This document shows positions 1 to 64,000 of a stretch of 64,000 bases of DNA, piece by piece. Within the stretch, counting starts at the first letter, position 1, and each line of letters opens with the position of its first letter. Both the position numbers and the translations under genes were made by a program. The notes beneath the pieces are model-generated. The model had not been told where the DNA came from, did not search any database, and worked only from the letters and a program-made list of their open reading frames with translations. Source of the DNA: Bacteroidales bacterium (GTDB taxonomy: Bacteria > Bacteroidota > Bacteroidia > Bacteroidales > UBA932); contig JAFXPV010000093.1 in the NCBI GenBank assembly GCA_017527625.1, positions 1 through 64,000 of the forward strand, written 5' to 3'.

Positions 1-178
1 CGAAGAGGGCAACTATGGCGGCAAAGGCTCTGAAGCGCATAAAGCTTCCGTAGTGGGAGATACTGTCGGCGATCCCTTCAAAGACACGACCGGTCCTTCG
101 CTCGACATCCTCATCAAACTGATGTCGATGGTTTCAATCGTAGTAGCCGGCCTGGTAGTGGCCTACAGCATCTTCTGA
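1..178 (+). CDS. hppA: Membrane-bound proton/sodium-pumping pyrophosphatase, C-terminal fragment
   Basis: Only the last 58 codons are in the window, read in the frame starting at base 2 and ending at TGA 176-178. The peptide has the family's C-terminal signature: a [20 protein letters not shown] stretch, then LNILIKLMS-like residues and a final hydrophobic helix ending AYSIF. The family couples pyrophosphate hydrolysis to H+ or Na+ export across the inner membrane, with about 16 helices and usually more than 650 residues. Ion specificity cannot be judged because the deciding residues lie upstream. A terminator follows at 196-229. Confidence 0.9.
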
Positions 179-195
179 TCTCCATTCCAATAAGC

Positions 196-229
196 AAAAG
201 ACCGCAGGCTTTGCAGCTTGCGGTCTTTT
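196..229. terminator. Bidirectional rho-independent terminator
   Basis: A 14-bp stem (196-209 with 216-229, one G-T wobble) and a TTTGCA loop has an A-run on its left arm and a T-run on its right, so it can work on both strands. It lies between the convergent hppA and TlpA-like genes and fits termination of both. Confidence 0.85.
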
Positions 230-251
230 GTTTTGGAACACAGAAAAAGAA

Positions 252-755
252 TCAGTAGGCGAGCTTCTCCAGGGCTGTGGCCAACGATTCGGCGGTGATG
301 TACGCGCCGATGACCTTTCCTTTCTTGTTTATCAGATAGAAAGTAGGGATCCAGTTGACACCGTAGTCCTTTGAGATCTGCGTCTCTTTCCATTTTACGA
401 GTGAGCTGACCTGCGTCCATTTGAGAGAGTCGCTCTCTATGCCGCGCAGCCAGGCTTCACGCTCAGTGTCGAAAGACACTCCAAGGAATGCAACCCCCTT
501 GGGAGCATATTTGGCGTGGAGTTTTACCAACTCTGGATTCTCCTTGCGGCAGTCGGGACACCACGAGGCCCAGAAATCAATGACGACATACCTGTCCTTG
601 AAATCGCTGAGAGAAACGAGCTTTCCGTCCGGGGTGGGCAACTTGAATGCAGGAGCTTTCTTGCCGGCCTTGATGACGGCGCTCATATCTTGTGCAGAAA
701 GACCGATGCAGCCGAGAAGGACGGCGGCAACGACCAGGGTAACGATGCGTTTCAC
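252..755 (-). CDS. TlpA/ResA-like periplasmic thiol-disulfide oxidoreductase
   Basis: A 167-residue thioredoxin-fold protein of the AhpC/TSA-Redoxin type used for thiol-disulfide exchange outside the cytoplasm. The active site is WCPDC (Cys66, Cys69), preceded by VVIDFWASW and followed by the cis-proline at P137 in NWIPTFYLI. The N-terminus is a signal peptide. Cleavage after LSA (before Q22) is typical of the phylum, but LLGC at residues 13-16 also resembles a lipobox, so lipidation is possible. The start codon is GTG (753-755). The UroD-fold gene ends 2 bases upstream, so the two are probably co-transcribed. Its partner is not apparent; reducing a corrinoid-module component would be speculation because this protein is exported. 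Confidence 0.88.
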   Translation of the reverse strand: MKRIVTLVVAAVLLGCIGLSAQDMSAVIKAGKKAPAFKLPTPDGKLVSLSDFKDRYVVIDFWASWCPDCRKENPELVKLHAKYAPKGVAFLGVSFDTEREAWLRGIESDSLKWTQVSSLVKWKETQISKDYGVNWIPTFYLINKKGKVIGAYITAESLATALEKLAY

Positions 756-757
756 GG

Positions 758-1819
758 CTAGAGTGTTTTATTTATGTCTGAAACTGCTGCAATCAGGGCG
801 TCGATGTTCTCTTTTTTTGCGCCCATCGGCAGGCCGCCTCCTGTGCTGAGGAGCAGGCCGTGGTGGCTTCCGTTGCCGGCGATGTATTTCTCTACGATTT
901 CCTTTGTGGCTTTGTAAACATTTTCGGGAGTGTCATTCACGAGCAGCATCGGCGGGACGTTACCCATCAGGACGACTTTGTCGCCGGCAAGTTTTCGGCT
1001 TGCGACGATGTCTTCCATATGGGTGAAGTTGAAAGCGTGTACGCCCATCTCTTCGAGGTGCGAGTAGCAGGAATTCGAAGTGAAGTCGTTGTGGAAGAAA
1101 TGACGGTATCCGGGGAAGGCGTCGAACACCCTCTGCATATAGGGCTGGCAGAGAGTCTGGAAATCATCGGGGCTGAAGTATCCGCACACGTCGTCAAGAA
1201 CCATAATGGCCTTGGCTGTCTTGACATTCTCCAGCTGGGCGTTCAGCCAGTCGATGACCATCTGGGTGCTCTTCTCAAGAAGGACTGACGCAGTGTCGGG
1301 ATCCATCATCATAAGCATCAGCAGCTGGGTGACGGTGAACATATGGGATGCGACTGTGAAAGGGCCGCGGGCGCAGACCATATACACTTCTTCTCCCTGT
1401 GCCTCCATTATCGGCTGGTATATTCTCTGCTGGTTGAGCAGCAGCGGCATTACACCGTCTACGCGGGGGTCTGGAGTATGGACATTCGAGAATACTTCGC
1501 GAGCCTTGTCGAGGTCCTCGGTGAGGGGGCGAAGGTGGGGAAGGTTGTCGTCATAGAAACACATCGGGCATCCGAAGCCTGAAGGCTCTGCTGTCATTCC
1601 GTACTCAACCCACCATCCCGGGATGAATATTGCCTCGGGGAAGTCCCTGGTGATTTTCTGGTTGTCCTCTATGAACAACTTGGTGTTGGCATAATAATCA
1701 ATGAAAGTATGTCCGCAATACCCGGGGATCCAGGGGCTGTCGGCGATAAGTGCTACGGGAATCTTGGAATTCTTGTGGTCCAAGGTCTCTTCAATCAGCT
1801 TTATTTGATCGGCATTCAT
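758..1819 (-). CDS. Uroporphyrinogen decarboxylase-fold protein, probable corrinoid-linked methyltransferase
   Basis: A 353-residue TIM-barrel protein of the UroD/MtaA superfamily. Near the C-terminus the usual catalytic region reads FFHNDFTSNS (H243, N244, D245), and the last loop reads LLSTGGGLPMGA. Methyltransferase-II enzymes (MtaA, MtbA) hold zinc with H-x-C plus a distal Cys; here both Cys positions are Asp and Gly, so it is not a standard thiolate methyltransferase. It also lacks the N-terminal arginine-rich signature of true HemE. It is divergent from the corrinoid gene at 1936. In acetogen O-demethylases the substrate-side methyltransferase also has this fold, so methyltransferase I is the preferred inference. 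The substrate is unknown. Confidence 0.75.
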   Translation of the reverse strand: MNADQIKLIEETLDHKNSKIPVALIADSPWIPGYCGHTFIDYYANTKLFIEDNQKITRDFPEAIFIPGWWVEYGMTAEPSGFGCPMCFYDDNLPHLRPLTEDLDKAREVFSNVHTPDPRVDGVMPLLLNQQRIYQPIMEAQGEEVYMVCARGPFTVASHMFTVTQLLMLMMMDPDTASVLLEKSTQMVIDWLNAQLENVKTAKAIMVLDDVCGYFSPDDFQTLCQPYMQRVFDAFPGYRHFFHNDFTSNSCYSHLEEMGVHAFNFTHMEDIVASRKLAGDKVVLMGNVPPMLLVNDTPENVYKATKEIVEKYIAGNGSHHGLLLSTGGGLPMGAKKENIDALIAAVSDINKTL

Positions 1820-1862
1820 TAGAGAAAGAGATAAAGGTTGTACTAAAAGGGCGATATTTTCC

Positions 1863-1901
1863 CAAAGTTAATGATTTTTCTTTTGCTTTTTTGTAATTTC
1901 G
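1863..1901. promoter_or_regulatory. Divergent promoter region of the corrinoid module
   Basis: On the minus strand TAACTTTG (1863-1870) is an exact -7 box for the UroD-fold gene, although no clear -33 TTTG is seen at normal spacing. On the plus strand TAATTTCG (1894-1901, one mismatch) is a weaker candidate for the corrinoid operon. The gap of 116 bases is AT-rich and has no room for a cobalamin riboswitch. Confidence 0.45.
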
Positions 1902-1935
1902 AAATCCAACAACAACAATAATAATATCACTAATA

Positions 1936-2565
1936 ATGGCAGAATTTCCACAATTACACGATGCAATCCTCGCAGGCAACCTGAATAATGCTGTTGCCGC
2001 CACCAAAGAAGCGATTGCAGCCGGTGCCGAGCCTGGTGACCTGGTCAACAACTATATGATCAAAGCTATGGAAGATATCGGCGCAAAGTTCGAGGCAGGA
2101 CAGGCTTACGTTCCCAACCTGCTGATGGCAGCCCGCGCAATGAAAGGCTCCCTCGAGCTTCTCAAGCCTATGATGCAGGGATCAGGCGTCACTTCTATGG
2201 GCAAGATAGTCATAGCTACGGTCAAAGGCGACCTGCACGACATCGGCAAAAACCTCGTGGCCTCGATGCTTGAAGGCTGCGGATTCGAAGTCATCAACCT
2301 CGGTGTCGACCAGTCCGACCAGAAGATAGTCGACGCAGTGAGCCAGCATCACCCCGACATCCTCGCGCTTTCAGCCCTGCTCACCACCACTATGGGCAAT
2401 ATGAAAGTCGTCATCGATGCCCTGACCGCTGCCGGCCTGCGTGACAGTGTCAAGATAATGGTCGGAGGAGCTCCCATCAGCGAGGCTTTCGCCAAGGAGA
2501 TAGGCGCGGATGGTTACAGCGCCAACGCAAACGAAGCTGTAGCGCTGGCAAAATCCCTCGTCTGA
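1936..2565 (+). CDS. Corrinoid (B12-binding) methyltransferase protein, MtaC/MtbC/MtvC type
   Basis: A 209-residue cytoplasmic carrier that shuttles a methyl group on cobalamin between a substrate methyltransferase and an acceptor methyltransferase. Residues 1-85 form the helical cap (B12-binding_2). Residues 88-209 form the Rossmann-like B12 domain with D-x-H-x-x-G (D99, H101, G104 in GDLHDIGKN), where H101 is the lower axial cobalt ligand. LSALLTTTM and MVGGAPIS are the later corrinoid-pocket motifs. The length matches the family. The next gene starts 3 bases after its stop, placing it first in an operon with a reactivation protein and an MtaA-like enzyme. Its likely methyl donor is unresolved. 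Confidence 0.93.
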   Translation: MAEFPQLHDAILAGNLNNAVAATKEAIAAGAEPGDLVNNYMIKAMEDIGAKFEAGQAYVPNLLMAARAMKGSLELLKPMMQGSGVTSMGKIVIATVKGDLHDIGKNLVASMLEGCGFEVINLGVDQSDQKIVDAVSQHHPDILALSALLTTTMGNMKVVIDALTAAGLRDSVKIMVGGAPISEAFAKEIGADGYSANANEAVALAKSLV

Positions 2566-2568
2566 GAT

Positions 2569-3219
2569 ATGGACTTCCGCAGGATGACAATGTCGGACAT
2601 TTCGCTCGACTTCTATGAAATATACCGTTCGATGGGCTATCCTGATCCGGATTTTCCTCCGGAAGATATGAAGTCCACGGTAGAAGGTCTGATTGAGAGG
2701 TTCGCGTCTGTCTGTCATCCTCAGTTCCATTACATCGAATCCACCGTCGAAGGCCTTTCTCCGAAGGGAATAATTATGAAAGGTCTTTCCGGCGCAGAGA
2801 AATATATCCTGTTCATCGCTACCGCAGGGATGGAGTTCCAGGAAGAAATCAACAGGATTTCCGAGGAAGGTGACATAGTCAAAATCTATGCTGCTGACCT
2901 TATCGGGAGCGAAATAGCCGAGGCCACCGTCAGAGAGTGTGTGAAAGCTGTCGAAGCTGATTATCCGGGGCAGGGTGTAAGCAATTCCTACAGTCCCGGC
3001 TATTGCGGCTGGGTGCTGTCCGACCAGCGGGAGATTTTCTCACGCTTCGAAGGGAACACCTGCGGCGTGACCCTCAATGATTCCTGCCTGATGTATCCGA
3101 TCAAATCCGTGAGCGGAATCATCTCGGTCGGGGCCGGAGTAGAGAAAAGAGAATACGGCTGCGCAATCTGCGGCCGCAAGGATTGTTATAAAAACCGTTT
3201 GAAAATTAAAAAGAAATGA
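2569..3219 (+). CDS. MetH activation-domain-like protein with C-terminal Cys cluster, probable corrinoid reactivator
   Basis: A 216-residue stand-alone protein resembling the S-adenosylmethionine-binding reactivation domain of methionine synthase. SYSPGYCGW (140-148) matches the family's R-P-A-P-G-Y-type AdoMet loop, followed by DQREIFSRF and a Thr/Ser-rich core. The tail carries C198-A-I-C201-G-R-K-D-C206, which could hold a metal or an iron-sulfur cluster, as RACE-type activators of corrinoid proteins do by other means. It begins 3 bases after the corrinoid gene and overlaps the next gene by 4 bases. The inferred role is reductive methylation of inactive Co(II) corrinoid. M6 or M8 could be alternative starts. 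Confidence 0.82.
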   Translation: MDFRRMTMSDISLDFYEIYRSMGYPDPDFPPEDMKSTVEGLIERFASVCHPQFHYIESTVEGLSPKGIIMKGLSGAEKYILFIATAGMEFQEEINRISEEGDIVKIYAADLIGSEIAEATVRECVKAVEADYPGQGVSNSYSPGYCGWVLSDQREIFSRFEGNTCGVTLNDSCLMYPIKSVSGIISVGAGVEKREYGCAICGRKDCYKNRLKIKKK

Positions 3220-4217
3220 ACGTCAACGACTGGAAGAAGGAGATATTGTCATCCCCCCGCAGGATGGCCGTTCCCGTTATGACCCATCCCGGCATTGAGA
3301 TGCTCGGCCGCAATGTAAAGGAAGCAGTTTGCTCCGGACAAGTTCACTTTGAAGCCGTCAAGGCTTTGTGCGGGAAGTATCCCCAGCCTGCTGCAATGAC
3401 TACCATAATGGACCTCAGTGTCGAGGCCCAGGCTTTCGGCGCCAGCGTATCTTTCAGTTATGAGGCGATCCCTTCTATCGAAGGCCGCCTGGTTGAGGAT
3501 GCCGCCGCCATCGAGGCTCTTGAAGTGCCGTCTCTCGAGGCCGGCAGGATTCCCGAATATCTCAAGGCTGACAAGCTCGCAACGACCTTGCCCAAACCTG
3601 TTTTTGCCGGATGCATCGGCCCGTTCTCCCTGGCAGGCCGCCTCTATGGAATGACAGAGATAATGATGGGCATATACATCGAGCCGGAGGCAATGCAGGT
3701 GCTGCTTGAGAAATGCACCGAATTCCTCCTCAAATATGTGAAGGCGATCAAAGAAACTGGATGCCCTGCAGTTCTGATGGCCGAGCCGGCTTCAGGCCTT
3801 CTGTCAAACGAAGACAACCTGATGTGGTGCACTCCGTATGTGAAGAAGATCATCGACGCCGTGCAGGATAACAGTTTCGCAGTGGTGCTCCACAACTGCG
3901 GAAACACCGGCCACTGTACAGAAGCGATGGTCGCCACCGGTGCCTGGGGCTTCCATTTCGGCAACAAGATAGATATGGTCCAGGCGCTCGAAGGCTGCCC
4001 TGCCGATGCCCTTGTGTTTGGCAACGTAGACCCTGTATCCGTCTTCAAGCAGGCAAGTCCCGAAGAAATGTACAAAGTCACCTTCGAACTTCTTCAAGCA
4101 ACGGCAAAATATCCTAACTTTGTGCTGTCATCCGGCTGTGATACGCCTCCCGGCGTGTCGCCCGCCAATATCGAAGCCTTCTACAAGGCTTTGGAAGACT
4201 TTAACAAAGGGAAATGA
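3216..4217 (+). CDS. MtaA/MtbA-like cobalamin methyltransferase (UroD superfamily)
   Basis: A 333-residue TIM-barrel enzyme. The zinc ligands of methyltransferase-II are present: H226-x-C228 in LHNCGN and C308 in SSGCDTPPG. GNVDPVSVF and NKIDM segments also fit the family. In known systems this enzyme moves the corrinoid-bound methyl to a thiol (coenzyme M) or to tetrahydrofolate. Coenzyme M is not expected in Bacteroidales, so another thiol or folate acceptor is more likely. The ATG overlaps the end of the reactivation gene, and its stop overlaps tsaE by 4 bases, so module and housekeeping genes share a transcript. The reaction class is reasonably sure; the acceptor is not. Confidence 0.87.
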   Translation: MNVNDWKKEILSSPRRMAVPVMTHPGIEMLGRNVKEAVCSGQVHFEAVKALCGKYPQPAAMTTIMDLSVEAQAFGASVSFSYEAIPSIEGRLVEDAAAIEALEVPSLEAGRIPEYLKADKLATTLPKPVFAGCIGPFSLAGRLYGMTEIMMGIYIEPEAMQVLLEKCTEFLLKYVKAIKETGCPAVLMAEPASGLLSNEDNLMWCTPYVKKIIDAVQDNSFAVVLHNCGNTGHCTEAMVATGAWGFHFGNKIDMVQALEGCPADALVFGNVDPVSVFKQASPEEMYKVTFELLQATAKYPNFVLSSGCDTPPGVSPANIEAFYKALEDFNKGK

Positions 4218-4636
4218 GAACAATAACCATAGGAAGCCTTGACGGGATCGACGCTGCGGCGAAGGAATTCGCCACATTGTTGGGCGAGGACAGAATAGTT
4301 GCTTTCTATGGCGGTATGGGCGCCGGCAAGACCACTTTCATCAGCGCCCTGTGCAGGTTCTTCGGCGCGGAAGATGATGTCTGCAGCCCGACGTTCACGA
4401 TTGTCAATGAATATCGCGCAGCAGACGGAGACAGCATCTTCCATTTCGACTTCTACCGCATAGATTCCCTCAAGGAAGCGGTGGATATCGGATTTGAAGA
4501 ATACCTCTACAGCGGCAGTCTCTGTCTGATCGAGTGGCCCGAAAAAGTTGAGGAGCTGCTCCCGGAAGAGACATTGCGAGTGCATATAACCGTCGAAGAC
4601 GACTCAAGCAGGACAATTGAACTGGAAAACGATTAA
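4214..4636 (+). CDS. tsaE: tRNA threonylcarbamoyladenosine biosynthesis ATPase TsaE
   Basis: A 140-residue ATPase that works with TsaB/TsaD in making t6A37 on ANN-decoding tRNAs. Walker A is GGMGAGKT (33-40), the family PTF motif is at 59-61, and FHFDFYRID and LIEWPEK correspond to the switch and W-P-E motifs. Length is normal. It overlaps the MtaA-like gene by 4 bases (ATGA). The enzyme for the preceding step of the same pathway, TsaC, is encoded at 8523 in the same run of genes. Confidence 0.95.
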   Translation: MRTITIGSLDGIDAAAKEFATLLGEDRIVAFYGGMGAGKTTFISALCRFFGAEDDVCSPTFTIVNEYRAADGDSIFHFDFYRIDSLKEAVDIGFEEYLYSGSLCLIEWPEKVEELLPEETLRVHITVEDDSSRTIELEND

Positions 4637-4648
4637 AGACAAGATATT

Positions 4649-5020
4649 ATGGGCATCAGTTTTTTACCTACACCCAAGCACAGGGTATTCCATTATGAAC
4701 CCCGTTACTGGAACGAGAAAGAAGAGAAGATGAAGGAGCGCTATGCCAAGTATGGCAAGGAGTACGACCCCAAGACTCCCTGGGAGGGCAAAGGTGCTGA
4801 TGAAACAGAAGCGGGCAAAGGCGAGGTGAAAAATCATCTCAGGGACGGGTATGTGCCCGGCATCCTTATCCGCGACGCATACCGCAATGGCATAGACAGC
4901 AACCGGCGCAAGACCACCAATACCAAGCTGAGGACGATCATCATAGTAATATCCCTGCTGCTGGCCTTCATTGCAGTCTACTATTTCACTATGGGAATAA
5001 ACGTTCTTCTGCAGCAATAA
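4649..5020 (+). CDS. Conserved small membrane-anchored protein of unknown function
   Basis: A 123-residue protein. The N-terminus (FLPTPKHRVFHYEPRYW) is followed by a charged, Lys/Glu-rich middle and one hydrophobic helix at about 95-114 with only a few residues after it. This predicts a tail-anchored membrane protein with a cytosolic head. No catalytic motif is visible. It lies 12 bases after tsaE, and its stop shares one base with the mutL start. Similar short proteins are common beside mutL in Bacteroidales from general knowledge, but no function is known to me. Confidence 0.8.
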   Translation: MGISFLPTPKHRVFHYEPRYWNEKEEKMKERYAKYGKEYDPKTPWEGKGADETEAGKGEVKNHLRDGYVPGILIRDAYRNGIDSNRRKTTNTKLRTIIIVISLLLAFIAVYYFTMGINVLLQQ

Positions 5021-6741
5021 TGATAAATGTTCTGCCGGGCAATATAGCCAATCTGATAGCAGCGGGAGAAGTAGTCAACCGTCCGGCATCTGCTCTCAAA
5101 GAATTGTTGGAGAACAGCATCGATGCTGGTGCAGACGATATATCCGTGGTCGTCGAGGATTCAGGACGCACGTCCATCCGTGTCGTGGACAACGGATGCG
5201 GTATGAGCCCTGAAGACGCAAAATTGTGTTTCGAGCGGCACGCGACATCCAAGATTGCGACGGCCGAAGATCTGGAAAGCATCATCACCTACGGATTCCG
5301 GGGTGAAGCCCTCGCTTCCATAGCGGCAGTGTCCAGGGTGACGCTTCGCACCCGCCGCCAGGAAGACGAGGTGGGGTTCGAGGTCCGTTGCTCAGAATCC
5401 AAGATAAATTATGCTGAGCCTGCCTCCACCCCCAAAGGGTGCAGCATAGAAGTCAGGGATCTTTTCTATAACACTCCAGCCCGGCGAAAGTTCCTCAAGT
5501 CTGACGCTGCGGAACTGAGGCATCTGGTGCAGGAGTTTTCCCGCGTCGTCATCGTGCACCCTTCGATTTCGTTCACTTTCATCCATAACGGGAAAACGCT
5601 CTATAACCTGCGTGCAGTCAGCAATGCAAAACAGCGCATAGTCGATTTCGGCGGAGCAAGCCTCGCCAAGGAGCTTGTGGATATTTCCGTCGAAACATCC
5701 CTGGTGAAAATCAACGGCTACGTAGGAGCTCCCGCTGAAGCCCGCAAGGTGCAGAACAACCAGTATTTCTTCGTAAACGGCCGGTATTTCCGGAGTCCGT
5801 ACTTTTACAAGGCTGTCTGCAAGCCTTACGAACATCTGCTGAAAGACGGTTTTGCTCCTTCGTATTTCATATTCCTCGAAGTCGACCCTTCGACGGTCGA
5901 TGTCAATATCCATCCGGCAAAGACTGAAGTCAAGTTCGAGGATGAGGCGATGATTTTCGAGATATTGAGTGTGACAGTACGCAAGGCCCTGGGCCAGAAT
6001 GCATTCACTCCCAGTTTCGATTTCGACCAGGTGCCCTCGATAGAGTTTCCCGCGATGACAAAGGAGACGTCAGGCTACACTCCGCCTCCCAAGATCAACT
6101 ACGACCCGCTTTTCGACCCGTTCGAGATGGAAAGCCGGGTGCGGGAGGATATCCCGGTGCGGGTCGGCGGAAGCAGCGTAAGTGCTCCGCAACCGGCGAT
6201 AGTGTTCGGTTCCAGATATATCGCAGTGCCGGTGGACAAGGGCCTTATGGTGGTAGACATACCAAGGGCCAGGGAGCGTGTCCTCTACGAAGAGTATTTC
6301 CCCCAGCTTGCGGAAAAGCAGCCCGTTACCGAGCAGTCTCTCTATCCTCTGAGTCTCGACCTCAGCCCGGAAGACCACGATCTTACCATAGACAATGCAG
6401 ACCTGTTCGGACGACTGGGCTTCGACCTGAGGGACCTCGGCCAGAATTCAATCGTCATCTACGGTCTTCCTGCCGGAATGAACACCGACAGCAAAGGTGT
6501 CGAAGAGGCGATATTGATGATAATAGATGACATCAGGCACGGCACTCTGGGAGACGATGCGGCAACAGATGCTGTCACTTTGGCACATTCAGTGGCTTTC
6601 GGAGACCAGAAAAGGGTCGATGCCGCCGGGGCACAATTGTTGGTGAAGCAGCTGCTTGACTGCCGTCAGAGCGAAACGGCTCCTTCCGGCGGCAGGACAT
6701 TCACAATACTGACTGATGAAGATATAGAAAAGAAGTTATGA
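5020..6741 (+). CDS. mutL: DNA mismatch repair protein MutL
   Basis: A 573-residue GHKL-ATPase that links MutS mismatch recognition to strand removal. N-terminal motifs are intact: ELLENSIDAGA (about 28-38), DNGCGM (57-62) and TYGFRGEAL. NPAKTEVKF-type residues (NIHPAKTEVKF) end the transducer domain. The C-terminal dimerisation domain is unusual. The DQHA(x)2E(x)4E position reads DIPRARERVLYEE, the later ACxxA and CPHGRP positions read AHSVA and APSGGRT, and the nickase site therefore appears lost. It would need another endonuclease, or act only as a matchmaker. It overlaps the rhomboid gene by 4 bases. Confidence 0.95.
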   Translation: MINVLPGNIANLIAAGEVVNRPASALKELLENSIDAGADDISVVVEDSGRTSIRVVDNGCGMSPEDAKLCFERHATSKIATAEDLESIITYGFRGEALASIAAVSRVTLRTRRQEDEVGFEVRCSESKINYAEPASTPKGCSIEVRDLFYNTPARRKFLKSDAAELRHLVQEFSRVVIVHPSISFTFIHNGKTLYNLRAVSNAKQRIVDFGGASLAKELVDISVETSLVKINGYVGAPAEARKVQNNQYFFVNGRYFRSPYFYKAVCKPYEHLLKDGFAPSYFIFLEVDPSTVDVNIHPAKTEVKFEDEAMIFEILSVTVRKALGQNAFTPSFDFDQVPSIEFPAMTKETSGYTPPPKINYDPLFDPFEMESRVREDIPVRVGGSSVSAPQPAIVFGSRYIAVPVDKGLMVVDIPRARERVLYEEYFPQLAEKQPVTEQSLYPLSLDLSPEDHDLTIDNADLFGRLGFDLRDLGQNSIVIYGLPAGMNTDSKGVEEAILMIIDDIRHGTLGDDAATDAVTLAHSVAFGDQKRVDAAGAQLLVKQLLDCRQSETAPSGGRTFTILTDEDIEKKL

Positions 6742-7385
6742 ACAATTTCTGGAGGATGACCACGCCGGTGGTCAAAAACCTTATAATCATAAACACTATC
6801 GTGCTGCTGGGCACTATGCTGATCGGCGACAGGGCTTACGAATATCTTGCCCTTTTCCCGTTCGAATCCCCTCTTTTCAAAGGATACCAGATGGTGACCC
6901 ATATGTTTATGCACGGCGGGTTCTGGCACCTGTTCTTCAATATGTATACCCTGATGATCTTCGGAACTTCTCTGGAAAGGATGTGGGGAGGCAAGAAGTT
7001 CCTCCTGTTCTATTTCGTCACAGGGCTTGGAGCGGCGCTCTGCCACAATCTCGTGCTGCACCTCCAGATAGAGCATTTTCAGGCCATAGGTGATGTTGCC
7101 AAGGCTACATCGCTGATGGCAATACCCACCGTAGGTGCGTCGGGTGCCATCTATGGCGTGCTGCTGGGATATGCGATGCTTTTTCCCAACCATATCCTCC
7201 AGCTCATCTTCCCTCCGGTTGCTATGAAGGCCAAATGGTTCGTCGTGATTTTCGGCGCAATCGAGCTTGTCACCGGCATCACCGGGATGGGCGGCAATAT
7301 CGCGCACTTCGCCCATCTGGGCGGTATGCTCTTCGGCCTGCTGCTGATTCTTTACTGGAAGAAGAAAAACAGGATGTATTACTAG
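6738..7385 (+). CDS. Rhomboid-family intramembrane serine protease
   Basis: A 215-residue polytopic membrane protein that cleaves transmembrane segments. Catalytic Ser135 lies in GASGAIYG and His193 in AHFAHLGG. The oxyanion-side HMFMHGGFWHLFFN (H-x-x-x-N) is present. About six helices fit in the length, which is typical of the minimal bacterial form. It starts at an ATGA overlap with mutL. Its substrate cannot be inferred. Confidence 0.93.
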   Translation: MNNFWRMTTPVVKNLIIINTIVLLGTMLIGDRAYEYLALFPFESPLFKGYQMVTHMFMHGGFWHLFFNMYTLMIFGTSLERMWGGKKFLLFYFVTGLGAALCHNLVLHLQIEHFQAIGDVAKATSLMAIPTVGASGAIYGVLLGYAMLFPNHILQLIFPPVAMKAKWFVVIFGAIELVTGITGMGGNIAHFAHLGGMLFGLLLILYWKKKNRMYY

Positions 7386-7388
7386 TCT

Positions 7389-8519
7389 ATGCCCAGGGTA
7401 CGCAAATATAAAAACGTGACAGAACCCAAGTGGGGCAAGTCAGAGAAGAAGAAACCCCGTTCCGCCCACTTCTCTTTCGGTGACTTTCTGCTGAGACTCT
7501 TTGCTCTTGCAGGGGCTGCAGCTCTGTTGCTGGCGTACGTGTCCGTGTACCTGAAACCCTCTGACCTGTCGTCGGTGCTGATGTTCTTCGGACTTTATTT
7601 CATCCCGATACTGGCCTTCAACCTGGTTGTTTTCATCGTGGCGCTGATACGGCTGCGCTACATAGCTTTCCTTTCATTTCTTGTGATGCTGCCGACACTG
7701 TTCTATGCCGACCTTTTCGTCAAGCTGGGCGGCGAAGAGACGGTTCCGGAAGGGAAGCCGTTCAAGATGCTGACATATAACGTCGGCAAGATGGAACTCT
7801 CTCTGGACAAGCAGACAGCGGCGGCAAACACTGCCAGAGTGGAAGAATTCCTCAAGCAGGAAAATCCCGACATAGTCTGCCTTCAGGAGTTTTCGATGCC
7901 CGGACTGGAAGGCTATGAGAATTTTCTCACCAAGCTGCCCAACCGCTTCCAGTATTTCGTGACCAGCAAGCCTTTGTACGGAAATGTCATCCTGAGCCGT
8001 TACCCCGTCCTTGACGGAGGCCATATCAAGTTCGAAAACAGCAGCAATATGTGCATCTGGGCCGATCTGGACATTGACGGCCAGGTGCTCAGAGTATATA
8101 ACTGCCACCTGCAGTCAAATTCCATATCCTTCACCAGCCTGATTCAGCGAATGGCCACCAAAGGCGAGCTGAAATCTGAAGTGCGTGAGGTGCACGACAA
8201 ACTCAGAGGTTCAAACAAGGTCCGTGCGCAGCAGGTGGAAGACATCCTTGCTCATTGCAGCCAGTGTGAGTACCCGGTGATAATCTGCGGAGATTTCAAC
8301 GACACTCCGGTTTCTCATACATACTATAAGCTCCATAAGGGGCGCAAGGACAGTTTTGCGGAGGCTGGAGAAGGCTTCGGAGCGAGCTACGCATATTTTT
8401 GGCCTTTCTTGAGGATTGATTATATCTTGTTCCCCAAGGAGTACAGCGCATACAGGAACGAGATTAAAAGGGAAAAGTATTCAGACCACTATCCGGTCAT
8501 TACGCATATTTACAGATAA
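7389..8519 (+). CDS. Membrane-anchored endonuclease/exonuclease/phosphatase-family hydrolase
   Basis: A 376-residue protein with a basic N-terminus, about three hydrophobic helices (33-108) and an EEP domain from about 112. Family motifs include FKMLTYNVG, DIVCLQEF (metal-binding Glu), YNCHLQSNS, GDFNDTPVS and the final SDHYPV His. The domain hydrolyses phosphodiester or phosphomonoester bonds in nucleic acids, lipids or nucleotides. With the membrane anchor, an envelope lipid or extracytoplasmic nucleic acid substrate is possible. Such EEP proteins often sit beside a rhomboid gene in Bacteroidales. Substrate unknown. Confidence 0.87.
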   Translation: MPRVRKYKNVTEPKWGKSEKKKPRSAHFSFGDFLLRLFALAGAAALLLAYVSVYLKPSDLSSVLMFFGLYFIPILAFNLVVFIVALIRLRYIAFLSFLVMLPTLFYADLFVKLGGEETVPEGKPFKMLTYNVGKMELSLDKQTAAANTARVEEFLKQENPDIVCLQEFSMPGLEGYENFLTKLPNRFQYFVTSKPLYGNVILSRYPVLDGGHIKFENSSNMCIWADLDIDGQVLRVYNCHLQSNSISFTSLIQRMATKGELKSEVREVHDKLRGSNKVRAQQVEDILAHCSQCEYPVIICGDFNDTPVSHTYYKLHKGRKDSFAEAGEGFGASYAYFWPFLRIDYILFPKEYSAYRNEIKREKYSDHYPVITHIYR

Positions 8520-8522
8520 ATT

Positions 8523-9098
8523 ATGGAAGAAGATCTCAAACAGGAAATTGATGCCGCCGTCAAGGTTCTCAAGGAAGGGGGCGTGATATTGTATCCTACC
8601 GATACGGTCTGGGGCATCGGCTGTGATGCTGCCGACAAAGATGCGGTAGCGAGAGTTTTTGAAATCAAGCAGCGCAGTGACGCCAAGAGCCTTATAACCC
8701 TTGTCGCAGACGCAGATATGATAGGCCGTTATGTCAAAGTAATACCTCAGATGGCCATAGAGCTGATCGAGGTTAATGACAAACCGATGACCATCATCTA
8801 TCCCGGCGCTATGGGCCTGGCGGAGAATGTCGTGGCCGAAGACGGAAGTGTCGGCATCAGGATTCCCCAAAGTGAATTCTGCAGGCAGCTCTGCCGCCGT
8901 TTCGCAGGTGCAATAGTTTCTACTTCCGCCAATATATCGGGAGAAGACGCTCCGGCATCGTTTGAAGACATCAACGCAGCCATCCTTGACGAAGTCGACC
9001 ATATTGTAGACCCCTGCTATGAGGAAGGCGCTACGGGTGTCTCTTCGCAGATAATCAAAGTCGGACTGGACGGCGAAGTCAAGGTCATCAGGGAATAA
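8523..9098 (+). CDS. tsaC: L-threonylcarbamoyladenylate synthase (Sua5/YrdC/TsaC)
   Basis: A 191-residue YrdC-domain protein that makes threonylcarbamoyl-AMP from threonine, bicarbonate and ATP, the first step of t6A37 synthesis. GGVILYPTDTVWGIGCDA and the KQRSDAKSL (K-x-R-x-x-x-K-x-L) motif are clear, as are TIIYPGA and VSTSANISG. It is the short form without the Sua5 C-terminal domain. It starts 3 bases after the EEP gene, within the same run as tsaE. Confidence 0.95.
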   Translation: MEEDLKQEIDAAVKVLKEGGVILYPTDTVWGIGCDAADKDAVARVFEIKQRSDAKSLITLVADADMIGRYVKVIPQMAIELIEVNDKPMTIIYPGAMGLAENVVAEDGSVGIRIPQSEFCRQLCRRFAGAIVSTSANISGEDAPASFEDINAAILDEVDHIVDPCYEEGATGVSSQIIKVGLDGEVKVIRE

Positions 9099-9108
9099 CA
9101 CAGGGACT

Positions 9109-9837
9109 ATGGAACTCTTCTACTCTAGGGATATTGCAACTGGCGGCCGCACGCTCGACCAGGAGGAGAGCAACCACTGCATAAGGGTGCTCAGGCACGT
9201 CGCTGGAGACATCATCCACATCGTCGACGGCCGCGGCAGTATGTATGAGTGCCGCCTCGATGACGCCAATGCCAAGGCAGTGGGATTCACAGTCTTGAAA
9301 GTTGAAGAGTCCTACGGCTCCCATCCCTATGAACTGTGGATGGCAGTCGCTCCCCCTAAGAACATAGACCGTTTCGAATGGTTTGCCGAGAAGGCGACGG
9401 AAATAGCGGTAGACAGGATTACTCCGTTGTTCGGAGATTATTCGGAGCGGAAAGTTTTCAAGAAGGAACGTTGTGAGCGCATAGTAGTATCTGCCGCGAA
9501 GCAGTCTCACAAGGGTGCGGTGCCCCGGGTAGATGATGCGGTGAAGGTCAAGGATTTCCTTTGCAACCCGTTTGATGCGGATGTGTCGAAGTTCATCTGC
9601 TACTGCGACGATACGGAGTTCCTCGGCGTAAAGAAAATTGCAATCAGTGAAGCTTTGGCTCAAGCCGGTAGTGACAGATACGCGATAATGATTGGCCCGG
9701 AGGGTGACTTCAGCCGGGAAGAGATGCGCCTGGCAGTGGAGAAGGGCTGGCAGCCGGTCTCCCTGGGTACATCGAGGCTGCGTATAGAGACAGCGGCACT
9801 CACGGCAGTGGCGGCGATATATCTGAATTACATTTAA
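9109..9837 (+). CDS. rsmE: 16S rRNA (uracil(1498)-N(3))-methyltransferase
   Basis: A 242-residue SPOUT methyltransferase with an N-terminal PUA-like domain. The deep-knot AdoMet site is visible as MIGPEGDFSREE and SLGTSRLRIETAAL near the C-terminus, and the central FEWFAEKATEIAVDRITPL and KQSHKG segments are diagnostic. It methylates U1498 of helix 44 in the small ribosomal subunit. It lies 10 bases after tsaC and 13 before ispF. Confidence 0.95.
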   Translation: MELFYSRDIATGGRTLDQEESNHCIRVLRHVAGDIIHIVDGRGSMYECRLDDANAKAVGFTVLKVEESYGSHPYELWMAVAPPKNIDRFEWFAEKATEIAVDRITPLFGDYSERKVFKKERCERIVVSAAKQSHKGAVPRVDDAVKVKDFLCNPFDADVSKFICYCDDTEFLGVKKIAISEALAQAGSDRYAIMIGPEGDFSREEMRLAVEKGWQPVSLGTSRLRIETAALTAVAAIYLNYI

Positions 9838-9850
9838 CATTTGAATCATT

Positions 9851-10333
9851 ATGAGCAGTTTCAGAATTGGCAACGGTTATGACGTACACGTGCTTGCGAC
9901 TGGATATCGTCTTGTTCTCGGCGGAGTGGAGATTCCGAACCCGAAAGGATGTGTGGCTCATTCAGACGGAGATGTGATATTGCACGCTTTGTGTGATGCT
10001 ATGCTCGGGGCCGTGGCCCTGGGAGACATCGGCCATCATTTCCCCGATACGGACCCGCAGTATTCCAACATCGACAGTTCCATCCTGCTGGAAAGGGTGG
10101 CGGCTCTTGTGGCTGCTGAAGGGTACCGGCTTGCGAATGCAGACATTACGCTGCTGCTCCAGAAGCCCAAGATAGCTCCTTATATCCAGCAGATGAGAGA
10201 GAAAATAGCCTCTGTCCTCAAGGTCGGCAAGGATTGTATCTCTGTCAAGGCGACCACTACCGAGAAGCTCGGATTTGTGGGAAGAGAAGAAGGAGTTGCA
10301 TCTTATGCAACAGTTTTGTTGGAGAAACAATAA
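9851..10333 (+). CDS. ispF: 2-C-methyl-D-erythritol 2,4-cyclodiphosphate synthase
   Basis: A 160-residue enzyme of the non-mevalonate isoprenoid pathway. Metal ligands appear in GYDVH (D11, H13) and HSDGDVILHALCDA, and GDIGHHFPDTD and KATTTEKLGFVGREEG are the other signatures. It works as a trimer in the cytosol. It is the last gene of the tsaE-ispF run. The promoter for tRNA-Gln begins inside its 3' end. Confidence 0.96.
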   Translation: MSSFRIGNGYDVHVLATGYRLVLGGVEIPNPKGCVAHSDGDVILHALCDAMLGAVALGDIGHHFPDTDPQYSNIDSSILLERVAALVAAEGYRLANADITLLLQKPKIAPYIQQMREKIASVLKVGKDCISVKATTTEKLGFVGREEGVASYATVLLEKQ

Positions 10334-10348
10334 TTTTTTATACCTTTG
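10319..10348 (+). promoter_or_regulatory. Promoter of tRNA-Gln
   Basis: TTG (10319-10321), 19 bases, then TACCTTTG (10341-10348) matches the Bacteroidota -33/-7 consensus. The tRNA begins 11 bases after the -7 box. The -33 element overlaps the last codons of ispF, so the tRNA has its own promoter. Confidence 0.75.
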
Positions 10349-10358
10349 CGGACGCTCT

Positions 10359-10429
10359 TGAGGTATGGTGTAATGGCAGCACAAGAGATTCTGGTCCTCT
10401 TAGTGGCGGTTCGAGCCCGTCTACCTCAA
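10359..10429 (+). tRNA. tRNA-Gln (CUG anticodon)
   Basis: The 71-base cloverleaf folds well. The acceptor TGAGGTA pairs perfectly with TACCTCA (10422-10428), the discriminator is A, and the T-arm is GGCGG/CCGTC with TTCGAGC. The anticodon loop TTCTGGT gives CTG. U1 at the 5' end is typical of tRNA-Gln. The anticodon stem has an A-C mismatch at its loop-closing pair. CCA is not encoded (CAA follows). Confidence 0.92.
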
Positions 10430-10476
10430 CAAAAAAAGCAATCGGCATCTGCCGGTTGCTTTTTTTGTTGAGGTAG
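10421..10476 (+). terminator. Terminator hairpin that takes in the tRNA-Gln 3' acceptor strand
   Basis: Bases 10421-10447 are complementary to 10450-10476 over 27 positions with one wobble, leaving only TC between the arms. The central part (GCAATCGGCA/TGCCGGTTGC then seven T) is a normal terminator. The outer part repeats the complement of the tRNA 3' end (CTACCTCAAC against GTTGAGGTAG). Confidence 0.8.
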
Positions 10477-10723
10477 TTTTTCTCCCCCTGTCGCTGCGCG
10501 ACATCCCCCTCTTTGTTACTGGGGCCCTGCCCCAAACCCCGCCGCTACGGCCTGCTATCAGCACATACTTCGCCTCACGGCCTTCGCTAGCGCCTGCAGG
10601 CGCCTTGTCCTGTCCTCCGTACACATCGCACACTGCGCCACGGCGCTGATGCGCCCTGTTAGTAATTTTGAATTCAGTTTCTCCGGAAAAATTGCTAACT
10701 TCAAACATCTAAAAAACTACCGT
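10477..10723. other. GC-rich non-coding stretch, no gene recognised
   Basis: This stretch has several short palindromes, including GCGCCTGCAGGCGC near 10592 and TCGCTGCGCGACA near 10490. Open frames on both strands lack recognisable motifs and run into the terminator or the signal peptide. It may be an intergenic repeat of the genome. A weak -7-like box, TAACTTCA (10696-10703), precedes the glycosidase gene. Confidence 0.4.
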
Positions 10724-13033
10724 ATGAAGGCTTTTAACCGTTATATACTATATCTGGCCTGCTTGTACGCTGTTCTTGCGGCTGGATGTACTCCCCGAAG
10801 CGAGAAAGAAATAATCTCTGCGTTTGACAATCCTCCGCAGGAAGCCAAGCCGGTAATGATCTGGCAGTGGATGGACGGCTGGGTCACCAAAGAGGGCATC
10901 ACTCACGACCTTGAAGCATACGCGGCAGCCGGGATCGGCGGTGTGCAGAACTTCCAGGTAGGAGGCCCGGAGCAGACAGAATTCCTGTACGAAAAGAATC
11001 CGATCGCTTCCCCGGAGTGGAAGGAACTTATGCGCTTCGCTATGCAGGAATGCACACGCCTGGGGCTTACTTTCGGCACTCATAACTGCCCCGGCTGGTC
11101 ATCGAGCGCGTATGTCGACATTACACCTGAATATGCGATGCAGGCTCTGGTCTGGACGGCAACAAAGGTACAGGCCGCTCAGACTGGCGTGCGCCTGGCG
11201 CAGCCGGAAACAAATCTGGATTTCTACCGGGACATCTGCGTGCTGGCCGTGCCGGATGGCAAGACCGCTGTAGCGACAGCAGACGTTGTGGACCTTACGG
11301 GAAAGATGGACTCGTCTGGAAGGCTTGACTGGGCGCCGGAGAGCGGACGCTGGACTGTCCTGCGTTTCGGTTATACTCCGTCCGGAAGGCGGAATGCCTC
11401 CACATCCCCCGCATCCGGTGCAGGTCTCGAGTGCGACAAAATGAGCCGTGAAGCAGTGCACCGTTTCTTTGAAGGTTATCCCACGATGATTCTTGAAATA
11501 GCAGGTGAACTGGCCGGGAAGACTCTGGTGAATTTCGAGATTGACAGTTATGAGCAGCACAGCCAGAACTGGACTCCGCGTATGGAGGAGGAGTTCGCCG
11601 CACATCGCGGCTATGCGCTGCGCAGCTGGCTGCCTGCGCTCGCCGGAATCCCGATGGAGGGCAAGGAACAGTTCGAGGAAGACTGGAAGGCCACTATCGA
11701 GGACCTCTTCGCCGAGAACTATTACGCATATATGTCTGAACTGGTGAAACAGACTCCCGGTATGAGGCTTCTGATCCAGCCCTACGGAGACCCGCTCAAT
11801 CCGGAAAAGGTCGCAATGCAGGATGAGGATTTCATACTCTGCGGCGAGTTCTGGACCAACCCTCCTACCTGGGGCGGACGCAGCATCTACCAGATATCCG
11901 AACTGGCTCATAAGATGGGCCGCCGCGAGGTCTATGCCGAAGGTTTCACCTGCTGGCCGCTGAATGCCTGGGAAGATGATCCCTTCAGTCTCAAGGTGAT
12001 GGCCGACAAGGTGTTCTGCGTAGGAATCAACCGGCTGATGCTGCACGCCGGCGCAGCCAATCCCTGGCCGTGGGCAGAACCCGGTATGACCTTCGGCCAG
12101 TGGGGCACGCAGTTCACTCCCGGCAGCACCTGGTGGAAGGCTGGCGGGGCAAAAGCTCTCTTCAACTATTTTGCAAAGTGCCAGGCTTTGCTTCAGCGGG
12201 GAGATTTCGTCGACAATCAGGTCGAAGGAGACATCCTTTGGATCCATCGCCGCGACGCGGACATAGATATCTATTTCGTTTCCAACCAGGATGCCGAAAA
12301 GGCAGTGACGGCAGACCTGCCGTTCATAAAGGGCCTGGTGTTGGATCCGGGCGGCTCTGAGTTCGTCGTCCTGCACGGCGACAAACGGCTGCCTGTGACT
12401 CTCAATCCGGGCGGAGCGCCTTCATCCCTGGCGCTCACTCCCCGACAGACGCTCGAAGGTCCCTGGACAGTGAACTTCCCCGAAGGACTCGGAGCACCCG
12501 CTCAGATATCTATGGAAAGTCTTACGGACTGGAAGGACAACCCTGAGCCTGGAGTGAAGTATTTCTCCGGCACTGCAACCTACCACAAGACATTCCAGGC
12601 AACAAAGCCTTCACGGGGACAAAAGACCTTCCTTGACCTCGGTGAGGTGAACAATCTGGCTGAAGTCTTCATCAACGGCGTTTCGTGCGGACTGTTGTGG
12701 CGTCCGCCCTTCGTGGCTGATGTAAGCGCTGCGCTGAAGGATGGGGACAATGAACTGGAAATCCGTGTCACCAATCTATGGGTAAACCGTATGATCGGGG
12801 ATGAATTCGAACCTGACGACATTGTCTGGGGTGAACCTTTCAGGTATTCTCACGCTCCGGGCAGTCCGATGGTGGGCAGTATGATGAAGGAAGTTCCGCA
12901 GTGGCTTGAAAACAATCAGCCCCGCCCTTCACAAGGACGCCACGCCATCGTCAATTTCAAGTTTTTCAGCCGTTACGCTCCGCTTCAGCCTTCCGGACTG
13001 ATGGGTCCTGTGAGGTTAATGTCTTTGAATTAA
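10724..13033 (+). CDS. GH106-like glycosidase, lipoprotein
   Basis: A 769-residue protein. The start is set at ATG 10724, because this gives a lipoprotein signal peptide with LAAGC (Cys22), whereas the in-frame start at 10649 does not. The N-terminal half has GH106-type signatures: VMIWQWMDGWVTKEGITHDL, an AGIGGVQNF strand, and FGTHNCPGWSSSA. The C-terminal ~150 residues form a GH2-type sugar-binding beta-sandwich (LGEVNNLAEVFINGVSCG). GH106 members release alpha-L-rhamnose. At 769 residues it is shorter than many family members, so specificity is uncertain. It is likely on the periplasmic or outer-membrane face and co-transcribed with the GH115 gene 12 bases downstream. Confidence 0.82.
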   Translation: MKAFNRYILYLACLYAVLAAGCTPRSEKEIISAFDNPPQEAKPVMIWQWMDGWVTKEGITHDLEAYAAAGIGGVQNFQVGGPEQTEFLYEKNPIASPEWKELMRFAMQECTRLGLTFGTHNCPGWSSSAYVDITPEYAMQALVWTATKVQAAQTGVRLAQPETNLDFYRDICVLAVPDGKTAVATADVVDLTGKMDSSGRLDWAPESGRWTVLRFGYTPSGRRNASTSPASGAGLECDKMSREAVHRFFEGYPTMILEIAGELAGKTLVNFEIDSYEQHSQNWTPRMEEEFAAHRGYALRSWLPALAGIPMEGKEQFEEDWKATIEDLFAENYYAYMSELVKQTPGMRLLIQPYGDPLNPEKVAMQDEDFILCGEFWTNPPTWGGRSIYQISELAHKMGRREVYAEGFTCWPLNAWEDDPFSLKVMADKVFCVGINRLMLHAGAANPWPWAEPGMTFGQWGTQFTPGSTWWKAGGAKALFNYFAKCQALLQRGDFVDNQVEGDILWIHRRDADIDIYFVSNQDAEKAVTADLPFIKGLVLDPGGSEFVVLHGDKRLPVTLNPGGAPSSLALTPRQTLEGPWTVNFPEGLGAPAQISMESLTDWKDNPEPGVKYFSGTATYHKTFQATKPSRGQKTFLDLGEVNNLAEVFINGVSCGLLWRPPFVADVSAALKDGDNELEIRVTNLWVNRMIGDEFEPDDIVWGEPFRYSHAPGSPMVGSMMKEVPQWLENNQPRPSQGRHAIVNFKFFSRYAPLQPSGLMGPVRLMSLN

Positions 13034-13045
13034 AAAGCGAATGCA

Positions 13046-15364
13046 ATGAAATATCGTAGTATTGTTCTTTCTGTAGCAATTCTTTCAATCTTGTGCGCCT
13101 GCAGCAGAGGTGCATTCATAATTGACGGGAACTCACGGGTGACAGTCTCGGTCGGTATTGACGATCCGGTCGTCGGGACTGCCTTGGAAATCTTCTCCGG
13201 AGACATATCCAATGTCCTTTCAGCAACCTGCAGCGAAGCGGGTCAGGATGCACAGATCCTGGTGGTCAGTGCCGACGACCCTGCGTTTGCTTCAGATCCT
13301 GATGTGGCTTCCGTAGCAGGCTTGCACGAGGCTTTTCTTATGAAAGTCCTGCCTTCAGGCCAGCTGCTGATCGCGGGCAGTGACGGCCACGGCGCAGCTT
13401 ACGCCCTTATGGAACTCTCCCGGATGCTTGGCGTTTCGCCGTGGGAATGGTGGGCTGACTGCAGCCCTGGCGTGAAGTCGCAGTTCGTTCTGAAAAAGGA
13501 CTTCAAAGTGACCCACGCGCCTTCAGTGGCATATCGTGGCATCTTTATCAATGATGAAGATTTTGCCTTCATACCGTGGGTGACCGGTAATCTGGAGCCG
13601 ACAGACATACCCGGCAGGATCGGTCCGCAGACCCATTCCAGGATTTTCGAATTGTTGCTGAGGCTTCGGGCCAATACGTTCTGGCCGGCTATGCACGGCT
13701 GTTCAGTCCCGTTTTTCCTGACGGAAGAAAACCGTGAGGTGGCGAGGAAGTATGGAATCTATATCGGCACCTCCCACTGCGAACCTATGGCCAGCAACGC
13801 CAACGGTGAATGGCAGGTGAGGGGTAAAGGGGAGTACAACTTCATAACCAATCGTGACAACGTGATGGATTTCTGGACAGACAGGGTAGAGGCTGTCAAG
13901 GATCAGGAGATAATCTACACCCTCGGAATGAGGGGCATCCACGACGGACCGATGAGCGGTGCGACCACTCCTGAGGAACAGAAATCGGCTCTCGCAGAAG
14001 TAATTGCCGCCCAGAGAGCGCTTCTGGCAGACAGAGTCGATGCCGATGTAACTCGTATTCCCCAGGTCTTCATCCCTTACAAGGAGGTTCTGGATGCATA
14101 TGAAGCAGGGTTGGAAGTCCCTGACGACGTGACCCTGATGTGGTGCGACGACAATTACGGATATATCCGGCACTTCCCGACTCAGCAGGAAAGGGAGCGT
14201 GCCGGCGGCAACGGCATCTACTATCACGTTTCCTACTGGGGCCGTCCTCACGACTACCTCTGGCTCGGTACGTTCTCTCCTGCGCTGCTTTACCAGCAGA
14301 TGGGACTGGCTTTCGACAAGGGTATCCGCAAGATGTGGATTCTCAATGTAGGTGATATCAAGCCCGAAGAATATCAGATCGAACTGTTTATGGATATGGC
14401 CTGGGATATGGACTCAGTCCGCAAGGAAGGCTGGGAGGCGCACTGCCGTGCCTTTCTGGAGAGGGAATTCGGTGCCGGAATAGCATCCGCAGCCTTGCCT
14501 GTGATGATGGAACATTACCGTCTGGCATACATCCGCAAGCCTGAATTTATGGGGGCGACGAGAGAAGAGGAACGTGACCCGGCCTACCGTATCGTCAAGG
14601 ACCTGCCCTGGGGCGAGGCGACTATCCGTAAAAGGCTGGAGGACTATGCCTCGCTTTATGCTCAGGCCGAAGCCCTTGGAAAAAAGATTGCGCCTGAGCG
14701 GCAGACGGCATTCTACCATCTGGTACAGTATCCGGTCCAGGCAGCGGCCAAGATGAATGAGAAGGCCCTGAAGGCCCAGCTCGCCAGACACAATATGGCT
14801 GACTGGTCTGAGGCAGATGCGGCGTACGACGCAATACAGGATCTGACGGCCCGCTACAATAAGGGCAAATGGGACGGAATGATGAATGCTGCGCCCAGAA
14901 GACTGCCTGTTTTTGCACGCTTTCCCCACGAAAACTCTGCAACGGCTCTGGCTGCGGAACCTCTGGTGGAGGTGCAGCTGGACGGATGTGATGCCAGAGG
15001 AGCCGTCCAGCCCTGCGAAGGACTCGGGCATAACGGGCGTGCTGCGATGCTGCCCGTCGGCAAGCCTGTGACGTTCAAATTCAAGTCATCAGACGATGCA
15101 GTGCTTCTCTCCTTGAGGATGGTGCCTTCCCATCCGGTGTCCGGGACCCAGTTGAGGCTGACCCTTTCAGTGGATGGCTCGCAAGAAATGACGTTCTCTT
15201 ATGAGACTTACGGCCGCAGCGAGGAATGGAAAGAAAACGTGCTGAACAACCAGGCCGTGCGGGATACCATCGTGCCGCTGTCCGGCTCCGGAAAACATAC
15301 CCTGACCATCACGGCTCTGGACGAGGGAGAAATCCTCGACAGGATTCTGATTTGCGCAAAATAA
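13046..15364 (+). CDS. GH115 alpha-glucuronidase (xylan side-chain), lipoprotein
   Basis: A 772-residue enzyme with lipobox LCAC (Cys19). Family GH115 is recognised from AYRGIFINDEDFAFIPW, the HGAAYALMELSRMLGVSPWEWW region, FWPAMHGCS, GTSHCEPM, GMRGIHDGPMSG, MWCDDNYGYIRHFP and MWILNVGDIKPEE. A C-terminal beta-sandwich follows from about residue 620. GH115 enzymes remove (4-O-methyl-)glucuronic acid from xylan, including from internal xylose units. It lies between the GH106-like and GH43 genes, indicating use of glucuronoarabinoxylan or a related decorated polymer. No SusC/SusD pair or regulator lies beside it. Confidence 0.92.
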   Translation: MKYRSIVLSVAILSILCACSRGAFIIDGNSRVTVSVGIDDPVVGTALEIFSGDISNVLSATCSEAGQDAQILVVSADDPAFASDPDVASVAGLHEAFLMKVLPSGQLLIAGSDGHGAAYALMELSRMLGVSPWEWWADCSPGVKSQFVLKKDFKVTHAPSVAYRGIFINDEDFAFIPWVTGNLEPTDIPGRIGPQTHSRIFELLLRLRANTFWPAMHGCSVPFFLTEENREVARKYGIYIGTSHCEPMASNANGEWQVRGKGEYNFITNRDNVMDFWTDRVEAVKDQEIIYTLGMRGIHDGPMSGATTPEEQKSALAEVIAAQRALLADRVDADVTRIPQVFIPYKEVLDAYEAGLEVPDDVTLMWCDDNYGYIRHFPTQQERERAGGNGIYYHVSYWGRPHDYLWLGTFSPALLYQQMGLAFDKGIRKMWILNVGDIKPEEYQIELFMDMAWDMDSVRKEGWEAHCRAFLEREFGAGIASAALPVMMEHYRLAYIRKPEFMGATREEERDPAYRIVKDLPWGEATIRKRLEDYASLYAQAEALGKKIAPERQTAFYHLVQYPVQAAAKMNEKALKAQLARHNMADWSEADAAYDAIQDLTARYNKGKWDGMMNAAPRRLPVFARFPHENSATALAAEPLVEVQLDGCDARGAVQPCEGLGHNGRAAMLPVGKPVTFKFKSSDDAVLLSLRMVPSHPVSGTQLRLTLSVDGSQEMTFSYETYGRSEEWKENVLNNQAVRDTIVPLSGSGKHTLTITALDEGEILDRILICAK

Positions 15365-15416
15365 CACTTATATTTGTAGAAACGCACCATATCTGTAAGG
15401 ATCAACTTTATTTATT

Positions 15417-16388
15417 ATGAAAACTCCGAAATACATCTTCCCTTCTGATTATATGGCAGACCCGTCTGTGCACGTATTTGACGGCAGACTCTATGTCTAT
15501 CCCTCACACGACTGGGATTCAGGCGTGCCCGAGGATGACCTCGGCAACCATTTCAATATGAAAGATTACCACGTGCTCAGCACTGACGACGTGGAAAACG
15601 GCGAATTCAAGGATCACGGTGTAATCTTGAAACTGGAAGACATTCCCTGGGCAAAATGCCACCTTTGGGACTGCGACATCGCCAAGAAGGGTGACAAGTA
15701 CTACCTCTACTTCCCGGCAAAGGACAAGACCCACATCTTCCGCTGCGGTGTTGCCGTGGCCGACAGTCCCGTAGGTCCGTTCATTCCCCAGCCCGACCCG
15801 GTAAGGGGCTCTTACAGCATCGACTACTGCATACTGGAAGACAAAGGCGAGTACTATTTCTATTTCGGAGGAATCTGGGGAGGTCAGCTGCAGCGCTACC
15901 GCAACAACGACGCCATCGAGCCTATCAAGCTTCCGGCCGACGACGAGCCGGCTCTCTGCCCCAAGATTGCAAAACTTTCCGACGATATGCTGCAGTTCGC
16001 AGAGGCTCCGCGGGACGTGCAGATTCTGGATGCTGACGGCAATCCTCTCAAGCACGGCGACCCTCACCGCTTCTTCGAGGCCACCTGGGTCCATAAATAC
16101 AATGGAAAATACTATCTCTCATACTCAACCGGAGACACCCACTTCCTCTGCTATGCCATAGGTGACAATCCTTACGGTCCCTTCACATATCAGGGAGTCA
16201 TACTCACCCCTGTAGTAGGCTGGACTACCCACCACTGCATCGTGGAGTTCAAGGGCAAATGGTACCTCTTCCATCACGACTGCGTTCCGAGCAACGGTGT
16301 GACGTGGCTCCGCAGCCTCAAGGTGGTTGAGCTCGAGTACGAACCTGACGGCCGCATCAAGACCATCAAGGGTACAGCCGACGTATAA
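15417..16388 (+). CDS. GH43-family glycosidase (beta-xylosidase/alpha-L-arabinofuranosidase type)
   Basis: A 323-residue five-bladed beta-propeller. The catalytic base lies in YMADPSVHVFDGRLYVYPSHD and the pKa-modulating Asp in SIDYCILED; the acid lies around FFEATWVHKY. TTHHCIVEFKGKWYLFHHD near the end is typical. No signal peptide is present, so it should act in the cytosol on imported oligosaccharides, unlike the two lipoprotein enzymes before it. The family hydrolyses beta-xylosides or alpha-arabinofuranosides; which one applies cannot be told from sequence. The 52-base gap upstream contains no clear promoter, so it may belong to the preceding operon. Confidence 0.92.
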   Translation: MKTPKYIFPSDYMADPSVHVFDGRLYVYPSHDWDSGVPEDDLGNHFNMKDYHVLSTDDVENGEFKDHGVILKLEDIPWAKCHLWDCDIAKKGDKYYLYFPAKDKTHIFRCGVAVADSPVGPFIPQPDPVRGSYSIDYCILEDKGEYYFYFGGIWGGQLQRYRNNDAIEPIKLPADDEPALCPKIAKLSDDMLQFAEAPRDVQILDADGNPLKHGDPHRFFEATWVHKYNGKYYLSYSTGDTHFLCYAIGDNPYGPFTYQGVILTPVVGWTTHHCIVEFKGKWYLFHHDCVPSNGVTWLRSLKVVELEYEPDGRIKTIKGTADV

Positions 16389-16408
16389 CATGCCTGCAGC
16401 CGGGGATG

Positions 16409-16645
16409 TCAGGCTGACTTGCGATAGTCGATATAGGAAACGATATCGTTGATCGTCGTGAAGTTTTTGAGGTCACCGTTCGGAATGGAAATTCCGAAGC
16501 GGTCCTCTATGCTGCCAACCATTTCTATGAATACGAATGAATCCACACCGGCAGTAGCCTTGAAAGATTTGTCGGTTTCGATTTCTTCCACAGGATAGTC
16601 TACATAATCCTGTATGATATCCAGTAATTGAGTTTTAGTATCCAT
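16409..16645 (-). CDS. Free-standing acyl/peptidyl carrier protein
   Basis: A 78-residue four-helix carrier protein whose Ser36 (in GVDSFVFIEMV) would receive 4'-phosphopantetheine; the usual DSL is DSF here. ATG 16645 is preferred over the in-frame start at 16678, because it begins right after the ligase stop and removes a basic extension overlapping that gene. It is the last gene of an operon with an AMP-ligase, a condensation-domain protein and a secreted repeat protein, so it is a dedicated carrier and not the fatty-acid-synthesis AcpP. The ligase probably loads it, and the condensation protein uses the acyl thioester. Confidence 0.88.
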   Translation of the reverse strand: MDTKTQLLDIIQDYVDYPVEEIETDKSFKATAGVDSFVFIEMVGSIEDRFGISIPNGDLKNFTTINDIVSYIDYRKSA

Positions 16646-16647
16646 TA

Positions 16648-18381
16648 TCACATAAGGTTCAGACCGTTTCCGGAGCATTTCGAAGGCAGCTGTGTACGCT
16701 TGATCTTACGGGTCGATGTCTTCTCATATCCGGTGTCCGGCAGTTCAACATATTCTATTCTCTTGTAATCGGGGAGTTCCTCATTGACCTTTTCCATATC
16801 TGCAACTATTGCGGTATGGTCGGCGCGGCGTTCGGCGTCGCTGATATACAGTCCGGCGCAGAGGACCTCGCGGGGAGCGTGTCCCGAATTATATTCACAT
16901 TGGTAGACGACGATGTCGTCGGCATAATCGAGGTGTTTCTCGATAACGTTCTCCACTTCTTCGGGACATACGTTCTTGCCGTTCTGAAGGACTATGGTGT
17001 TCTTCTTGCGGCCCATCAGGAAGATGCGGCCCTCGCTGTCGATGCGGGCGCTGTCGCCGGTATTGAAGAATCCGTCCTTTCCGAACACTGCTGCGGTTGC
17101 CTCAGGGTCTTTGTAATAACCTTTGGCCACGCTCTTGCCCTTAACGCATAGTTCACCGATGCCGTTTTCGTCGACATTGGCCAGCCGTACCTCCAGTCCG
17201 GGACATTGGCGGCCGACGCTCAGGTGTTCCTTGAGGGTATCGGAATTCATAGAGATCAGCGGTCCGCACTCGGTGATGCCATAGCCGTTCTGAATGCCGA
17301 TGCCAAGGTCGTTCAGCCCTTTGATGACGACGGGGTTGAGCATAGAGCCGCCGCAGACGAGCATCACAAGGCGGCCGCCGAACGGCTCATATACATCCTT
17401 GAACAATTCGTGCGTCTTGTCTATTCCGAACTTGCGGAGCAGGTTGCAGAGCTTGATGCCCTTGCGGAGCTTCTCGTCCTTGCCGGCCTTCTTGGCGGCA
17501 GCCCAGATGTTGCGGTAGAAAGCGGTGGCTATCATCGGCACGACGGTCACGATATCAGGCTGGAAGAACTTGATATTCGTCATCATATTGCGCATATTGT
17601 CGTTGATGTAGGTCAGTCTGCCGCAGCCTATACGGGTCATAATATGTGTGTTGATCTCTGTCGCGTGGTGCATCGGCAGCACGCTCATCGAAGTCTGCTC
17701 GCCGACTGTGTGGATGACGTCCATACAGTTGATCATATTGGCAGTCAGGTTGGCATTCGTCAGTACGACGGCCTTGTTGGCGCCTGTGGTGCCGCTGGTA
17801 AACAGTATCTTCGCGGGAGCGTCCAGGTCGAGGTCGATGTTGCGGTATACGCTGTCCTTTTTCAGCGCCGCTCCGGCAGCTACAAGTTCTTCATAGAAGG
17901 GATAGCCTTCGACCTTGCGGTCGATGGTGATGATTGTCTTAAGTTTCCCGCTGGCAGAGCGGGCCTTCTCCAGGCGGTCGAGATGGCCGGCGCCGCATAT
18001 GACTGCGGTTGCATCGCATTTGTCCAGCAGTGTTTCCAGCAGTTCCTGAGGGGCGTTGACATCAATAGGGGTGACGACTCCGACTCCGGAAGATATAGTG
18101 ATGTCTGCTATTACGTATTTCACGCAATTGTCGCTGACGATGGCGACGTGCGCTCCTGCAAGTCCTGCGGCGAGCATTCCGTCGCCGAGGTTCATCACCT
18201 CCTCATACAAGTCGTGGCAGGTGTGATACCTGATTTCCTTGTTTTTGTCGAGTTCAGCCAGTACAAGTTTGTCGGGGATTATGCTGTTGATACGCTCCAG
18301 CATATCGCGGATACTGCGGTAATCTCCGTCGCGGAGGAGGAAATTTGCCTGTATTTCGCGCTCTGAAAGCAGTTTTTTCAT
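16648..18381 (-). CDS. AMP-dependent acyl ligase (ANL superfamily), probable carrier-protein loader
   Basis: A 577-residue adenylating enzyme. Motifs are ILFTSGTTGANKAV (192-205), NGYGITECGP, FFNTGDSARID, LMGRKKNTIVLQNGKNV and the catalytic Lys near the end (TSTRKIKRTQ). The overall order resembles long-chain fatty acyl-CoA/ACP ligases more than NRPS adenylation domains. It would activate a carboxylic acid as acyl-AMP and pass it to a thiol. The ACP gene follows 2 bases after its stop, so transfer to that ACP is inferred. Its start overlaps the condensation gene by 4 bases. The acid substrate cannot be read from sequence. Confidence 0.9.
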   Translation of the reverse strand: MKKLLSEREIQANFLLRDGDYRSIRDMLERINSIIPDKLVLAELDKNKEIRYHTCHDLYEEVMNLGDGMLAAGLAGAHVAIVSDNCVKYVIADITISSGVGVVTPIDVNAPQELLETLLDKCDATAVICGAGHLDRLEKARSASGKLKTIITIDRKVEGYPFYEELVAAGAALKKDSVYRNIDLDLDAPAKILFTSGTTGANKAVVLTNANLTANMINCMDVIHTVGEQTSMSVLPMHHATEINTHIMTRIGCGRLTYINDNMRNMMTNIKFFQPDIVTVVPMIATAFYRNIWAAAKKAGKDEKLRKGIKLCNLLRKFGIDKTHELFKDVYEPFGGRLVMLVCGGSMLNPVVIKGLNDLGIGIQNGYGITECGPLISMNSDTLKEHLSVGRQCPGLEVRLANVDENGIGELCVKGKSVAKGYYKDPEATAAVFGKDGFFNTGDSARIDSEGRIFLMGRKKNTIVLQNGKNVCPEEVENVIEKHLDYADDIVVYQCEYNSGHAPREVLCAGLYISDAERRADHTAIVADMEKVNEELPDYKRIEYVELPDTGYEKTSTRKIKRTQLPSKCSGNGLNLM

Positions 18382-19718
18382 AAGATATCAGAAAGCTTAG
18401 TTTTAGGGTTTGCCAGAACTGCCTCTATGACGTGTATATAGCAGTTATGGAATTCGATGAGTTGTTCCGGAGTCACCATACGGGTCTGGACGTCGTAGGA
18501 GACTTGTATCTCGTCGGTGTTAACGTCGTGGATCAGTGCCATATATGTGACAAGGGCGCCTTTGCCGTTGCTGTAGACCTGCATAGTGACACCTTCGGGC
18601 GTCGCCATAGGTATGAACGAGAAGCAGAAATTGGTGATCTGGCTCAACATCGAGTATTTCCATAACTTGTGCTGCATCGCCTCTACTTCCAGATATGACA
18701 GACGGGTATGCCTGTACAACTCGTTCTGGTCTGCGTAGAAATCTGCGATGTTCTCGTTGAATGAACGGGAGTAATCCACTGTTGTATAAACACTGAGGCT
18801 CTGGACTTTGGTGCCGGCAGCCCGACGGTCCGCAACAGTGCCCCGGCAGTTGAGGAGTTCAAGCGGGAGCTGATAGGGCGCGCGGCCGTTTTTCAGGGAC
18901 GCTGCTATGGCGCAGGTGTAGAAGAAGAACGAATTCATCGTTACGGAATTTTCTTCACACCATTTCTGGGCCAGCCGGGAGATGGCTGCAGGGATGACGA
19001 AACGGTATCCCTGAGTGTCGCAGCGTATCATCAGATAGGGAAGCGCTATGTTGCCTTTGCGTTTGAACTTGAGCCAGCGGTCATTGGCGTCACCGTGGAT
19101 TCCGCAGTACATAGGCGCCTTGCTGTGGCGGTTCTCATAGTAGTCCTTGAAGAATTCGTAATCTTTCTTGGTGGCTGCTTCGTCGGCGCGGTACTCATTG
19201 TCTTTCTTCAGCACAGTTTCAAAGCTTCCGGGGGCTGCAGGGAGTTCAGTGCCGTTGCGCAGTGCGTTGTATATGCCCATAAGGTCGTTTACTAGCACTC
19301 CGATGCCGTAGGTGTCCGCCACCATATGGCTTATCTTGAAAAGAATCATTTCGGCCCCGGACGGATCGGTGACATACACGGGTTCGAGCACGCGGCCTTT
19401 GAAGGCGTCGGTGGGTTTTTTACGGAAACGCTTCATATACGCATCCATTGAGCTTACGCTGTCGAACCTGACAACGGGGATGTCGCCTGTCTTGCGCTCT
19501 GCGTCAATGGTCTGAAGGGTTTCCTTCCCTTTTTTGAAGAAACGGATACGCAAGCAGTCGTTGCGCTCTATGAGCAGATTGATCGAACGTGTCATCAGCT
19601 CCTTGTCGAAGCCTCCGTCTATGGTCAGGGAGAACAATATGTTCAGCACGCGCTTGAACAGCGAGTATTTTGTCTGCAGGTCGATGATGTCCTGCGAGTA
19701 GTTGAATTTCAATTCCAT
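18378..19718 (-). CDS. Free-standing condensation-domain-like acyltransferase
   Basis: A 446-residue protein with the chloramphenicol-acetyltransferase/condensation fold. FKISHMVADTYG holds the H131-x-x-x-D135 catalytic motif, a variant of the HHxxxDG of peptide-synthetase condensation domains with the first His replaced by Ser. Residues 1-110 resemble the donor-side lobe (LLIERNDCLRIRFF) and the C-terminal half the acceptor lobe. Such enzymes join an acyl thioester to an amine or alcohol. It is not fused to other modules. With the ligase and ACP it forms a three-part acyl-transfer set. It overlaps the upstream gene by 10 bases. The product is unknown. Confidence 0.82.
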   Translation of the reverse strand: MELKFNYSQDIIDLQTKYSLFKRVLNILFSLTIDGGFDKELMTRSINLLIERNDCLRIRFFKKGKETLQTIDAERKTGDIPVVRFDSVSSMDAYMKRFRKKPTDAFKGRVLEPVYVTDPSGAEMILFKISHMVADTYGIGVLVNDLMGIYNALRNGTELPAAPGSFETVLKKDNEYRADEAATKKDYEFFKDYYENRHSKAPMYCGIHGDANDRWLKFKRKGNIALPYLMIRCDTQGYRFVIPAAISRLAQKWCEENSVTMNSFFFYTCAIAASLKNGRAPYQLPLELLNCRGTVADRRAAGTKVQSLSVYTTVDYSRSFNENIADFYADQNELYRHTRLSYLEVEAMQHKLWKYSMLSQITNFCFSFIPMATPEGVTMQVYSNGKGALVTYMALIHDVNTDEIQVSYDVQTRMVTPEQLIEFHNCYIHVIEAVLANPKTKLSDIL

Positions 19719-20554
19719 TTGTTCTTGAGTTTTACCAATTCCATATAATCCTGCCTGTCGACAGGAGTTTTTTCTGTCCTGGAGTTATATTTTGACTCTG
19801 CGTACCGGATGATTGCCCGCGCTTCTTCCCTGTCGGAAAGCACTTTCTGCGATGAATCCAGCCAAGGGACAGAAGCGTTGCCTTCGAAGTACGCGTATTT
19901 CGCCGTATTGGATTTGGCCCCGGCTGCGTATTTTTCCCTGTTGGATTTGATCATCTTCTCGCGGTCGGTGGCGTCTTTGTTCCGGTCATAGAGGAGGTTT
20001 GCCAGCCATAGAAGAGTTGAAATCCTTATTTCGTCCTTGGGGATTTTCAAGGCGGCCATATATGCATAGCTTATTCCGGCGTCGTCTGACTTGAGGGGGT
20101 GCGGGATGTATACTTGTGACAGGGCCTCCCAGGCTTCCGAGTAATCTGTCCGTCCCAGTTTGTCCAGAATGGTTTCCAGATCGGAAAGTATCTGGCTGGA
20201 TGCGGCTGCTTGCTGGGGCAGCGGCCTGGTCTGGCAGTCGCGGCCGCGGTTGGCGCTGCGCCACATATAACATTTATAATTGGAGGGATCGGCAGCTATG
20301 CCCTGGTCTGCTGCGGCAATGCCTTGGGCGAACAGACTGCGCTTGGCGTCCTTGCCCTCAGCTGCATCGCCGAGCATCAGATATGCCCTTGCAAGGCGCC
20401 AGTACACCTCAGCTTTCTCTTTGCTGTCGGTTGCTGCAGGCAGCATCTTCTGCAGTTCGTCGAGACTTGCCTTGTAGTCTGCCTTGTGCGAAAACAGATA
20501 GTCCGCATTGGAGAAGTTAAGGGCAAGCAGCACTATGGCCATAATTGTTTTCAC
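19709..20554 (-). CDS. Secreted helical-repeat (TPR-like) protein of unknown function
   Basis: A 281-residue protein with a signal peptide (cut around NFSNA) followed by helical repeats. AEVYWRLARAYLMLGDAAEG and YSEAWEALSQVYIPHP resemble TPR units. Similar periplasmic repeat proteins with a YxxNRGRDCQTRP-like segment occur in Bacteroidales, but I know of no function. The first codon is GTG (20554); ATG at 20542 is an alternative with a shorter signal peptide. It is the first gene of the condensation/ligase/ACP operon, which suggests a role in handling or sensing the product outside the cytoplasm. Confidence 0.75.
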   Translation of the reverse strand: MKTIMAIVLLALNFSNADYLFSHKADYKASLDELQKMLPAATDSKEKAEVYWRLARAYLMLGDAAEGKDAKRSLFAQGIAAADQGIAADPSNYKCYMWRSANRGRDCQTRPLPQQAAASSQILSDLETILDKLGRTDYSEAWEALSQVYIPHPLKSDDAGISYAYMAALKIPKDEIRISTLLWLANLLYDRNKDATDREKMIKSNREKYAAGAKSNTAKYAYFEGNASVPWLDSSQKVLSDREEARAIIRYAESKYNSRTEKTPVDRQDYMELVKLKNKWN

Positions 20555-20559
20555 GGTGG

Positions 20560-20567
20560 CAAAATTA
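20560..20567 (-). promoter_or_regulatory. Candidate -7 box of the condensation/ligase/ACP operon
   Basis: TAATTTTG on the minus strand matches TAnnTTTG. It lies 5 bases from the GTG start and 17 from the ATG at 20542, so transcription would begin at or near the GTG. No -33 TTG is visible at normal spacing. Confidence 0.4.
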
Positions 20568-20594
20568 GCCTTAGAGCACTGCTTACTTATAAAG

Positions 20595-20638
20595 ATTTGG
20601 CGGAAAAGCGCAATACTGTGATAAAAATATTATATTTG
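20595..20638 (+). promoter_or_regulatory. Shared upstream element of membrane LytTR gene, copy 1
   Basis: The element runs from ATTTG (20595-20599) to the -7 box TATATTTG (20631-20638). It aligns without gaps to 45841-45884 in front of the paralogous LytTR gene, with 31 of 44 bases the same. The conserved blocks are ATTTGnCGnAAnAG, GATAAAAA and TATATTTG. No TTG lies at the usual -33 spacing, which fits an activator-dependent promoter. Confidence 0.6.
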
Positions 20639-20665
20639 GGGCGAATTGCAGACAATTGGGACGAA

Positions 20666-21493
20666 ATGAGCGCATCAAAGCAAGTCACCACAAACTCGTT
20701 AAAGCTGCCCGAGCTGTATGGGAAGTTTACCACGCATCTGTGGTATATGCTGTTCCCGGCTCTCTTTTTCTTTACTTTTATCGTAGTATACAGGCCTTTC
20801 GGCAGCGAAGAGATGCTGGATATGGGCCGTTCCCTGTTCTTTTTCAACACTGCCATAATGATGTGCATCGTACTTGTCACGACGATTCTGACCAGGCTTG
20901 TGTATTTCCTGCTCTACAGGTTCGTCAACCATACCTGGTGGGAGTTTGCCGGCTTCTGTATGCTGGAAATGGTCATCATTACCTACTTCCTTGCGCTTTA
21001 TCTGTTCCTGATGCGCCACGACGGCCGCATTTATTTCGAATATGTGGGTCTGTGCACGCAGTATTCTTTCCTTGTACTGCTGTTCCCCTATTTCGGGATA
21101 ACCATAGTGTGCGCACTGGTCGGAAAAAGAGAGTCCAATATCGCAGAACAGAAGGGGCTTATCCGTTTCAGTGACACTTCCCGTCAGGTCAAGGCCGTGC
21201 TGGACAACAAGTCCATTTTGTATATAGAGGCGAAAGACAACTACGTCATCATCTATTATCTCGACAACGGCAAGGTCAAGAACTACCAGTTGCGCAATAC
21301 GATGAATGCGATAGCTCCTCTGGTGGAACCTTATAATATTTTCCGCTGTCAGCGGTCCTACTACGTCAACCTGTCTCACATCAACGCGCTGCGCAAGGAC
21401 CCCAACGAGATGATCAGCGCCGAACTCGACGCTGACAACATCGTCGTCCCTGTCTCCCGCAAACTCTACCGCGAACTCTCAGCGAAACTGTAG
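20666..21493 (+). CDS. Membrane-anchored LytTR-type transcriptional regulator, copy 1
   Basis: A 275-residue protein with four predicted helices in residues 25-150 and a LytTR DNA-binding domain from about 175. Diagnostic residues include LYIEAKDNYVIIYY, FRCQRSYYVNLSHI and VPVSRKLY. There is no receiver domain, so signal sensing is presumably through the membrane part. ATG 20666 is chosen because the frame continues upstream to 20210 only by overlapping the divergent gene and its promoters. It is divergent from the condensation/ligase/ACP operon and is its likely regulator. It resembles the protein at 45943 in topology and sequence (HLWYMLFPALFF against QLWYIIIIPLFL). Confidence 0.9.
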   Translation: MSASKQVTTNSLKLPELYGKFTTHLWYMLFPALFFFTFIVVYRPFGSEEMLDMGRSLFFFNTAIMMCIVLVTTILTRLVYFLLYRFVNHTWWEFAGFCMLEMVIITYFLALYLFLMRHDGRIYFEYVGLCTQYSFLVLLFPYFGITIVCALVGKRESNIAEQKGLIRFSDTSRQVKAVLDNKSILYIEAKDNYVIIYYLDNGKVKNYQLRNTMNAIAPLVEPYNIFRCQRSYYVNLSHINALRKDPNEMISAELDADNIVVPVSRKLYRELSAKL

Positions 21494-21527
21494 GGAGGCA
21501 GTTGGTGTAGACCCCTCGTCCAAGTCA

Positions 21528-22112
21528 TCAGAATCCGAAACCGCCGCCGAAACCGCCGCCGAAACCATCACCGCCGAAGTTGGCGCTCATCTTATTGAAA
21601 TTGATGGCGAATTCCTGCTCCATACGAAGACGTTGCTCGGTTTCATAGTGTCTTTTGTCCTTTTTCCAGGCCTTCAGTTGTTTCTTGTCCAGTATAGTCT
21701 GGAGAGCAGTTTCATATTTATCCTGATTCTCCTCCATCTGAGCCATCATATCCTCCATATCTGCCATCATCGACATCATATTTTGGAAATCCTCGTCAGA
21801 CATCTTTGAGGGGTCGAATTCAGCAGTGCGTGCTTCCTGCCCGCTACCATCGGCATCCTGCTCAGCCGCTTTGAATTCGTCGGGAACAACTACGGGGTAT
21901 TTAATCTTGCCGAGGTAAATCTTGTTGAGTTTGAGCAAGCGTGACGCCTGCTCTTCGTCAAGACCGTATGCGGCTGCCATCTGGTCTGTCTGGGAAGATA
22001 TTGCCTGATCTGAAAGTTCCTGGGGAGCGGGTATGTTCATACCTGCGGGCATCTGCGCATTCGTTACAAACGGAAGAGAAATAAGAGCGAGAATCAAAAA
22101 TACTTTTTTCAT
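21528..22112 (-). CDS. Secreted Met/Gln-rich protein with glycine-rich tail
   Basis: A 194-residue protein. ATG 22112 is chosen because it yields a signal peptide ending TNAQ, while the frame's earlier start at 22217 runs through the terminator of tRNA-Met. The middle is acidic and methionine-rich (EDFQNMMSMMADMEDMMAQM), then helical, basic and Glu/Gln-rich, with a final GGDGFGGGFGGGFGF. The helical region with LDEEQASRLLKL and LDKKQLKAW resembles Spy/CpxP-like or DUF4890-type proteins. A metal- or protein-binding periplasmic role is possible but unproven. It is convergent with the LytTR gene. Confidence 0.75.
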   Translation of the reverse strand: MKKVFLILALISLPFVTNAQMPAGMNIPAPQELSDQAISSQTDQMAAAYGLDEEQASRLLKLNKIYLGKIKYPVVVPDEFKAAEQDADGSGQEARTAEFDPSKMSDEDFQNMMSMMADMEDMMAQMEENQDKYETALQTILDKKQLKAWKKDKRHYETEQRLRMEQEFAINFNKMSANFGGDGFGGGFGGGFGF

Positions 22113-22191
22113 GGTAATAATTTTTATATCTATTGTTTCATTTCGTTTGCTATAATAGACAAGCGCCTGTGCCGAAAGTTTAAACAAATGC

Positions 22192-22225
22192 AAAAAAAGA
22201 GGCACTCGCAGATGCAAGTGCCTCT
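22192..22225 (-). terminator. Terminator of tRNA-Met
   Basis: A 9-bp stem (217-225 with 198-206 of the 22000s) is followed on the minus strand by seven T. It lies 9 bases beyond the tRNA 3' end. Confidence 0.85.
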
Positions 22226-22233
22226 ATTTCGGG

Positions 22234-22307
22234 TAGCGGGACCCAGGATTGAACTGGGGACCTCATGATTATGAATCATGCGCTCTAACCAGCTGAGCTA
22301 TCCCGCC
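22234..22307 (-). tRNA. tRNA-Met (CAU anticodon, elongator type)
   Basis: The 74-base cloverleaf has acceptor GGCGGGA/TCCCGCT, D-arm GCTC..GAGC, anticodon stem CATGA/TCATG with loop TTCATAA, and T-arm CCCAG/CTGGG with TTCAATC. The paired G1-U72 end argues against initiator tRNA. tRNA-Ile2, which also has CAU before lysidine modification, cannot be fully excluded. CCA is not encoded. Confidence 0.88.
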
Positions 22308-22334
22308 ATCATATATATCCGCCGAAGCGGACGA

Positions 22335-22365
22335 CAAAAGTAGATAAAAAACTGTAATACGCAAA
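22335..22365 (-). promoter_or_regulatory. Promoter of tRNA-Met
   Basis: On the minus strand TTTG (22362-22365), 19 bases, TACTTTTG (22335-22342) matches the consensus fully. The tRNA begins 27 bases downstream. The -33 element lies just beyond the stop codon of the M3 peptidase gene. Confidence 0.8.
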
Positions 22366-22366
22366 A

Positions 22367-24406
22367 TTATTTTGTCCCGACGCTCAGGCCGTTCTGCTCG
22401 AGAAGGGCTTCGGGGCGCGGGTCGCGACCTCTGAATTTGCGGTACAGGACATCTGCATCCTCGAGATTGCCTTTGGAGAGGATGTTTTCCCTGAAGGACG
22501 CGGCGGCCTCCTTGTTGAAGATGCCCTTCTCCTTGAAAAGGGAGAATGCGTCTGCTTCCAGCACTTCCGCCCATTTGTAAGAATAGTATCCGGCGGAGTA
22601 TCCTCCGGAGAATATATGCGTGAACTGGGGGGATATGGCTGTGCCTTCGATGACGGGCAGCACTTCTGCTGCGGCGAGTATCCTGTGCTCGAAGTCTGCG
22701 GCGCTTTCTTCGGGGGTGCACTGTGCGGTGTACCACGCCATATCAAGGGTGCCGAAGCGCAACTGGCGCACGAAGGCGTAGCCTGCCTGGAAGTTCTTGG
22801 CGGCCACGAGTTTGTCTATCAAGTCCTGGGGAATGGCATCCCCGGTTCTGTAGTGCCTTGCGAATGAGTTGAGCCACTGGGGTTCATAGCCCCAGTTTTC
22901 CATAAACTGTGAGGGAAGTTCCACGAAATCTCTTGCCACTGCGGTGCCGGTGAGTGAGGCGTATGAGCCTTCTGCCAGCAGGCCGTGCAGGCAGTGGCCG
23001 AATTCGTGAAGGAAGGTCGTGACTTCATAGTGGGTCAGCAGCGAGGGGGTGTCTCCGGCCGGTTTTGAAAAGTTCGTGACCAGCTGGACCAGCGGTCTGG
23101 TCTCGACGCCGTCTCTGATGCTCAGGTCGCGGAAGGAGGTCATCCAGGCGCCGCCGCGTTTGCTTTCGCGGGGGAAGAAATCCATATAGAGCAGACCCAG
23201 GTGCCGGTCGCCGTCCTTGACTTCGTAGACCTGGACGTCGGGGTGGTAGACGGGTATGTCTCCGCGGCGGATGAATGACAGTCCGTAGAGTGTTCCGGCA
23301 AGGCCGAATATGGCATCCCGGACGGCTTCGAGCTGGAAATAAGGCTTGAGAAGTTCGTCATTTACTGAATATTTCTCCGTGCGCAGTTTTTCTCCCCAGT
23401 AGCTGAAATCCCAGGGCATCAGCCGGCCTTCGAATCCGTTGGCTTCGGCGTAGGCCTGCAGCTCAGCTATCTCTTTGCGGGCGAACGGCAGGCATTTGGC
23501 CATCATATCGGCGATGAAGTCGTTCACGGTCTCTTTTGTCTTTGCCATCCTGTCCTCGATGGCATAGTCGGCGTATGTCCCATAGCCCAGCATCTGCGCC
23601 CTGCGCATATTCAGGTCCACTATCTGATGTATGTTGGCGTCGTTGTCGAAGTTGTCTGCTATGCAGCGGGAGCTGTAGGCTCTCCACAGTTTTTCGCGAA
23701 GGTCGCGCTTTGAACTGTACTGCATAAAGGGCATAAATGAGGGACGGTCCAGGGTGAAGACCCAGCCTGTCTTGCCGCGGCTTGCAGCTTCGGCTGCCGC
23801 TGATTCTTTAACGAAGTCGGGCAGGCCGGCTGTCTGGGCTTCGTCAGTCAGGTCGAGAGTATATGCGTTGGTGGCTCCGAGGACGTTCTTGCCGAAGCGC
23901 AGGGATGCGAGCGAGAGTTCTTCCGACATCTTGCTGAATGTCTGTTTGTCTTCTGTCGGGAGGTTGGCGCCGTTGCGGGCGTAAGCCTTGTAGGTTTCGC
24001 TGAGCAGCCGGCTGTCTTCTTCATTCAGACCGAGGCTGTCCCTTTTTTCGTATACAGCCTTGATTCTGGAGAACAGTTTCTCGTTGAGCGACACATACAT
24101 ACTGAATTCGGTCAGCTTGGGGGTTATGTCCTCCGCGATCTGCTGCATCTCGCTGTCTGTGCAGGCTTCGTTGAGGTTGAAGAATATCTGCTCCACAGAG
24201 TTCAGCTGCTTTCCGCAGAGTTCCAGGGCCTGCACCGTGTTTTCAAAATCAGGCTCGGCGCTGTTTTCAATAATTGCATCCACCTCGGCCTTCGCCTGTT
24301 TCAGCGCTTCTTCGAATGCGGGAATGTAGTGTCTGTTTTCAATTGTGTCAAAAGCTGGCGCTCCGAAGGGAAGTCCCGACTCCGTCAGCAAAGGATTTTC
24401 GTTCAT
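22367..24406 (-). CDS. M3-family zinc metallopeptidase (oligopeptidase A/peptidyl-dipeptidase type)
   Basis: A 679-residue enzyme of the thimet-oligopeptidase family. The zinc site HEFGH lies in FLHEFGHCLHGLL at about residues 464-474, and the third ligand Glu lies in DFVELPSQFMENW downstream. No signal peptide is present, so it probably degrades short peptides in the cytosol. Length matches Dcp/PrlC. The start ENPLLTESGLPFGAPAFD is typical of the Dcp branch. OpdA and Dcp cannot be told apart with certainty here. Confidence 0.93.
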   Translation of the reverse strand: MNENPLLTESGLPFGAPAFDTIENRHYIPAFEEALKQAKAEVDAIIENSAEPDFENTVQALELCGKQLNSVEQIFFNLNEACTDSEMQQIAEDITPKLTEFSMYVSLNEKLFSRIKAVYEKRDSLGLNEEDSRLLSETYKAYARNGANLPTEDKQTFSKMSEELSLASLRFGKNVLGATNAYTLDLTDEAQTAGLPDFVKESAAAEAASRGKTGWVFTLDRPSFMPFMQYSSKRDLREKLWRAYSSRCIADNFDNDANIHQIVDLNMRRAQMLGYGTYADYAIEDRMAKTKETVNDFIADMMAKCLPFARKEIAELQAYAEANGFEGRLMPWDFSYWGEKLRTEKYSVNDELLKPYFQLEAVRDAIFGLAGTLYGLSFIRRGDIPVYHPDVQVYEVKDGDRHLGLLYMDFFPRESKRGGAWMTSFRDLSIRDGVETRPLVQLVTNFSKPAGDTPSLLTHYEVTTFLHEFGHCLHGLLAEGSYASLTGTAVARDFVELPSQFMENWGYEPQWLNSFARHYRTGDAIPQDLIDKLVAAKNFQAGYAFVRQLRFGTLDMAWYTAQCTPEESAADFEHRILAAAEVLPVIEGTAISPQFTHIFSGGYSAGYYSYKWAEVLEADAFSLFKEKGIFNKEAAASFRENILSKGNLEDADVLYRKFRGRDPRPEALLEQNGLSVGTK

Positions 24407-24430
24407 CGGTCAAAAGTTTTTTCGGCTGAC

Positions 24431-24438
24431 CAAAAATA
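24431..24438 (-). promoter_or_regulatory. Candidate -7 box of the M3 peptidase gene
   Basis: TATTTTTG on the minus strand matches TAnnTTTG and lies 24 bases from the ATG, between it and the upstream zinc-ribbon gene. No -33 TTTG is clear. Confidence 0.5.
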
Positions 24439-24453
24439 GCAAAAAAAGCTCAG

Positions 24454-24795
24454 TCAGTCTTTTTCGATAGTGATGTTATCGTGTTTGTCTGCGGAATATG
24501 TGAATTCATAACAACGGTAAGTCGTTCTGCCCAGCCTGTTTCTGCTGGAAGAAGTATAATAGCCGAAATCGAACCTTTCCTCTTCCAGCAGGTTTTTCGA
24601 GACGGTCGTCCTGCCGTCAGAATACAAGTTGTCGAGAATCCTTCTGTTTGACGCAAGCTTTCTGTTAACATATGAGATAACATTTCTCGCCTTACGATAG
24701 AGCTTGTTGTTATAAGTATTGCGGCACATATCACTGCAGAATTTCTTGTCGCTGCGTCCTTCCATTTCGGCTCCGCATTCAAGGCATTTTCTCAT
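24454..24795 (-). CDS. Small zinc-ribbon protein of unknown function
   Basis: A 113-residue basic protein. The N-terminal CLECGAEMEGRSDKKFCSDMC gives a C-x2-C...C-x3-C zinc site, followed by RNTYNNKLYRKAR. Similar small zinc proteins with the KKFCSDxCRNxxNN motif are common in Bacteroidales. The C-terminal half (RTTYRCYEFTYSADKHDN) has no known motif. A nucleic-acid-binding role is possible because of the zinc ribbon and the charge, but nothing more can be said. It has a strong promoter of its own. Confidence 0.85.
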   Translation of the reverse strand: MRKCLECGAEMEGRSDKKFCSDMCRNTYNNKLYRKARNVISYVNRKLASNRRILDNLYSDGRTTVSKNLLEEERFDFGYYTSSSRNRLGRTTYRCYEFTYSADKHDNITIEKD

Positions 24796-24827
24796 AATCA
24801 GTCCTCCTTTTTTCCGGTAATACTGTC

Positions 24828-24858
24828 CAAAGCTATCGTTTTGGGCGCTTGTTTCAAA
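24828..24858 (-). promoter_or_regulatory. Promoter of the zinc-ribbon gene
   Basis: On the minus strand TTTG (24855-24858), 19 bases, TAGCTTTG (24828-24835) is a full consensus match, 32 bases before the ATG. The rest of 24859-25006 holds only a small TTTCCG/CGGAAA hairpin (24876-24891) and a poor -7-like CCTTTG before ssb. Confidence 0.75.
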
Positions 24859-25006
24859 TACGGGAACAGACAGTTTTTCCGATGACGGAAATGTATGCGC
24901 GATTCCGGATTTTCAGCATCGAAATTAAGCGGATATAAATGCTTAGAGTATGGTTAGGCCCGTTTCGACGCATTTCCTTTGCCCCCGGACATAAAACAAA
25001 AGCATT

Positions 25007-25411
25007 ATGGAAAATTCAATCAACAGAGTGGAGCTTCTGGGCCGGATCGGCCAGAACCCGAAAATCATGACTTGCGGAGATTCGCAGATGGCGAGGTTCT
25101 CTATCGCTACCAATGAAAGATTCAAGGACCGGAGCGGAGTCTTGAAAGAAGAAACGACGTGGCACAACGTGACAGTATGGGCGTCGAGGAACACAGATGA
25201 TTTCCGACTACTTAAAAAGGGAGTGCTGGTACACGTAGTTGGAAAGATCAGGAATGCCAAGTACCAGAATGCCGAAGGCGAAGACAGGTACTTCACTGAG
25301 GTGTCTGCGACCAGGATGAATATCCGCCGTGAGAACCTCCAGGGCGTCCAGGGGCCGATTCCTGATGTTATGATGCCGCAGGGCCTTGTTCCAGGCTATT
25401 CAATTAACTAA
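25007..25411 (+). CDS. ssb: Single-stranded DNA-binding protein
   Basis: A 134-residue OB-fold protein. NRVELLGRIGQNPKI, MARFSIATNERF, TTWHNVTVW and KGVLVHVVGKIRN are the conserved strands. The acidic C-terminal DDDIPF-type tip used to recruit repair proteins is absent; the protein ends VPGYSIN. This suggests an accessory SSB and not the main replication SSB. It precedes the fimbrial locus by 27 bases, but a functional link is doubtful. Confidence 0.92.
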   Translation: MENSINRVELLGRIGQNPKIMTCGDSQMARFSIATNERFKDRSGVLKEETTWHNVTVWASRNTDDFRLLKKGVLVHVVGKIRNAKYQNAEGEDRYFTEVSATRMNIRRENLQGVQGPIPDVMMPQGLVPGYSIN

Positions 25412-25438
25412 ACAAACCATCCTGCCGGAAGTGGACCG

Positions 25439-26011
25439 ATGAAAAAAAGACTTGTACATACCTCAGCCGTGATACTTTGCATCCTGTGCTTTTCGCGGGG
25501 TGAAGCGTCAGCTCAGCGATGGTCCATAGGGACGAATGTAGTGGATTACATCAATATGGGAACCATAAATGCGGAGAGCAGCGTCGCTATCGCGCAGCAT
25601 TATTCTTTCAATGCAGGTATCAGGTTCAATCCCTGGACTTTTAACTATGGTGATGTCGACAGACAATTTGAAAACAGGAAGAAGTGCCTGTATGCTGGCG
25701 TAAGGTTCTGGCCCTGGCACATCTATTCGGGATGGTGGGCAGCCCTTCAGCTGCAGTATCAGGAATATAACCGGGGTGGAGCCTTCATCAAGCAGTCCGA
25801 AGAGGGCGATGCATACGGCGTAGGTTTCTCGCTGGGATATACTCTGATGATCCACAAGTCGATCAACATAGAATTCGGTGCCGGTGCGTGGACGGGTGGA
25901 GCTGCGTATACTGCTTATTCCTGCCCGCATTGCGGAAAGATAGTAGACCAGGGCAGCAAGTTCTTCTTCTGGCCGAACAATGTAATGGTGTCGTTGGTAT
26001 ACATCCTTTAG
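25439..26011 (+). CDS. DUF3575 protein, fimbrial-locus outer-membrane component
   Basis: A 190-residue protein with a signal peptide ending ASAQ and alternating strands ending VMVSLVYIL, consistent with a small beta-barrel. RWSIGTNVVDYINMGTINAE and KKCLYAGVRFWPWHIYSGWW are DUF3575 signatures. A CPHCGK pair (Cys near 162 and 165) lies in a loop. DUF3575 genes commonly open Mfa/Fim type V pilus loci in Bacteroidales, and that is the position here. The molecular role is not established. Confidence 0.85.
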   Translation: MKKRLVHTSAVILCILCFSRGEASAQRWSIGTNVVDYINMGTINAESSVAIAQHYSFNAGIRFNPWTFNYGDVDRQFENRKKCLYAGVRFWPWHIYSGWWAALQLQYQEYNRGGAFIKQSEEGDAYGVGFSLGYTLMIHKSINIEFGAGAWTGGAAYTAYSCPHCGKIVDQGSKFFFWPNNVMVSLVYIL

Positions 26012-26023
26012 CATATACATCGG

Positions 26024-26524
26024 ATGAAAAAGATATACAGGGCAATAATATTTATAGCGTTGACCGTCAGTCTCTTTCCTCAAGAGGCCGGAGCTCAGTT
26101 CGTGCTCGGGACCAAAGGCGGAGCCGTAACATTGGCCGGTCTTGAGGCTTGCCTGCCGAGCGTGGCTCTGACTGTGGGTAAACAGATGAAGATGACATCG
26201 CTCGAGGCAGATTTCGGTTACTGCTCCGCCGCAGCCTATATCGACCTGTCTTGTCTGCTGAGGATATACGGAAACAAAGACCACTCTATGAATGTATATC
26301 TCGGAGCTGGACTGACAACAGAAATAAGGTTGCCTGAATATGGCGAAAATGAATTGATGGCGGGTGCATTCCCGCTCCTGCAGGCTGAGAAATACATATC
26401 AAGGCGTATTTCCCTGTATGCAGATGTAAGGACGCCCTATATGTTCTTTGTGGATGGCGACAGGATGTCTGCCCGCTTCGCTGCAGGAATCAGATGTCTG
26501 TTTTATAAGGAGGAAAAAAGATGA
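26024..26524 (+). CDS. Small outer-membrane beta-barrel-like protein of the fimbrial locus
   Basis: A 166-residue secreted protein (signal peptide ending AGAQ) with strand-rich sequence: FVLGTKGGAVTLAGLE, SLEADFGYCSAAAYIDLS, MNVYLGAGLTTEIRL and SARFAAGIRCLF. I do not recognise a named family. It begins 12 bases after the DUF3575 gene and overlaps the next by 4 bases, so it belongs to the fimbrial operon and may help pilin export or anchoring. Confidence 0.7.
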   Translation: MKKIYRAIIFIALTVSLFPQEAGAQFVLGTKGGAVTLAGLEACLPSVALTVGKQMKMTSLEADFGYCSAAAYIDLSCLLRIYGNKDHSMNVYLGAGLTTEIRLPEYGENELMAGAFPLLQAEKYISRRISLYADVRTPYMFFVDGDRMSARFAAGIRCLFYKEEKR

Positions 26525-28581
26525 GCAGACGGTTTAGCAATTCGATAGTTGTTGTAGTGCTGCTAGCGGCGTGCCTGAATGCGGATGCCCAGAGCGCTGT
26601 CGCTTCTTCCCGAGGCGGAAGGGATGGCTGGTCCAGCGTATATGAATACTACCGGGACAGCGTCTATCGCGTCAGGAACCCCCAGGGAAAGCTCGATGCG
26701 ATAAGGGAGAACAACACGAATGCCGGAATATCACTGACCAACGAAAGTCAACTTCCGGATTTGGAGTACCGCTCAAAAATGAAGGATACGCTTCAGATTC
26801 TGGACATTTATGGTCGTCAGACTTTCCTGATGAAAGCGGTCAGGGATGATGAGACAGGGGAAATGCTGGCCAATGAAGTTCTTGATGCCGCAGTCGTCTC
26901 CGCCCGTTTCAGGAATGTGGCGGAACGGCACGGCAAAGTGGCGATCCAGTTCGACATCAGGGTTCCGCACACTATGATGGACAAAAAATGGCAGCTCCGC
27001 TTCGATCCGGACCTGTACATTCTTGAAGACAGCGTGCGGCTAGACCCTGTGATTATTACAGGAAGAGGCTACCGGAAGGCTCAGTTACGTGGCTATCAGC
27101 AGTATGAGCGTTTCCTTTCCAGAATCGTTTCGGACACGACGGCATTCATCAACCTTCGGCAGCTTGAACTGTTCATCGAACGCAACATACCTCAGCTGTA
27201 TGCTTTCAAGAAAGATTCTTCGGAGGTGTCAGACGAGATGTTCTATTCTTACTACGGCGTCAGCGAAGCCAAGGCTGTGGAACATTATACCAACAAGCTG
27301 GCCCGCAAACGGAACCACTATCGTATGCTCCTGAAGCAGAGGATGTACGAGAAGTATGTGAAAGCGCCCATCGTTGCCGAGGGCATACGTCTGGACACGG
27401 TGCTGGTTGATATGAACGGAGATTTCACGTATTGCTATTCCCAGCAGATCGACACCAGGCCGAAGCTGAGAAAAGTGGATATAGTCTTGTCCGGGGCAAT
27501 TTATGAGCAGGAGAAGAAACTGTATTCTATTCCTCGCGGCGAACCGCTTTCTTTCTATATCTCTTCGGTCTCTATGTTTGCCGACCAGACGGAAAGATAC
27601 CTGACCGAAGTGGTGGAAAGGAAAGTCAGCGCAAGCGCTTCGTATGATATAGTCTTTCAAGTAGCAAGAGCAGACGTCAGAAGTGACCTTGCAGGCAACG
27701 CGGAGGAGATCGGCAATATCAAGAAGCAGCTGGTCAGCCTGATTGGGAATGAGGTTTTCGAGCTGGATTCGATACGTGTGACGGCGACTGCTTCACCTGA
27801 GGGGAAATACAGGCAGAATGAGAAGCTTTCCCAGAGGCGTTCCGAATCCGTATCGAAATACTTCCGCTCGTGGATGAGGCACTATCGGGACTCCCTCGAG
27901 GCAGCAAGGGGATTCAGTGTCGATGAAAACGGCAGGATGGTCAAAGAGTCAGTGCCTGACATTGCCTTCCAGAGCGACATAAATGCTGAAAACTGGAAAG
28001 GACTTGACGAGCTGGTCGGTATCGACGACAACCTGTCAGATGATGATAAACAGAACTATTACAGACTGGCAGATATCGAAGATTCTGACGTCAGGGAGTC
28101 AAGGATGAAGCAGCAAAGGTATTACAAGTACCTCAAGGATGAGCTGTATCCAAAGTTGCGTACCGTTTCGTTTGATTTCTATCTGCACCGGAAAAGTATG
28201 GCGAAAGACACTGTCCATACAACAGTTCTGGACACCATCTATATGCAAGGCGTGGATGCGATCAGGAACCGTGATTATGAAGCAGCCTTGATGTTGCTGG
28301 CGCCATACCAGGATTACAATACGGCGGTGGCGTATGTCGCACTGGACCGTAACCGGAGTGCACTGGACATACTGAGCAAGTGCGAACAGACTGCGCAAGT
28401 CAATTACCTGCTTGCTCTGCTTTACTCCAGGCTGGGCGATGAGACGAAAGCTGTACAACACTATATGACTTCCTGCAGTCAGGATCAGTCATATATCCAC
28501 AGGGGCAATCTTGACCCTGAAATATCAGCGCTGATAGCGCTGTATGGTCTGAACAAAAGAGAAGACGAAGACATTTATTAA
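26521..28581 (+). CDS. OmpA-like domain protein with C-terminal TPR, fimbrial locus
   Basis: A 686-residue exported protein (signal peptide ending NADAQ). Residues about 80-330 are strand-rich with a DUF3868-like character (RNVAERHGKVAIQFDIRVPH, WQLRFDPDLYIL). Around 415-450 there is an OmpA/Pal-type peptidoglycan-binding segment (TATASPEGKYRQNEKLSQRR). The last 150 residues hold TPR-like helices (YEAALMLLAPYQDYNTAVAY). OmpA-family proteins of this kind lie in Bacteroides fimbrial loci, probably fixing the assembly apparatus to the wall. Confidence 0.8.
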   Translation: MSRRFSNSIVVVVLLAACLNADAQSAVASSRGGRDGWSSVYEYYRDSVYRVRNPQGKLDAIRENNTNAGISLTNESQLPDLEYRSKMKDTLQILDIYGRQTFLMKAVRDDETGEMLANEVLDAAVVSARFRNVAERHGKVAIQFDIRVPHTMMDKKWQLRFDPDLYILEDSVRLDPVIITGRGYRKAQLRGYQQYERFLSRIVSDTTAFINLRQLELFIERNIPQLYAFKKDSSEVSDEMFYSYYGVSEAKAVEHYTNKLARKRNHYRMLLKQRMYEKYVKAPIVAEGIRLDTVLVDMNGDFTYCYSQQIDTRPKLRKVDIVLSGAIYEQEKKLYSIPRGEPLSFYISSVSMFADQTERYLTEVVERKVSASASYDIVFQVARADVRSDLAGNAEEIGNIKKQLVSLIGNEVFELDSIRVTATASPEGKYRQNEKLSQRRSESVSKYFRSWMRHYRDSLEAARGFSVDENGRMVKESVPDIAFQSDINAENWKGLDELVGIDDNLSDDDKQNYYRLADIEDSDVRESRMKQQRYYKYLKDELYPKLRTVSFDFYLHRKSMAKDTVHTTVLDTIYMQGVDAIRNRDYEAALMLLAPYQDYNTAVAYVALDRNRSALDILSKCEQTAQVNYLLALLYSRLGDETKAVQHYMTSCSQDQSYIHRGNLDPEISALIALYGLNKREDEDIY

Positions 28582-28601
28582 AAACACTTAAACAATTAGA
28601 A

Positions 28602-29606
28602 ATGAAAAAACAATTATTGATTATCGCGGCTCTGGCTATGATTACCTGTGCCTGCGACAAGGAAAACCAGTGCAAGACCTGTAAAGAAGGGAAACCCGTC
28701 GAGGTCACAGTCCAGATCAACGGAACATCGATGACCAAAGCCACGGGAAACACTTATGCGAACGAATCCAAGGTAAACAGCCTCCAGGTGCTGGCATTTG
28801 ACACAAATGGTGAGATCGAAGCATACCGGAGCGTTGATAACGAAATGAGTCTGACGCTTATGGCTACGTCGGGAGAGAAAACGGTATGGGCAGTAGTCAA
28901 TGCCCCTTCACTTGAAAATGTCACAACGCTGGATGAATTGAGCAGTACGCTGACCCGGCTTGAAGACAATGCTCTCGACAGTTTTGTGATGACGGGGTCT
29001 GTCTCGGAGGAATTGACGGACGGCGCCGTTCTGGCAATCACAGTAAAACGTATCGTAGCCCGTGTATCAGTAGCCAAGATAACTAGGGCTTTCCCTGATA
29101 CGCCGACTTATGAGGGTAAGACACTGAAAGTTACCGGCATCTATATGCTCAACGTAGCGGGTGCGGTAAACTACGCCCTCACAGGAGAGCCGTCAGAGTG
29201 GTACAATAAATTGAATCACGAAGATGCAGTGGCCGATGCCTTTCTGTATGATGCTCTTGACCAGACCATTGAAAACAATGCTTCGTATGAAGTTGAACAC
29301 GCATACTATCCATATCCCAACAGTGTTGCGGCAAGCGTGAAAGATCTTGATGATGAGAACAGAGGTACCTGGAGCGGCAGGAAGTCAATCCTTTGCATCG
29401 AAGTGGAATTTGACGGAGTGAGCGGGTATTATCCCATTGAACTGCCTGTCATTGAGCGCAACAAAACCTATACAATCGACGAGGTAGTGATAACCCGTTC
29501 TCCTACAGACAAACCATATGATCCCATCGACACCGGAGTGGCAACTGTAAGCATCACCGTCGAAGAATGGGAACTTGGACTCAGTCTAGGCACAGTCACT
29601 ATTTAG
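28602..29606 (+). CDS. Mfa1/FimA-type fimbrillin, lipoprotein precursor
   Basis: A 334-residue precursor. The signal peptide ends in ITCAC, where Cys16 or Cys18 could be lipidated. A T-K-A motif (45-47) sits where Arg-specific proteases cut P. gingivalis FimA (R46-A47). Then come fimbrillin strands KVNSLQVLAFD, KRIVARVSVAKI, GIYMLNVAGAVNY, HAYYPYPN and the C-terminal strand VEEWELGLSLGTVTI. Pilins of this class polymerise at the cell surface by strand exchange after lipoprotein export and proteolysis. It is one of three fimbrillins here; whether it is shaft or tip cannot be decided. Confidence 0.87.
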   Translation: MKKQLLIIAALAMITCACDKENQCKTCKEGKPVEVTVQINGTSMTKATGNTYANESKVNSLQVLAFDTNGEIEAYRSVDNEMSLTLMATSGEKTVWAVVNAPSLENVTTLDELSSTLTRLEDNALDSFVMTGSVSEELTDGAVLAITVKRIVARVSVAKITRAFPDTPTYEGKTLKVTGIYMLNVAGAVNYALTGEPSEWYNKLNHEDAVADAFLYDALDQTIENNASYEVEHAYYPYPNSVAASVKDLDDENRGTWSGRKSILCIEVEFDGVSGYYPIELPVIERNKTYTIDEVVITRSPTDKPYDPIDTGVATVSITVEEWELGLSLGTVTI

Positions 29607-29630
29607 AATCACCACTAAAAAATAACAACG

Positions 29631-30677
29631 ATGAAAAAAACAATATTATCAGCTGCCTTTGCAGCTCTGATGCTCTTCACCTCGTGTGATGAGAAGATCG
29701 ACGTCCCTTCACAGGCAAGTGCGCAGAAGGTGATTCTCGATGTCACAATTGTTCCTGACGGCAATCCCACCAAGGCAATCGGCACGGTGAATACCGGCGC
29801 CAGCAACAATGACACAGAAGGAGAGACGAAAATATCCACACTGCAGATATTCGTATTTGCAGGTGACGTAAGAGACGGATACGTATCCAAGAATGTCACT
29901 ACAAGCGCGCAGGTGGAATGTACGGCAGGCACGCGTGACATTTATTGCATCGTAAATGGTCCGGCTACGCTCAACTCCATCGTCTCCAAGACGGCATTGC
30001 TGGCGACTGTGTCCACATTGGTCAACAACCACGATAATTTCGAGATGGTGGGATTTAAAACGGGCCAGACTATTTCAACGAACAGCAGCGTCTCCATCCC
30101 GGTAAACCGTATCGCTTCCAAGATTGTCGTAAAAAGTATTGAAAATGCACTTCGTTCGGGCGGGCCGATTGCAATCAAAAAAGTGTATATCACCAATGTC
30201 GCAGGACAGTTCAACTACGGTCTCGATACCTATGCTGCCGCATCAGGGACGTGGTATAACAAGGGTGGATACCGTGCCAACGGCAGTATCGGTAATTTCA
30301 CCCAGGACATTTTTACGGTGAACGTGGCTGCAGGGTCGACCTATGAAACCAATCATTACTTCTATGCGTACCCTAACAACTATCCCCAGGCGGATTATAA
30401 CGCTACGTGGGCGCCCAAGAGGACAATGCTGGTAGTCCAGATACAGTATAACGGCAAGTTGTACGACTATCCTGTAGACCTGGGAGTTGACCTCGAAAGC
30501 AACAAGATGTATGTGATCAACAACCTCAAACTGGTCAATCTGGGCAACCTGGATGACGGAAACGAGGGTGGTGCAGACGAAGAGAATCCCGTAACCGGAG
30601 TCACGGCCCAAGTTACTATTGACATAAAGGATTGGACGGTAGTGACACTTGGAACCAACGGAGGAATAACCATTTAG
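29631..30677 (+). CDS. Mfa1/FimA-type fimbrillin, lipoprotein precursor
   Basis: A 348-residue precursor with lipobox LFTSC (Cys19) and T-K-A at 47-49. Fimbrillin strands are KISTLQIFVFAG, PVNRIASKIVVKSI, KKVYITNVAGQFNYG, NHYFYAYPNNYPQ and a last strand IDIKDWTVVTLGTNGGITI, very like the preceding gene's end. It has the best balance of length and conserved strands for a major shaft subunit, but this is inference. The gap to the previous gene is 24 bases. Confidence 0.88.
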   Translation: MKKTILSAAFAALMLFTSCDEKIDVPSQASAQKVILDVTIVPDGNPTKAIGTVNTGASNNDTEGETKISTLQIFVFAGDVRDGYVSKNVTTSAQVECTAGTRDIYCIVNGPATLNSIVSKTALLATVSTLVNNHDNFEMVGFKTGQTISTNSSVSIPVNRIASKIVVKSIENALRSGGPIAIKKVYITNVAGQFNYGLDTYAAASGTWYNKGGYRANGSIGNFTQDIFTVNVAAGSTYETNHYFYAYPNNYPQADYNATWAPKRTMLVVQIQYNGKLYDYPVDLGVDLESNKMYVINNLKLVNLGNLDDGNEGGADEENPVTGVTAQVTIDIKDWTVVTLGTNGGITI

Positions 30678-30681
30678 AAGA

Positions 30682-31683
30682 ATGGATAAGTGTTTGTTTG
30701 CTGTATTGTGCGGCTTGATGCTGTTTTGCCCGGCCTGTGACAGGCCGCAGGCAGGCGCGTCGTCGGAAACATTCGGCGTGACGTTCGTCCTGGACAGTGA
30801 TGGCGCGGGGTCAACCCGCGCTGCCACTGCCGTGGACGAGGCCTCCATCGAGAATGCGTGCCTCTACTTCGTAGGTGCTGCCGGTGCCGTAGTGGATGCC
30901 GTGCCTGTGGCGGGCAATACTGTGTTCAGGAATTTTGAGGCCGGGACATACAAAGTATATGCAGTAGCCAATTGCGGCACGACTGTGAGTTCCTTCTCGT
31001 GGGAGAGTGAGATAAACGGATATGTACGTTCTCTTGCTTCAGAAGCTGGTGCCTTCTCGATGGTAGCGGCCAAATCCTTCAGTGTGCCTGAAGATAAGAC
31101 CTGCAGCCTGACAGCTGAACGTCTTGTCTCAAAAGTCGAGATAGACAAGATCAGCGTCGATTTTTCACAATATCCGGACCTCACGGCTAAGACCTTTACC
31201 ATAGACAGTATATATCTTGTCAATGTAGCTGGACAGTCGACTCTTGCAGACGGCATAGACTACATTCCGCCGGCATCTTCGTGGATAAACAAACGCGGCT
31301 ATACGCAAAGTCAGTCAGACGCTTTGGTGTGCGAGGCGGTAAGACGGACAGTGACGCGATCCAGTCCCCATACGGTTCCTCACTACTTCTACTGTTACCA
31401 GAACAACACTTCGACGGATTCCCACGCTGCAGCCTGGAGTGCGAGGCACACACGACTTGTCGTTGCGTGCACTCTCGGCACGGCAAAAACCTATTATCCG
31501 ATTGACATAACCGGACCAGGCGGCAGGCTTGCCAGAAACTGCAGATATGTAATAAATGAACTTGTCATAACCGATTTCGGCAGCAGCGGACCCGATCAGG
31601 AAATAACCGGTTCAATGCCGTATCACTTCTCTTCACAAGTGAAGACGTGGGAAGGGACACATACAGTAAGTGAGAGATTTTAA
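30682..31683 (+). CDS. Fimbrillin-like subunit with divergent C-terminus
   Basis: A 333-residue lipoprotein precursor (FCPAC, Cys19) with T-R-A at 45-47. Strands SIENACLYFVGAAG, AERLVSKVEIDKI, DSIYLVNVAGQ and HYFYCYQNN match the other two fimbrillins. Its end is different: VKTWEGTHTVSERF replaces the TVTI/GITI strand. A changed last strand suggests a terminal or minor subunit that does not pass on strand exchange in the same way. It begins 4 bases after the previous gene. Confidence 0.82.
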   Translation: MDKCLFAVLCGLMLFCPACDRPQAGASSETFGVTFVLDSDGAGSTRAATAVDEASIENACLYFVGAAGAVVDAVPVAGNTVFRNFEAGTYKVYAVANCGTTVSSFSWESEINGYVRSLASEAGAFSMVAAKSFSVPEDKTCSLTAERLVSKVEIDKISVDFSQYPDLTAKTFTIDSIYLVNVAGQSTLADGIDYIPPASSWINKRGYTQSQSDALVCEAVRRTVTRSSPHTVPHYFYCYQNNTSTDSHAAAWSARHTRLVVACTLGTAKTYYPIDITGPGGRLARNCRYVINELVITDFGSSGPDQEITGSMPYHFSSQVKTWEGTHTVSERF

Positions 31684-31698
31684 TAATCAGGAATAACA

Positions 31699-32505
31699 AT
31701 GAACAGTCAATTTCGCCGCAGCTTGACCTGCACCATAACAGTGCTGGCTATGTTTCTGTTGCCACCGTCGTGCTCAGTAAAGGAAGACAGAAGAATCTGC
31801 CCTTGCATTTTGGAAGTGGCTTTTGCAGGCAGGGAAAGGATCGAGGACCCGGTCACTCTGGTAGGTTGGAGTGACAGGGAGGTGTTCGACGACAGAATCA
31901 ACACGGTTGATTATCCGGATGTCTATACGCACAATACTCCCAGGTCTCTGATTGCTTTCGGGGCGGTCCAGGGGCTTGACAAGTGTGTGCGGAAGGGGCA
32001 TACTGTAATTATACCGACTGGCATTGAATGCGATTCGCTGTACGCATACAGTGATGCCGTCGATTGCAGCGGAGAAACGGCGCGCACTACCGTAGTGTTC
32101 CATAAACAGTTTGCGACAGTACATATGGGCATAATCAATACAGATTTTGATGCTGATGATTTCTCATTGGTCTTGAAGAGTCACAGTTGCGGCATTGACC
32201 TGCTTACCTGTGAGGCGACAGAAGGAGAATTCAGGTGTATTCCACGCTTTGAGGATGATAACAAATACAGATGCAGGATCTGCCGTCAGAGAGATGACAG
32301 CATTGCCTTGGACGTTACTCACGCATCCGGGGACAACGTGACCTTCCCATTGGGGAAAGTTGTCAGTTCCATAGGATACGATTGGAATGCGGTTGACCTG
32401 CAGGATATATTCATCACCCTTGATATAGCTAAGGGGCGTATCGGAGTCGGGGTGGCCGGTTGGGAAAGCATAGAAGATTTCGAATTGTCAACAGTTGAAC
32501 TATAG
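31699..32505 (+). CDS. FimB/Mfa2-family fimbrial anchor lipoprotein
   Basis: A 268-residue lipoprotein with PPSC (Cys25) followed at once by SVKEDRRICPCILEV, the FimB/Mfa2 family signature. Unlike the fimbrillins it has no T-K/R-A/S motif, consistent with staying lipid-anchored to hold the pilus base and limit its length. The last strand segment IGVGVAGWESIEDFELSTVEL ends the domain. It lies between the fimbrillins and the large adhesin, the usual order. Confidence 0.88.
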   Translation: MNSQFRRSLTCTITVLAMFLLPPSCSVKEDRRICPCILEVAFAGRERIEDPVTLVGWSDREVFDDRINTVDYPDVYTHNTPRSLIAFGAVQGLDKCVRKGHTVIIPTGIECDSLYAYSDAVDCSGETARTTVVFHKQFATVHMGIINTDFDADDFSLVLKSHSCGIDLLTCEATEGEFRCIPRFEDDNKYRCRICRQRDDSIALDVTHASGDNVTFPLGKVVSSIGYDWNAVDLQDIFITLDIAKGRIGVGVAGWESIEDFELSTVEL

Positions 32506-32515
32506 GAGAGCGGAT

Positions 32516-35500
32516 ATGAAAAAGATATTAGCAGTTATCGCGGTAATGATGGCATTGCTTGCCTGCACGAGGGAAGAAAACCAATCTGGCGGCAAGTGCG
32601 ATGACGGATTGAGGAGCTTTGTGGCTTTTGGTTACCACGTCAAGTCGTTAAGTTCGCCTGAAACCAGAAGTGCCTTCATCGCACCTGCATTTGATGACAG
32701 CAAGGTGTCAGGCATTACTGTGGCAGTCTATGATGGAACGACCGGGTCGTTGCATTACAAGAAGCATTTCACTTCTGGCTTCGACTCGATGGAAATTCCT
32801 TTGCGCAGCGACAAGGTATACTACCTTTATGCGCTTGCCAATATGGGAGACCAGACTGCGAGGCTTCCTTCTTCCAGAAGTTCACTGCTGTCGGACTTCA
32901 CATATACAGTTCCTTCGTATTCGGATGTGAACACCAGGGGGATACCGATGACTGGCAGTATAGAAAACTATACGCCCTCAGGCGCAGGGGAGGAATTCGA
33001 ACTAAGACGCTTGTTTGCAAAGGTTACGTTGAACGTCACAACCGCTTATGACGGAGGTACGGATGCAGGGGTCAAGGTGACCAACCTTAAGGTGGGCAAT
33101 GCAAACGGCATTCTCTCAGCCTTCGGCGGCAGCCGGCTGGCTTCCGCCACAAACCGGCTTGCACAGGATGACTACAGTGCCAACAACTCGGTCAATGCTT
33201 CTTCTGTGGTATTTTACGTCCCTGAGAATCTCCAGGGAAAGATTGGTTCGGCGGCATCTTCCCACGACAAGAATCCTGACCGCGATGACGCCGTCAGAGC
33301 GGTAAAGGACCTGTTGACTTATATTGACGTTACAGTTACGGCCAATTCGGTCTATTATGTAGGAACTATACACTATCGCAGCTACATCGGCGCTGATGCC
33401 AAGACCGACTTCAATGTGGTCGGCAACTACAGGTATGTCTGGAATATGACTTTGACCGAAGACGGTCTTGTTTATGACGACTGGAAGACAGACCAGACGG
33501 ATTTCAATGTCATAGACCACTATCTGAGTTTCGATGCAGATGTCTACCCTGTAAACCCGCGTAAGAGTGTAGTTTCTACAATAGAATATGAAGACAGCTA
33601 TCACGGCAGGGTCAAAGGGCAGGGAGGTGTTGCCGGTCAGGGGCTGAGGTGGACGGTAATACCGCCGGCCTCATTGCCGCACGCTGCAAGTGGCAACAAC
33701 TATCTTGACTATGCTTACGATGCCGGAACTGATGCAGTCACTTGGACTCCGACCCGTTATGCTCCGCCGGGAGATTATGCCATAACCGTAACGACGACGG
33801 ATGGCAGGTATTACGACGATGCGGTCCTGCATATCAACGATACGCGGTGGATAAATACTGATGCTGCATATAATAACCGCCCGCGAGAGACGACGATCAA
33901 TCGTGCAGAGGTCAATTCTACGACAAAGTGGAACATAGGATATGCTTATGGAGACCAGTCTGTTTCAGACTCTGGAGCACGGGACGCTACATCCCCCAAT
34001 TCGGGCTATTATGCAGGGCTGAGCATAGCTGACGACTGGACCCAGCACATCGGATTCAAGTTGCAGGGCGATGCGTCGCAGTATCTGACTGTGAGCGGCA
34101 CGCCCGATGGCAATGGGGTGAGCTATTCCTTGTCGCAGGACATTCTTATGGGTGATTACAAATACGTGGTCTACTGGAAAGATACCTGGGACGAAAGCCG
34201 TCAGGACTACGCAAAGAAAGATTCTGCCATTCTCCACGTGACTGGAACATATATGGGCAGTATGTATCTCACAGCGTCAAAATGGACCGTCACGGTGGGA
34301 GAGACGATGGAAGTAAGGGCAGTACCCCGCGGCAATCCTTCTTTTCCGAAAGTAGAGTGGGAAATCCTTGACGGAGACGACAAGGTAAGCCTGGTATCTA
34401 CCGCCAATCTTAACGCAGCACTGACAGGACTAAGGGAAGGAACGGCCACTATAAGGGCCAGGGCAGTCGATGGAAGCGGAGTCGTTTCTGAAAACAGGTC
34501 GATAACTGTCACCAACCCTCCGGTGAGCCTCACGGTAATCCCGTCGCAGTCAACTGTCTATATGGGGACTTCTTTGGCATATACTGCCATAGTTACGTAT
34601 AGTGACGGTTCAACGGCAGATGTTACTTCAAGTTGCATCTGGAGTACGGAATCAGCCGCGATAGCGAGATTTGACAGTGCTATGCCGAGAGGCGTCGTCG
34701 TGGCGCAGAACACAGCGGGGACGGTTGCCATAACAGCAAGGTATTCAGCTTTGGGGAAGACAGTAAGCGGCACTGCGACATTGAACGTTGTGTCAAGACC
34801 TGCGCCCATATCGATAGAATGCCTTGACGGGCCGCAATATATTTTTCGCAATGATACTTATGGCTCAGGCAGTTATACAGTCACAAATATCAATGATTTG
34901 AGACTGAAACTGAATTATACTGACGGAAGCAGCATTACGGGCACTTTCAGGGGACTGAATGTCAACCTTGCATCAAGCAATCCGGATCTTGTGCTTGCGC
35001 TTGACCGGAGCAATAAAACCCTGCAGGCCTATGACAAAGGCACAACGACAATTACAGTGACTTGTGACGGCCGTCAGGCAAGTTTTCCGGTATATGTCAG
35101 CAAAGTGAGGCTGGTACCCTGGCGGATTGACCTGACCACGGGAGAATCTCAAAAAGCAGAATTCTTCCTGACGGGGTATGATGAGTCGGCTGAACACGCT
35201 GCCGAAGTCCTGTGGAATACTGCTGACTCCGGCATAGCCGAAGTCCGGACCGGCTATGGAACATCTACATATGTCCGCTCAAACTACGCCGGCTCGACCA
35301 TATTGACGGCTGATTATACCGGCAGTTATGGCCATACTATGATACAGGCTCCGATTTATGTCAGCGGAAGCAACGACGTAAGCCACGAACTGAAAGTTAC
35401 TCCGGACCCTTGTGCACTCAACACTGGAAGTTCGCAGCAGCTTACGGCGAAATATCATACCATTACCGGTGGAGCCGATGACGGCGGAGTAGATGTGACA

Positions 35501-36301
35501 GCAGCTGCAACCTGGAGCATATACTCAGGAGACAGCTACGTGACACTTAATGATACCGGCCTTGTCACCGGAAGGGCGCAGGGTACTGCGAAATTGAAAG
35601 CCAGATATATGGGACAGACAGACTATGTGACGGTAGTTGTTTCGAGTGTCCCTGTAGTCAAGGAATATTATCTTGAGATAACGCCCGCATCCTCTACGCT
35701 TGAAGTCGGTGGGACCAGGCAGTTGACGGCGTTGTTCCACACAAAGACAAATGGAGTGGACGACGGAGGTGTGCCTGTGGGCGCAAGCTGGACGGTTTCT
35801 GCCGGCGGCAGCCACGCAAGCGTCAATGGTGGAGGCCTTGTCTCAGCCCTGACTCCCGGAACGGCAACGATAGTGGCGGGATATGCAATTGACGGAGTGA
35901 CTTATCCTGCGACGGCAACAGTTTCGGTCGTCCGGCAGATGACAGAAAGATATCGTCTGGGGTTGACTCCGGAAGAAACTACGGTCGGAGAAGGTGCGAC
36001 CCAGACGTACGTGGTCCGCAAGTATACCGATATCTATGTTGACGGCGTCCTGTCGTATCGGGACCCTTCGGGAGTTGTCATAAGCAATTCGACTGTAAAC
36101 TGGAGTGTAGTCAGCGGTGGCTCATATGCAACCGTAAATGCGGCTGGAGTCGCAACTGGAGTCGCTTCGGGTGATGCGACGATAAAGGCTGTCCTCAAGA
36201 GCGACACATCCCTCACGGCTACGGCCATCCTCCACGTGGACGTTGTCTTCAATGTGGATCCCGGACAGGGAGGATCAGGCAACGGAAGCGGAAACTTTTA
36301 A
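32516..36301 (+). CDS. Large DUF4906-type fimbrial tip adhesin with bacterial Ig-like repeats
   Basis: A 1261-residue lipoprotein precursor. ATG 32516, after a TAGGAG ribosome-binding site, is chosen over 32495 because it starts the signal peptide with lipobox LLAC (Cys17). T-R-S at 50-52 matches the processing-like motif of the other pilins. Residues 35-350 are a fimbrillin-like DUF4906 domain (SGITVAVYDG, RRLFAKVTLNV, YRYVWNMTLTEDG). Residues 350-575 are unassigned. About 576-1255 hold roughly seven Big-type Ig-like modules. A long stalked adhesin at the pilus tip or cell surface is inferred. Confidence 0.85.
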   Translation: MKKILAVIAVMMALLACTREENQSGGKCDDGLRSFVAFGYHVKSLSSPETRSAFIAPAFDDSKVSGITVAVYDGTTGSLHYKKHFTSGFDSMEIPLRSDKVYYLYALANMGDQTARLPSSRSSLLSDFTYTVPSYSDVNTRGIPMTGSIENYTPSGAGEEFELRRLFAKVTLNVTTAYDGGTDAGVKVTNLKVGNANGILSAFGGSRLASATNRLAQDDYSANNSVNASSVVFYVPENLQGKIGSAASSHDKNPDRDDAVRAVKDLLTYIDVTVTANSVYYVGTIHYRSYIGADAKTDFNVVGNYRYVWNMTLTEDGLVYDDWKTDQTDFNVIDHYLSFDADVYPVNPRKSVVSTIEYEDSYHGRVKGQGGVAGQGLRWTVIPPASLPHAASGNNYLDYAYDAGTDAVTWTPTRYAPPGDYAITVTTTDGRYYDDAVLHINDTRWINTDAAYNNRPRETTINRAEVNSTTKWNIGYAYGDQSVSDSGARDATSPNSGYYAGLSIADDWTQHIGFKLQGDASQYLTVSGTPDGNGVSYSLSQDILMGDYKYVVYWKDTWDESRQDYAKKDSAILHVTGTYMGSMYLTASKWTVTVGETMEVRAVPRGNPSFPKVEWEILDGDDKVSLVSTANLNAALTGLREGTATIRARAVDGSGVVSENRSITVTNPPVSLTVIPSQSTVYMGTSLAYTAIVTYSDGSTADVTSSCIWSTESAAIARFDSAMPRGVVVAQNTAGTVAITARYSALGKTVSGTATLNVVSRPAPISIECLDGPQYIFRNDTYGSGSYTVTNINDLRLKLNYTDGSSITGTFRGLNVNLASSNPDLVLALDRSNKTLQAYDKGTTTITVTCDGRQASFPVYVSKVRLVPWRIDLTTGESQKAEFFLTGYDESAEHAAEVLWNTADSGIAEVRTGYGTSTYVRSNYAGSTILTADYTGSYGHTMIQAPIYVSGSNDVSHELKVTPDPCALNTGSSQQLTAKYHTITGGADDGGVDVTAAATWSIYSGDSYVTLNDTGLVTGRAQGTAKLKARYMGQTDYVTVVVSSVPVVKEYYLEITPASSTLEVGGTRQLTALFHTKTNGVDDGGVPVGASWTVSAGGSHASVNGGGLVSALTPGTATIVAGYAIDGVTYPATATVSVVRQMTERYRLGLTPEETTVGEGATQTYVVRKYTDIYVDGVLSYRDPSGVVISNSTVNWSVVSGGSYATVNAAGVATGVASGDATIKAVLKSDTSLTATAILHVDVVFNVDPGQGGSGNGSGNF
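34243..36280 (+). repeat. Tandem bacterial Ig-like (Big) modules within the adhesin
   Basis: About seven divergent modules of 80-120 residues can be marked by repeated starts (LTASKWTVTVGE, LTVIPSQSTVYMG, LRLKLNYTDGS, WRIDLTTGES, LKVTPDPCALNTG, LEITPASSTLEVG, LGLTPEETTVGEG). Each ends in an A-x-I/L-x-V-like strand. Modules 5 and 6 share a DDGGV insertion. The copies differ at DNA level, so this is an old duplication and not a simple DNA repeat. Confidence 0.75.
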
Positions 36302-36322
36302 ATAACCAACAAGAAACAAGCT

Positions 36323-38443
36323 ATGAAACAGCTCATATCTCTTTTATTGCTATGCACAGTCCTCATTGCCGGTTGCAACAAGCAGCCGGCTGAGGATATG
36401 GCCGGCGCACCGGCCGACCTGACCTTTGTGGTGCAGCCTGCTTCTGCGGCGAACAGTGATATGTTTACACGTTCGTCGTATGATGCTTCACCAACGGATA
36501 AGATTACGGATTTCTCGATTTTCGTATTTGACAACAGCGGACGTTCAGTGTCTGCAAACTATTACCAGGGAGATGCCAATATGTCCGGCCGTTCGCTCTT
36601 TGTCAACGAGTCTCTGAATACTACGGTCAATGACCAGTTTGACGTGTACATCATCGCAAATCTTGGCGACCTCACTACAAACGGCGATTTGTGTACATCC
36701 GGCGTACCCGCAGTCAGAAAGCTGCAAGATTTTTCGTACGGTTTTTCGAGCGATTTGGGTGAGTTCGACACGAGAGGCTTCCCGATGGCTGGTCATTATC
36801 CTAATTATCGTCCCGGAACTGATTCCAGAACCCTTTTTGCAGACAAGCTGGTAACTCAGTACAATATCCGTTTCTCCAAGTCGACGGGGAATCCAAATAC
36901 ATACACGATTACCGGTGGAAAACTTGGCAATGTTGCGGTCAGATGCACTCCGTTCCAACCTTTCAAAGCGTCTTCGGCCAGGGACATCAGCGATGAAGGA
37001 GACAGGTTCTCCCCATCTGATATTGCCTCTTTGAATGCGGATTCGGCAGCCTCTCTGTTCGTTCTGGAGAATGAGCAGGGCACGGTCTTCCCATCAAGCG
37101 TCAATTCCGGCAGACTGAGAAGGATGGAGAGTTTTCCGTCGGGCAGTATCTACCGGCAAGTTTGTACCTATGTTGAGTTTTACTTTACGGTAAGGACGCC
37201 GACGGCTACCTATGAAAATGTCACGTACCGTTATTTCTTCGGAGATGCAATGCGTGATTGCAGCGTACATCGCAATATGGTCTTCAACCTGACATTGAAT
37301 TTCGACAATGTGCTGGTTGAGGACGAAGGCTGGAGGATAGAGCCGGGCGACCCGGTAATTGATGACAATGCTCTGATATTGAGCCGTCCCCAGCTCAGTA
37401 TCATAAAAGGAATGTCCAATTCGTTCACTGTTGTCAGAAGGGATGGTGTCAGCTATGAGATGACATATCCGCAGTCAGAAGCCGCTAACTATGGGTTGTC
37501 TATTTCGAAGACAACATCAGGTAATGAGGATACATACACCGTAAGTACAAGCTACACACCGACTTATTCCGGGACCACGATATCAAAAGTGTCTTATGCG
37601 GATATCCCCCTGACATTTACTACGACGGACGGGCTCGTGTCGAAGGAATTCATTGTGAGGATCAATAAAAACCCCCTGCTGATGGAATTCTCTTTCCGAG
37701 ACGGCCTTGGCTCTGTTGAGGTCTCCGACACAGTGGACTGGCCGTCAGGTACGGTCTTGGCGACAAGCGTTACGGGTATACTGTACGGGGAGAACCAGTA
37801 TTGCAGCAACAGGGTACTGGGCAGATATTGCTGTGATGTATGGCAATCTTTTCTGGATGTCTATACAACCACGAACCATCTCGGGGACGGGGATGCGTCA
37901 TCGGACCGTTACGAGTCACTGGACCTTGGAACAGGAGGCATTCAAGATAGTATGCACGAATTGAACAAGAGTCACCCTGTAGACCACCATTATGCAGTGG
38001 GGTCGACACAGGTCCATTACACTGCGGTAGGACACGCCTATATGAAAATCTTCTATGCGGTAAAGATAAACGGCGACGTCGCTTCAATACCGGTGTTGCT
38101 TATCGAAAACGGAAGCTCTTCGCGTTCGGGAGGCACCTGCAGGATTGATGCAGACGGCAGTACTACGTTTGTCAGTGTGCGTGCCCAGAGGATTCCTGCC
38201 TGGCCATACGAGCCGACAGTTACGAACAATAACGCAGCAGACAGCTATGTGGATGGATATTCTTTTGTCAATGATGAATACGAAGTGTCACTTCGGAAAA
38301 AGAACATCATAAACGGAATCCCTGTGGCATATGCCAAGGGCAGTCTCTTCGCCTTGAACGTAGAGGGCGCAGCCAGAGACAGCTACAACCCTATGACAGG
38401 CATTGATTATATCTATGGTCTGCCCGATACAGTCAGCTATTGA
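36323..38443 (+). CDS. DUF4906-type fimbrial lipoprotein, second adhesin-like protein
   Basis: A 706-residue lipoprotein precursor with LIAGC (Cys18) and T-R-S at 49-51. The N-terminal half resembles the adhesin at 32516 (KITDFSIFVFDNSG, DVYIIANLGD, RGFPMAGHYPNY, HRNMVFNLTLNFDN), but there are no Ig-like repeats. From about 350 it has a different strand-rich region, and at 490-530 a Cys-containing segment (NQYCSNRVLGRYCCDVW) of unknown role. It ends the fimbrial operon. It may be an alternative tip or a stalk connector. Confidence 0.8.
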   Translation: MKQLISLLLLCTVLIAGCNKQPAEDMAGAPADLTFVVQPASAANSDMFTRSSYDASPTDKITDFSIFVFDNSGRSVSANYYQGDANMSGRSLFVNESLNTTVNDQFDVYIIANLGDLTTNGDLCTSGVPAVRKLQDFSYGFSSDLGEFDTRGFPMAGHYPNYRPGTDSRTLFADKLVTQYNIRFSKSTGNPNTYTITGGKLGNVAVRCTPFQPFKASSARDISDEGDRFSPSDIASLNADSAASLFVLENEQGTVFPSSVNSGRLRRMESFPSGSIYRQVCTYVEFYFTVRTPTATYENVTYRYFFGDAMRDCSVHRNMVFNLTLNFDNVLVEDEGWRIEPGDPVIDDNALILSRPQLSIIKGMSNSFTVVRRDGVSYEMTYPQSEAANYGLSISKTTSGNEDTYTVSTSYTPTYSGTTISKVSYADIPLTFTTTDGLVSKEFIVRINKNPLLMEFSFRDGLGSVEVSDTVDWPSGTVLATSVTGILYGENQYCSNRVLGRYCCDVWQSFLDVYTTTNHLGDGDASSDRYESLDLGTGGIQDSMHELNKSHPVDHHYAVGSTQVHYTAVGHAYMKIFYAVKINGDVASIPVLLIENGSSSRSGGTCRIDADGSTTFVSVRAQRIPAWPYEPTVTNNNAADSYVDGYSFVNDEYEVSLRKKNIINGIPVAYAKGSLFALNVEGAARDSYNPMTGIDYIYGLPDTVSY

Positions 38444-38504
38444 AATACAACCCGGAAGAGAGAATTAGTAGCAAAACAAAAGGGGCCGGCAAGCCGACCC
38501 CATT

Positions 38505-38530
38505 GGGAATGGTACCCGGAATTCCCTTTT
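38505..38530 (+). terminator. Possible terminator of the fimbrial operon
   Basis: GGGAAT (38505-38510) pairs with ATTCCC (38521-38526) and TTTT follows. The stem is only 6 bp. A second hairpin just upstream (38482-38501) is followed by a T-run only on the minus strand. Confidence 0.45.
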
Positions 38531-38561
38531 GATGAACAACAATGTTCAAACTAATCTTTAA

Positions 38562-38633
38562 GATAGTGATTATTATCATCAGGAGATAATCACTATCCGG
38601 GGTCGATGAATATTTTGCCAGTAGTCGGCCCCG
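38562..38633. other. Two adjacent strong hairpins, possible small RNA or regulatory structure
   Basis: GATAGTGATTAT (38562-38573) pairs perfectly with 38586-38597. Directly after it, 38598-38606 pairs with 38625-38633 (one wobble). Both lie upstream of the cysS promoter, so they are not in the cysS leader. No coding frame or known RNA family was recognised. Confidence 0.4.
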
Positions 38634-38643
38634 TTCGGGTTTC

Positions 38644-38676
38644 TTTGCAAAGATACAGTAAAAAACTCTAACTTTG
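38644..38676 (+). promoter_or_regulatory. Promoter of cysS
   Basis: TTTG (38644-38647), 21 bases, TAACTTTG (38669-38676) fits the Bacteroidota consensus. The ATG is 23 bases further on. Confidence 0.8.
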
Positions 38677-38699
38677 CATCCGTAACAACAGTATTCGCT

Positions 38700-40172
38700 A
38701 TGGCAAGAGAGATTTATCTTTACAATACCCTGTCCAGAACCAAGGAACTTTTCCGTCCCATCAATCCCGGTTACGTGGGAATATATGTCTGCGGTCCGAC
38801 CGTTTATGGGGACGCGCACCTGGGACACGCCCGTCCGGGCATCACTTACGATGTGCTTGTGCGGTTGTTCCGCTACCTCGGTTACAAGGTCAGATATGTC
38901 CGCAACATTACTGACGTGGGACATCTCGAGCACGACGCTGATGAGGGCGAAGACAAGATAGCAAAGAAAGCAAGGTTGGAGCAGCTGGAGCCCATGGAAA
39001 TCGCGCAGTACTACACCCTCCGCTACCAGGCAGCCATGGCAAAGCTCGGAGTGCAACCCCCGTCAATCGAGCCCCGCGCTTCCGGCCACATCATCGAGCA
39101 GATTGAGCTTGTTAAGAAGATCCTGGATGCCGGATATGCGTACGTCAGCAACGGTTCCGTGTACTTTGACGTTGAAAAATACAACAAGGATCATCGCTAC
39201 GGGATCTTGTCCGGCCGCACCATCGACGAGATGATCGCCAATACCAGGGAGCTGGACGGGCAGAGCGACAAGCGCAGCAGCTATGACTTTGCGCTGTGGA
39301 AGAAAGCGGCTCCCGAGCATATTATGCACTGGCCTTCTCCGTGGAGCGAAGGCTTCCCCGGCTGGCATCTGGAATGCTCGGCTATGAGCGAGAAATACCT
39401 CGGCGAGGAGTTCGACATCCACGGCGGCGGAATGGACCTGATGTTCCCCCATCACGAGTGCGAACTAGCGCAGAACACCGCATCCCGCGGAAAGGGCGGC
39501 GTCCACTATTGGATCCACAACAATATGATTACCATCAACGGGCAGAAGATGGGCAAGAGCTACGGCAACTTCATCACTCTTGACGAGCTGTTCAACGGCA
39601 CCCACAAGATCCTGACGCAGGCCTACAGCCCTATGACCATCCGTTTCTTCATACTCCAGGCCCACTACCGCGGCACACTGGACTTCAGCAACGAGGCCCT
39701 GCAGGCTGCCGAGAAAGGCCTCAGGAGGCTTATGCAGGCAGCAGCTGACGTGGAAGGTCTAAAAGTGGAGGATGTTCCGGCAAATGAAGAAATCGCCCGC
39801 ATCAGGGAAAATGTCTACGATGCCCTGTGCGACGACCTGAACACTCCGATAGCGCTCTCCAACCTTTTCGAAGCCGTGCGCATAGTCAATACCGTGGCAG
39901 ACGGAAAGATGAAGATCTGCAAGGAAGACAAGGACATCCTCGTCGAACTTCTCAAGACGGTGACCGGCGATGTGCTGGGTCTGACTGACGAGAGGGAGCA
40001 AGGAGGCAACGAGCAGATTATCGACGGGTTGATGGATATGATCCTGGAGTACCGCAAGGAGGCCAAGGCTGCCAAGGACTGGGCGAAGAGCGACCAGATC
40101 CGTGACGCACTGGGCGCTCTGGGCATAGTGGTCAAAGACACTAAGGAAGGAAGTACCTGGACTCTGAAATAA
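38700..40172 (+). CDS. cysS: Cysteinyl-tRNA synthetase
   Basis: A 490-residue class I synthetase. The HIGH motif appears as HLGHA in [17 protein letters not shown], and KMSKS as KMGKS in [13 protein letters not shown]. Zinc ligands include the N-terminal Cys in YVCGPTV, the [11 protein letters not shown]ys and the HHECE His. [17 protein letters not shown] is diagnostic. It charges tRNA-Cys in the cytosol. It is convergent with miaB, with 3 bases between stop codons and no separate terminator. Confidence 0.97.
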
Positions 40173-40175
40173 CTT

Positions 40176-41546
40176 TCAGACGAGTTCGCAGAGCAGCGTG
40201 GCGCTCGTGCAGTCGACAACCTTTACATTCACATAATCGCCGGCTTTGCATCCGGAAGCCTTGAAGACGCAGGCCTTGTTCTGGGAACTGCGGCCCACCA
40301 TATCTTTGTCGGAACGTTTCGAAGGACCTTCGACAAGGACTTCGAACACTTTGCCGATGTCGCGCCTGTTGCTTTCCAGCGAAAGGGAATTCTGCAGGGC
40401 GATGATCTCGTTAAGGCGGGCAGTCTTGACCAGCGGCGGCACGTCGTCGGCAAAATGCCTTGCGGCTTTGGTGCCGGGCCTTTCGGAATACTGGAACATA
40501 AAGGCGGCGTCGAAACCCACCTCCCTGAACAGGCTCAGGGTGTCCTGATGGTCGGCTTCCGTCTCACCGCAGAAACCTGCGATGACGTCAGTTGTTATCG
40601 AGCAGTCGGGGATGATGCGGCGGATGGCTGCGATGCGCTCCAGATACCACTCACGAGTATGTTTGCGGTTCATCTTGTCGAGCATAGCGTTGCTGCCGGA
40701 CTGGACGGGTAGATGTATGTGGTGGCAGATGTTCCTGTGGGCGGCCATTGTGTACAGCACCTTGTCGCTCATATCCTTGGGGTGTGATGTCGAGAAGCGC
40801 ACTCTCAAAGAAGGGTCGATGAGGGCCACCTGCTCCAGCAGGTCTGCGAAATCCATAGTCTGGTCAGAGCCCTGGCCGCCTTTCCAGTTGTATGAATCGA
40901 CATTCTGGCCCAGGAGGCTTATCTCCTTGTAGCCGTTGGCGAACAGTTCCCTGGCCTCGTGAAGGATGGTCTGAGGGTCGCGGCTGCGCTCGGCGCCTCT
41001 GGTGTAGGGCACTACGCAATATGAGCAGACGTTGTTGCATCCGCGCATAATGGAGATGTATGCACTTACTGCATTGGGGTCCATCCTGACAGGTGAAATG
41101 TCGGCGTATGTCTCTTCGTGCGAGAGGATGGTGTTGATCTGCTTGCTGTCGGCAGTTACGGCGGCAAGCAGCCTCGGAAGGTCGCGGTAAGCGTCAGGGC
41201 CGGCGACAAGGTCTACTACCGGATGGGCGAGAAGCTTTTCCTTGAGCCTTTCCGCCATACATCCGAGGACTCCGACCACAAGTGCCGGATTTTTCTTTTT
41301 CTCCAGGCGGAAGACTTCCAGCCGGCCAAGAATCCTCTGCTCGGCATTGTCTCTGATGGCGCAGGTGTTGATGAGCACCAGAGATGCGTTCTCGATCTTG
41401 TCGCAGAGGGCATATCCGGCCTTCTGGAGGATTGAAAGGACTACCTCGCTGTCATTGACATTCATCTGACAGCCATAGGTTTCGATGTAGACCTGCAGCT
41501 TTGCCGGGTCAAATATCGCTCTTACTGACTGGTACCCATTTTGCAT
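40176..41546 (-). CDS. miaB: tRNA-2-methylthio-N6-dimethylallyladenosine synthase
   Basis: A 456-residue radical-SAM methylthiotransferase that adds ms2 to i6A37. Domains in order: UPF0004 with YIETYGCQMNVNDSE and cluster Cys residues, radical SAM with C-x3-C-x2-C in MRGCNNVCSYCVVPYTRG, and a C-terminal TRAM domain (FEVLVEGPSKRSD). ATG 41546 is chosen over the in-frame 41612, because the -7 box TATCTTTG (41573-41580) lies between them, so a transcript from it would not contain the earlier start. Confidence 0.95.
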   Translation of the reverse strand: MQNGYQSVRAIFDPAKLQVYIETYGCQMNVNDSEVVLSILQKAGYALCDKIENASLVLINTCAIRDNAEQRILGRLEVFRLEKKKNPALVVGVLGCMAERLKEKLLAHPVVDLVAGPDAYRDLPRLLAAVTADSKQINTILSHEETYADISPVRMDPNAVSAYISIMRGCNNVCSYCVVPYTRGAERSRDPQTILHEARELFANGYKEISLLGQNVDSYNWKGGQGSDQTMDFADLLEQVALIDPSLRVRFSTSHPKDMSDKVLYTMAAHRNICHHIHLPVQSGSNAMLDKMNRKHTREWYLERIAAIRRIIPDCSITTDVIAGFCGETEADHQDTLSLFREVGFDAAFMFQYSERPGTKAARHFADDVPPLVKTARLNEIIALQNSLSLESNRRDIGKVFEVLVEGPSKRSDKDMVGRSSQNKACVFKASGCKAGDYVNVKVVDCTSATLLCELV

Positions 41547-41570
41547 TGTGAAGCCTGCTATAATTGTGAC

Positions 41571-41597
41571 TGCAAAGATAGTTTTTTTATCTTTGCA
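41571..41597. promoter_or_regulatory. Palindromic back-to-back promoter of miaB and the 41616 gene
   Basis: TGCAAAGATA (41571-41580) and TATCTTTGCA (41588-41597) form a perfect inverted repeat around seven bases. Each arm contains a -7 box TATCTTTG for the opposite direction. For the plus strand, TTG (41564-41566) lies 21 bases upstream of the box at 41588. For the minus strand, TTTG (41598-41601) lies 17 bases upstream of 41573-41580. Confidence 0.75.
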
Positions 41598-41615
41598 CAA
41601 AGTATCTGACATAAA

Positions 41616-42122
41616 ATGGCTACAAAGACCTTATTGAAGAAAGTGCTTTTGCTTGCACTCACTGTTTCAGCATTGTGCAGTTGTGCGGACTACAGCAAGA
41701 TCAGATTCAGCGACTTCAGGGTGAACTCAGTCGATTCGCTCAGATACAGCCTGACGGATATGAGGGGGATAGTCCATTCAGTCCTGACTGTCGACAACCC
41801 ATATTTCGCAATGACTTTGAAAGACTTCGAGGCGGCTGTCGTCAGTCCTGAGGGCAGCAGCATACTGGAGGTCAGTATGTATGAAGGCACGGTGCTGCAG
41901 GTTGCCGCCAAAGATGTGACAGAGCTTGAGGCTCCCCTGCGGGTGCACGTCAGCAATCCTCTTTCGTTGCTTGCCAGGGGGCTGGATGCCGTCCAGGATA
42001 TGGGCAAGGAGGGATATGTGGTGAATTACAGCCTCTCCGTAGCCAAAGGGAACGGAACGAGATACCACAAGATCAGCAAGAAAAATGTTCCGTTGGACTC
42101 ATTTATAAAAACTGAGGAATGA
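41616..42122 (+). CDS. LEA14-like lipoprotein of unknown function
   Basis: A 168-residue lipoprotein with LCSC (Cys22-24 region, SALCSCADYSK). The mature part is strand-rich with a pattern seen in LEA type 2/WHy domains (VHSVLTVDNPYFAMTLKDFEAAV, LRVHVSNPLSLLARGL). Similar lipoproteins occur upstream of SPOR genes in Bacteroidales. An envelope structural role is possible. It overlaps the SPOR-domain gene by 4 bases. Confidence 0.75.
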   Translation: MATKTLLKKVLLLALTVSALCSCADYSKIRFSDFRVNSVDSLRYSLTDMRGIVHSVLTVDNPYFAMTLKDFEAAVVSPEGSSILEVSMYEGTVLQVAAKDVTELEAPLRVHVSNPLSLLARGLDAVQDMGKEGYVVNYSLSVAKGNGTRYHKISKKNVPLDSFIKTEE

Positions 42123-42619
42123 AACAGGAAATGAGAAGGATAATCATAATCGCAGTCTTAGCCTGCATATCTGTTTTCTACGCTGCCGCCCAGGTCGATT
42201 CTGTCGCCGTGATGGAAGCGTCGCTCGACTCGACCCTGTATGGCAAGAACATCTTTACGGTGGTCAGCCAGAGCGCGGCGGGCCAGGGCAAAGTCACCAT
42301 CGACCAGCCCGGCACCCTTGTGTCCGCTATGTCAAGCCACAAACTCAGTAATGCTTCAAAACAGATAAACGGCTACAGGGTGAGGATATTTTTCGACAAC
42401 AGCCGCAATGCCAGGACGGTTTCAGAGCAAGTCTCGAATTCATTCAGGGCCCTTTATCCATCCGTTGCGGTCTACCGTGAATATGAAAATCCCTATTTCA
42501 AGGTGACTGTGGGTAATTTCCGCACTAGAGCCGACGCCACCAGATTCCTTAATGCAATCAAAGGCCAGTTCCCTTCCGGCTTCATCGTAAGGGAGAAAAT
42601 CGACTATCCAAGCTTCTGA
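42119..42619 (+). CDS. Exported SPOR-domain protein
   Basis: A 166-residue protein with a signal peptide ending YAAAQ and a C-terminal SPOR domain at about 85-162 (INGYRVRIFFDNSRNARTV, PYFKVTVGNFRTRADATRFL, FIVREKIDYP). SPOR domains bind septal peptidoglycan stripped of stem peptides, so a division-site location is likely. It lies between the LEA-like lipoprotein and rpoN, with 4 bases before the rpoN start. Confidence 0.88.
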   Translation: MKQEMRRIIIIAVLACISVFYAAAQVDSVAVMEASLDSTLYGKNIFTVVSQSAAGQGKVTIDQPGTLVSAMSSHKLSNASKQINGYRVRIFFDNSRNARTVSEQVSNSFRALYPSVAVYREYENPYFKVTVGNFRTRADATRFLNAIKGQFPSGFIVREKIDYPSF

Positions 42620-42623
42620 AGAT

Positions 42624-44042
42624 ATGGAAATGATCAAACAGTCTTTGCAGCAGAAACAGGTTCAAAAGCTTTCGCCTCTACAGATACAGACGATTAAGCT
42701 TCTTGAACTGCCGACGCTGGAATTGGAGCAGAAGATTCAGAAAGAACTCGAAGAGAATCCCGTGCTCGACGAGGTTGTCGACGAGAATCCCGAAGAGGAC
42801 GACGGACTCCCCAAGAAGGTGTCCCTCAGCGATTATCCGGCTGACGACCAGACTCCTTCCTATAAGACTTATGTCAACAACCAGGGCAAAGACCTCAAAC
42901 CCCAGTACAATACATTTTCGGTAAAGGAGAGTTTCCGTCAGAATCTCGAGTCCCAGCTGGGCTATTGCCATCTGACCCCGAGGGCCCGTCAGATAGCTAC
43001 ATTCATTATAGGAATGATCGACGACGACGGCTATCTGCGCCGTGACCTGGAGTCTCTTGCCGACGACATTTCTTTTAGGCTCAATATCGAGACTGATGTC
43101 AATGAACTGGAAGACCTGCTTGGCATAATCCAGGAGTTCGACCCTGTCGGCGTGGGGGCGAGGAATCTGCGTGAGTGCCTCCTTCTCCAGATCAAAGCCA
43201 AGCATCGCGACCAGGCTCAGCAGGACGCCCAGGAGATTCTCGAGAACCATTTCGAAGAATTCACGAAAAAGCACTATACCAAGATCCTCTCGAAGATGAA
43301 AATCGACGAGGACAGGCTCAAGAAGGCTATCGAGGAGATTATACATCTCAACCCCCGTCCCGGCGGCCAGATCGACGATTCCTACAACGACCAGGCCCAG
43401 CAGGTAGTTCCAGATTTCGTGCTGGAGCTCAAGGACGGCAAGCCAGTGATGTCGATGCCCCGTTTCAACGTCCCCGAGTTGAGAGTGAACAAGCGCTACG
43501 CTGACATCCTTATGGATTCCGCTTCCAAGTCGACAAAGGAAGGCAAGGAGGCCGTCACGTTCGTAAAGCAGAAACTGGATTCCGCGAAGTGGTTCATCGA
43601 AGCCATTAAGCAGCGCCAGAGGACTCTCCAGAACACGATGAACGCCATAATCGAGTTCCAATACGACTTCTTCATAGACGGAGACGAGACCAAACTGAAG
43701 CCAATGGTGCTCAAGAACATCGCAGAGAGGACCGGGCTCGACATTTCAACCATATCCAGAGTCGTCAACTGCAAATATATCCAGACACATTTCGGCATAT
43801 ATCCTCTGAAATATTTCTTCTCAGAAGGTCTGATGACGGAAAGCGGAGAAGAAGTCTCTACCCGGGAAATCAAGAAAATCCTGACAGAAAGCATCGAGGC
43901 CGAGGACAAGTCGAAGCCGCTGACAGACGAAGAACTTGTGACCGTCCTCACCGAAAAGGGCTACAAGGTTGCCCGGCGCACAGTAGCCAAGTACAGGGAA
44001 CAGCTCAACATTCCGATAGCCCGCCTGCGCAAAGAGATATAA
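42624..44042 (+). CDS. rpoN: RNA polymerase sigma-54 factor
   Basis: A 472-residue protein. The Gln/Leu-rich region I opens the protein (SLQQKQVQKLSPLQIQTIKL), an acidic region II follows (DEVVDENPEEDD), the core-binding region and HTH follow from about 100, and the RpoN box is ARRTVAKYRE near residue 455. It directs polymerase to -24/-12 promoters and needs an enhancer-binding ATPase, none of which is encoded in this window. It may be co-transcribed with the two envelope genes before it. Confidence 0.96.
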   Translation: MEMIKQSLQQKQVQKLSPLQIQTIKLLELPTLELEQKIQKELEENPVLDEVVDENPEEDDGLPKKVSLSDYPADDQTPSYKTYVNNQGKDLKPQYNTFSVKESFRQNLESQLGYCHLTPRARQIATFIIGMIDDDGYLRRDLESLADDISFRLNIETDVNELEDLLGIIQEFDPVGVGARNLRECLLLQIKAKHRDQAQQDAQEILENHFEEFTKKHYTKILSKMKIDEDRLKKAIEEIIHLNPRPGGQIDDSYNDQAQQVVPDFVLELKDGKPVMSMPRFNVPELRVNKRYADILMDSASKSTKEGKEAVTFVKQKLDSAKWFIEAIKQRQRTLQNTMNAIIEFQYDFFIDGDETKLKPMVLKNIAERTGLDISTISRVVNCKYIQTHFGIYPLKYFFSEGLMTESGEEVSTREIKKILTESIEAEDKSKPLTDEELVTVLTEKGYKVARRTVAKYREQLNIPIARLRKEI

Positions 44043-44077
44043 AAATTCCGGCCAAGCCTAGAGCAAAGCCGGAATTT
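44043..44077. terminator. Bidirectional terminator between rpoN and the AMP-ligase
   Basis: AAATTCCGGC (44043-44052) pairs perfectly with 44068-44077. A-runs on the left and T-rich sequence on the right make it usable in both directions between convergent genes. Confidence 0.8.
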
Positions 44078-44098
44078 GATTTATGTAGAAGGTTTAGG

Positions 44099-45742
44099 TT
44101 ATTTGTAGAGGAAGCGTTTGATACTCATCTTCGGAGTCTTGACGAAAGGCTCGTTCACGAGTTCCACTTTTGAAATCTGGCTGTATCCGGGAAGTACGCG
44201 GTTTGCGGCTATACGGATCTTCTCAGGGATGTTTGAAATGGCTTCGGTGTCGAGGCCTTCCTTCTTGACGGCTTCGGGATCGAGATATACGAGGGCGACA
44301 ATCTTGCCGCTGCGGTCTACCACGACGCTTTCGGCCACGAAAGGCTGGTTGTTGATGATAGCCTCGAGTTCCTCAGGATAGATGTTCTGACCGTTGGCGC
44401 TGAGAATCATACTCTTGCTGCGGCCTTTGATGAAGATGTTGACGTCTTTGTCCATAATGCCGAGGTCTCCGGTGCGCAGGAATCCGTCTTCCGTGAATGC
44501 GTTGGCCGAAGCTTCGGGGTTCTTGAAATAGCCGATGCAGATGTTCTCTCCCTTGGCCTGGATTTCACCGGCGATATGCTGAGGGTCTTCTGAGTCGATG
44601 CGTACAGTCGCGCAGTCTACAGCTTTACCGCAAGAGCCGGCGACATATTTGGTCCAATGTTCATAGGCGAGCAGAGGGCAGGCCTCAGTCATTCCGTATC
44701 CTACGAGATAAGGGAATTTGATGCGCTTGAAGAGTTTCTCAACCTCGGGGTTGAGAGCGGCGCCACCCATAATGAATTCCTGTACATTGCCGCCGAACGC
44801 AGCCACAAGGCCGTCTTTCACTTTCTTGTAGATGATGTTGTTTAGTCCGGGTATCTTGGTGAGAACTTTTACCAGGGGCTTGTCAAGGGTGGGTTTCACC
44901 TTGCTCTTATAGATTTTCTCCATCACGAGGGGAACAGTGATGAGCAGGTAAGGTTTAACTTCTGCGAATGCCTTCATCAGCGTGGCAGGGGTAGGAGCTT
45001 TTCCGAGCCAGTAGATACCGGTTCCGTTGCAGAGGGGATAGATGAATTCGATGACGAGTCCATACATATGGGCCATAGGGAGCATAGATACCATCTTGTC
45101 TCCTGCGGGGACGTGTCTCTGGCTGTAGTCTACGTTCGCGCTGAAGTTACGATAGGTGAGCATTACACCTTTGGGATCTCCTGTCGAGCCGGAAGTATAG
45201 CTGATGGTCGAGAGATTATCCCAGTTGTCAGTCGGGAAAACCACGTTGTCAGGACCATATTTGCCTTTCCACTTAGCCTCGAAGAGGGAATCCATCGATT
45301 CGTATGTTTTCTTTGTGGCTTCGTCTTTAGCCCAGAGGCAGTTCCAGTTGTCGACATCGATGGCGATGCGCAGCTGCGGCATCTTGCCGATGTCCATCTT
45401 TTTCCACCTGGCCTCGTTGGTGAACAGGGCTATGCTTTCCGAGTGGTCGACAAGGAAAGATGCACTGTCAGGAGTGAAGTCGGCAAGAAGGGGGACGATG
45501 ACAGTCTCGTATGTGTTGACTGCCATATATACCATACCCCAGCGGGCGCCGTTGCCTGAATAAAGGGCGATCTTTTCTCCCTTTTTGAAGCCGAGGGCCT
45601 CAAAAGCGAGGTGGAACTTTTCAATCTGAGTGGCCATCTGGCCATAAGTGAAAGAGTCGCCGCCTATTGTGTTGAGGGCGACTTTGTCCCAGTATTTGCG
45701 GGTCGCATCCTGGAGCCTTTGAAGATAATGTGGATATTGCAT
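44099..45742 (-). CDS. Long-chain acyl-CoA/ACP ligase (AMP-binding), copy 2
   Basis: A 547-residue ANL enzyme. Motifs are SYTSGSTGDPKGVMLTY, MGGAALNPEVE, VGYGMTEACPLL, FLRTGDLGIMD, FIKGRSKSMILSANGQNIYPEE and a final catalytic Lys in TPKMSIKRFLYK. The VGYGMTEACP and GxNIYPEELE segments put it with fatty-acid ligases that act at membranes. It is 30 residues shorter than the ligase at 16648. It is divergent, across 200 bases, from the second membrane LytTR gene. Confidence 0.92.
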   Translation of the reverse strand: MQYPHYLQRLQDATRKYWDKVALNTIGGDSFTYGQMATQIEKFHLAFEALGFKKGEKIALYSGNGARWGMVYMAVNTYETVIVPLLADFTPDSASFLVDHSESIALFTNEARWKKMDIGKMPQLRIAIDVDNWNCLWAKDEATKKTYESMDSLFEAKWKGKYGPDNVVFPTDNWDNLSTISYTSGSTGDPKGVMLTYRNFSANVDYSQRHVPAGDKMVSMLPMAHMYGLVIEFIYPLCNGTGIYWLGKAPTPATLMKAFAEVKPYLLITVPLVMEKIYKSKVKPTLDKPLVKVLTKIPGLNNIIYKKVKDGLVAAFGGNVQEFIMGGAALNPEVEKLFKRIKFPYLVGYGMTEACPLLAYEHWTKYVAGSCGKAVDCATVRIDSEDPQHIAGEIQAKGENICIGYFKNPEASANAFTEDGFLRTGDLGIMDKDVNIFIKGRSKSMILSANGQNIYPEELEAIINNQPFVAESVVVDRSGKIVALVYLDPEAVKKEGLDTEAISNIPEKIRIAANRVLPGYSQISKVELVNEPFVKTPKMSIKRFLYK

Positions 45743-45785
45743 TTCGTTGAAAATTGTCGGTTAAAATTCAAATTCAAACGGTCGG

Positions 45786-45793
45786 CAAAGGTA
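45786..45793 (-). promoter_or_regulatory. Candidate -7 box of the second AMP-ligase gene
   Basis: TACCTTTG on the minus strand matches TAnnTTTG and lies 43 bases before the ATG. No TTG is seen at the normal -33 spacing. Confidence 0.5.
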
Positions 45794-45840
45794 TCGGCGG
45801 ACACACTATTAATAAAATAAAAGTGATGAATGTCGGCTAT

Positions 45841-45884
45841 ATTTGACGAAACAGGTGCACATTGGGATAAAAAATCTATATTTG
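45841..45884 (+). promoter_or_regulatory. Shared upstream element of membrane LytTR gene, copy 2
   Basis: This is the counterpart of 20595-20638. It opens with ATTTGACGAAACAG, has GATAAAAA at 45866-45874, and ends with the -7 box TATATTTG (45877-45884). The distance between the first ATTTG and the -7 box is identical in both copies. The ATG is 58 bases beyond the -7 box. Confidence 0.6.
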
Positions 45885-45942
45885 TGACAAATAATCGGAA
45901 AGGCTATTTTCGTCACACGGCTTTCCGGAGAGCAAGAAGAGT

Positions 45943-46776
45943 ATGAAAAGTAACAATCGCCTGCTTGGCAAGTACAGTAGCCAGTTGTGGTATATCATAA
46001 TCATCCCTCTGTTCTTACTGGTGTTCGCAATCATCTACAAGCCCTTCAATATCGAGGCGAGTGACTTGTGCAATTATCCGGCGGCACTCAAAACGCCTGA
46101 TGCCCGCTACCAGTTCAACATCGCTATGATAATGTGCATCATCTTTATGGTGCTCATTCTTTCCAGGACGCTTCTCTACATCCTGCGAAAAAAGCTCAGC
46201 GGCGACTATGGCAACTATTTCGTATGGATTTCAGGTGAATTCCTTGCGATGTCTCTTTTCACGGCTCTGTATGTCTCCCTGATCTCAAGAGGATCGCTTA
46301 CATACTTCAACACATTGATGTATACCTCGATATATCTGCTGACGGTGCTTATATATCCATATACCATCATAACCCTCATACAGATGCTCAAGGCATCGAG
46401 GGCCTCGAAGGCCTCGATAGTCGACGACAGCTCGAACCGCGTGCGCTTCTACGACGACAAGCACACCCTGAAGTTCGTGATAGCGGCCTCAGCGCTTCTG
46501 TATATCGAGGCTCAGGAAAACTACGTCCGTATCTTCTATCTTGACGCGGACCAGGTAAAGAACTACCAGCTGAGGGCGACGATGAAAAAACTTGAGGAAA
46601 ACTTGACAGGAAACGGCCTGATCCGTTGCCATCGTTCGTATTTTGTGAACCCGAGACATATCCGGGCCTTGCGAAAAGACAAGGATAACTATATCTTCGC
46701 GGAAATTGACAATCTGGCGCACACTGAGATTCCGGTCAGCAAGAAATACTACGAAGAAGTGAGCGACAGTCTATGA
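45943..46776 (+). CDS. Membrane-anchored LytTR-type transcriptional regulator, copy 2
   Basis: A 277-residue paralogue of the protein at 20666. Four helices lie in residues 14-150 and a LytTR domain starts near 180 (LLYIEAQENYVRIFYLDAD, RCHRSYFVNPRHIRALRKD, IPVSKKYYEE). Extra residues after helix one (SDLCNYPAALKTPDARY) distinguish the sensor part. No receiver domain is present. It is divergent from an acyl ligase, as copy 1 is from an acyl ligase operon. The YfhO-like gene begins 1 base after its stop, so it may be co-transcribed with a glycan-related membrane protein. Confidence 0.9.
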   Translation: MKSNNRLLGKYSSQLWYIIIIPLFLLVFAIIYKPFNIEASDLCNYPAALKTPDARYQFNIAMIMCIIFMVLILSRTLLYILRKKLSGDYGNYFVWISGEFLAMSLFTALYVSLISRGSLTYFNTLMYTSIYLLTVLIYPYTIITLIQMLKASRASKASIVDDSSNRVRFYDDKHTLKFVIAASALLYIEAQENYVRIFYLDADQVKNYQLRATMKKLEENLTGNGLIRCHRSYFVNPRHIRALRKDKDNYIFAEIDNLAHTEIPVSKKYYEEVSDSL

Positions 46777-46777
46777 T

Positions 46778-49291
46778 ATGTTAAAACAGCAAACTATGCT
46801 TAAAAAAATATTGCCCGATGTCATCGCCATAGTGGCTTTTGTCATCATTTCCTTTGCTTATTTCACGCCGGCAATCTTCCAGGGCAGGGTCCTGGCCGGA
46901 GACGACCACGTCGGAATGATAGGTGCGAACCAGGATGTAGTGGACTACAGGGCTGAAACCGGTATCTCCTCACGCTGGACCAATTCCATCTTCGGAGGAA
47001 TGCCCAACTACCAGATGGCCCCGAGCTACCAGTCCCAGATGCCGATAAAGTTTCTGGACAAGGTCTATCACCTGTTCCTTCCGACCTATGTGTGGTATAT
47101 CTTCGTACTGCTGCTCGGCTTCTACATATTGATGCGGGTGATCGGAATGTCCGTGCTGCTGTCGGTCCTGGGTGCTGTGGCTTGGGCTTTTTCATCGTAT
47201 TTCCCGATAATAATAGGGGTCGGGCACATCTGGAAGGTGATGGTGCTTGCCTATATCCCTCCCACTATAGCCGGCATCCTGCTCACCTACCGAGGAAAAT
47301 ATATTGCAGGAGGCCTGCTGACTGCCTTTTTTGCGGCATCCCAGATATGTGCAAACCATCTTCAGATGACATACTACTTCCTGTTCGTCATCCTCTTTCT
47401 GGTCATTGCAGAAGCGGTGCTTGCCTTCCGCCGCAAACAGGTGGCGACATTCCTGAAGGCTACCGGAGTGCTGCTGATAGCCGCCATACTGGCCGTCGGA
47501 GTGAATCTCTCCAACCTCTATCATACCTATGAGTACAGCAAGGAGAGTATGCGCAACGGCAGCGAGCTGGTCAAGGCAGATGCCGGCAACCAGACTGCAG
47601 ACGGTCTCGACAGAGATTATATCACGCAGTGGAGCTACGGCATAGGCGAGACTTTCTCCCTGCTGATACCCGATGTCAAGGGAGGAGCTTCCAACATTCC
47701 CCTGTCAAGCCACAAGGCTGCTGCCAGGAAGGCTCCTGCCAATCTCAGGCAGTATCTCGGGCAGTTCGGCTCATATTGGGGTGAGCAGCCCGGAACATCA
47801 GGCCCCGTGTATGTCGGAGCCTTCGTCTTGTTCCTGTTCGTTTTGGGCATCTTCATAGTCAAAGGACCGGTGAAGTGGGCCCTTGTAGCAGCCACGCTGT
47901 TGTCGATCCTCCTCAGCTGGGGAAGCAATTTTATGGGACTGACCAACTTCTTCATCGACCACGTGCCCTTGTACAGCAAGTTCCGCACTGTCGCGTCGAT
48001 TCTGGTCATAGCGGAATTCACCATCCCGTTCCTGGCGGTCCTGGCCCTCAAGGAAATAATCGACGATCCGTCTGTGCTGAAGAAACGCAAAACTGCCTTC
48101 TGTGGCAGTGCAGCCCTCACAGCTGGCGTCGCACTTGTGTTCGCGCTTATGCCCAAAGTCTTCTTCCCGAGTTTCGTGTCGTCTTCCGAGATGGCTGCCC
48201 TGGGCTCACTGGACGATCAGTCTCGTATGCTGTTTACTGGTATGCTGGAAGACGTGCGTGGGGCGATATTCACGGCCGACGCCTGGCGCAGTTTCGCAAT
48301 CATAGCTGTCGGTGTCGCACTGCTGCTTTTGCTTCGCGGCGGCAAACTCAAGGCAAACGTGGCCGTCCTGCTCTGTGCCCTGCTCTGCTTCATCGACCTG
48401 TGGACCGTAGACAAACGCTATGTGAATGACAGCCTGTTCATCACCCCCAAGCAGCTCAACACTGTAGCAGAAAAGTCAGAAATCGACAAGTATATCCTGC
48501 AGGATACGGATCCTGACTACAGGGTGCTCAATCTGACGACCAACGTCTTCAATGACAACACTACATCATACTGGCACAAGAGCGTAGGCGGCTACAGCGC
48601 CGTCAAGCTCCGCCGCTATCAGGAAATGATCGAGGAGCATATCTCTCCGGAGATTATAGCCCTCTATGAGGAAGTCAACAATGCCGGCGGAAACCTGGGT
48701 GCAGTTCCGGTCACCAAATACCCTGTGATCAATATGCTCAACACGAAATACATCGTGTTCCCCGTAGGCGAGAATCAGGCAATGCCGCTCAGAAACCCCA
48801 ATGCGCTCGGCAACGGCTGGTTCGTTGACAAGGTCGTGACCGTCGACGATGCGAATTCGGAGATAGCCCTCATTCACGGAATCAATCCTGCTGAAGTCGC
48901 AGTCGTCGAGAAATCATTCGCCGAGGCTGTCGGAAACGGCGGCTCGCAAGGCACGGTGGTACTCAAGGAATATGCGCCGAACCGTCTGGTATATGAAACT
49001 GACAGCGAGGGTCCCGGCACTGCCGTCTTCTCGGAGGTATATTACCCGTCCTGGCAGGCCTTTATCGACGGCAAGGAAGTGAAGGTGGGCCGCGCGGACT
49101 ATATCCTGAGGGCGCTCGCCGTCCCGGCCGGCCATCACGAGATAGAATTCGTCTTCGACCCGGTTTCTCTTAAAAGGACGGAAAGATATGCCGGAATGAG
49201 TTTCGGCATAATGGTCGCAACCGCTCTTATCTTGGCAGGCTATGCGGCAACCCGTTATTTGAAGAGAAGGCGTACCGCAAACCAGGCGTGA
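46778..49291 (+). CDS. YfhO-family multi-pass membrane protein
   Basis: An 837-residue protein with about 12 hydrophobic helices and a C-terminal soluble domain (about 560-800) that ends in one more helix. The DDHVGMIGANQDVVDYRAETG segment after helix one and the LPTYVWYIFVLLLGFYIL region match the YfhO group, a GT-C-like fold. YfhO in Firmicutes glycosylates lipoteichoic acid; Bacteroidales members presumably add sugars to lipid-linked or envelope glycans. ATG 46796 is an alternative start. Its last 37 bases overlap the convergent glycosyltransferase gene. Confidence 0.87.
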   Translation: MLKQQTMLKKILPDVIAIVAFVIISFAYFTPAIFQGRVLAGDDHVGMIGANQDVVDYRAETGISSRWTNSIFGGMPNYQMAPSYQSQMPIKFLDKVYHLFLPTYVWYIFVLLLGFYILMRVIGMSVLLSVLGAVAWAFSSYFPIIIGVGHIWKVMVLAYIPPTIAGILLTYRGKYIAGGLLTAFFAASQICANHLQMTYYFLFVILFLVIAEAVLAFRRKQVATFLKATGVLLIAAILAVGVNLSNLYHTYEYSKESMRNGSELVKADAGNQTADGLDRDYITQWSYGIGETFSLLIPDVKGGASNIPLSSHKAAARKAPANLRQYLGQFGSYWGEQPGTSGPVYVGAFVLFLFVLGIFIVKGPVKWALVAATLLSILLSWGSNFMGLTNFFIDHVPLYSKFRTVASILVIAEFTIPFLAVLALKEIIDDPSVLKKRKTAFCGSAALTAGVALVFALMPKVFFPSFVSSSEMAALGSLDDQSRMLFTGMLEDVRGAIFTADAWRSFAIIAVGVALLLLLRGGKLKANVAVLLCALLCFIDLWTVDKRYVNDSLFITPKQLNTVAEKSEIDKYILQDTDPDYRVLNLTTNVFNDNTTSYWHKSVGGYSAVKLRRYQEMIEEHISPEIIALYEEVNNAGGNLGAVPVTKYPVINMLNTKYIVFPVGENQAMPLRNPNALGNGWFVDKVVTVDDANSEIALIHGINPAEVAVVEKSFAEAVGNGGSQGTVVLKEYAPNRLVYETDSEGPGTAVFSEVYYPSWQAFIDGKEVKVGRADYILRALAVPAGHHEIEFVFDPVSLKRTERYAGMSFGIMVATALILAGYAATRYLKRRRTANQA

Positions 49292-49989
49292 TGGCAGAGT
49301 GTGCTCACAAGGCCGTAATGTTTGCGCATTATGGCGAAGCGCTCTTTCAGTGACGCCTTGCGGTTGTCAATCGTAACTCCGCTGCCGTCTTCAAGGTAGT
49401 CGGCGACAATCAGATGCGTGTTGTACAGCAGGTCTGCCTTCTTCATCACGCGTATGCACCAGTCAACGTCGGCCGAGAAGCGATACTTCAGGTCGTAAGG
49501 CTCGGCAAGGTCTCTGCGGGCATAGAAAGCCTGATGGCACACCAGCATCCCGTTTTTGAAACTCTTCCAGTCCAGATGCTCCGGCGGGCTCAGCCTGCAC
49601 ATTCCGTAGATCTCCCCGGCCATATTGGTCAGGGCGGTGTTGCCGTAAATCACACCGGGCAGCGGATTGAAGCGGCCAGCCTGGCCGGCAATCTGCTCCA
49701 GGGTGGTAGGCTCGTGGAAACGGTCGCCGGCATTCATAAAGAGGACATAGTCGCCGCTCGCCAGCCTCAAACCTTTGTTCATTGCGTCGTACAGTCCTTT
49801 GTCAGGCTCGCTTACAAGGATGTCGACTTTGTCCCTGTAACGCGAAATGATGTCGAGGGTGGAGTCTTTGGACGCGCCGTCGATTATGATGTATTCCTTG
49901 TCGCTCCAGCTCTGGCCGGTCACGCTCGCAAGGGTGCGCTCTATGACTGCCGCGGCATTATAACATATCGTGATGATGGAGAATTTCAT
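49255..49989 (-). CDS. Family 2 glycosyltransferase
   Basis: A 244-residue GT-A enzyme. FSIITICYNAAAVIERTLASV, the DGASKDST nucleotide site, DKGLYDAMNKGL, YVLFMNAGDRF and FSADVDWCIRVMKK are typical of WcaA-like transferases. No membrane helix is present. It starts within an ATGA-type overlap with the GT4 gene upstream, so the two act together in one glycan pathway. Its end overlaps the YfhO-like gene by 37 bases tail to tail. Confidence 0.92.
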   Translation of the reverse strand: MKFSIITICYNAAAVIERTLASVTGQSWSDKEYIIIDGASKDSTLDIISRYRDKVDILVSEPDKGLYDAMNKGLRLASGDYVLFMNAGDRFHEPTTLEQIAGQAGRFNPLPGVIYGNTALTNMAGEIYGMCRLSPPEHLDWKSFKNGMLVCHQAFYARRDLAEPYDLKYRFSADVDWCIRVMKKADLLYNTHLIVADYLEDGSGVTIDNRKASLKERFAIMRKHYGLVSTLCHHAWFAVRLLFK

Positions 49990-51215
49990 TTGAAAAGGGA
50001 GATGTATTGTTGAGCTACTACTTTCTCTGAATAGCTGCCGAGCACCTTTGAGCGGGCGTTGCTGCAGAGTTCGCAGTAGTGTGTCTCGTCGAGCACCCAG
50101 TCTATTCCGCGGGCCAGGTCTTCGGCCGACTTGTATCCGGCAACATATCCGTTAGATTTGTGGTCTATCATTTCGGGGATGCCCCCGATGTCGAACCCTA
50201 CGCAGGGGATGCCGCAGCTGAGAGCTTCCATTATGGTGTTCGGCAGATTTTCCTGCAGGGAAGGGGTGACGAACACGTCGGCTGCGTTGTAGTATTCAGC
50301 AAGGGAACTGCCGTCGCCGACGTAGCCCAGGGCGTGGGCGGGCAGGGGCAGAGCGGCGCCGAGAGCTTCGCCGTCCTTGCCGAGGATAAGCACCTCGATG
50401 TCGCTGCGGGCTTCCTTGAGGATGCGGCAGCTTTCCTGCAGATAATGCATTCCTTTGCGCACGTCGGTGGTCTTGACCGAGCAGAACAATATGAGCTTCT
50501 TGTCGGCCGGCAGGCCCAGTTTCCGCCGGACGGCAGCTTTGTCCATCGGGGCATATACCGCAGTGTCGATGGGGTTGGGGATGGAGACGACCTTGCGGCC
50601 TTGGGCTATCCTGCTCTCGCGGCACAACCCGGATAGCCACTCGCTGCAGCCGACGAAGGTAATGTCGCAGCCCTCAAGAGCCGCCAGCTTGCGGTCGAAC
50701 GTCCTCCGGGCAAGGTCGATGCAGCCGCGCCGGGGCAGCAGCGGACAGTCGTGGCATCCAGAGGTGTATTTTGTGCAGCTGTCGGCGTGATGGCAGATGC
50801 CGGTGAACGGCCACATATCGTGCATTGTCCATATTACCTGCTTGCCGCTGGCAGCAATCTTTTTCAGCCCATCGAGAGATATGTAGCCTTGGTTTATCCA
50901 GTGAAGGTGGATGACGTCAGCTTCCCTGAAAGCTTCAGTCTTGCTGATGTCGATGCCGCAGTTGGCGATGTCCACATAGAAAATCTTGTCTTTGCGGAAG
51001 CCGTTGGCGGCCCATATCGCCGCCCTCTCGCGAATGAAACACCATCTTTTCTGCAGGGAGCCTCCGACAGGAATCACTGCCTGAGCGCACCTTTCGGCGT
51101 TGCGGACCATCATCGAGGCGTCTGCTCCCTCGCTGCGAAGGGCCTTCAGTATGCGTCCGCAGGCAATTGCGGCGCCTCCTGTGGTTTCGGATGTGTTGAC
51201 GAGCAGTACCTTCAT
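49986..51215 (-). CDS. Family 4 (GT-B) glycosyltransferase
   Basis: A 409-residue enzyme. The N-terminal glycine-rich start is VLLVNTSETTGGAAIA, and the C-terminal nucleotide-sugar site includes FVTPSLQENLPNTIMEALSC and GIPCVGFDIGGIPEMI with the E-x7-E pattern. A Cys-rich insert (HHADSCTKYTSGCHDCPLL) near residue 150 is common in one branch of GT4 enzymes in Bacteroidales. It probably extends a cell-surface polysaccharide, with the GT2 at 49255 and the flippase at 51265. Confidence 0.92.
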   Translation of the reverse strand: MKVLLVNTSETTGGAAIACGRILKALRSEGADASMMVRNAERCAQAVIPVGGSLQKRWCFIRERAAIWAANGFRKDKIFYVDIANCGIDISKTEAFREADVIHLHWINQGYISLDGLKKIAASGKQVIWTMHDMWPFTGICHHADSCTKYTSGCHDCPLLPRRGCIDLARRTFDRKLAALEGCDITFVGCSEWLSGLCRESRIAQGRKVVSIPNPIDTAVYAPMDKAAVRRKLGLPADKKLILFCSVKTTDVRKGMHYLQESCRILKEARSDIEVLILGKDGEALGAALPLPAHALGYVGDGSSLAEYYNAADVFVTPSLQENLPNTIMEALSCGIPCVGFDIGGIPEMIDHKSNGYVAGYKSAEDLARGIDWVLDETHYCELCSNARSKVLGSYSEKVVAQQYISLFK

Positions 51216-51222
51216 AGCATAA

Positions 51223-51258
51223 CAAAGGTATGCAATATCCTTAAATTAATTAAATTTG
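51223..51258. promoter_or_regulatory. Divergent promoter pair with very short leaders
   Basis: On the minus strand TACCTTTG (51223-51230) lies 7 bases from the GT4 start at 51215. On the plus strand TAAATTTG (51251-51258) lies 6 bases from the flippase start at 51265. With transcription beginning about 5-7 bases after the -7 box, both mRNAs could start at or near the AUG. No -33 elements are clear. Confidence 0.5.
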
Positions 51259-51264
51259 TAATAT

Positions 51265-52707
51265 ATGGCAGAGCTGGAACTCAAGAACAAAACTATCAAA
51301 GGCCTTTTCTGGGGAGGCTTCAACAGCGGTATGAAGCAGGTCATCAGCGCCCTGATCGGGCTGGTGCTGCTCAGCCGTCTGGCTCCCGGAGACTACGGGC
51401 TGGTGGGTATGCTCGCCATTTTCACCGGCATCGCCAGCACTCTGCAGGAAGGGGGGTTCACATCTGCCCTTGCAAACCGGAAAGAGTTCAGCCACGACGA
51501 TTTCAATGCTGTTTTCTGGTTCAACAACATCATCAGCATAGCGATGTATGTGCTGCTGTGGTTCTGCGCTCCGCTCATCGCTGATTTCTACGGGCAGCCC
51601 GAGCTGTTGAAGATCTCCCGGGTTCTGTTCCTGGCCTTCGTCTTCAACGGCTTTACTCTGGCATTCAATGCTTATCTGTTCCGCTTCCTGATGGTGAGGG
51701 AGAAGGCTGCCATCGAGATAGCGTCGAGCCTTATAGCCGGCATCGCCGCAATCATCCTTGCGATTAAAGGCTATGGTTACTGGGCGCTGGTGGTCAACAC
51801 CGTGCTTATGAGTTTCATATCCTCAGTCCTCAGGATAATCCTGGTCCCCTGGCATCCCACTTTCAAGATCAACTTCAGGCCTGTATGGGAAATGTTCGGC
51901 TTCAGTTTCAAACTTGTCATTGCTTCGTTTGTCACCCAGATCCAGAACAATATTTTCTCAGTAATCCTGGGCAGGGCATTCACCGAAAGGGAGGTGGGTT
52001 TCTATTCGCAGGGAAACAAATGGACGGTGATGGGCCAGACTATGATTTCCGGCACGGTCAACAGCGTCGCGCAGCCCACTCTGGCAAGGGTCAATGACAA
52101 TGAAGAGCGCGGGCTCAAGGTCTTCCGCAAGTTTATGAGGCTGACATCTTGCCTGGTATGTCCCGCAATGCTCGGTCTGGCTTTCATCGCACCGCAGCTG
52201 ATACAGGTCATCAACCCAGAATTTCTGCCGAGCGTTCCTGTTATGCAGCTGTGCAGCATAGGCTGCATCGCCCTCTCCCTGTCGAATATGTACTCGCAGA
52301 TGAACATAGCCCACGGGCGTTCCGACCTGAACCTGCTGATTACGCTGATAGGTGCCGCCCTGCAGATCGCTATGGCTTTTGTCGTTTACAGATATGGAAT
52401 CACTGTGATAGCCCTCACGATTGCGGTCTGCAATTTCGCCATCCTGGCCGCCTGGCATCTGATAAGCGGAAAGTTTGTGGGATATTCCCTGCCGATGCTT
52501 CTGAAGGATGTCACACCTTACGCCGGGCTGTCGGTGCTTGTCTTCATCGCCACATTCTTCGCGACCAAGTTCATTTCCAACGCCTTGCTGCTGCTATGCG
52601 CAAAGATAGTCATCGCAGTGGTGCTGTATGTAGTCGCTTTGAAGATACTCGACTCGGCGATTTATCGCGAAGCCAGGGTTTTCATCAAGAGGCACTGGCG
52701 CCGTTAG
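51265..52707 (+). CDS. Wzx-type polysaccharide flippase (MATE/MVF superfamily)
   Basis: A 480-residue protein with about 14 hydrophobic helices. The opening KNKTIKGLFWGGFNSGMKQVI and LARLAPGDYGLVGMLAIF-like (LSRLAPGDYGLVGM) helix are typical of lipopolysaccharide/exopolysaccharide translocases of the WzxC/TuaB group. It would move undecaprenyl-linked repeat units across the inner membrane. The adjacent divergent GT4 and GT2 fit this. Its last 23 bases overlap the convergent peptidase gene. Confidence 0.9.
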   Translation: MAELELKNKTIKGLFWGGFNSGMKQVISALIGLVLLSRLAPGDYGLVGMLAIFTGIASTLQEGGFTSALANRKEFSHDDFNAVFWFNNIISIAMYVLLWFCAPLIADFYGQPELLKISRVLFLAFVFNGFTLAFNAYLFRFLMVREKAAIEIASSLIAGIAAIILAIKGYGYWALVVNTVLMSFISSVLRIILVPWHPTFKINFRPVWEMFGFSFKLVIASFVTQIQNNIFSVILGRAFTEREVGFYSQGNKWTVMGQTMISGTVNSVAQPTLARVNDNEERGLKVFRKFMRLTSCLVCPAMLGLAFIAPQLIQVINPEFLPSVPVMQLCSIGCIALSLSNMYSQMNIAHGRSDLNLLITLIGAALQIAMAFVVYRYGITVIALTIAVCNFAILAAWHLISGKFVGYSLPMLLKDVTPYAGLSVLVFIATFFATKFISNALLLLCAKIVIAVVLYVVALKILDSAIYREARVFIKRHWRR

Positions 52708-53095
52708 CCCCTATGTGATAGCGTCGCAGCTGACTGCGCAGTTCTTTCTCCCGGCCGTCGCAGAGAGAGTTGAGAAGCGCGTGGAATTCAGCGCCGTGGT
52801 TCAGCTGTTTGAGGTGGCATAGCTCGTGGAGTATCACGTAGTCGCGCAGTTCTTCGGGCAGGCGCATCAGCTGCATATTGAGGTTTATGTTGCCTTTTGT
52901 GCTGCAGCTGCCCCAGTTCGAAACGTTGTTCTTGATGAAGACTCTGTTGTAGGTGAAGCCGTGCTTGGCTGCCAGTTGCGCAAGACGGGGCACAAGCCAA
53001 GCCTTGGCCTCGGCGCGCAAAGCCTCGTCAGGCACTGGTTTGCGCCGCCGCCGTCTGATAATGCGTCGCAGAGGGGGAAATATCCGGATTATCAC
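52685..53095 (-). CDS. YgjP/DUF45-type zinc metallopeptidase-like protein, short form
   Basis: A 136-residue protein with the family core: NWGSCSTKGNINLNMQLM and the zinc motif HELCH in VILHELCHLKQLNHGAEF, with a later Glu-Phe ligand region. Many relatives are about 230 residues; the N-terminal domain is missing here and replaced by a short Arg-rich start (RRIIRRRRRKP). No frameshifted remnant is seen upstream, because the GT2 gene ends at an ATGA overlap there. It may be a natural short form. The substrate is unknown. Confidence 0.85.
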   Translation of the reverse strand: MIIRIFPPLRRIIRRRRRKPVPDEALRAEAKAWLVPRLAQLAAKHGFTYNRVFIKNNVSNWGSCSTKGNINLNMQLMRLPEELRDYVILHELCHLKQLNHGAEFHALLNSLCDGREKELRSQLRRYHIGANGASAS

Positions 53096-54102
53096 TTGAA
53101 ACGCAGCTGGTCGTAGGTGAGTTTCTTGCCGCTCAAAAAGAACTTGAGCAATATGCTGCCGCGATAGTGGCCGATGTCGTTGAACTCCTCGGAGAAGACT
53201 GAGTGGTCTTCGACTTTCTTGAGCTTACGGTAATCGCGGTGAGCCTCGAAGACTGCTTTGCACCAGTCCCACTTGAAGCTGAGCAGATATACCATCGCCG
53301 AGCAGAAGTCCAGGACCTTGCGGATTGAGATCAGCCTCCACCGAAGGTTGCCCGGAAGGTTCTTGTAGAGCATCAGCAGATTGTTGCGGTAGTTGAAGTA
53401 CAGCTTCCTGGGCGAATTGTTGGGCAGTGTGCCGCCGCCGACGTGGTAGACCTTGGCCTGGGGGACGGCCCAGACCTGGAATCCGAGCAGTTTGGCCCTC
53501 CAGCAGAAATCAATCTCCTCCATATGGGCGAAGAAATGCTCGTCGAGGCCTCCGAGATGATGGTAGAGGGAAGAGCGGACCACCATACAAGCCCCGGCAG
53601 CCCAGAAAATCTCCTCTTCCTCGTCATATTGGCCGTGGTCTTTCTCGATGTTGCTGAGGATGCGTCCGCGGCAGAACGGGTAGCCGAAATGGTCGATGAA
53701 GCCGCCTGCGGCACCTGCGTATTCGAATGTGTCGCGGTTTGACTCCGAGAGGATCTTGGGCTGGCAGATGCCGGCGTCAGGATTGTCCTCCATAAAGTTG
53801 ATAAGCGTCTGCGCCCAGCCTGGGGTCACTTCGACGTCTGAATTGAGCAGGATGTAGTAATCGGCTTCAATCTGCCTGAAAGCACGGTTATAGCCTTCGG
53901 TGAAGCCATAGTTCTTGTCGAACTCTATGAGCTGCACGTCCGCGTGTTCTGCCTTCAGCCATTCAACCGAACCATCCGTCGACCCGTTGTCGGCGACTAC
54001 GAGGAAGAAATTTTCTTTCGGGGTGTTGGCTTTCAGCACTGGCAGGAACCGCTTCATAAAATGCAGTCCGTTCCAGTTGAGTATGACTATCGCCGTATCC
54101 AT
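53092..54102 (-). CDS. Family 2 glycosyltransferase, rhamnosyltransferase-like
   Basis: A 336-residue GT-A enzyme with TAIVILNWNGLHFMKRFLPV, VVADNGSTDGS, NYGFTEGYNRAF, YYILLNSDVEVT (the metal-binding D-x-D position) and HMEEIDFCWRAKLLGF. A hydrophobic/basic tail near 250-336 may touch the membrane. Relatives transfer rhamnose or other deoxysugars in wall and O-chain synthesis. It has its own candidate promoter, although murF ends only 32 bases upstream. Confidence 0.92.
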   Translation of the reverse strand: MDTAIVILNWNGLHFMKRFLPVLKANTPKENFFLVVADNGSTDGSVEWLKAEHADVQLIEFDKNYGFTEGYNRAFRQIEADYYILLNSDVEVTPGWAQTLINFMEDNPDAGICQPKILSESNRDTFEYAGAAGGFIDHFGYPFCRGRILSNIEKDHGQYDEEEEIFWAAGACMVVRSSLYHHLGGLDEHFFAHMEEIDFCWRAKLLGFQVWAVPQAKVYHVGGGTLPNNSPRKLYFNYRNNLLMLYKNLPGNLRWRLISIRKVLDFCSAMVYLLSFKWDWCKAVFEAHRDYRKLKKVEDHSVFSEEFNDIGHYRGSILLKFFLSGKKLTYDQLRFK

Positions 54103-54110
54103 AGATCAGT

Positions 54111-54130
54111 ACAAATTTATAGAAATTTGT
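54111..54130 (-). promoter_or_regulatory. Palindromic promoter region of the GT2 gene
   Basis: ACAAATTT (54111-54118) and AAATTTGT (54123-54130) form a perfect inverted repeat. The minus-strand -7 box TAAATTTG (54112-54119) lies 9 bases from the ATG. TTTG at 54136-54139 (minus) is a poor -33, at 16 bases. Confidence 0.45.
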
Positions 54131-54134
54131 GCAA

Positions 54135-55433
54135 TCAAAGAATTTCTGGCAGAATAAACAGTCGGTTGCTGTTGGAACCTTTCAACAATATGGTCTTGTC
54201 CTTGAGGGGATGTCCTCCCAGGTAGTCGCGCAGTTCTTCTGCTGTTTTGAAGAATTTTGCGCACGATGCCTCCGGAACGTGGGCGGCAGCCGCCTTGAAC
54301 TCCCCTTTCCCCACCAGGAATATCTCGTCCGTGATCGTGCAGGCTTTGCGGAGCACGTCGCAATGGGCCTGGAGCGAGAAGTCGCCGAGTTCATACATAT
54401 CTCCGAGGATCAGAACCTTCTGTCCGAATCCCGTCGAAGAGAAGTTGTCGAGCGAGGTGAGCATACTGGTGTGGTTGGCATTGTAAGCGTCCACGATGAG
54501 GGTATTGTCGGCAGTTGCCACCATCTGGGAGCGGTTGTTCGAAGGTATATACGCTTCAATCGCAGCTATAGCCGCGTCTTCTTCTACGTTGAAATGCCTT
54601 GCGACGCAGAGGACGGCGAGCACGTTGTCGGCATTGTAAGCGCCCACCAGGTGGGTGCGGATCTGCCGGCCGCCTGGCATTTCGATGCGGAGGAAAGGCT
54701 CCTGCACATTGGCCGTGAGTATTTTCACGCCCTGATACCTGGCTCCGTAGGCTACCTTGGCGATGCTATTCCTGCTTTCCACCATACCGCAGATGTCGCT
54801 GCTGTCTGCGTTGTAGAATACGGTGCCGCCGGTAGCGTTCAGAAAGTCATAGAGTTCGCCTTTTGTCTTCTTGACCCCTTCGAAAGAACCGAAGCCTTCG
54901 AGGTGGGCCCGCCCGACGTTTGTGATCAGGCCGCAGGTCGGAAGGGCCATCGACACCGAAGATGCGATCTCCCCGGGGTGGCTTGCTCCCATTTCGACGA
55001 TAGCAATCTGGTGCTCCTGGCCCAGTCCGAGCAGTGTCAGAGGCACCCCGATGTGGTTGTTGAGGTTGCCTTTGGTGCACAATGTGCTGTATTTGGCGCT
55101 GAGGACCGCGTTCACCAGTTCTTTTGTGGTAGTCTTTCCGTTTGTGCCGGTAATTCCCACAACAGGTATGTCGAAATGCATCCGGTGGATTCTCGCAAGC
55201 TGCTGGAGAGCAAGCAGAGTGTCGGGCACCTTTATGAATCGTCCGTCCGATCCATCCGGAGTCCTTTCAACCACTGCATAGGCGGCGCCTTGCTCCAGGG
55301 CCGCCGCGGCAAAGTCGTTGCCGTCGAAATTGTCGCCTTTGAGGGCGAAAAATACAGAGCCGGGAATTATGCGGCGGGTGTCGGTGCAGACTTTGGCTCC
55401 GCACTCTGTAAAAATGTCGTACAAGTCTTTCAT
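54135..55433 (-). CDS. murF: UDP-N-acetylmuramoyl-tripeptide--D-alanyl-D-alanine ligase
   Basis: A 432-residue Mur ligase. The ATP loop is GITGTNGKTTTKEL (about 105-118). NLNNHIGVPLTLLGL, EMGASHPGEI, VGRAHLEGFGSFEGV and DAYNANHTSM are diagnostic of MurF. It attaches D-Ala-D-Ala to UDP-MurNAc-tripeptide in the cytosol. It lies outside the usual dcw division cluster, between glycan genes, which is common for MurF in Bacteroidales. Confidence 0.96.
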   Translation of the reverse strand: MKDLYDIFTECGAKVCTDTRRIIPGSVFFALKGDNFDGNDFAAAALEQGAAYAVVERTPDGSDGRFIKVPDTLLALQQLARIHRMHFDIPVVGITGTNGKTTTKELVNAVLSAKYSTLCTKGNLNNHIGVPLTLLGLGQEHQIAIVEMGASHPGEIASSVSMALPTCGLITNVGRAHLEGFGSFEGVKKTKGELYDFLNATGGTVFYNADSSDICGMVESRNSIAKVAYGARYQGVKILTANVQEPFLRIEMPGGRQIRTHLVGAYNADNVLAVLCVARHFNVEEDAAIAAIEAYIPSNNRSQMVATADNTLIVDAYNANHTSMLTSLDNFSSTGFGQKVLILGDMYELGDFSLQAHCDVLRKACTITDEIFLVGKGEFKAAAAHVPEASCAKFFKTAEELRDYLGGHPLKDKTILLKGSNSNRLFILPEIL

Positions 55434-55436
55434 AGC

Positions 55437-55871
55437 CTATTTCGTCCCGGTAGATCCGAATCCGCCTGTACCGCGGCTGCTCTCATCGAGTCGTTCGACT
55501 TCCTCCCATTCAACGTGCTCGTGGCGTGCAATCACCATCTGTGCAATCCTTTCTCCGGGCTCGATGGTGAAAGGGTCCTTCGAGAGGTTGACGAGCAGCA
55601 CGCACACTTCTCCCCGATAATCGGCGTCGATGGTGCCGGGGCTGTTGGTGACGGTGATGCCGTGTTTTGCGGCCAGGCCGCTTCTCGGGCGTACCTGGGC
55701 TTCGTATCCTTCCGGCAGCTGGATGAACAATCCTGTCGGAATCATCGTGCGCTCCAGTGAGCCGAGGGTTACGGGCTCTGCGATGTTTGCCTTAAGATCC
55801 ACGCCGGCTGAATATGGAGTGGCGTAGGAGGGTGAGTGGTAAGCGGATTTGTTGACTATCTTGACTTTCAT
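55437..55871 (-). CDS. dut: dUTP diphosphatase
   Basis: A 144-residue trimeric dUTPase with the five motifs in order: [43 protein letters not shown] and the C-terminal [11 protein letters not shown]-loop-like arm. It hydrolyses dUTP to dUMP, limiting uracil in DNA. It is 3 bases upstream of murF and 14 downstream of the flippase gene, so the three are probably co-transcribed. Confidence 0.96.
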
Positions 55872-55885
55872 TTGATTTTATGGTT

Positions 55886-57367
55886 TCAAGCGGTTTTTCT
55901 GCGGCGACGGTAGAAGAAGATGCTGGCGGCGACGGGGACAAGGTAGCAGAGCAGCAGCGCAGTCTGTACTCCCAGCTTAGGCCAGAGGGAAAGCTCCGGT
56001 ACGAACAGTGACCCTATGTATACTCCGAGACCGAGCAGTATGCACAGGGAAATCTGCACCCAATTATAGGGAATGGGGTAGTATTTGTTGCCGAGCCACA
56101 GCGAGATGGCCATCATCACCACATAGCTTGCCACGTGACCCCAGGCTGCCGCATAGTAGCTGTAGCGGGGCATAAAGATGAAATTGATGGCAAGAGTGAC
56201 GACCAGGCCTGCAAGCGTGATCCACACTGCATAGCCGGTCTTGCCGCTCAGTTTGTACCACATACTTATATTGAACTGCATTCCCAGCAGTACATACGCC
56301 ATCAGCATTATCGGAGTGATGGAAAGACCCTCCCGGAAGTTGCGGCCGAGGATCAGGCCGATCTCGTCAAGGTATAGGGTGACAACCAGGAAGCCGAACA
56401 TACAGAATGCCACGAAATAGCTCATCACCTGTGCATAGAGGGCCTTGTTGTCCTTGTCTTTCTCCCTCTGGAAGAAGAAAGGCTCGGCAGCATAGCGGAA
56501 CATCTGCACGAAGAGGGACATTATGACGGCTATCTTGACACCTGCCTGATAGACACCGAGGTCAGCGCGCCAAAGGGCCGGGTCGGCGTCGAGGAAACGC
56601 ATAAGGATTCTGTCCATAAAGTCGTTCAGCACTCCGGGCAGTCCCGCTATCATCAACGGGAGAGAATAGATGAGCAGTGAGCGGGTCAGCTCCTTGTCCA
56701 TACGGAACCTGAGGCGGAAGATTTCCGGAATCAGCAGTATCAGGCACAGCAGACAGCTAACGAGGATGGCGAATATCGCATAGGTATAATCCGGCACGGG
56801 GCTCACGAAAGTGAGCATCCAGCTGTCAGGATGGGCTGCTGCGAACTTCGGGAAGCGAAGGTACAGCAGCAGGTTCACTCCCAGTTCTGTAAGTATCTTG
56901 AGGGTCTTTATGACGGCGAACTTGAGCGCCTTGTGCTCATACCGCAGTCTTGCGAAGATGATGGCCGTTATGGTGTCTATCCACAGGATGAGACCCACAT
57001 ACTTGATGATACGGCCGTTGCCTTCGTAGCCGAGGGCGGTAGCTATGCCGCCGGAGAAGGCGGAGCAGCAGACGTAGAACAGCGCGCACAGCACGAAGAC
57101 TATCGAGAACGCAGTGGAGAAAACCTTTGAGGAGTTGTTGATCTCTTTGATGGTCGCATAGCGGAAACAGCCTGTCTCAAGGCCCAGGGCCAGGACTACC
57201 TGCAGGATGGCTATGTAAGAGAGGAACTCCGTGACGACTCCGTAATCGGAGCGGCTGAGTATCGCCGTATATACGGGAACCAGCATAAAGTTGACGACAC
57301 GGGCCAGAATGGTGCTCAGACCATAAATTGCGGTTTCGCTCGCCAGTTGTTTCAAAGGATTTGCCAT
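55886..57367 (-). CDS. Polysaccharide flippase/lipid II flippase-like protein (MATE/MVF superfamily)
   Basis: A 493-residue membrane protein with about 14 helices. ATG 57367 (MANPLKQLASETAIYGL) is chosen over 57391, because LKQLAxETAxYGLSTI is the usual start of this group and the earlier start overlaps the promoter. Internal features are RSDYGVVTEFLSYIA, YSLPLMIAGLPGVLNDFMDR and IGLILGRNFREGL. It heads the flippase-dut-murF run. In many Bacteroidales a protein of this type sits beside dut and murF, so a role in cell-wall precursor or capsule export is likely. Confidence 0.88.
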   Translation of the reverse strand: MANPLKQLASETAIYGLSTILARVVNFMLVPVYTAILSRSDYGVVTEFLSYIAILQVVLALGLETGCFRYATIKEINNSSKVFSTAFSIVFVLCALFYVCCSAFSGGIATALGYEGNGRIIKYVGLILWIDTITAIIFARLRYEHKALKFAVIKTLKILTELGVNLLLYLRFPKFAAAHPDSWMLTFVSPVPDYTYAIFAILVSCLLCLILLIPEIFRLRFRMDKELTRSLLIYSLPLMIAGLPGVLNDFMDRILMRFLDADPALWRADLGVYQAGVKIAVIMSLFVQMFRYAAEPFFFQREKDKDNKALYAQVMSYFVAFCMFGFLVVTLYLDEIGLILGRNFREGLSITPIMLMAYVLLGMQFNISMWYKLSGKTGYAVWITLAGLVVTLAINFIFMPRYSYYAAAWGHVASYVVMMAISLWLGNKYYPIPYNWVQISLCILLGLGVYIGSLFVPELSLWPKLGVQTALLLCYLVPVAASIFFYRRRRKTA

Positions 57368-57388
57368 CTCGGAGTCAAGATTACCATA

Positions 57389-57415
57389 CAAAAATAGGAA
57401 ATTTGGCTAAATTTG
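57389..57415. promoter_or_regulatory. Divergent promoter boxes of the flippase-dut-murF run and the cyclophilin gene
   Basis: On the minus strand TATTTTTG (57389-57396) lies 21 bases from the flippase ATG at 57367. On the plus strand TAAATTTG (57408-57415) lies 20 bases before the cyclophilin ATG. -33 elements are not convincing in either direction. Confidence 0.5.
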
Positions 57416-57435
57416 CCCTTCAAATAACCAACATT

Positions 57436-58092
57436 ATGAAACGAATACTGACATTATCACTGATCGTTACTATGGCACTCTTTTTCTCAGGTTGCAAGAA
57501 CGGCAACAAAGCACCCAAGGATATCAATACAGACCAGCCTTCATTCTCACAGGGCGAAACCGCAGAGCCCGAAGAGATAGCCGAAGAGCCTGTGTTCAAG
57601 ATTTCAACCACAAAGGGCGACATCGTCGTGAAACTCTATAAGGAAACACCCCTGCATCGCGACAATTTCGTGAAACTCGCACGCAGCGGCTATTATGACG
57701 GTATGCTTTTCCACCGTGTGATCAAAAACTTTATGATCCAGGGCGGCGACCCCTTCACCAAGCAGGAAGGTAAGGAAGCCCAGTACGGCACCGGCGGTCC
57801 GAACTACACCATCCCCGCTGAGATCGTGCCCGGCAAGACCCATAAGAAAGGCGCCCTTGCAGCAGCCCGCAGAGGTGACAACGTAAATCCCGAAAAGGCA
57901 TCTTCAGGCTCGCAGTTCTACCTCGTCCAGAGCGAAGAAGGCTGCAAGCACCTCGATGGCGAGTACACTATTTTCGGCGAGACGATTTCCGGCATTGACG
58001 TTATCGACAAAATCGCAGCCGTAGAAACCAACAACCGCAACCTCCCGCTGGAACCCGTAAAAATTATTTCAGTTCGTGAGGTAAAAGAATAA
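57436..58092 (+). CDS. Cyclophilin-type peptidyl-prolyl cis-trans isomerase, lipoprotein
   Basis: A 218-residue lipoprotein (LFFSGC, Cys19) with an acidic linker and a cyclophilin domain from about 55. The active-site features are FHRVIKNFMIQGGDPF, then GSQFYLVQ and the HLDGEYTIFGETISGIDV segment. It catalyses proline isomerisation during folding of exported proteins at the membrane. ATG 57436 is chosen because it begins the signal peptide; the frame is open further upstream, but that part overlaps the divergent promoter. A terminator follows at 58162. Confidence 0.94.
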   Translation: MKRILTLSLIVTMALFFSGCKNGNKAPKDINTDQPSFSQGETAEPEEIAEEPVFKISTTKGDIVVKLYKETPLHRDNFVKLARSGYYDGMLFHRVIKNFMIQGGDPFTKQEGKEAQYGTGGPNYTIPAEIVPGKTHKKGALAAARRGDNVNPEKASSGSQFYLVQSEEGCKHLDGEYTIFGETISGIDVIDKIAAVETNNRNLPLEPVKIISVREVKE

Positions 58093-58161
58093 TTGTGGCA
58101 CGCATATTGCTTAATCCTAAGTCAAGTTTTTCATAGGTTAAGTTTTAGGTTATACATAGTA

Positions 58162-58188
58162 AAGGCCGCCTCGAAAGAAGCGGCCCTT
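58162..58188. terminator. Terminator of the cyclophilin gene
   Basis: AAGGCCGC (58162-58169) pairs with GCGGCCCTT (58180-58188) with one bulged base. It is followed on the plus strand by TATTATTTTTTA. It lies between convergent genes. Confidence 0.7.
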
Positions 58189-58209
58189 ATTATTTTTTAT
58201 GCACTAACG

Positions 58210-59673
58210 TTATTTCTTAGGCACTTCCTTCAGGACTTCCACGATGAAATCCCAGAACTTGGCGACGCTGGGAACGAATACCCTTTCGTCGGGAGAGTGG
58301 GGAGAGCAGAGGGTAGGGCCGCAGGATACCATATCCCAGTTCGGGTATTTGGCTCCGAGGATGCCGCATTCCAGTCCGGCGTGAACGGCCAGGACCTTCG
58401 GCTCATTGCCGTAGAGTTTCTTATAGACTCTCTTCATCTCGTCGAGAATCTCTGAATCCATATTCGGTTTCCATCCTGAATAGGCACCGGAGAATTTGAC
58501 CTTGGCCCCGGCCAGTTCGAAGACGTTGCGCATCTGCTCGGCCATATCCATCTTGGAGCTGTCGATCGAACTGCGGATAAGGCTGCTTACGGTGAATACG
58601 CCGTTTTCGGTGCGGACTATCGCAAGGTTGCCGGATGTCTCCACCATTCCGGGCATATCGAGGCTCATACGGGTCACTTCATTGGTGCAAGCTGACACGG
58701 CCATAATCATTTTCAAGCCGACATTTCCTGCTATGACAGTCTTGGCTTTGGTCTTCTTTGCAATAATCTCCACTGCGGGGTCGATCTTGCCGAATTCATT
58801 CCTGACCTCGGCGAGTACGCCGGCTGCGGCTGATTCTACTGCAGCTGCTTCAGCCTGAGGCACGGCAACTACAGCCACGCACTCACGCGGAATCGCGTTG
58901 CGCAGGTTTCCGCCCAGGATGCACGAGAGCTTGCCTTTGTGGTCGCGCAGCAGGGGCAGCAGAACCCTTGCCATAACTTTGTTGGCGTTGCCGCGTCCTT
59001 CGTTGATCTCCATACCGGAATGGCCCCCGCGTAGGCCTTTGACAGTGATTTCATAGGCCACATAGCCGGCAGGCACGGGCTCTTCTTTGTATTTCTTTGT
59101 CACGCTCACATCCACACCGCCTGCACAGCCGACATAAAGTTCTCCTTCGGTCTCGGAGTCCATATTGATGAGGATGTCTCCTTTCAGGACGCCGGGAGCC
59201 AGTTTGAAGGCGCCGGTCATACCAGTCTCTTCATCAACAGTGAAAAGAGCTTCGACCGGACCGTGCTGGAGGTCCTTGGCTTCAAGGATGGCCATTGCGG
59301 TAGCTACGCCCAGACCATTGTCTGCACCGAGGGTGGTGCCGCTGGCATAAACCCACTGCTGCCCATCTTTCTCCACTATGCGGGGTGTGATGGGGTCTTT
59401 ATGGAAATCGTGCGCCACGTCGTTGTTTTTCTGCGGCACCATATCCATATGGCCTTGAAGGATAATACCCTTTCGGTCTTCCATACCTTTGGTGGCAGGC
59501 TTGCGGATGATTATGTTGCCCATCGGGTCTTTGATGGTCTCCAGACCGAGGTCCTTGCCGAATTTTTCAAGAAATGCTGAAACCTTCTCTTCGTGTTTCG
59601 AAGGTCTCGGAATGCGTGTGAGGGCGTAGAAGTTCTTCCACACTCTCTCAGGGTTGAGATGACTTATATCCAT
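58210..59673 (-). CDS. pepD: Cytosol non-specific dipeptidase (aminoacyl-histidine dipeptidase, M20C)
   Basis: A 487-residue di-zinc peptidase. ILQGHMDMVPQKN holds the first His and Asp ligands, ASGTTLGADNGLG the bridging Asp, VDEETGMTGAF the catalytic and binding Glu residues, and VHAGLECGILG the later ligand. RGGHSGMEINEGRGN is the dimerisation lid. It hydrolyses dipeptides such as X-His in the cytosol. Length is as expected (about 485). It is the last gene of a run with the DUF4831 and acyltransferase genes. Confidence 0.96.
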   Translation of the reverse strand: MDISHLNPERVWKNFYALTRIPRPSKHEEKVSAFLEKFGKDLGLETIKDPMGNIIIRKPATKGMEDRKGIILQGHMDMVPQKNNDVAHDFHKDPITPRIVEKDGQQWVYASGTTLGADNGLGVATAMAILEAKDLQHGPVEALFTVDEETGMTGAFKLAPGVLKGDILINMDSETEGELYVGCAGGVDVSVTKKYKEEPVPAGYVAYEITVKGLRGGHSGMEINEGRGNANKVMARVLLPLLRDHKGKLSCILGGNLRNAIPRECVAVVAVPQAEAAAVESAAAGVLAEVRNEFGKIDPAVEIIAKKTKAKTVIAGNVGLKMIMAVSACTNEVTRMSLDMPGMVETSGNLAIVRTENGVFTVSSLIRSSIDSSKMDMAEQMRNVFELAGAKVKFSGAYSGWKPNMDSEILDEMKRVYKKLYGNEPKVLAVHAGLECGILGAKYPNWDMVSCGPTLCSPHSPDERVFVPSVAKFWDFIVEVLKEVPKK

Positions 59674-59677
59674 AATA

Positions 59678-60763
59678 TTATTTTAGTACTGAGTTCAACG
59701 GGAAAGAAAGCGTCTGACCGAACTGGTAGACGGGAATGCGGGTCTGCAGCAGTGTCTGGCTGCCGTCCATTATCCTTGCGGTGGCGACTGCAGGCACCCT
59801 GTAATAAACAGTGCCGGCGGCTACTGGCCTTGAGCCGGAGTCGACACCACCGGTAGTTATCGATGCAGTCTTGTCGAATGTCAGCTGGAGCACGATCGGA
59901 CGCCCTGCAACTTCGTTGGGGGGCAGCAGACCTTCATTTTCAGAAATCCTGAATGCCACGTACATCTGATTTGCGGTAGATTTAGAGGGAACTACGTCAA
60001 AGTTCATCGTCTGGATAGAGGTGGTGCTGGCACCGTAGAAAAGGCTCATATATTCCTGCTCCAGCCTCGTAATCTCAGCTATGGCTGCCTGCAGGGCGTT
60101 ACCTTCGAATGTTGCATCGGTATCTCCGGTGATTATCTGGACGCGGTTCCTGCGAAGGTCGAAGATGGCGTTGGCAGTCTCCTGCGCTTTCTTCTCCAGC
60201 GACTTCTCAACGACCTGGCTCTGGGATACCGCTACTCTTTGGAATCCTTCCGCAGTATTTACGGTTTTATAAAGGGTGGTAGTCGCGCTTGTAAGGTTGC
60301 CTTCGACATCCTTGCCGGCGAAAACATCGTTGTTGGCAATGGAAGGGAACCTCCACGACTCCGGTTTTCCGGTGTAGCTGTCAGAAGCGATGACAAGGCC
60401 CTGAGAGCAGAGCTGGAGGAAATTGGCCGCAGCCGTTCCTCTTCCGGAAAGGTTGATGGCTATCCTTGTGGAAGGATCCGCCTCGAGATATGGAGCCATA
60501 TCGATGGATTTGAGGGTGTACGTCACCTCATCCGAGGTACGGGCCGGCGCGCCCATATATTTCTGGGCGAACTGGGCGTAGGGACCGGCGACAAAGGTTT
60601 CTTTCTCGGCCACCACTGTGAGCATTATGGAAGTCTGGGGCAGCGAATAGATCACTACTCCGGCGGGCTGCTCCTGCCCTGCTTCAAGCATCTGGGCATT
60701 CGCCGTCTGTATGCCTGCAAAAATGCAGAGCAAAGCACATAGGGTTCTTGTAAATCTTTTCAT
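59678..60763 (-). CDS. DUF4831 secreted protein
   Basis: A 361-residue exported protein. ATG 60763 gives a signal peptide ending TANAQ; the longer frame to 60928 overlaps the acyltransferase gene. YSLPQTSIMLTVVAEKETFVAGPYAQFAQKYMG and the internal AAIAEITRLEQEYMSLFYGAS are typical of DUF4831, a Bacteroidales family of unknown function. The mature part is strand-rich, with two helical segments. It lies 4 bases from both neighbours, the LpxL-like gene and pepD. No catalytic motif is visible. Confidence 0.85.
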   Translation of the reverse strand: MKRFTRTLCALLCIFAGIQTANAQMLEAGQEQPAGVVIYSLPQTSIMLTVVAEKETFVAGPYAQFAQKYMGAPARTSDEVTYTLKSIDMAPYLEADPSTRIAINLSGRGTAAANFLQLCSQGLVIASDSYTGKPESWRFPSIANNDVFAGKDVEGNLTSATTTLYKTVNTAEGFQRVAVSQSQVVEKSLEKKAQETANAIFDLRRNRVQIITGDTDATFEGNALQAAIAEITRLEQEYMSLFYGASTTSIQTMNFDVVPSKSTANQMYVAFRISENEGLLPPNEVAGRPIVLQLTFDKTASITTGGVDSGSRPVAAGTVYYRVPAVATARIMDGSQTLLQTRIPVYQFGQTLSFPLNSVLK

Positions 60764-60767
60764 ATCG

Positions 60768-61691
60768 TTATTGTTTATTATTGTCATAAATTCCGAGATC
60801 CTTCCATCTTTTGTGGCTCCACAGCCAGTTGCCTTTGTCGGCGATGATATCCCGTTCAAGCTTCGATGCGAATGATTTCGTGATATCTCCGGGCTGCGTG
60901 GCGGCGGAGTCTTCGCAGATGGCCTCACACTTTATCACATAGCGGCTCCTGGCTATTTTGTTGATGCCGATGTATACAACAGGTATGCCCGTCTTGCGGG
61001 CTATGGCCTCGGCGCCTGCCACCCACTCGGTCTTGAGCCCGAGGAATCGGGTCTGGACGCTGCCCTTCCCTTCGGGGCGCTGGTCGGCTATGAAGAAATA
61101 GACTTTTCTGTCGTCCCTGTGCTCCAGGGCATAGCGCAGGAAACTGCCGGACGGCACAAGATTCTTCCGCTTGAAGCGGTGGAAGCTGCGAAGGCGCAGG
61201 AACAGCTCTTCGCTCAGGGCGTTTGACATAGTGTGGTAGGCGCTCATTACGTTGTCATAGCCGTATGTGGCCTCATCGCTGTAGACCGGCAGGCCGGGAA
61301 GAAGCTCCCAGTTGCCTGTGTGTCCCAGCAGCACCACCACGCTGCCGTGGCGCACGAACATATCGTTGAGCAACTCTCCTCCCTCGACGCTGCAGACACC
61401 TTTCTTTTTAATGTGCGCGTAACTGCGGGTAAGACTCCACACTGTTTCGCATATCAAATCTGCGATATGGAGGTAATAGCCTTTCACAAGGGCTTGCGTT
61501 TCTTCTTCCGGCAGGTCGGGGAAGGCGGCCTTCAGGTTGGTGCGGACCACCGGCAGCCTGTATTTCAGGACCGGACCCAGCAACCAGGCCACGAAGCGGG
61601 CGAGAAGATGATGGACGCACAGCGGCAGCAGCGACAGAAGGACTGTCGGAATGAGGAGTATATAAACCGCCAGTGTGCGCAAAAACTTCAT
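60768..61691 (-). CDS. Lipid A/lysophospholipid acyltransferase (LpxL/HtrB family)
   Basis: A 307-residue inner-membrane acyltransferase with one N-terminal helix. The catalytic H-x4-E appears as GHTGNWELL, and FIADQRPEGKGS and TGIPVVYIGI are further family motifs. It adds a secondary acyl chain to lipid A from acyl-ACP in the LPS pathway. It heads the run with DUF4831 and pepD. In many Bacteroidales one LpxL/LpxM-type enzyme is present, making penta-acylated lipid A. Confidence 0.93.
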   Translation of the reverse strand: MKFLRTLAVYILLIPTVLLSLLPLCVHHLLARFVAWLLGPVLKYRLPVVRTNLKAAFPDLPEEETQALVKGYYLHIADLICETVWSLTRSYAHIKKKGVCSVEGGELLNDMFVRHGSVVVLLGHTGNWELLPGLPVYSDEATYGYDNVMSAYHTMSNALSEELFLRLRSFHRFKRKNLVPSGSFLRYALEHRDDRKVYFFIADQRPEGKGSVQTRFLGLKTEWVAGAEAIARKTGIPVVYIGINKIARSRYVIKCEAICEDSAATQPGDITKSFASKLERDIIADKGNWLWSHKRWKDLGIYDNNKQ

Positions 61692-61713
61692 TGCAGGGGC
61701 TTTTTATTGCTTT

Positions 61714-61748
61714 CAAATTTAATACTTATTTCAAAATTGTTAAATTTG
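61714..61748. promoter_or_regulatory. Divergent -7 boxes of the LpxL-like and POT genes
   Basis: The minus-strand TAAATTTG (61714-61721) lies 22 bases from the acyltransferase ATG. The plus-strand TAAATTTG (61741-61748) lies 31 bases before the transporter ATG. Upstream TTG elements at normal spacing are not clear. Confidence 0.5.
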
Positions 61749-61779
61749 TTACCTGAGTAAGCTAAAACTTAAATCCATT

Positions 61780-63474
61780 ATGTTCAAAGGACATCCTAAA
61801 GGCTTGTATGCATTGGCTCTGGCCAACACAGGCGAACGTTTCGGTTATTACACGATGCTTGCCATATTTATGCTGTTCCTCCAGGCAAAATTCGGATGGG
61901 GCGGCTCACTGGCCAGCACGACTTATGCAATTTTCCTGGCTGCAGTTTATTTCTTCCCTGTCGTGGGTGGTATCCTGGCCGACAAGATCGGCTACGGCAA
62001 ATGCGTCGTGACGGGTATCTGCGTAATGTTCCTCGGTTATGTCGCGCTTTCCATCCCCACTGCCGCCAACACACTCGGCGTGGTGCTGATGCTCGGCGCC
62101 CTGCTCTGCATCGCGATAGGTACAGGCCTTTTCAAAGGCAACCTGCAGGTGCTGGTAGGTAACCTCTATGACGACCCGAAGTATTCCGCAAAGCGCGACT
62201 CCGCCTTCAGCCTCTTCTATATGGCTATCAATATCGGCGCGATGTTCGCTCCTTCAGCAGCCACTGCCATAACCAACAAATTCCTCGGCAAGGCAGGCCT
62301 CATCTACAAGGCCGACATCCCCGCCCTGGCCCACCAGTTCCTGAACGGCACCATCACTCCCGAGAATACGGCGAAACTTCAGGATCTGGCGTCGCTGATG
62401 CCGGGAAGCCCTGCTTCTATGCCTCTTGACCAGTTCAGTTCATACTATATCGAGCACCTGGCGTCTTCATACAATATGGGCTTCGCCATCGCCTGCGTCT
62501 CACTGATCGTATCGATGCTCATCTACGTGCTCACCCGCAAGTGGTACAAACACGCCGATGTCAACGCCAAGCAGGCTGCAGCCAAAGGCAATGCCGAGGT
62601 TGTGGAACTCTCTCCGAAGCAGACCCGTGACCGCATCGTAGCCCTCTGCCTCGTGTTCGCAGTTGTAATCTTCTTCTGGATAGCGTTCCACCAGAACGGG
62701 CAGTCCCTGATGTGGTTCGCAAGGGACTACACCCAGGACTATGCGAGCGGCTGGATAAGGATGGGCTTCAACATCTGGGTGCTCGCCCTCATTGCCGCAT
62801 CTGTCTACACGCTGTTCGGCACCTTCCAGTCTGAGACAAGGAAAGGCAAGTTCATCTGCGGATTCGTCACGGCAATGCTCTGGTTCGGCGCGTACATCAT
62901 TTTCACGGGCATTCCCAATCCGATCGAAATCCAGCCCCAGCTCTTCCAGCAGTTCAACCCGTTCTATGTAGTGGCTCTGACCCCTATCTCTATGGCCATC
63001 TTCAGTTCTCTTGCAGCCAAGAAGACGGAAAAATATACCAAGGGTATGGAGCCGTCAGCCCCTAAGAAAATCGGTCTTGGAATGTTCGTGGCAGCCATCG
63101 GATATGTCATTATGATGATTGCCTCAAAGGGACAGGCTTCACCTGCCGAGCTTGGCGGTACCGTCTCTCCCGATCCGGTTGTCCCGGGATACCTCATCTC
63201 TACATATCTCGTGCTGACATTTGCCGAGCTGCTTCTCAGTCCGATGGGTATTTCCTTCGTGACCAAGGTGGCTCCTCCGAAATACAAAGGCTTGATGATG
63301 GGTCTGTGGTTCGCAGCCACTGCCATCGGCAACTATCTCAGTTCTATCCCCGGCCTGCTCTGGGACAAGGTTCCTCTCTGGGCCAACTGGGGTATCCTGA
63401 TGGCACTCTGCGTCATCGCAGGTCTCATTATGTTCGCTATGCTCAAGAAGATAGAAGCAGCTACCGAATCATAA
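61780..63474 (+). CDS. POT/PTR-family proton-coupled peptide transporter
   Basis: A 564-residue MFS transporter with about 14 helices. The E-x-x-E-R/F-x-Y-x motif appears as NTGERFGYYTMLAIF, followed by VVGGILADKIGYGKCVVTG, GTGLFKGNLQVLVGNLY and FSLFYMAINIGAM, all POT signatures. The first Glu of ExxER is replaced (ANTGER), which is seen in some Bacteroidota members. It imports di- and tripeptides with protons. The pepD gene nearby would hydrolyse the imported dipeptides. Confidence 0.94.
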   Translation: MFKGHPKGLYALALANTGERFGYYTMLAIFMLFLQAKFGWGGSLASTTYAIFLAAVYFFPVVGGILADKIGYGKCVVTGICVMFLGYVALSIPTAANTLGVVLMLGALLCIAIGTGLFKGNLQVLVGNLYDDPKYSAKRDSAFSLFYMAINIGAMFAPSAATAITNKFLGKAGLIYKADIPALAHQFLNGTITPENTAKLQDLASLMPGSPASMPLDQFSSYYIEHLASSYNMGFAIACVSLIVSMLIYVLTRKWYKHADVNAKQAAAKGNAEVVELSPKQTRDRIVALCLVFAVVIFFWIAFHQNGQSLMWFARDYTQDYASGWIRMGFNIWVLALIAASVYTLFGTFQSETRKGKFICGFVTAMLWFGAYIIFTGIPNPIEIQPQLFQQFNPFYVVALTPISMAIFSSLAAKKTEKYTKGMEPSAPKKIGLGMFVAAIGYVIMMIASKGQASPAELGGTVSPDPVVPGYLISTYLVLTFAELLLSPMGISFVTKVAPPKYKGLMMGLWFAATAIGNYLSSIPGLLWDKVPLWANWGILMALCVIAGLIMFAMLKKIEAATES

Positions 63475-63479
63475 TACTG

Positions 63480-64000
63480 ATGCGAGGCATAAGGCTTTTC
63501 TCTGTTCTGTTCGCCGTCCTTCTGTTCCATTCTCCGGACGTCAGGGCGGAAGGCGAGGGGCCTTTTGTCTTTCAGGCGAAGACGATAGACTTCGGCGGCA
63601 TCAAGGAAGCCGACGGGCCGGTCAGCGGCAGTTTCTGGTTCTATAACCGTTCCAACAAGGCGGTGCAGATTGATTTCGTGGCCACAAGCTGCGGCTGCAC
63701 GACTGTCGATTACCCGACCCAGCCCGTAGAACCCGGGCAGACCTGCGAACTTGTCGTCCGTTTCAACCCGGCCAATATGTCCGGCAAGGTTTACCGTGAC
63801 GTTACGGTGGTCACGAAAACCAGCGAGGACCGGCTGGTCATCTCTGCCGACGTCGAGCCGGCTCCTGTCGGCCCGGAGCAGACGTACCCGAGCATTGTCG
63901 GCAGCGGAATACGGTCCCGCGACCTGGCCTACCGTTTCGGTTATGCCGCGCAGGGGCGCAGCCAGTCGCAGAGCATCACCCTCTACAACGGCAGCGGCAA
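63480..64000 (+). CDS. DUF1573 exported protein, 5' part only
   Basis: The window ends inside this gene. The visible 173 codons have a signal peptide ending VRA, then a DUF1573 (HYDIN/ASPM-like Ig) domain at about 30-110: IDFGGIKEADGPVSGSFWF, FVATSCGCTTVDYP and PGQTCELVVRFNP. A second repeat seems to start around 140 (AQGRSQSQSITLYNGSG). The domain is common in secreted Bacteroidales proteins and the function is unknown. It starts 5 bases after the POT stop, so co-transcription is likely. Confidence 0.85.
   Translation, partial: MRGIRLFSVLFAVLLFHSPDVRAEGEGPFVFQAKTIDFGGIKEADGPVSGSFWFYNRSNKAVQIDFVATSCGCTTVDYPTQPVEPGQTCELVVRFNPANMSGKVYRDVTVVTKTSEDRLVISADVEPAPVGPEQTYPSIVGSGIRSRDLAYRFGYAAQGRSQSQSITLYNGSG

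Follow-up and report, generated by a model that had tools for sequence, protein, structure and literature searches.

The closest described systems to the operon analysed here are the fatty-acid-amide (FAA) systems of gut Clostridia, which are built from free-standing A, ACP and C proteins named OaaA, OaaACP and OaaC (PMC13142362). In the available part of that preprint, the FAA pathway of Coprococcus eutactus is described as having been reconstituted in vitro, and the products of Clostridial FAA systems are reported to be active on human receptors (PMC13142362). The same part of the source presents OaaC as a homodimer that takes free amines and opens upon binding of holo-ACP, and gives the motif of the OaaC (CFAA) clade as (D/H)HxxxD followed mostly by S, A or G, with other residues making up about 5% of the logo after the aspartate (PMC13142362).

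The window, a 64,000-nucleotide stretch of Bacteroidales DNA, carries four genes lying head to tail on the minus strand at positions 16409-20554. The first (19709..20554, 281 aa, with a GTG start) encodes an apparently exported TPR-type protein of RMDN/BstC-like kind, a putative periplasmic lipid carrier. It is followed by a free-standing condensation domain (C protein; 18378..19718, 446 aa), which we propose to be an acyl-ACP:amine amide synthase acting through H131 and D135, by an AMP-forming acyl ligase proposed to load the carrier (16648..18381, 577 aa), and by a dedicated acyl carrier protein (16409..16645, 78 aa) with its attachment serine in GVDSF. Pfam searches assigned the C protein to Condensation (PF00668, E = 1.3e-23), the ligase to AMP-binding (PF00501, 3.7e-54) and the carrier, searched as an 89 aa frame, to PP-binding (PF00550, 3.7e-14). 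The TPR and C frames overlap by 10 bases and the C and ligase frames by 4, and the carrier ATG at 16645 lies 2 bases past the ligase stop. We moved the carrier start to this codon from 16678, as the more likely choice on sequence comparison, because, of the 9 relatives that have a carrier, 8 show carrier ORFs of 76-79 aa and because the 89 aa alternative runs into the ligase gene; L001, the closest relative, also has this longer frame. Ka/Ks values of 0.04-0.11 for all four genes against L002 and L014 (75-88% protein identity; the third, more distant relative, L016, was saturated and gave no ratio) argue that these are not chance ORFs. The original prediction had read the locus as four overlapping or nearly touching genes for a secreted repeat protein, a stand-alone condensation protein with its HxxxD motif kept, an adenylating ligase and a private carrier, and each of these identifications agrees with the results given here and below.

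Like OaaA/OaaACP/OaaC in the available part of their description (PMC13142362), the operon has a separate ligase, ACP and C protein, with no acceptor carrier or thioesterase. The differences are that the Oaa proteins belong to Clostridia whereas the operon is found in Bacteroidales, with two membranes, and that the operon adds to the FAA-type trio a fixed fourth gene, for the exported TPR protein, of which the available part of the FAA description makes no mention (PMC13142362). The earlier view that no characterised pathway has such a make-up thus falls for three of the four genes, the three enzymatic components being of a kind already known; the suggestion that separate proteins could make an N-acyl or O-acyl compound fits the parts that we recognise by sequence in the ligase, carrier and C protein. 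The novelty lies in an exported TPR partner that is fixed in the unit, in the occurrence in Bacteroidales and in a separate C lineage. A related system in rumen Bacteroidales would widen the range of FAA chemistry to include livestock and Gram-negative symbionts of the gut, and with a fixed exported partner the exit of a lipid from the cell becomes a question approachable through one protein.

The best sequence match of the C protein among solved structures was OaaC (PDB 12KH), at an identity of about 20%. We scored the C family against 12 sequences of OaaC type, 27 NRPS sequences from Bacteroidota and, by sequence, the PDB, and found that the OaaC and window families outscored, against each other, all 27 NRPS domains compared, making them nearest each other among the C groups compared. 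In an unrooted tree that took in close OaaC relatives only, the 12 OaaC-type proteins, 19 window-type proteins and 27 NRPS domains formed three separate groups, each set off by a split with a support of 100, and the window protein fell outside the OaaC clade; the truncated NRPS loci L022, L033 and L045 were left out of both tree and scoring. Because an unrooted tree with three groups cannot alone show a sister relation, this relation is drawn from the 12KH match and the family scores, by which the window C protein appears nearer to OaaC than to the C domains of NRPSs. Among the fold-search matches listed for the C protein 12KH was absent; the kinship is one of sequence.

H131 and D135 are invariant in all 44 aligned C proteins, and OaaC shares the catalytic histidine and aspartate. 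The motif of the window protein is S-H-M-V-A-D-T and that of its family SHxxxDT: a serine precedes the catalytic histidine in 19/19 window-type proteins, and the residue after the aspartate is T in 13, S in 2, I in 2, D in 1 and L in 1. The OaaC-clade motif (D/H)HxxxD(S/A/G) is therefore not found in the window protein, though the catalytic residues are retained, and the alignment has a nine-column gap where OaaC has an insertion. Given the SHxxxDT motif and the low identity, we file the protein, as far as its sequence allows, as a variant rather than as a member of the OaaC clade. A search of PHROGs gave it one weak match with no function. The condensation fold is also common to VibH and to the starter C domains RzmA and CDA C1; these belong to NRPS systems, and the RzmA structure carries a C8-CoA donor. 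VibH and the starter C domains have the canonical HHxxxDG motif, and VibH acts on a free amine. An NRPS fragment was considered as the identity of the operon and dropped. GlsB is a GNAT-type enzyme. The doreamides of B. dorei (glsAB cluster, in the accessible part of PMC12746155) were likewise considered as a counterpart and dropped.

The original prediction had proposed a gene-neighbourhood check, and this showed that the four genes are conserved together. Reading one locus per genome with a C gene, in 10 genomes of the closest relative's family, we found the order TPR-C-A-ACP in 10/10 loci (L001-L003, L014-L020), the carrier of L020 being off the contig end. In the four closest loci, as in the window, GH43 and LytTR genes lie near the operon. 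Among the distant loci, six in number (C identity 48-59%), no flanking gene was common to one another or to L002, L003 and L014, within at most 5 kb by BLAST at 1e-8, and the 13 window neighbours that we tested were all absent from their flanks; in these comparisons the flanking ORFs were picked by length, so that genes in shorter frames could be missed, and the flanks were limited by the contigs, being small for L018 and L020. Pairwise distances of the four proteins correlate with r of 0.73-0.88 (8 representatives, 7 for the carrier), the points being from related sequences and not independent. A TPR profile at E<=1e-8 found 11 of the 249 family genomes, namely all 10 with the C gene and one other, G213. 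In the latter, an operon-type TPR gene (contig C142, bases 3-428) is cut at base 3, on the side where the C gene would follow, and the C gene was found nowhere else in the MAG; the truncation is probably an assembly break through the operon. TPR-C-A-ACP is one conserved unit, and at the loci read it consists of four genes only, with no permease, acceptor carrier or thioesterase. The MAG of the closest relative has one PF00668 match.

Taking these results together, the reading that we favour, with a probability of roughly 0.55, is that the operon makes an N-acyl amide in the cytoplasm and that a dedicated periplasmic TPR carrier hands it to the envelope. The steps of the pathway are drawn from family knowledge and from the available part of the OaaC preprint (PMC13142362). 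The ligase would adenylate a carboxylic acid, most likely a fatty acid, with ATP to give an acyl-AMP, and the acyl group would pass from the ligase to the private carrier's phosphopantetheine arm. On the C protein, by way of H131, a small amine that diffuses freely would attack the acyl thioester, and the amide formed would leave that protein directly, so that neither a thioesterase nor a second carrier would be required. Being amphipathic, the amide would enter the membrane, to be picked up on the periplasmic side by the TPR protein, which as a carrier between the membranes could bind either this product or the fatty acid on which the pathway draws. This reading leaves passage across the inner membrane unexplained, since the unit includes no exporter. 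We infer the fatty-acyl donor, the amine acceptor, an amide rather than an ester, the periplasmic location and lipid binding of the TPR protein, and the direction of transport. It is more doubtful that the ligand of the TPR protein is specifically the N-acyl amide and that the protein takes this amide to the outer membrane or outside, uniting synthesis and delivery in one unit. If true, ruminant gut Bacteroidales would have a two-membrane branch of fatty-amide biosynthesis in bacteria, equipped with a periplasmic shuttle of its own, a four-gene unit encoding both the making and the delivery of a possibly host-active lipid.

A hydrophobic N-terminal stretch was seen, by hydropathy and by eye, in 11/11 TPR homologs, which points to an exported, periplasmic protein. 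In L002, L003 and L014 this stretch comes after an inner ATG, with which the GTG of the window gene aligns. The predicted model is all-helical and TPR-type (mean pLDDT 94.7). There was no Pfam match at E<=0.001, the score against PF21033 (RMD1-3) being 14.8 bits for a curated cut-off of 26.7, and PHROGs gave no match; a precomputed PF21033 label is carried by all 74 TPR homologs, including one that is 99% identical. More distant PF21033-labelled TPR proteins (P0292-P0314, 50-73 bits), one of them named from Spirochaetales, represent by sequence a wider bacterial RMDN-like family, and the operon would tie a TPR subfamily of this kind to a defined lipid pathway.

PTPIP51, BstC, TPAT and TatT ranked among the model's best structural matches, and five of the six best rows were lipid or ligand carriers, a resemblance that is read with regard to how widely TPR folds match in structure searches. 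PTPIP51/RMDN3 is a human mitochondrial membrane protein whose TPR domain is 13-15% identical to the window protein. With BstC, a bacterial sterol transporter and TRAP T-component, and with T. pallidum TatT the likeness is one of fold only, as none of the four Pfam rows at E<=10 was the TRAP T-component/TPAT family. Nor was a BstA/BstB-like partner seen in the unit, and partner transporter genes of BstC/TatT type were found neither there nor among the Pfam-searched window neighbours; for the distant loci, the flanking sequences were compared by BLAST among themselves only. The model thus suggests that the TPR protein may bind a lipid. TPR repeats usually bind proteins, however, and 2pl2, a TPR structure with no stated role, scores level with the lipid carriers, as would be expected if the protein were a protein-binding or structural partner with no part in lipid handling. 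We regard this as unlikely, given the predominance of lipid and ligand carriers in the best structure rows and the co-occurrence of the TPR gene with the C gene, in frames that overlap or touch, which argues that it takes part in the pathway.

As regards the TPR step, the main rival keeps the same chemistry but turns the protein inward, so that it would gather fatty acids of host or dietary origin in the periplasm for supply to the ligase. According to Chang et al., Clostridial FAA systems reportedly use exogenous fatty acids. BstC/TatT-type proteins belong to a superfamily implicated, in the accessible part of PMC10942540, in small-molecule import. Since the conserved unit of four genes has no permease, we give inward supply only a small chance.

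TSGTTGANK and the C-terminal lysine are conserved in 11/11 aligned ligase sequences, and the attachment serine of the carrier is kept in 10/10. The top two NCBIfam models of the ligase are long-chain fatty-acid ligases, followed by MenE, all below cut-off; among solved structures it matches luciferase-type and MenE enzymes best. The window has a second AMP-binding enzyme (44099-45742, minus strand), with which the operon ligase shares 27% identity. From these comparisons a fatty acid is the likely donor. Stand-alone C proteins such as VibH and SgcC5 are known for ester formation or for coupling non-fatty (aromatic or hydroxy) acids, and by this precedent the window C protein could do either, which we consider improbable. 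Searched with NCBIfam as the 89 aa frame, the carrier scored 53.5 bits against fatty-acid ACP models (below cut-off), 51 bits against its second-best model, the cispentacin carrier AmcB (cut-off 80), and 24.5 bits, a weak similarity, against DltC. The AmcB match was set aside because the unit has no other cispentacin gene, and D-alanylation was also considered and dropped. The general logic of Dlt, namely ligase, private carrier, acyltransferase and exported protein, is mirrored by the gene set and, with the DltC similarity, could suggest transfer of the carrier-bound acyl group to an amino lipid or amine-bearing glycan of the envelope, with the TPR protein as periplasmic partner. This is the least probable alternative, as MBOAT and DltD-like genes are absent from the unit, the carrier scores better against the fatty-acid ACP models, and OaaC, in the available part of its description, uses free amines (PMC13142362).

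The C gene is present in 10 of 249 genomes of the closest relative's family. In an order-wide sample it was found in 1 of 393 genomes, the reference itself, and in a class-wide sample 1 of 345, once more the reference, exceeded 700 bits and so stood above the scores of NRPS level, whereas 19 further genomes with a match reached at most 74 bits; there was no second locus of the operon type outside the family in these two samples. Restriction to one family is provisional, because these are samples only and 349 clusters of a protein database match the C protein at E<=0.001. The best 120 of the 349 are 57-97% identical, and as that search admits proteins of similar length only, their stand-alone size is partly a matter of construction. 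One protein with 97% identity bears the name 'hypothetical protein [Bacteroidales bacterium]'. Yak rumen, water-buffalo rumen and water-buffalo omasum are the sources of three named relatives, all of them Bacteroidales MAGs, and the window bacterium is probably also from a rumen. Whole-genome statements here concern the relatives' genomes, mostly MAG-sized and of unstated completeness. Among the matches listed in literature searches, no title named a Bacteroidales version of the operon.

Viral contigs gave 2 and 20 pattern matches for C homologs, with 0 confirmed. Plasmids gave 16 records against the window C protein; of the best 10 of 16, nine were partial (34-48%) and to NRPS-type or RenE genes, and one, from Nostoc, had 94% coverage at 20.6% within an 853 aa condensation protein. 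A full-length plasmid match to the OaaC relative P0121, one of two Bacillus records, looks like an NRPS, given its HHxxxDG motif and run-on into adenylation-type sequence.

Divergent from the operon, 111 bases from its first gene, lies a LytTR-domain gene (20666..21493, plus strand; start called by eye, domain search on 20741-21493) with apparent membrane helices by reading. By BLAST it stands beside the operon only in the four closest relatives, and for this reason we do not count it as core; it is a possible local regulator. Convergent with the operon are glycan-degradation genes (10649-16388, plus strand) of GH106, GH115 and GH43, of which GH43 remains near the operon in the four closest relatives. 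Further along, at 28602-38443 on the plus strand, is a cluster that combines fimbrial matches of FimA/Mfa type with a Big_2/DUF4906 protein of 1268 aa.
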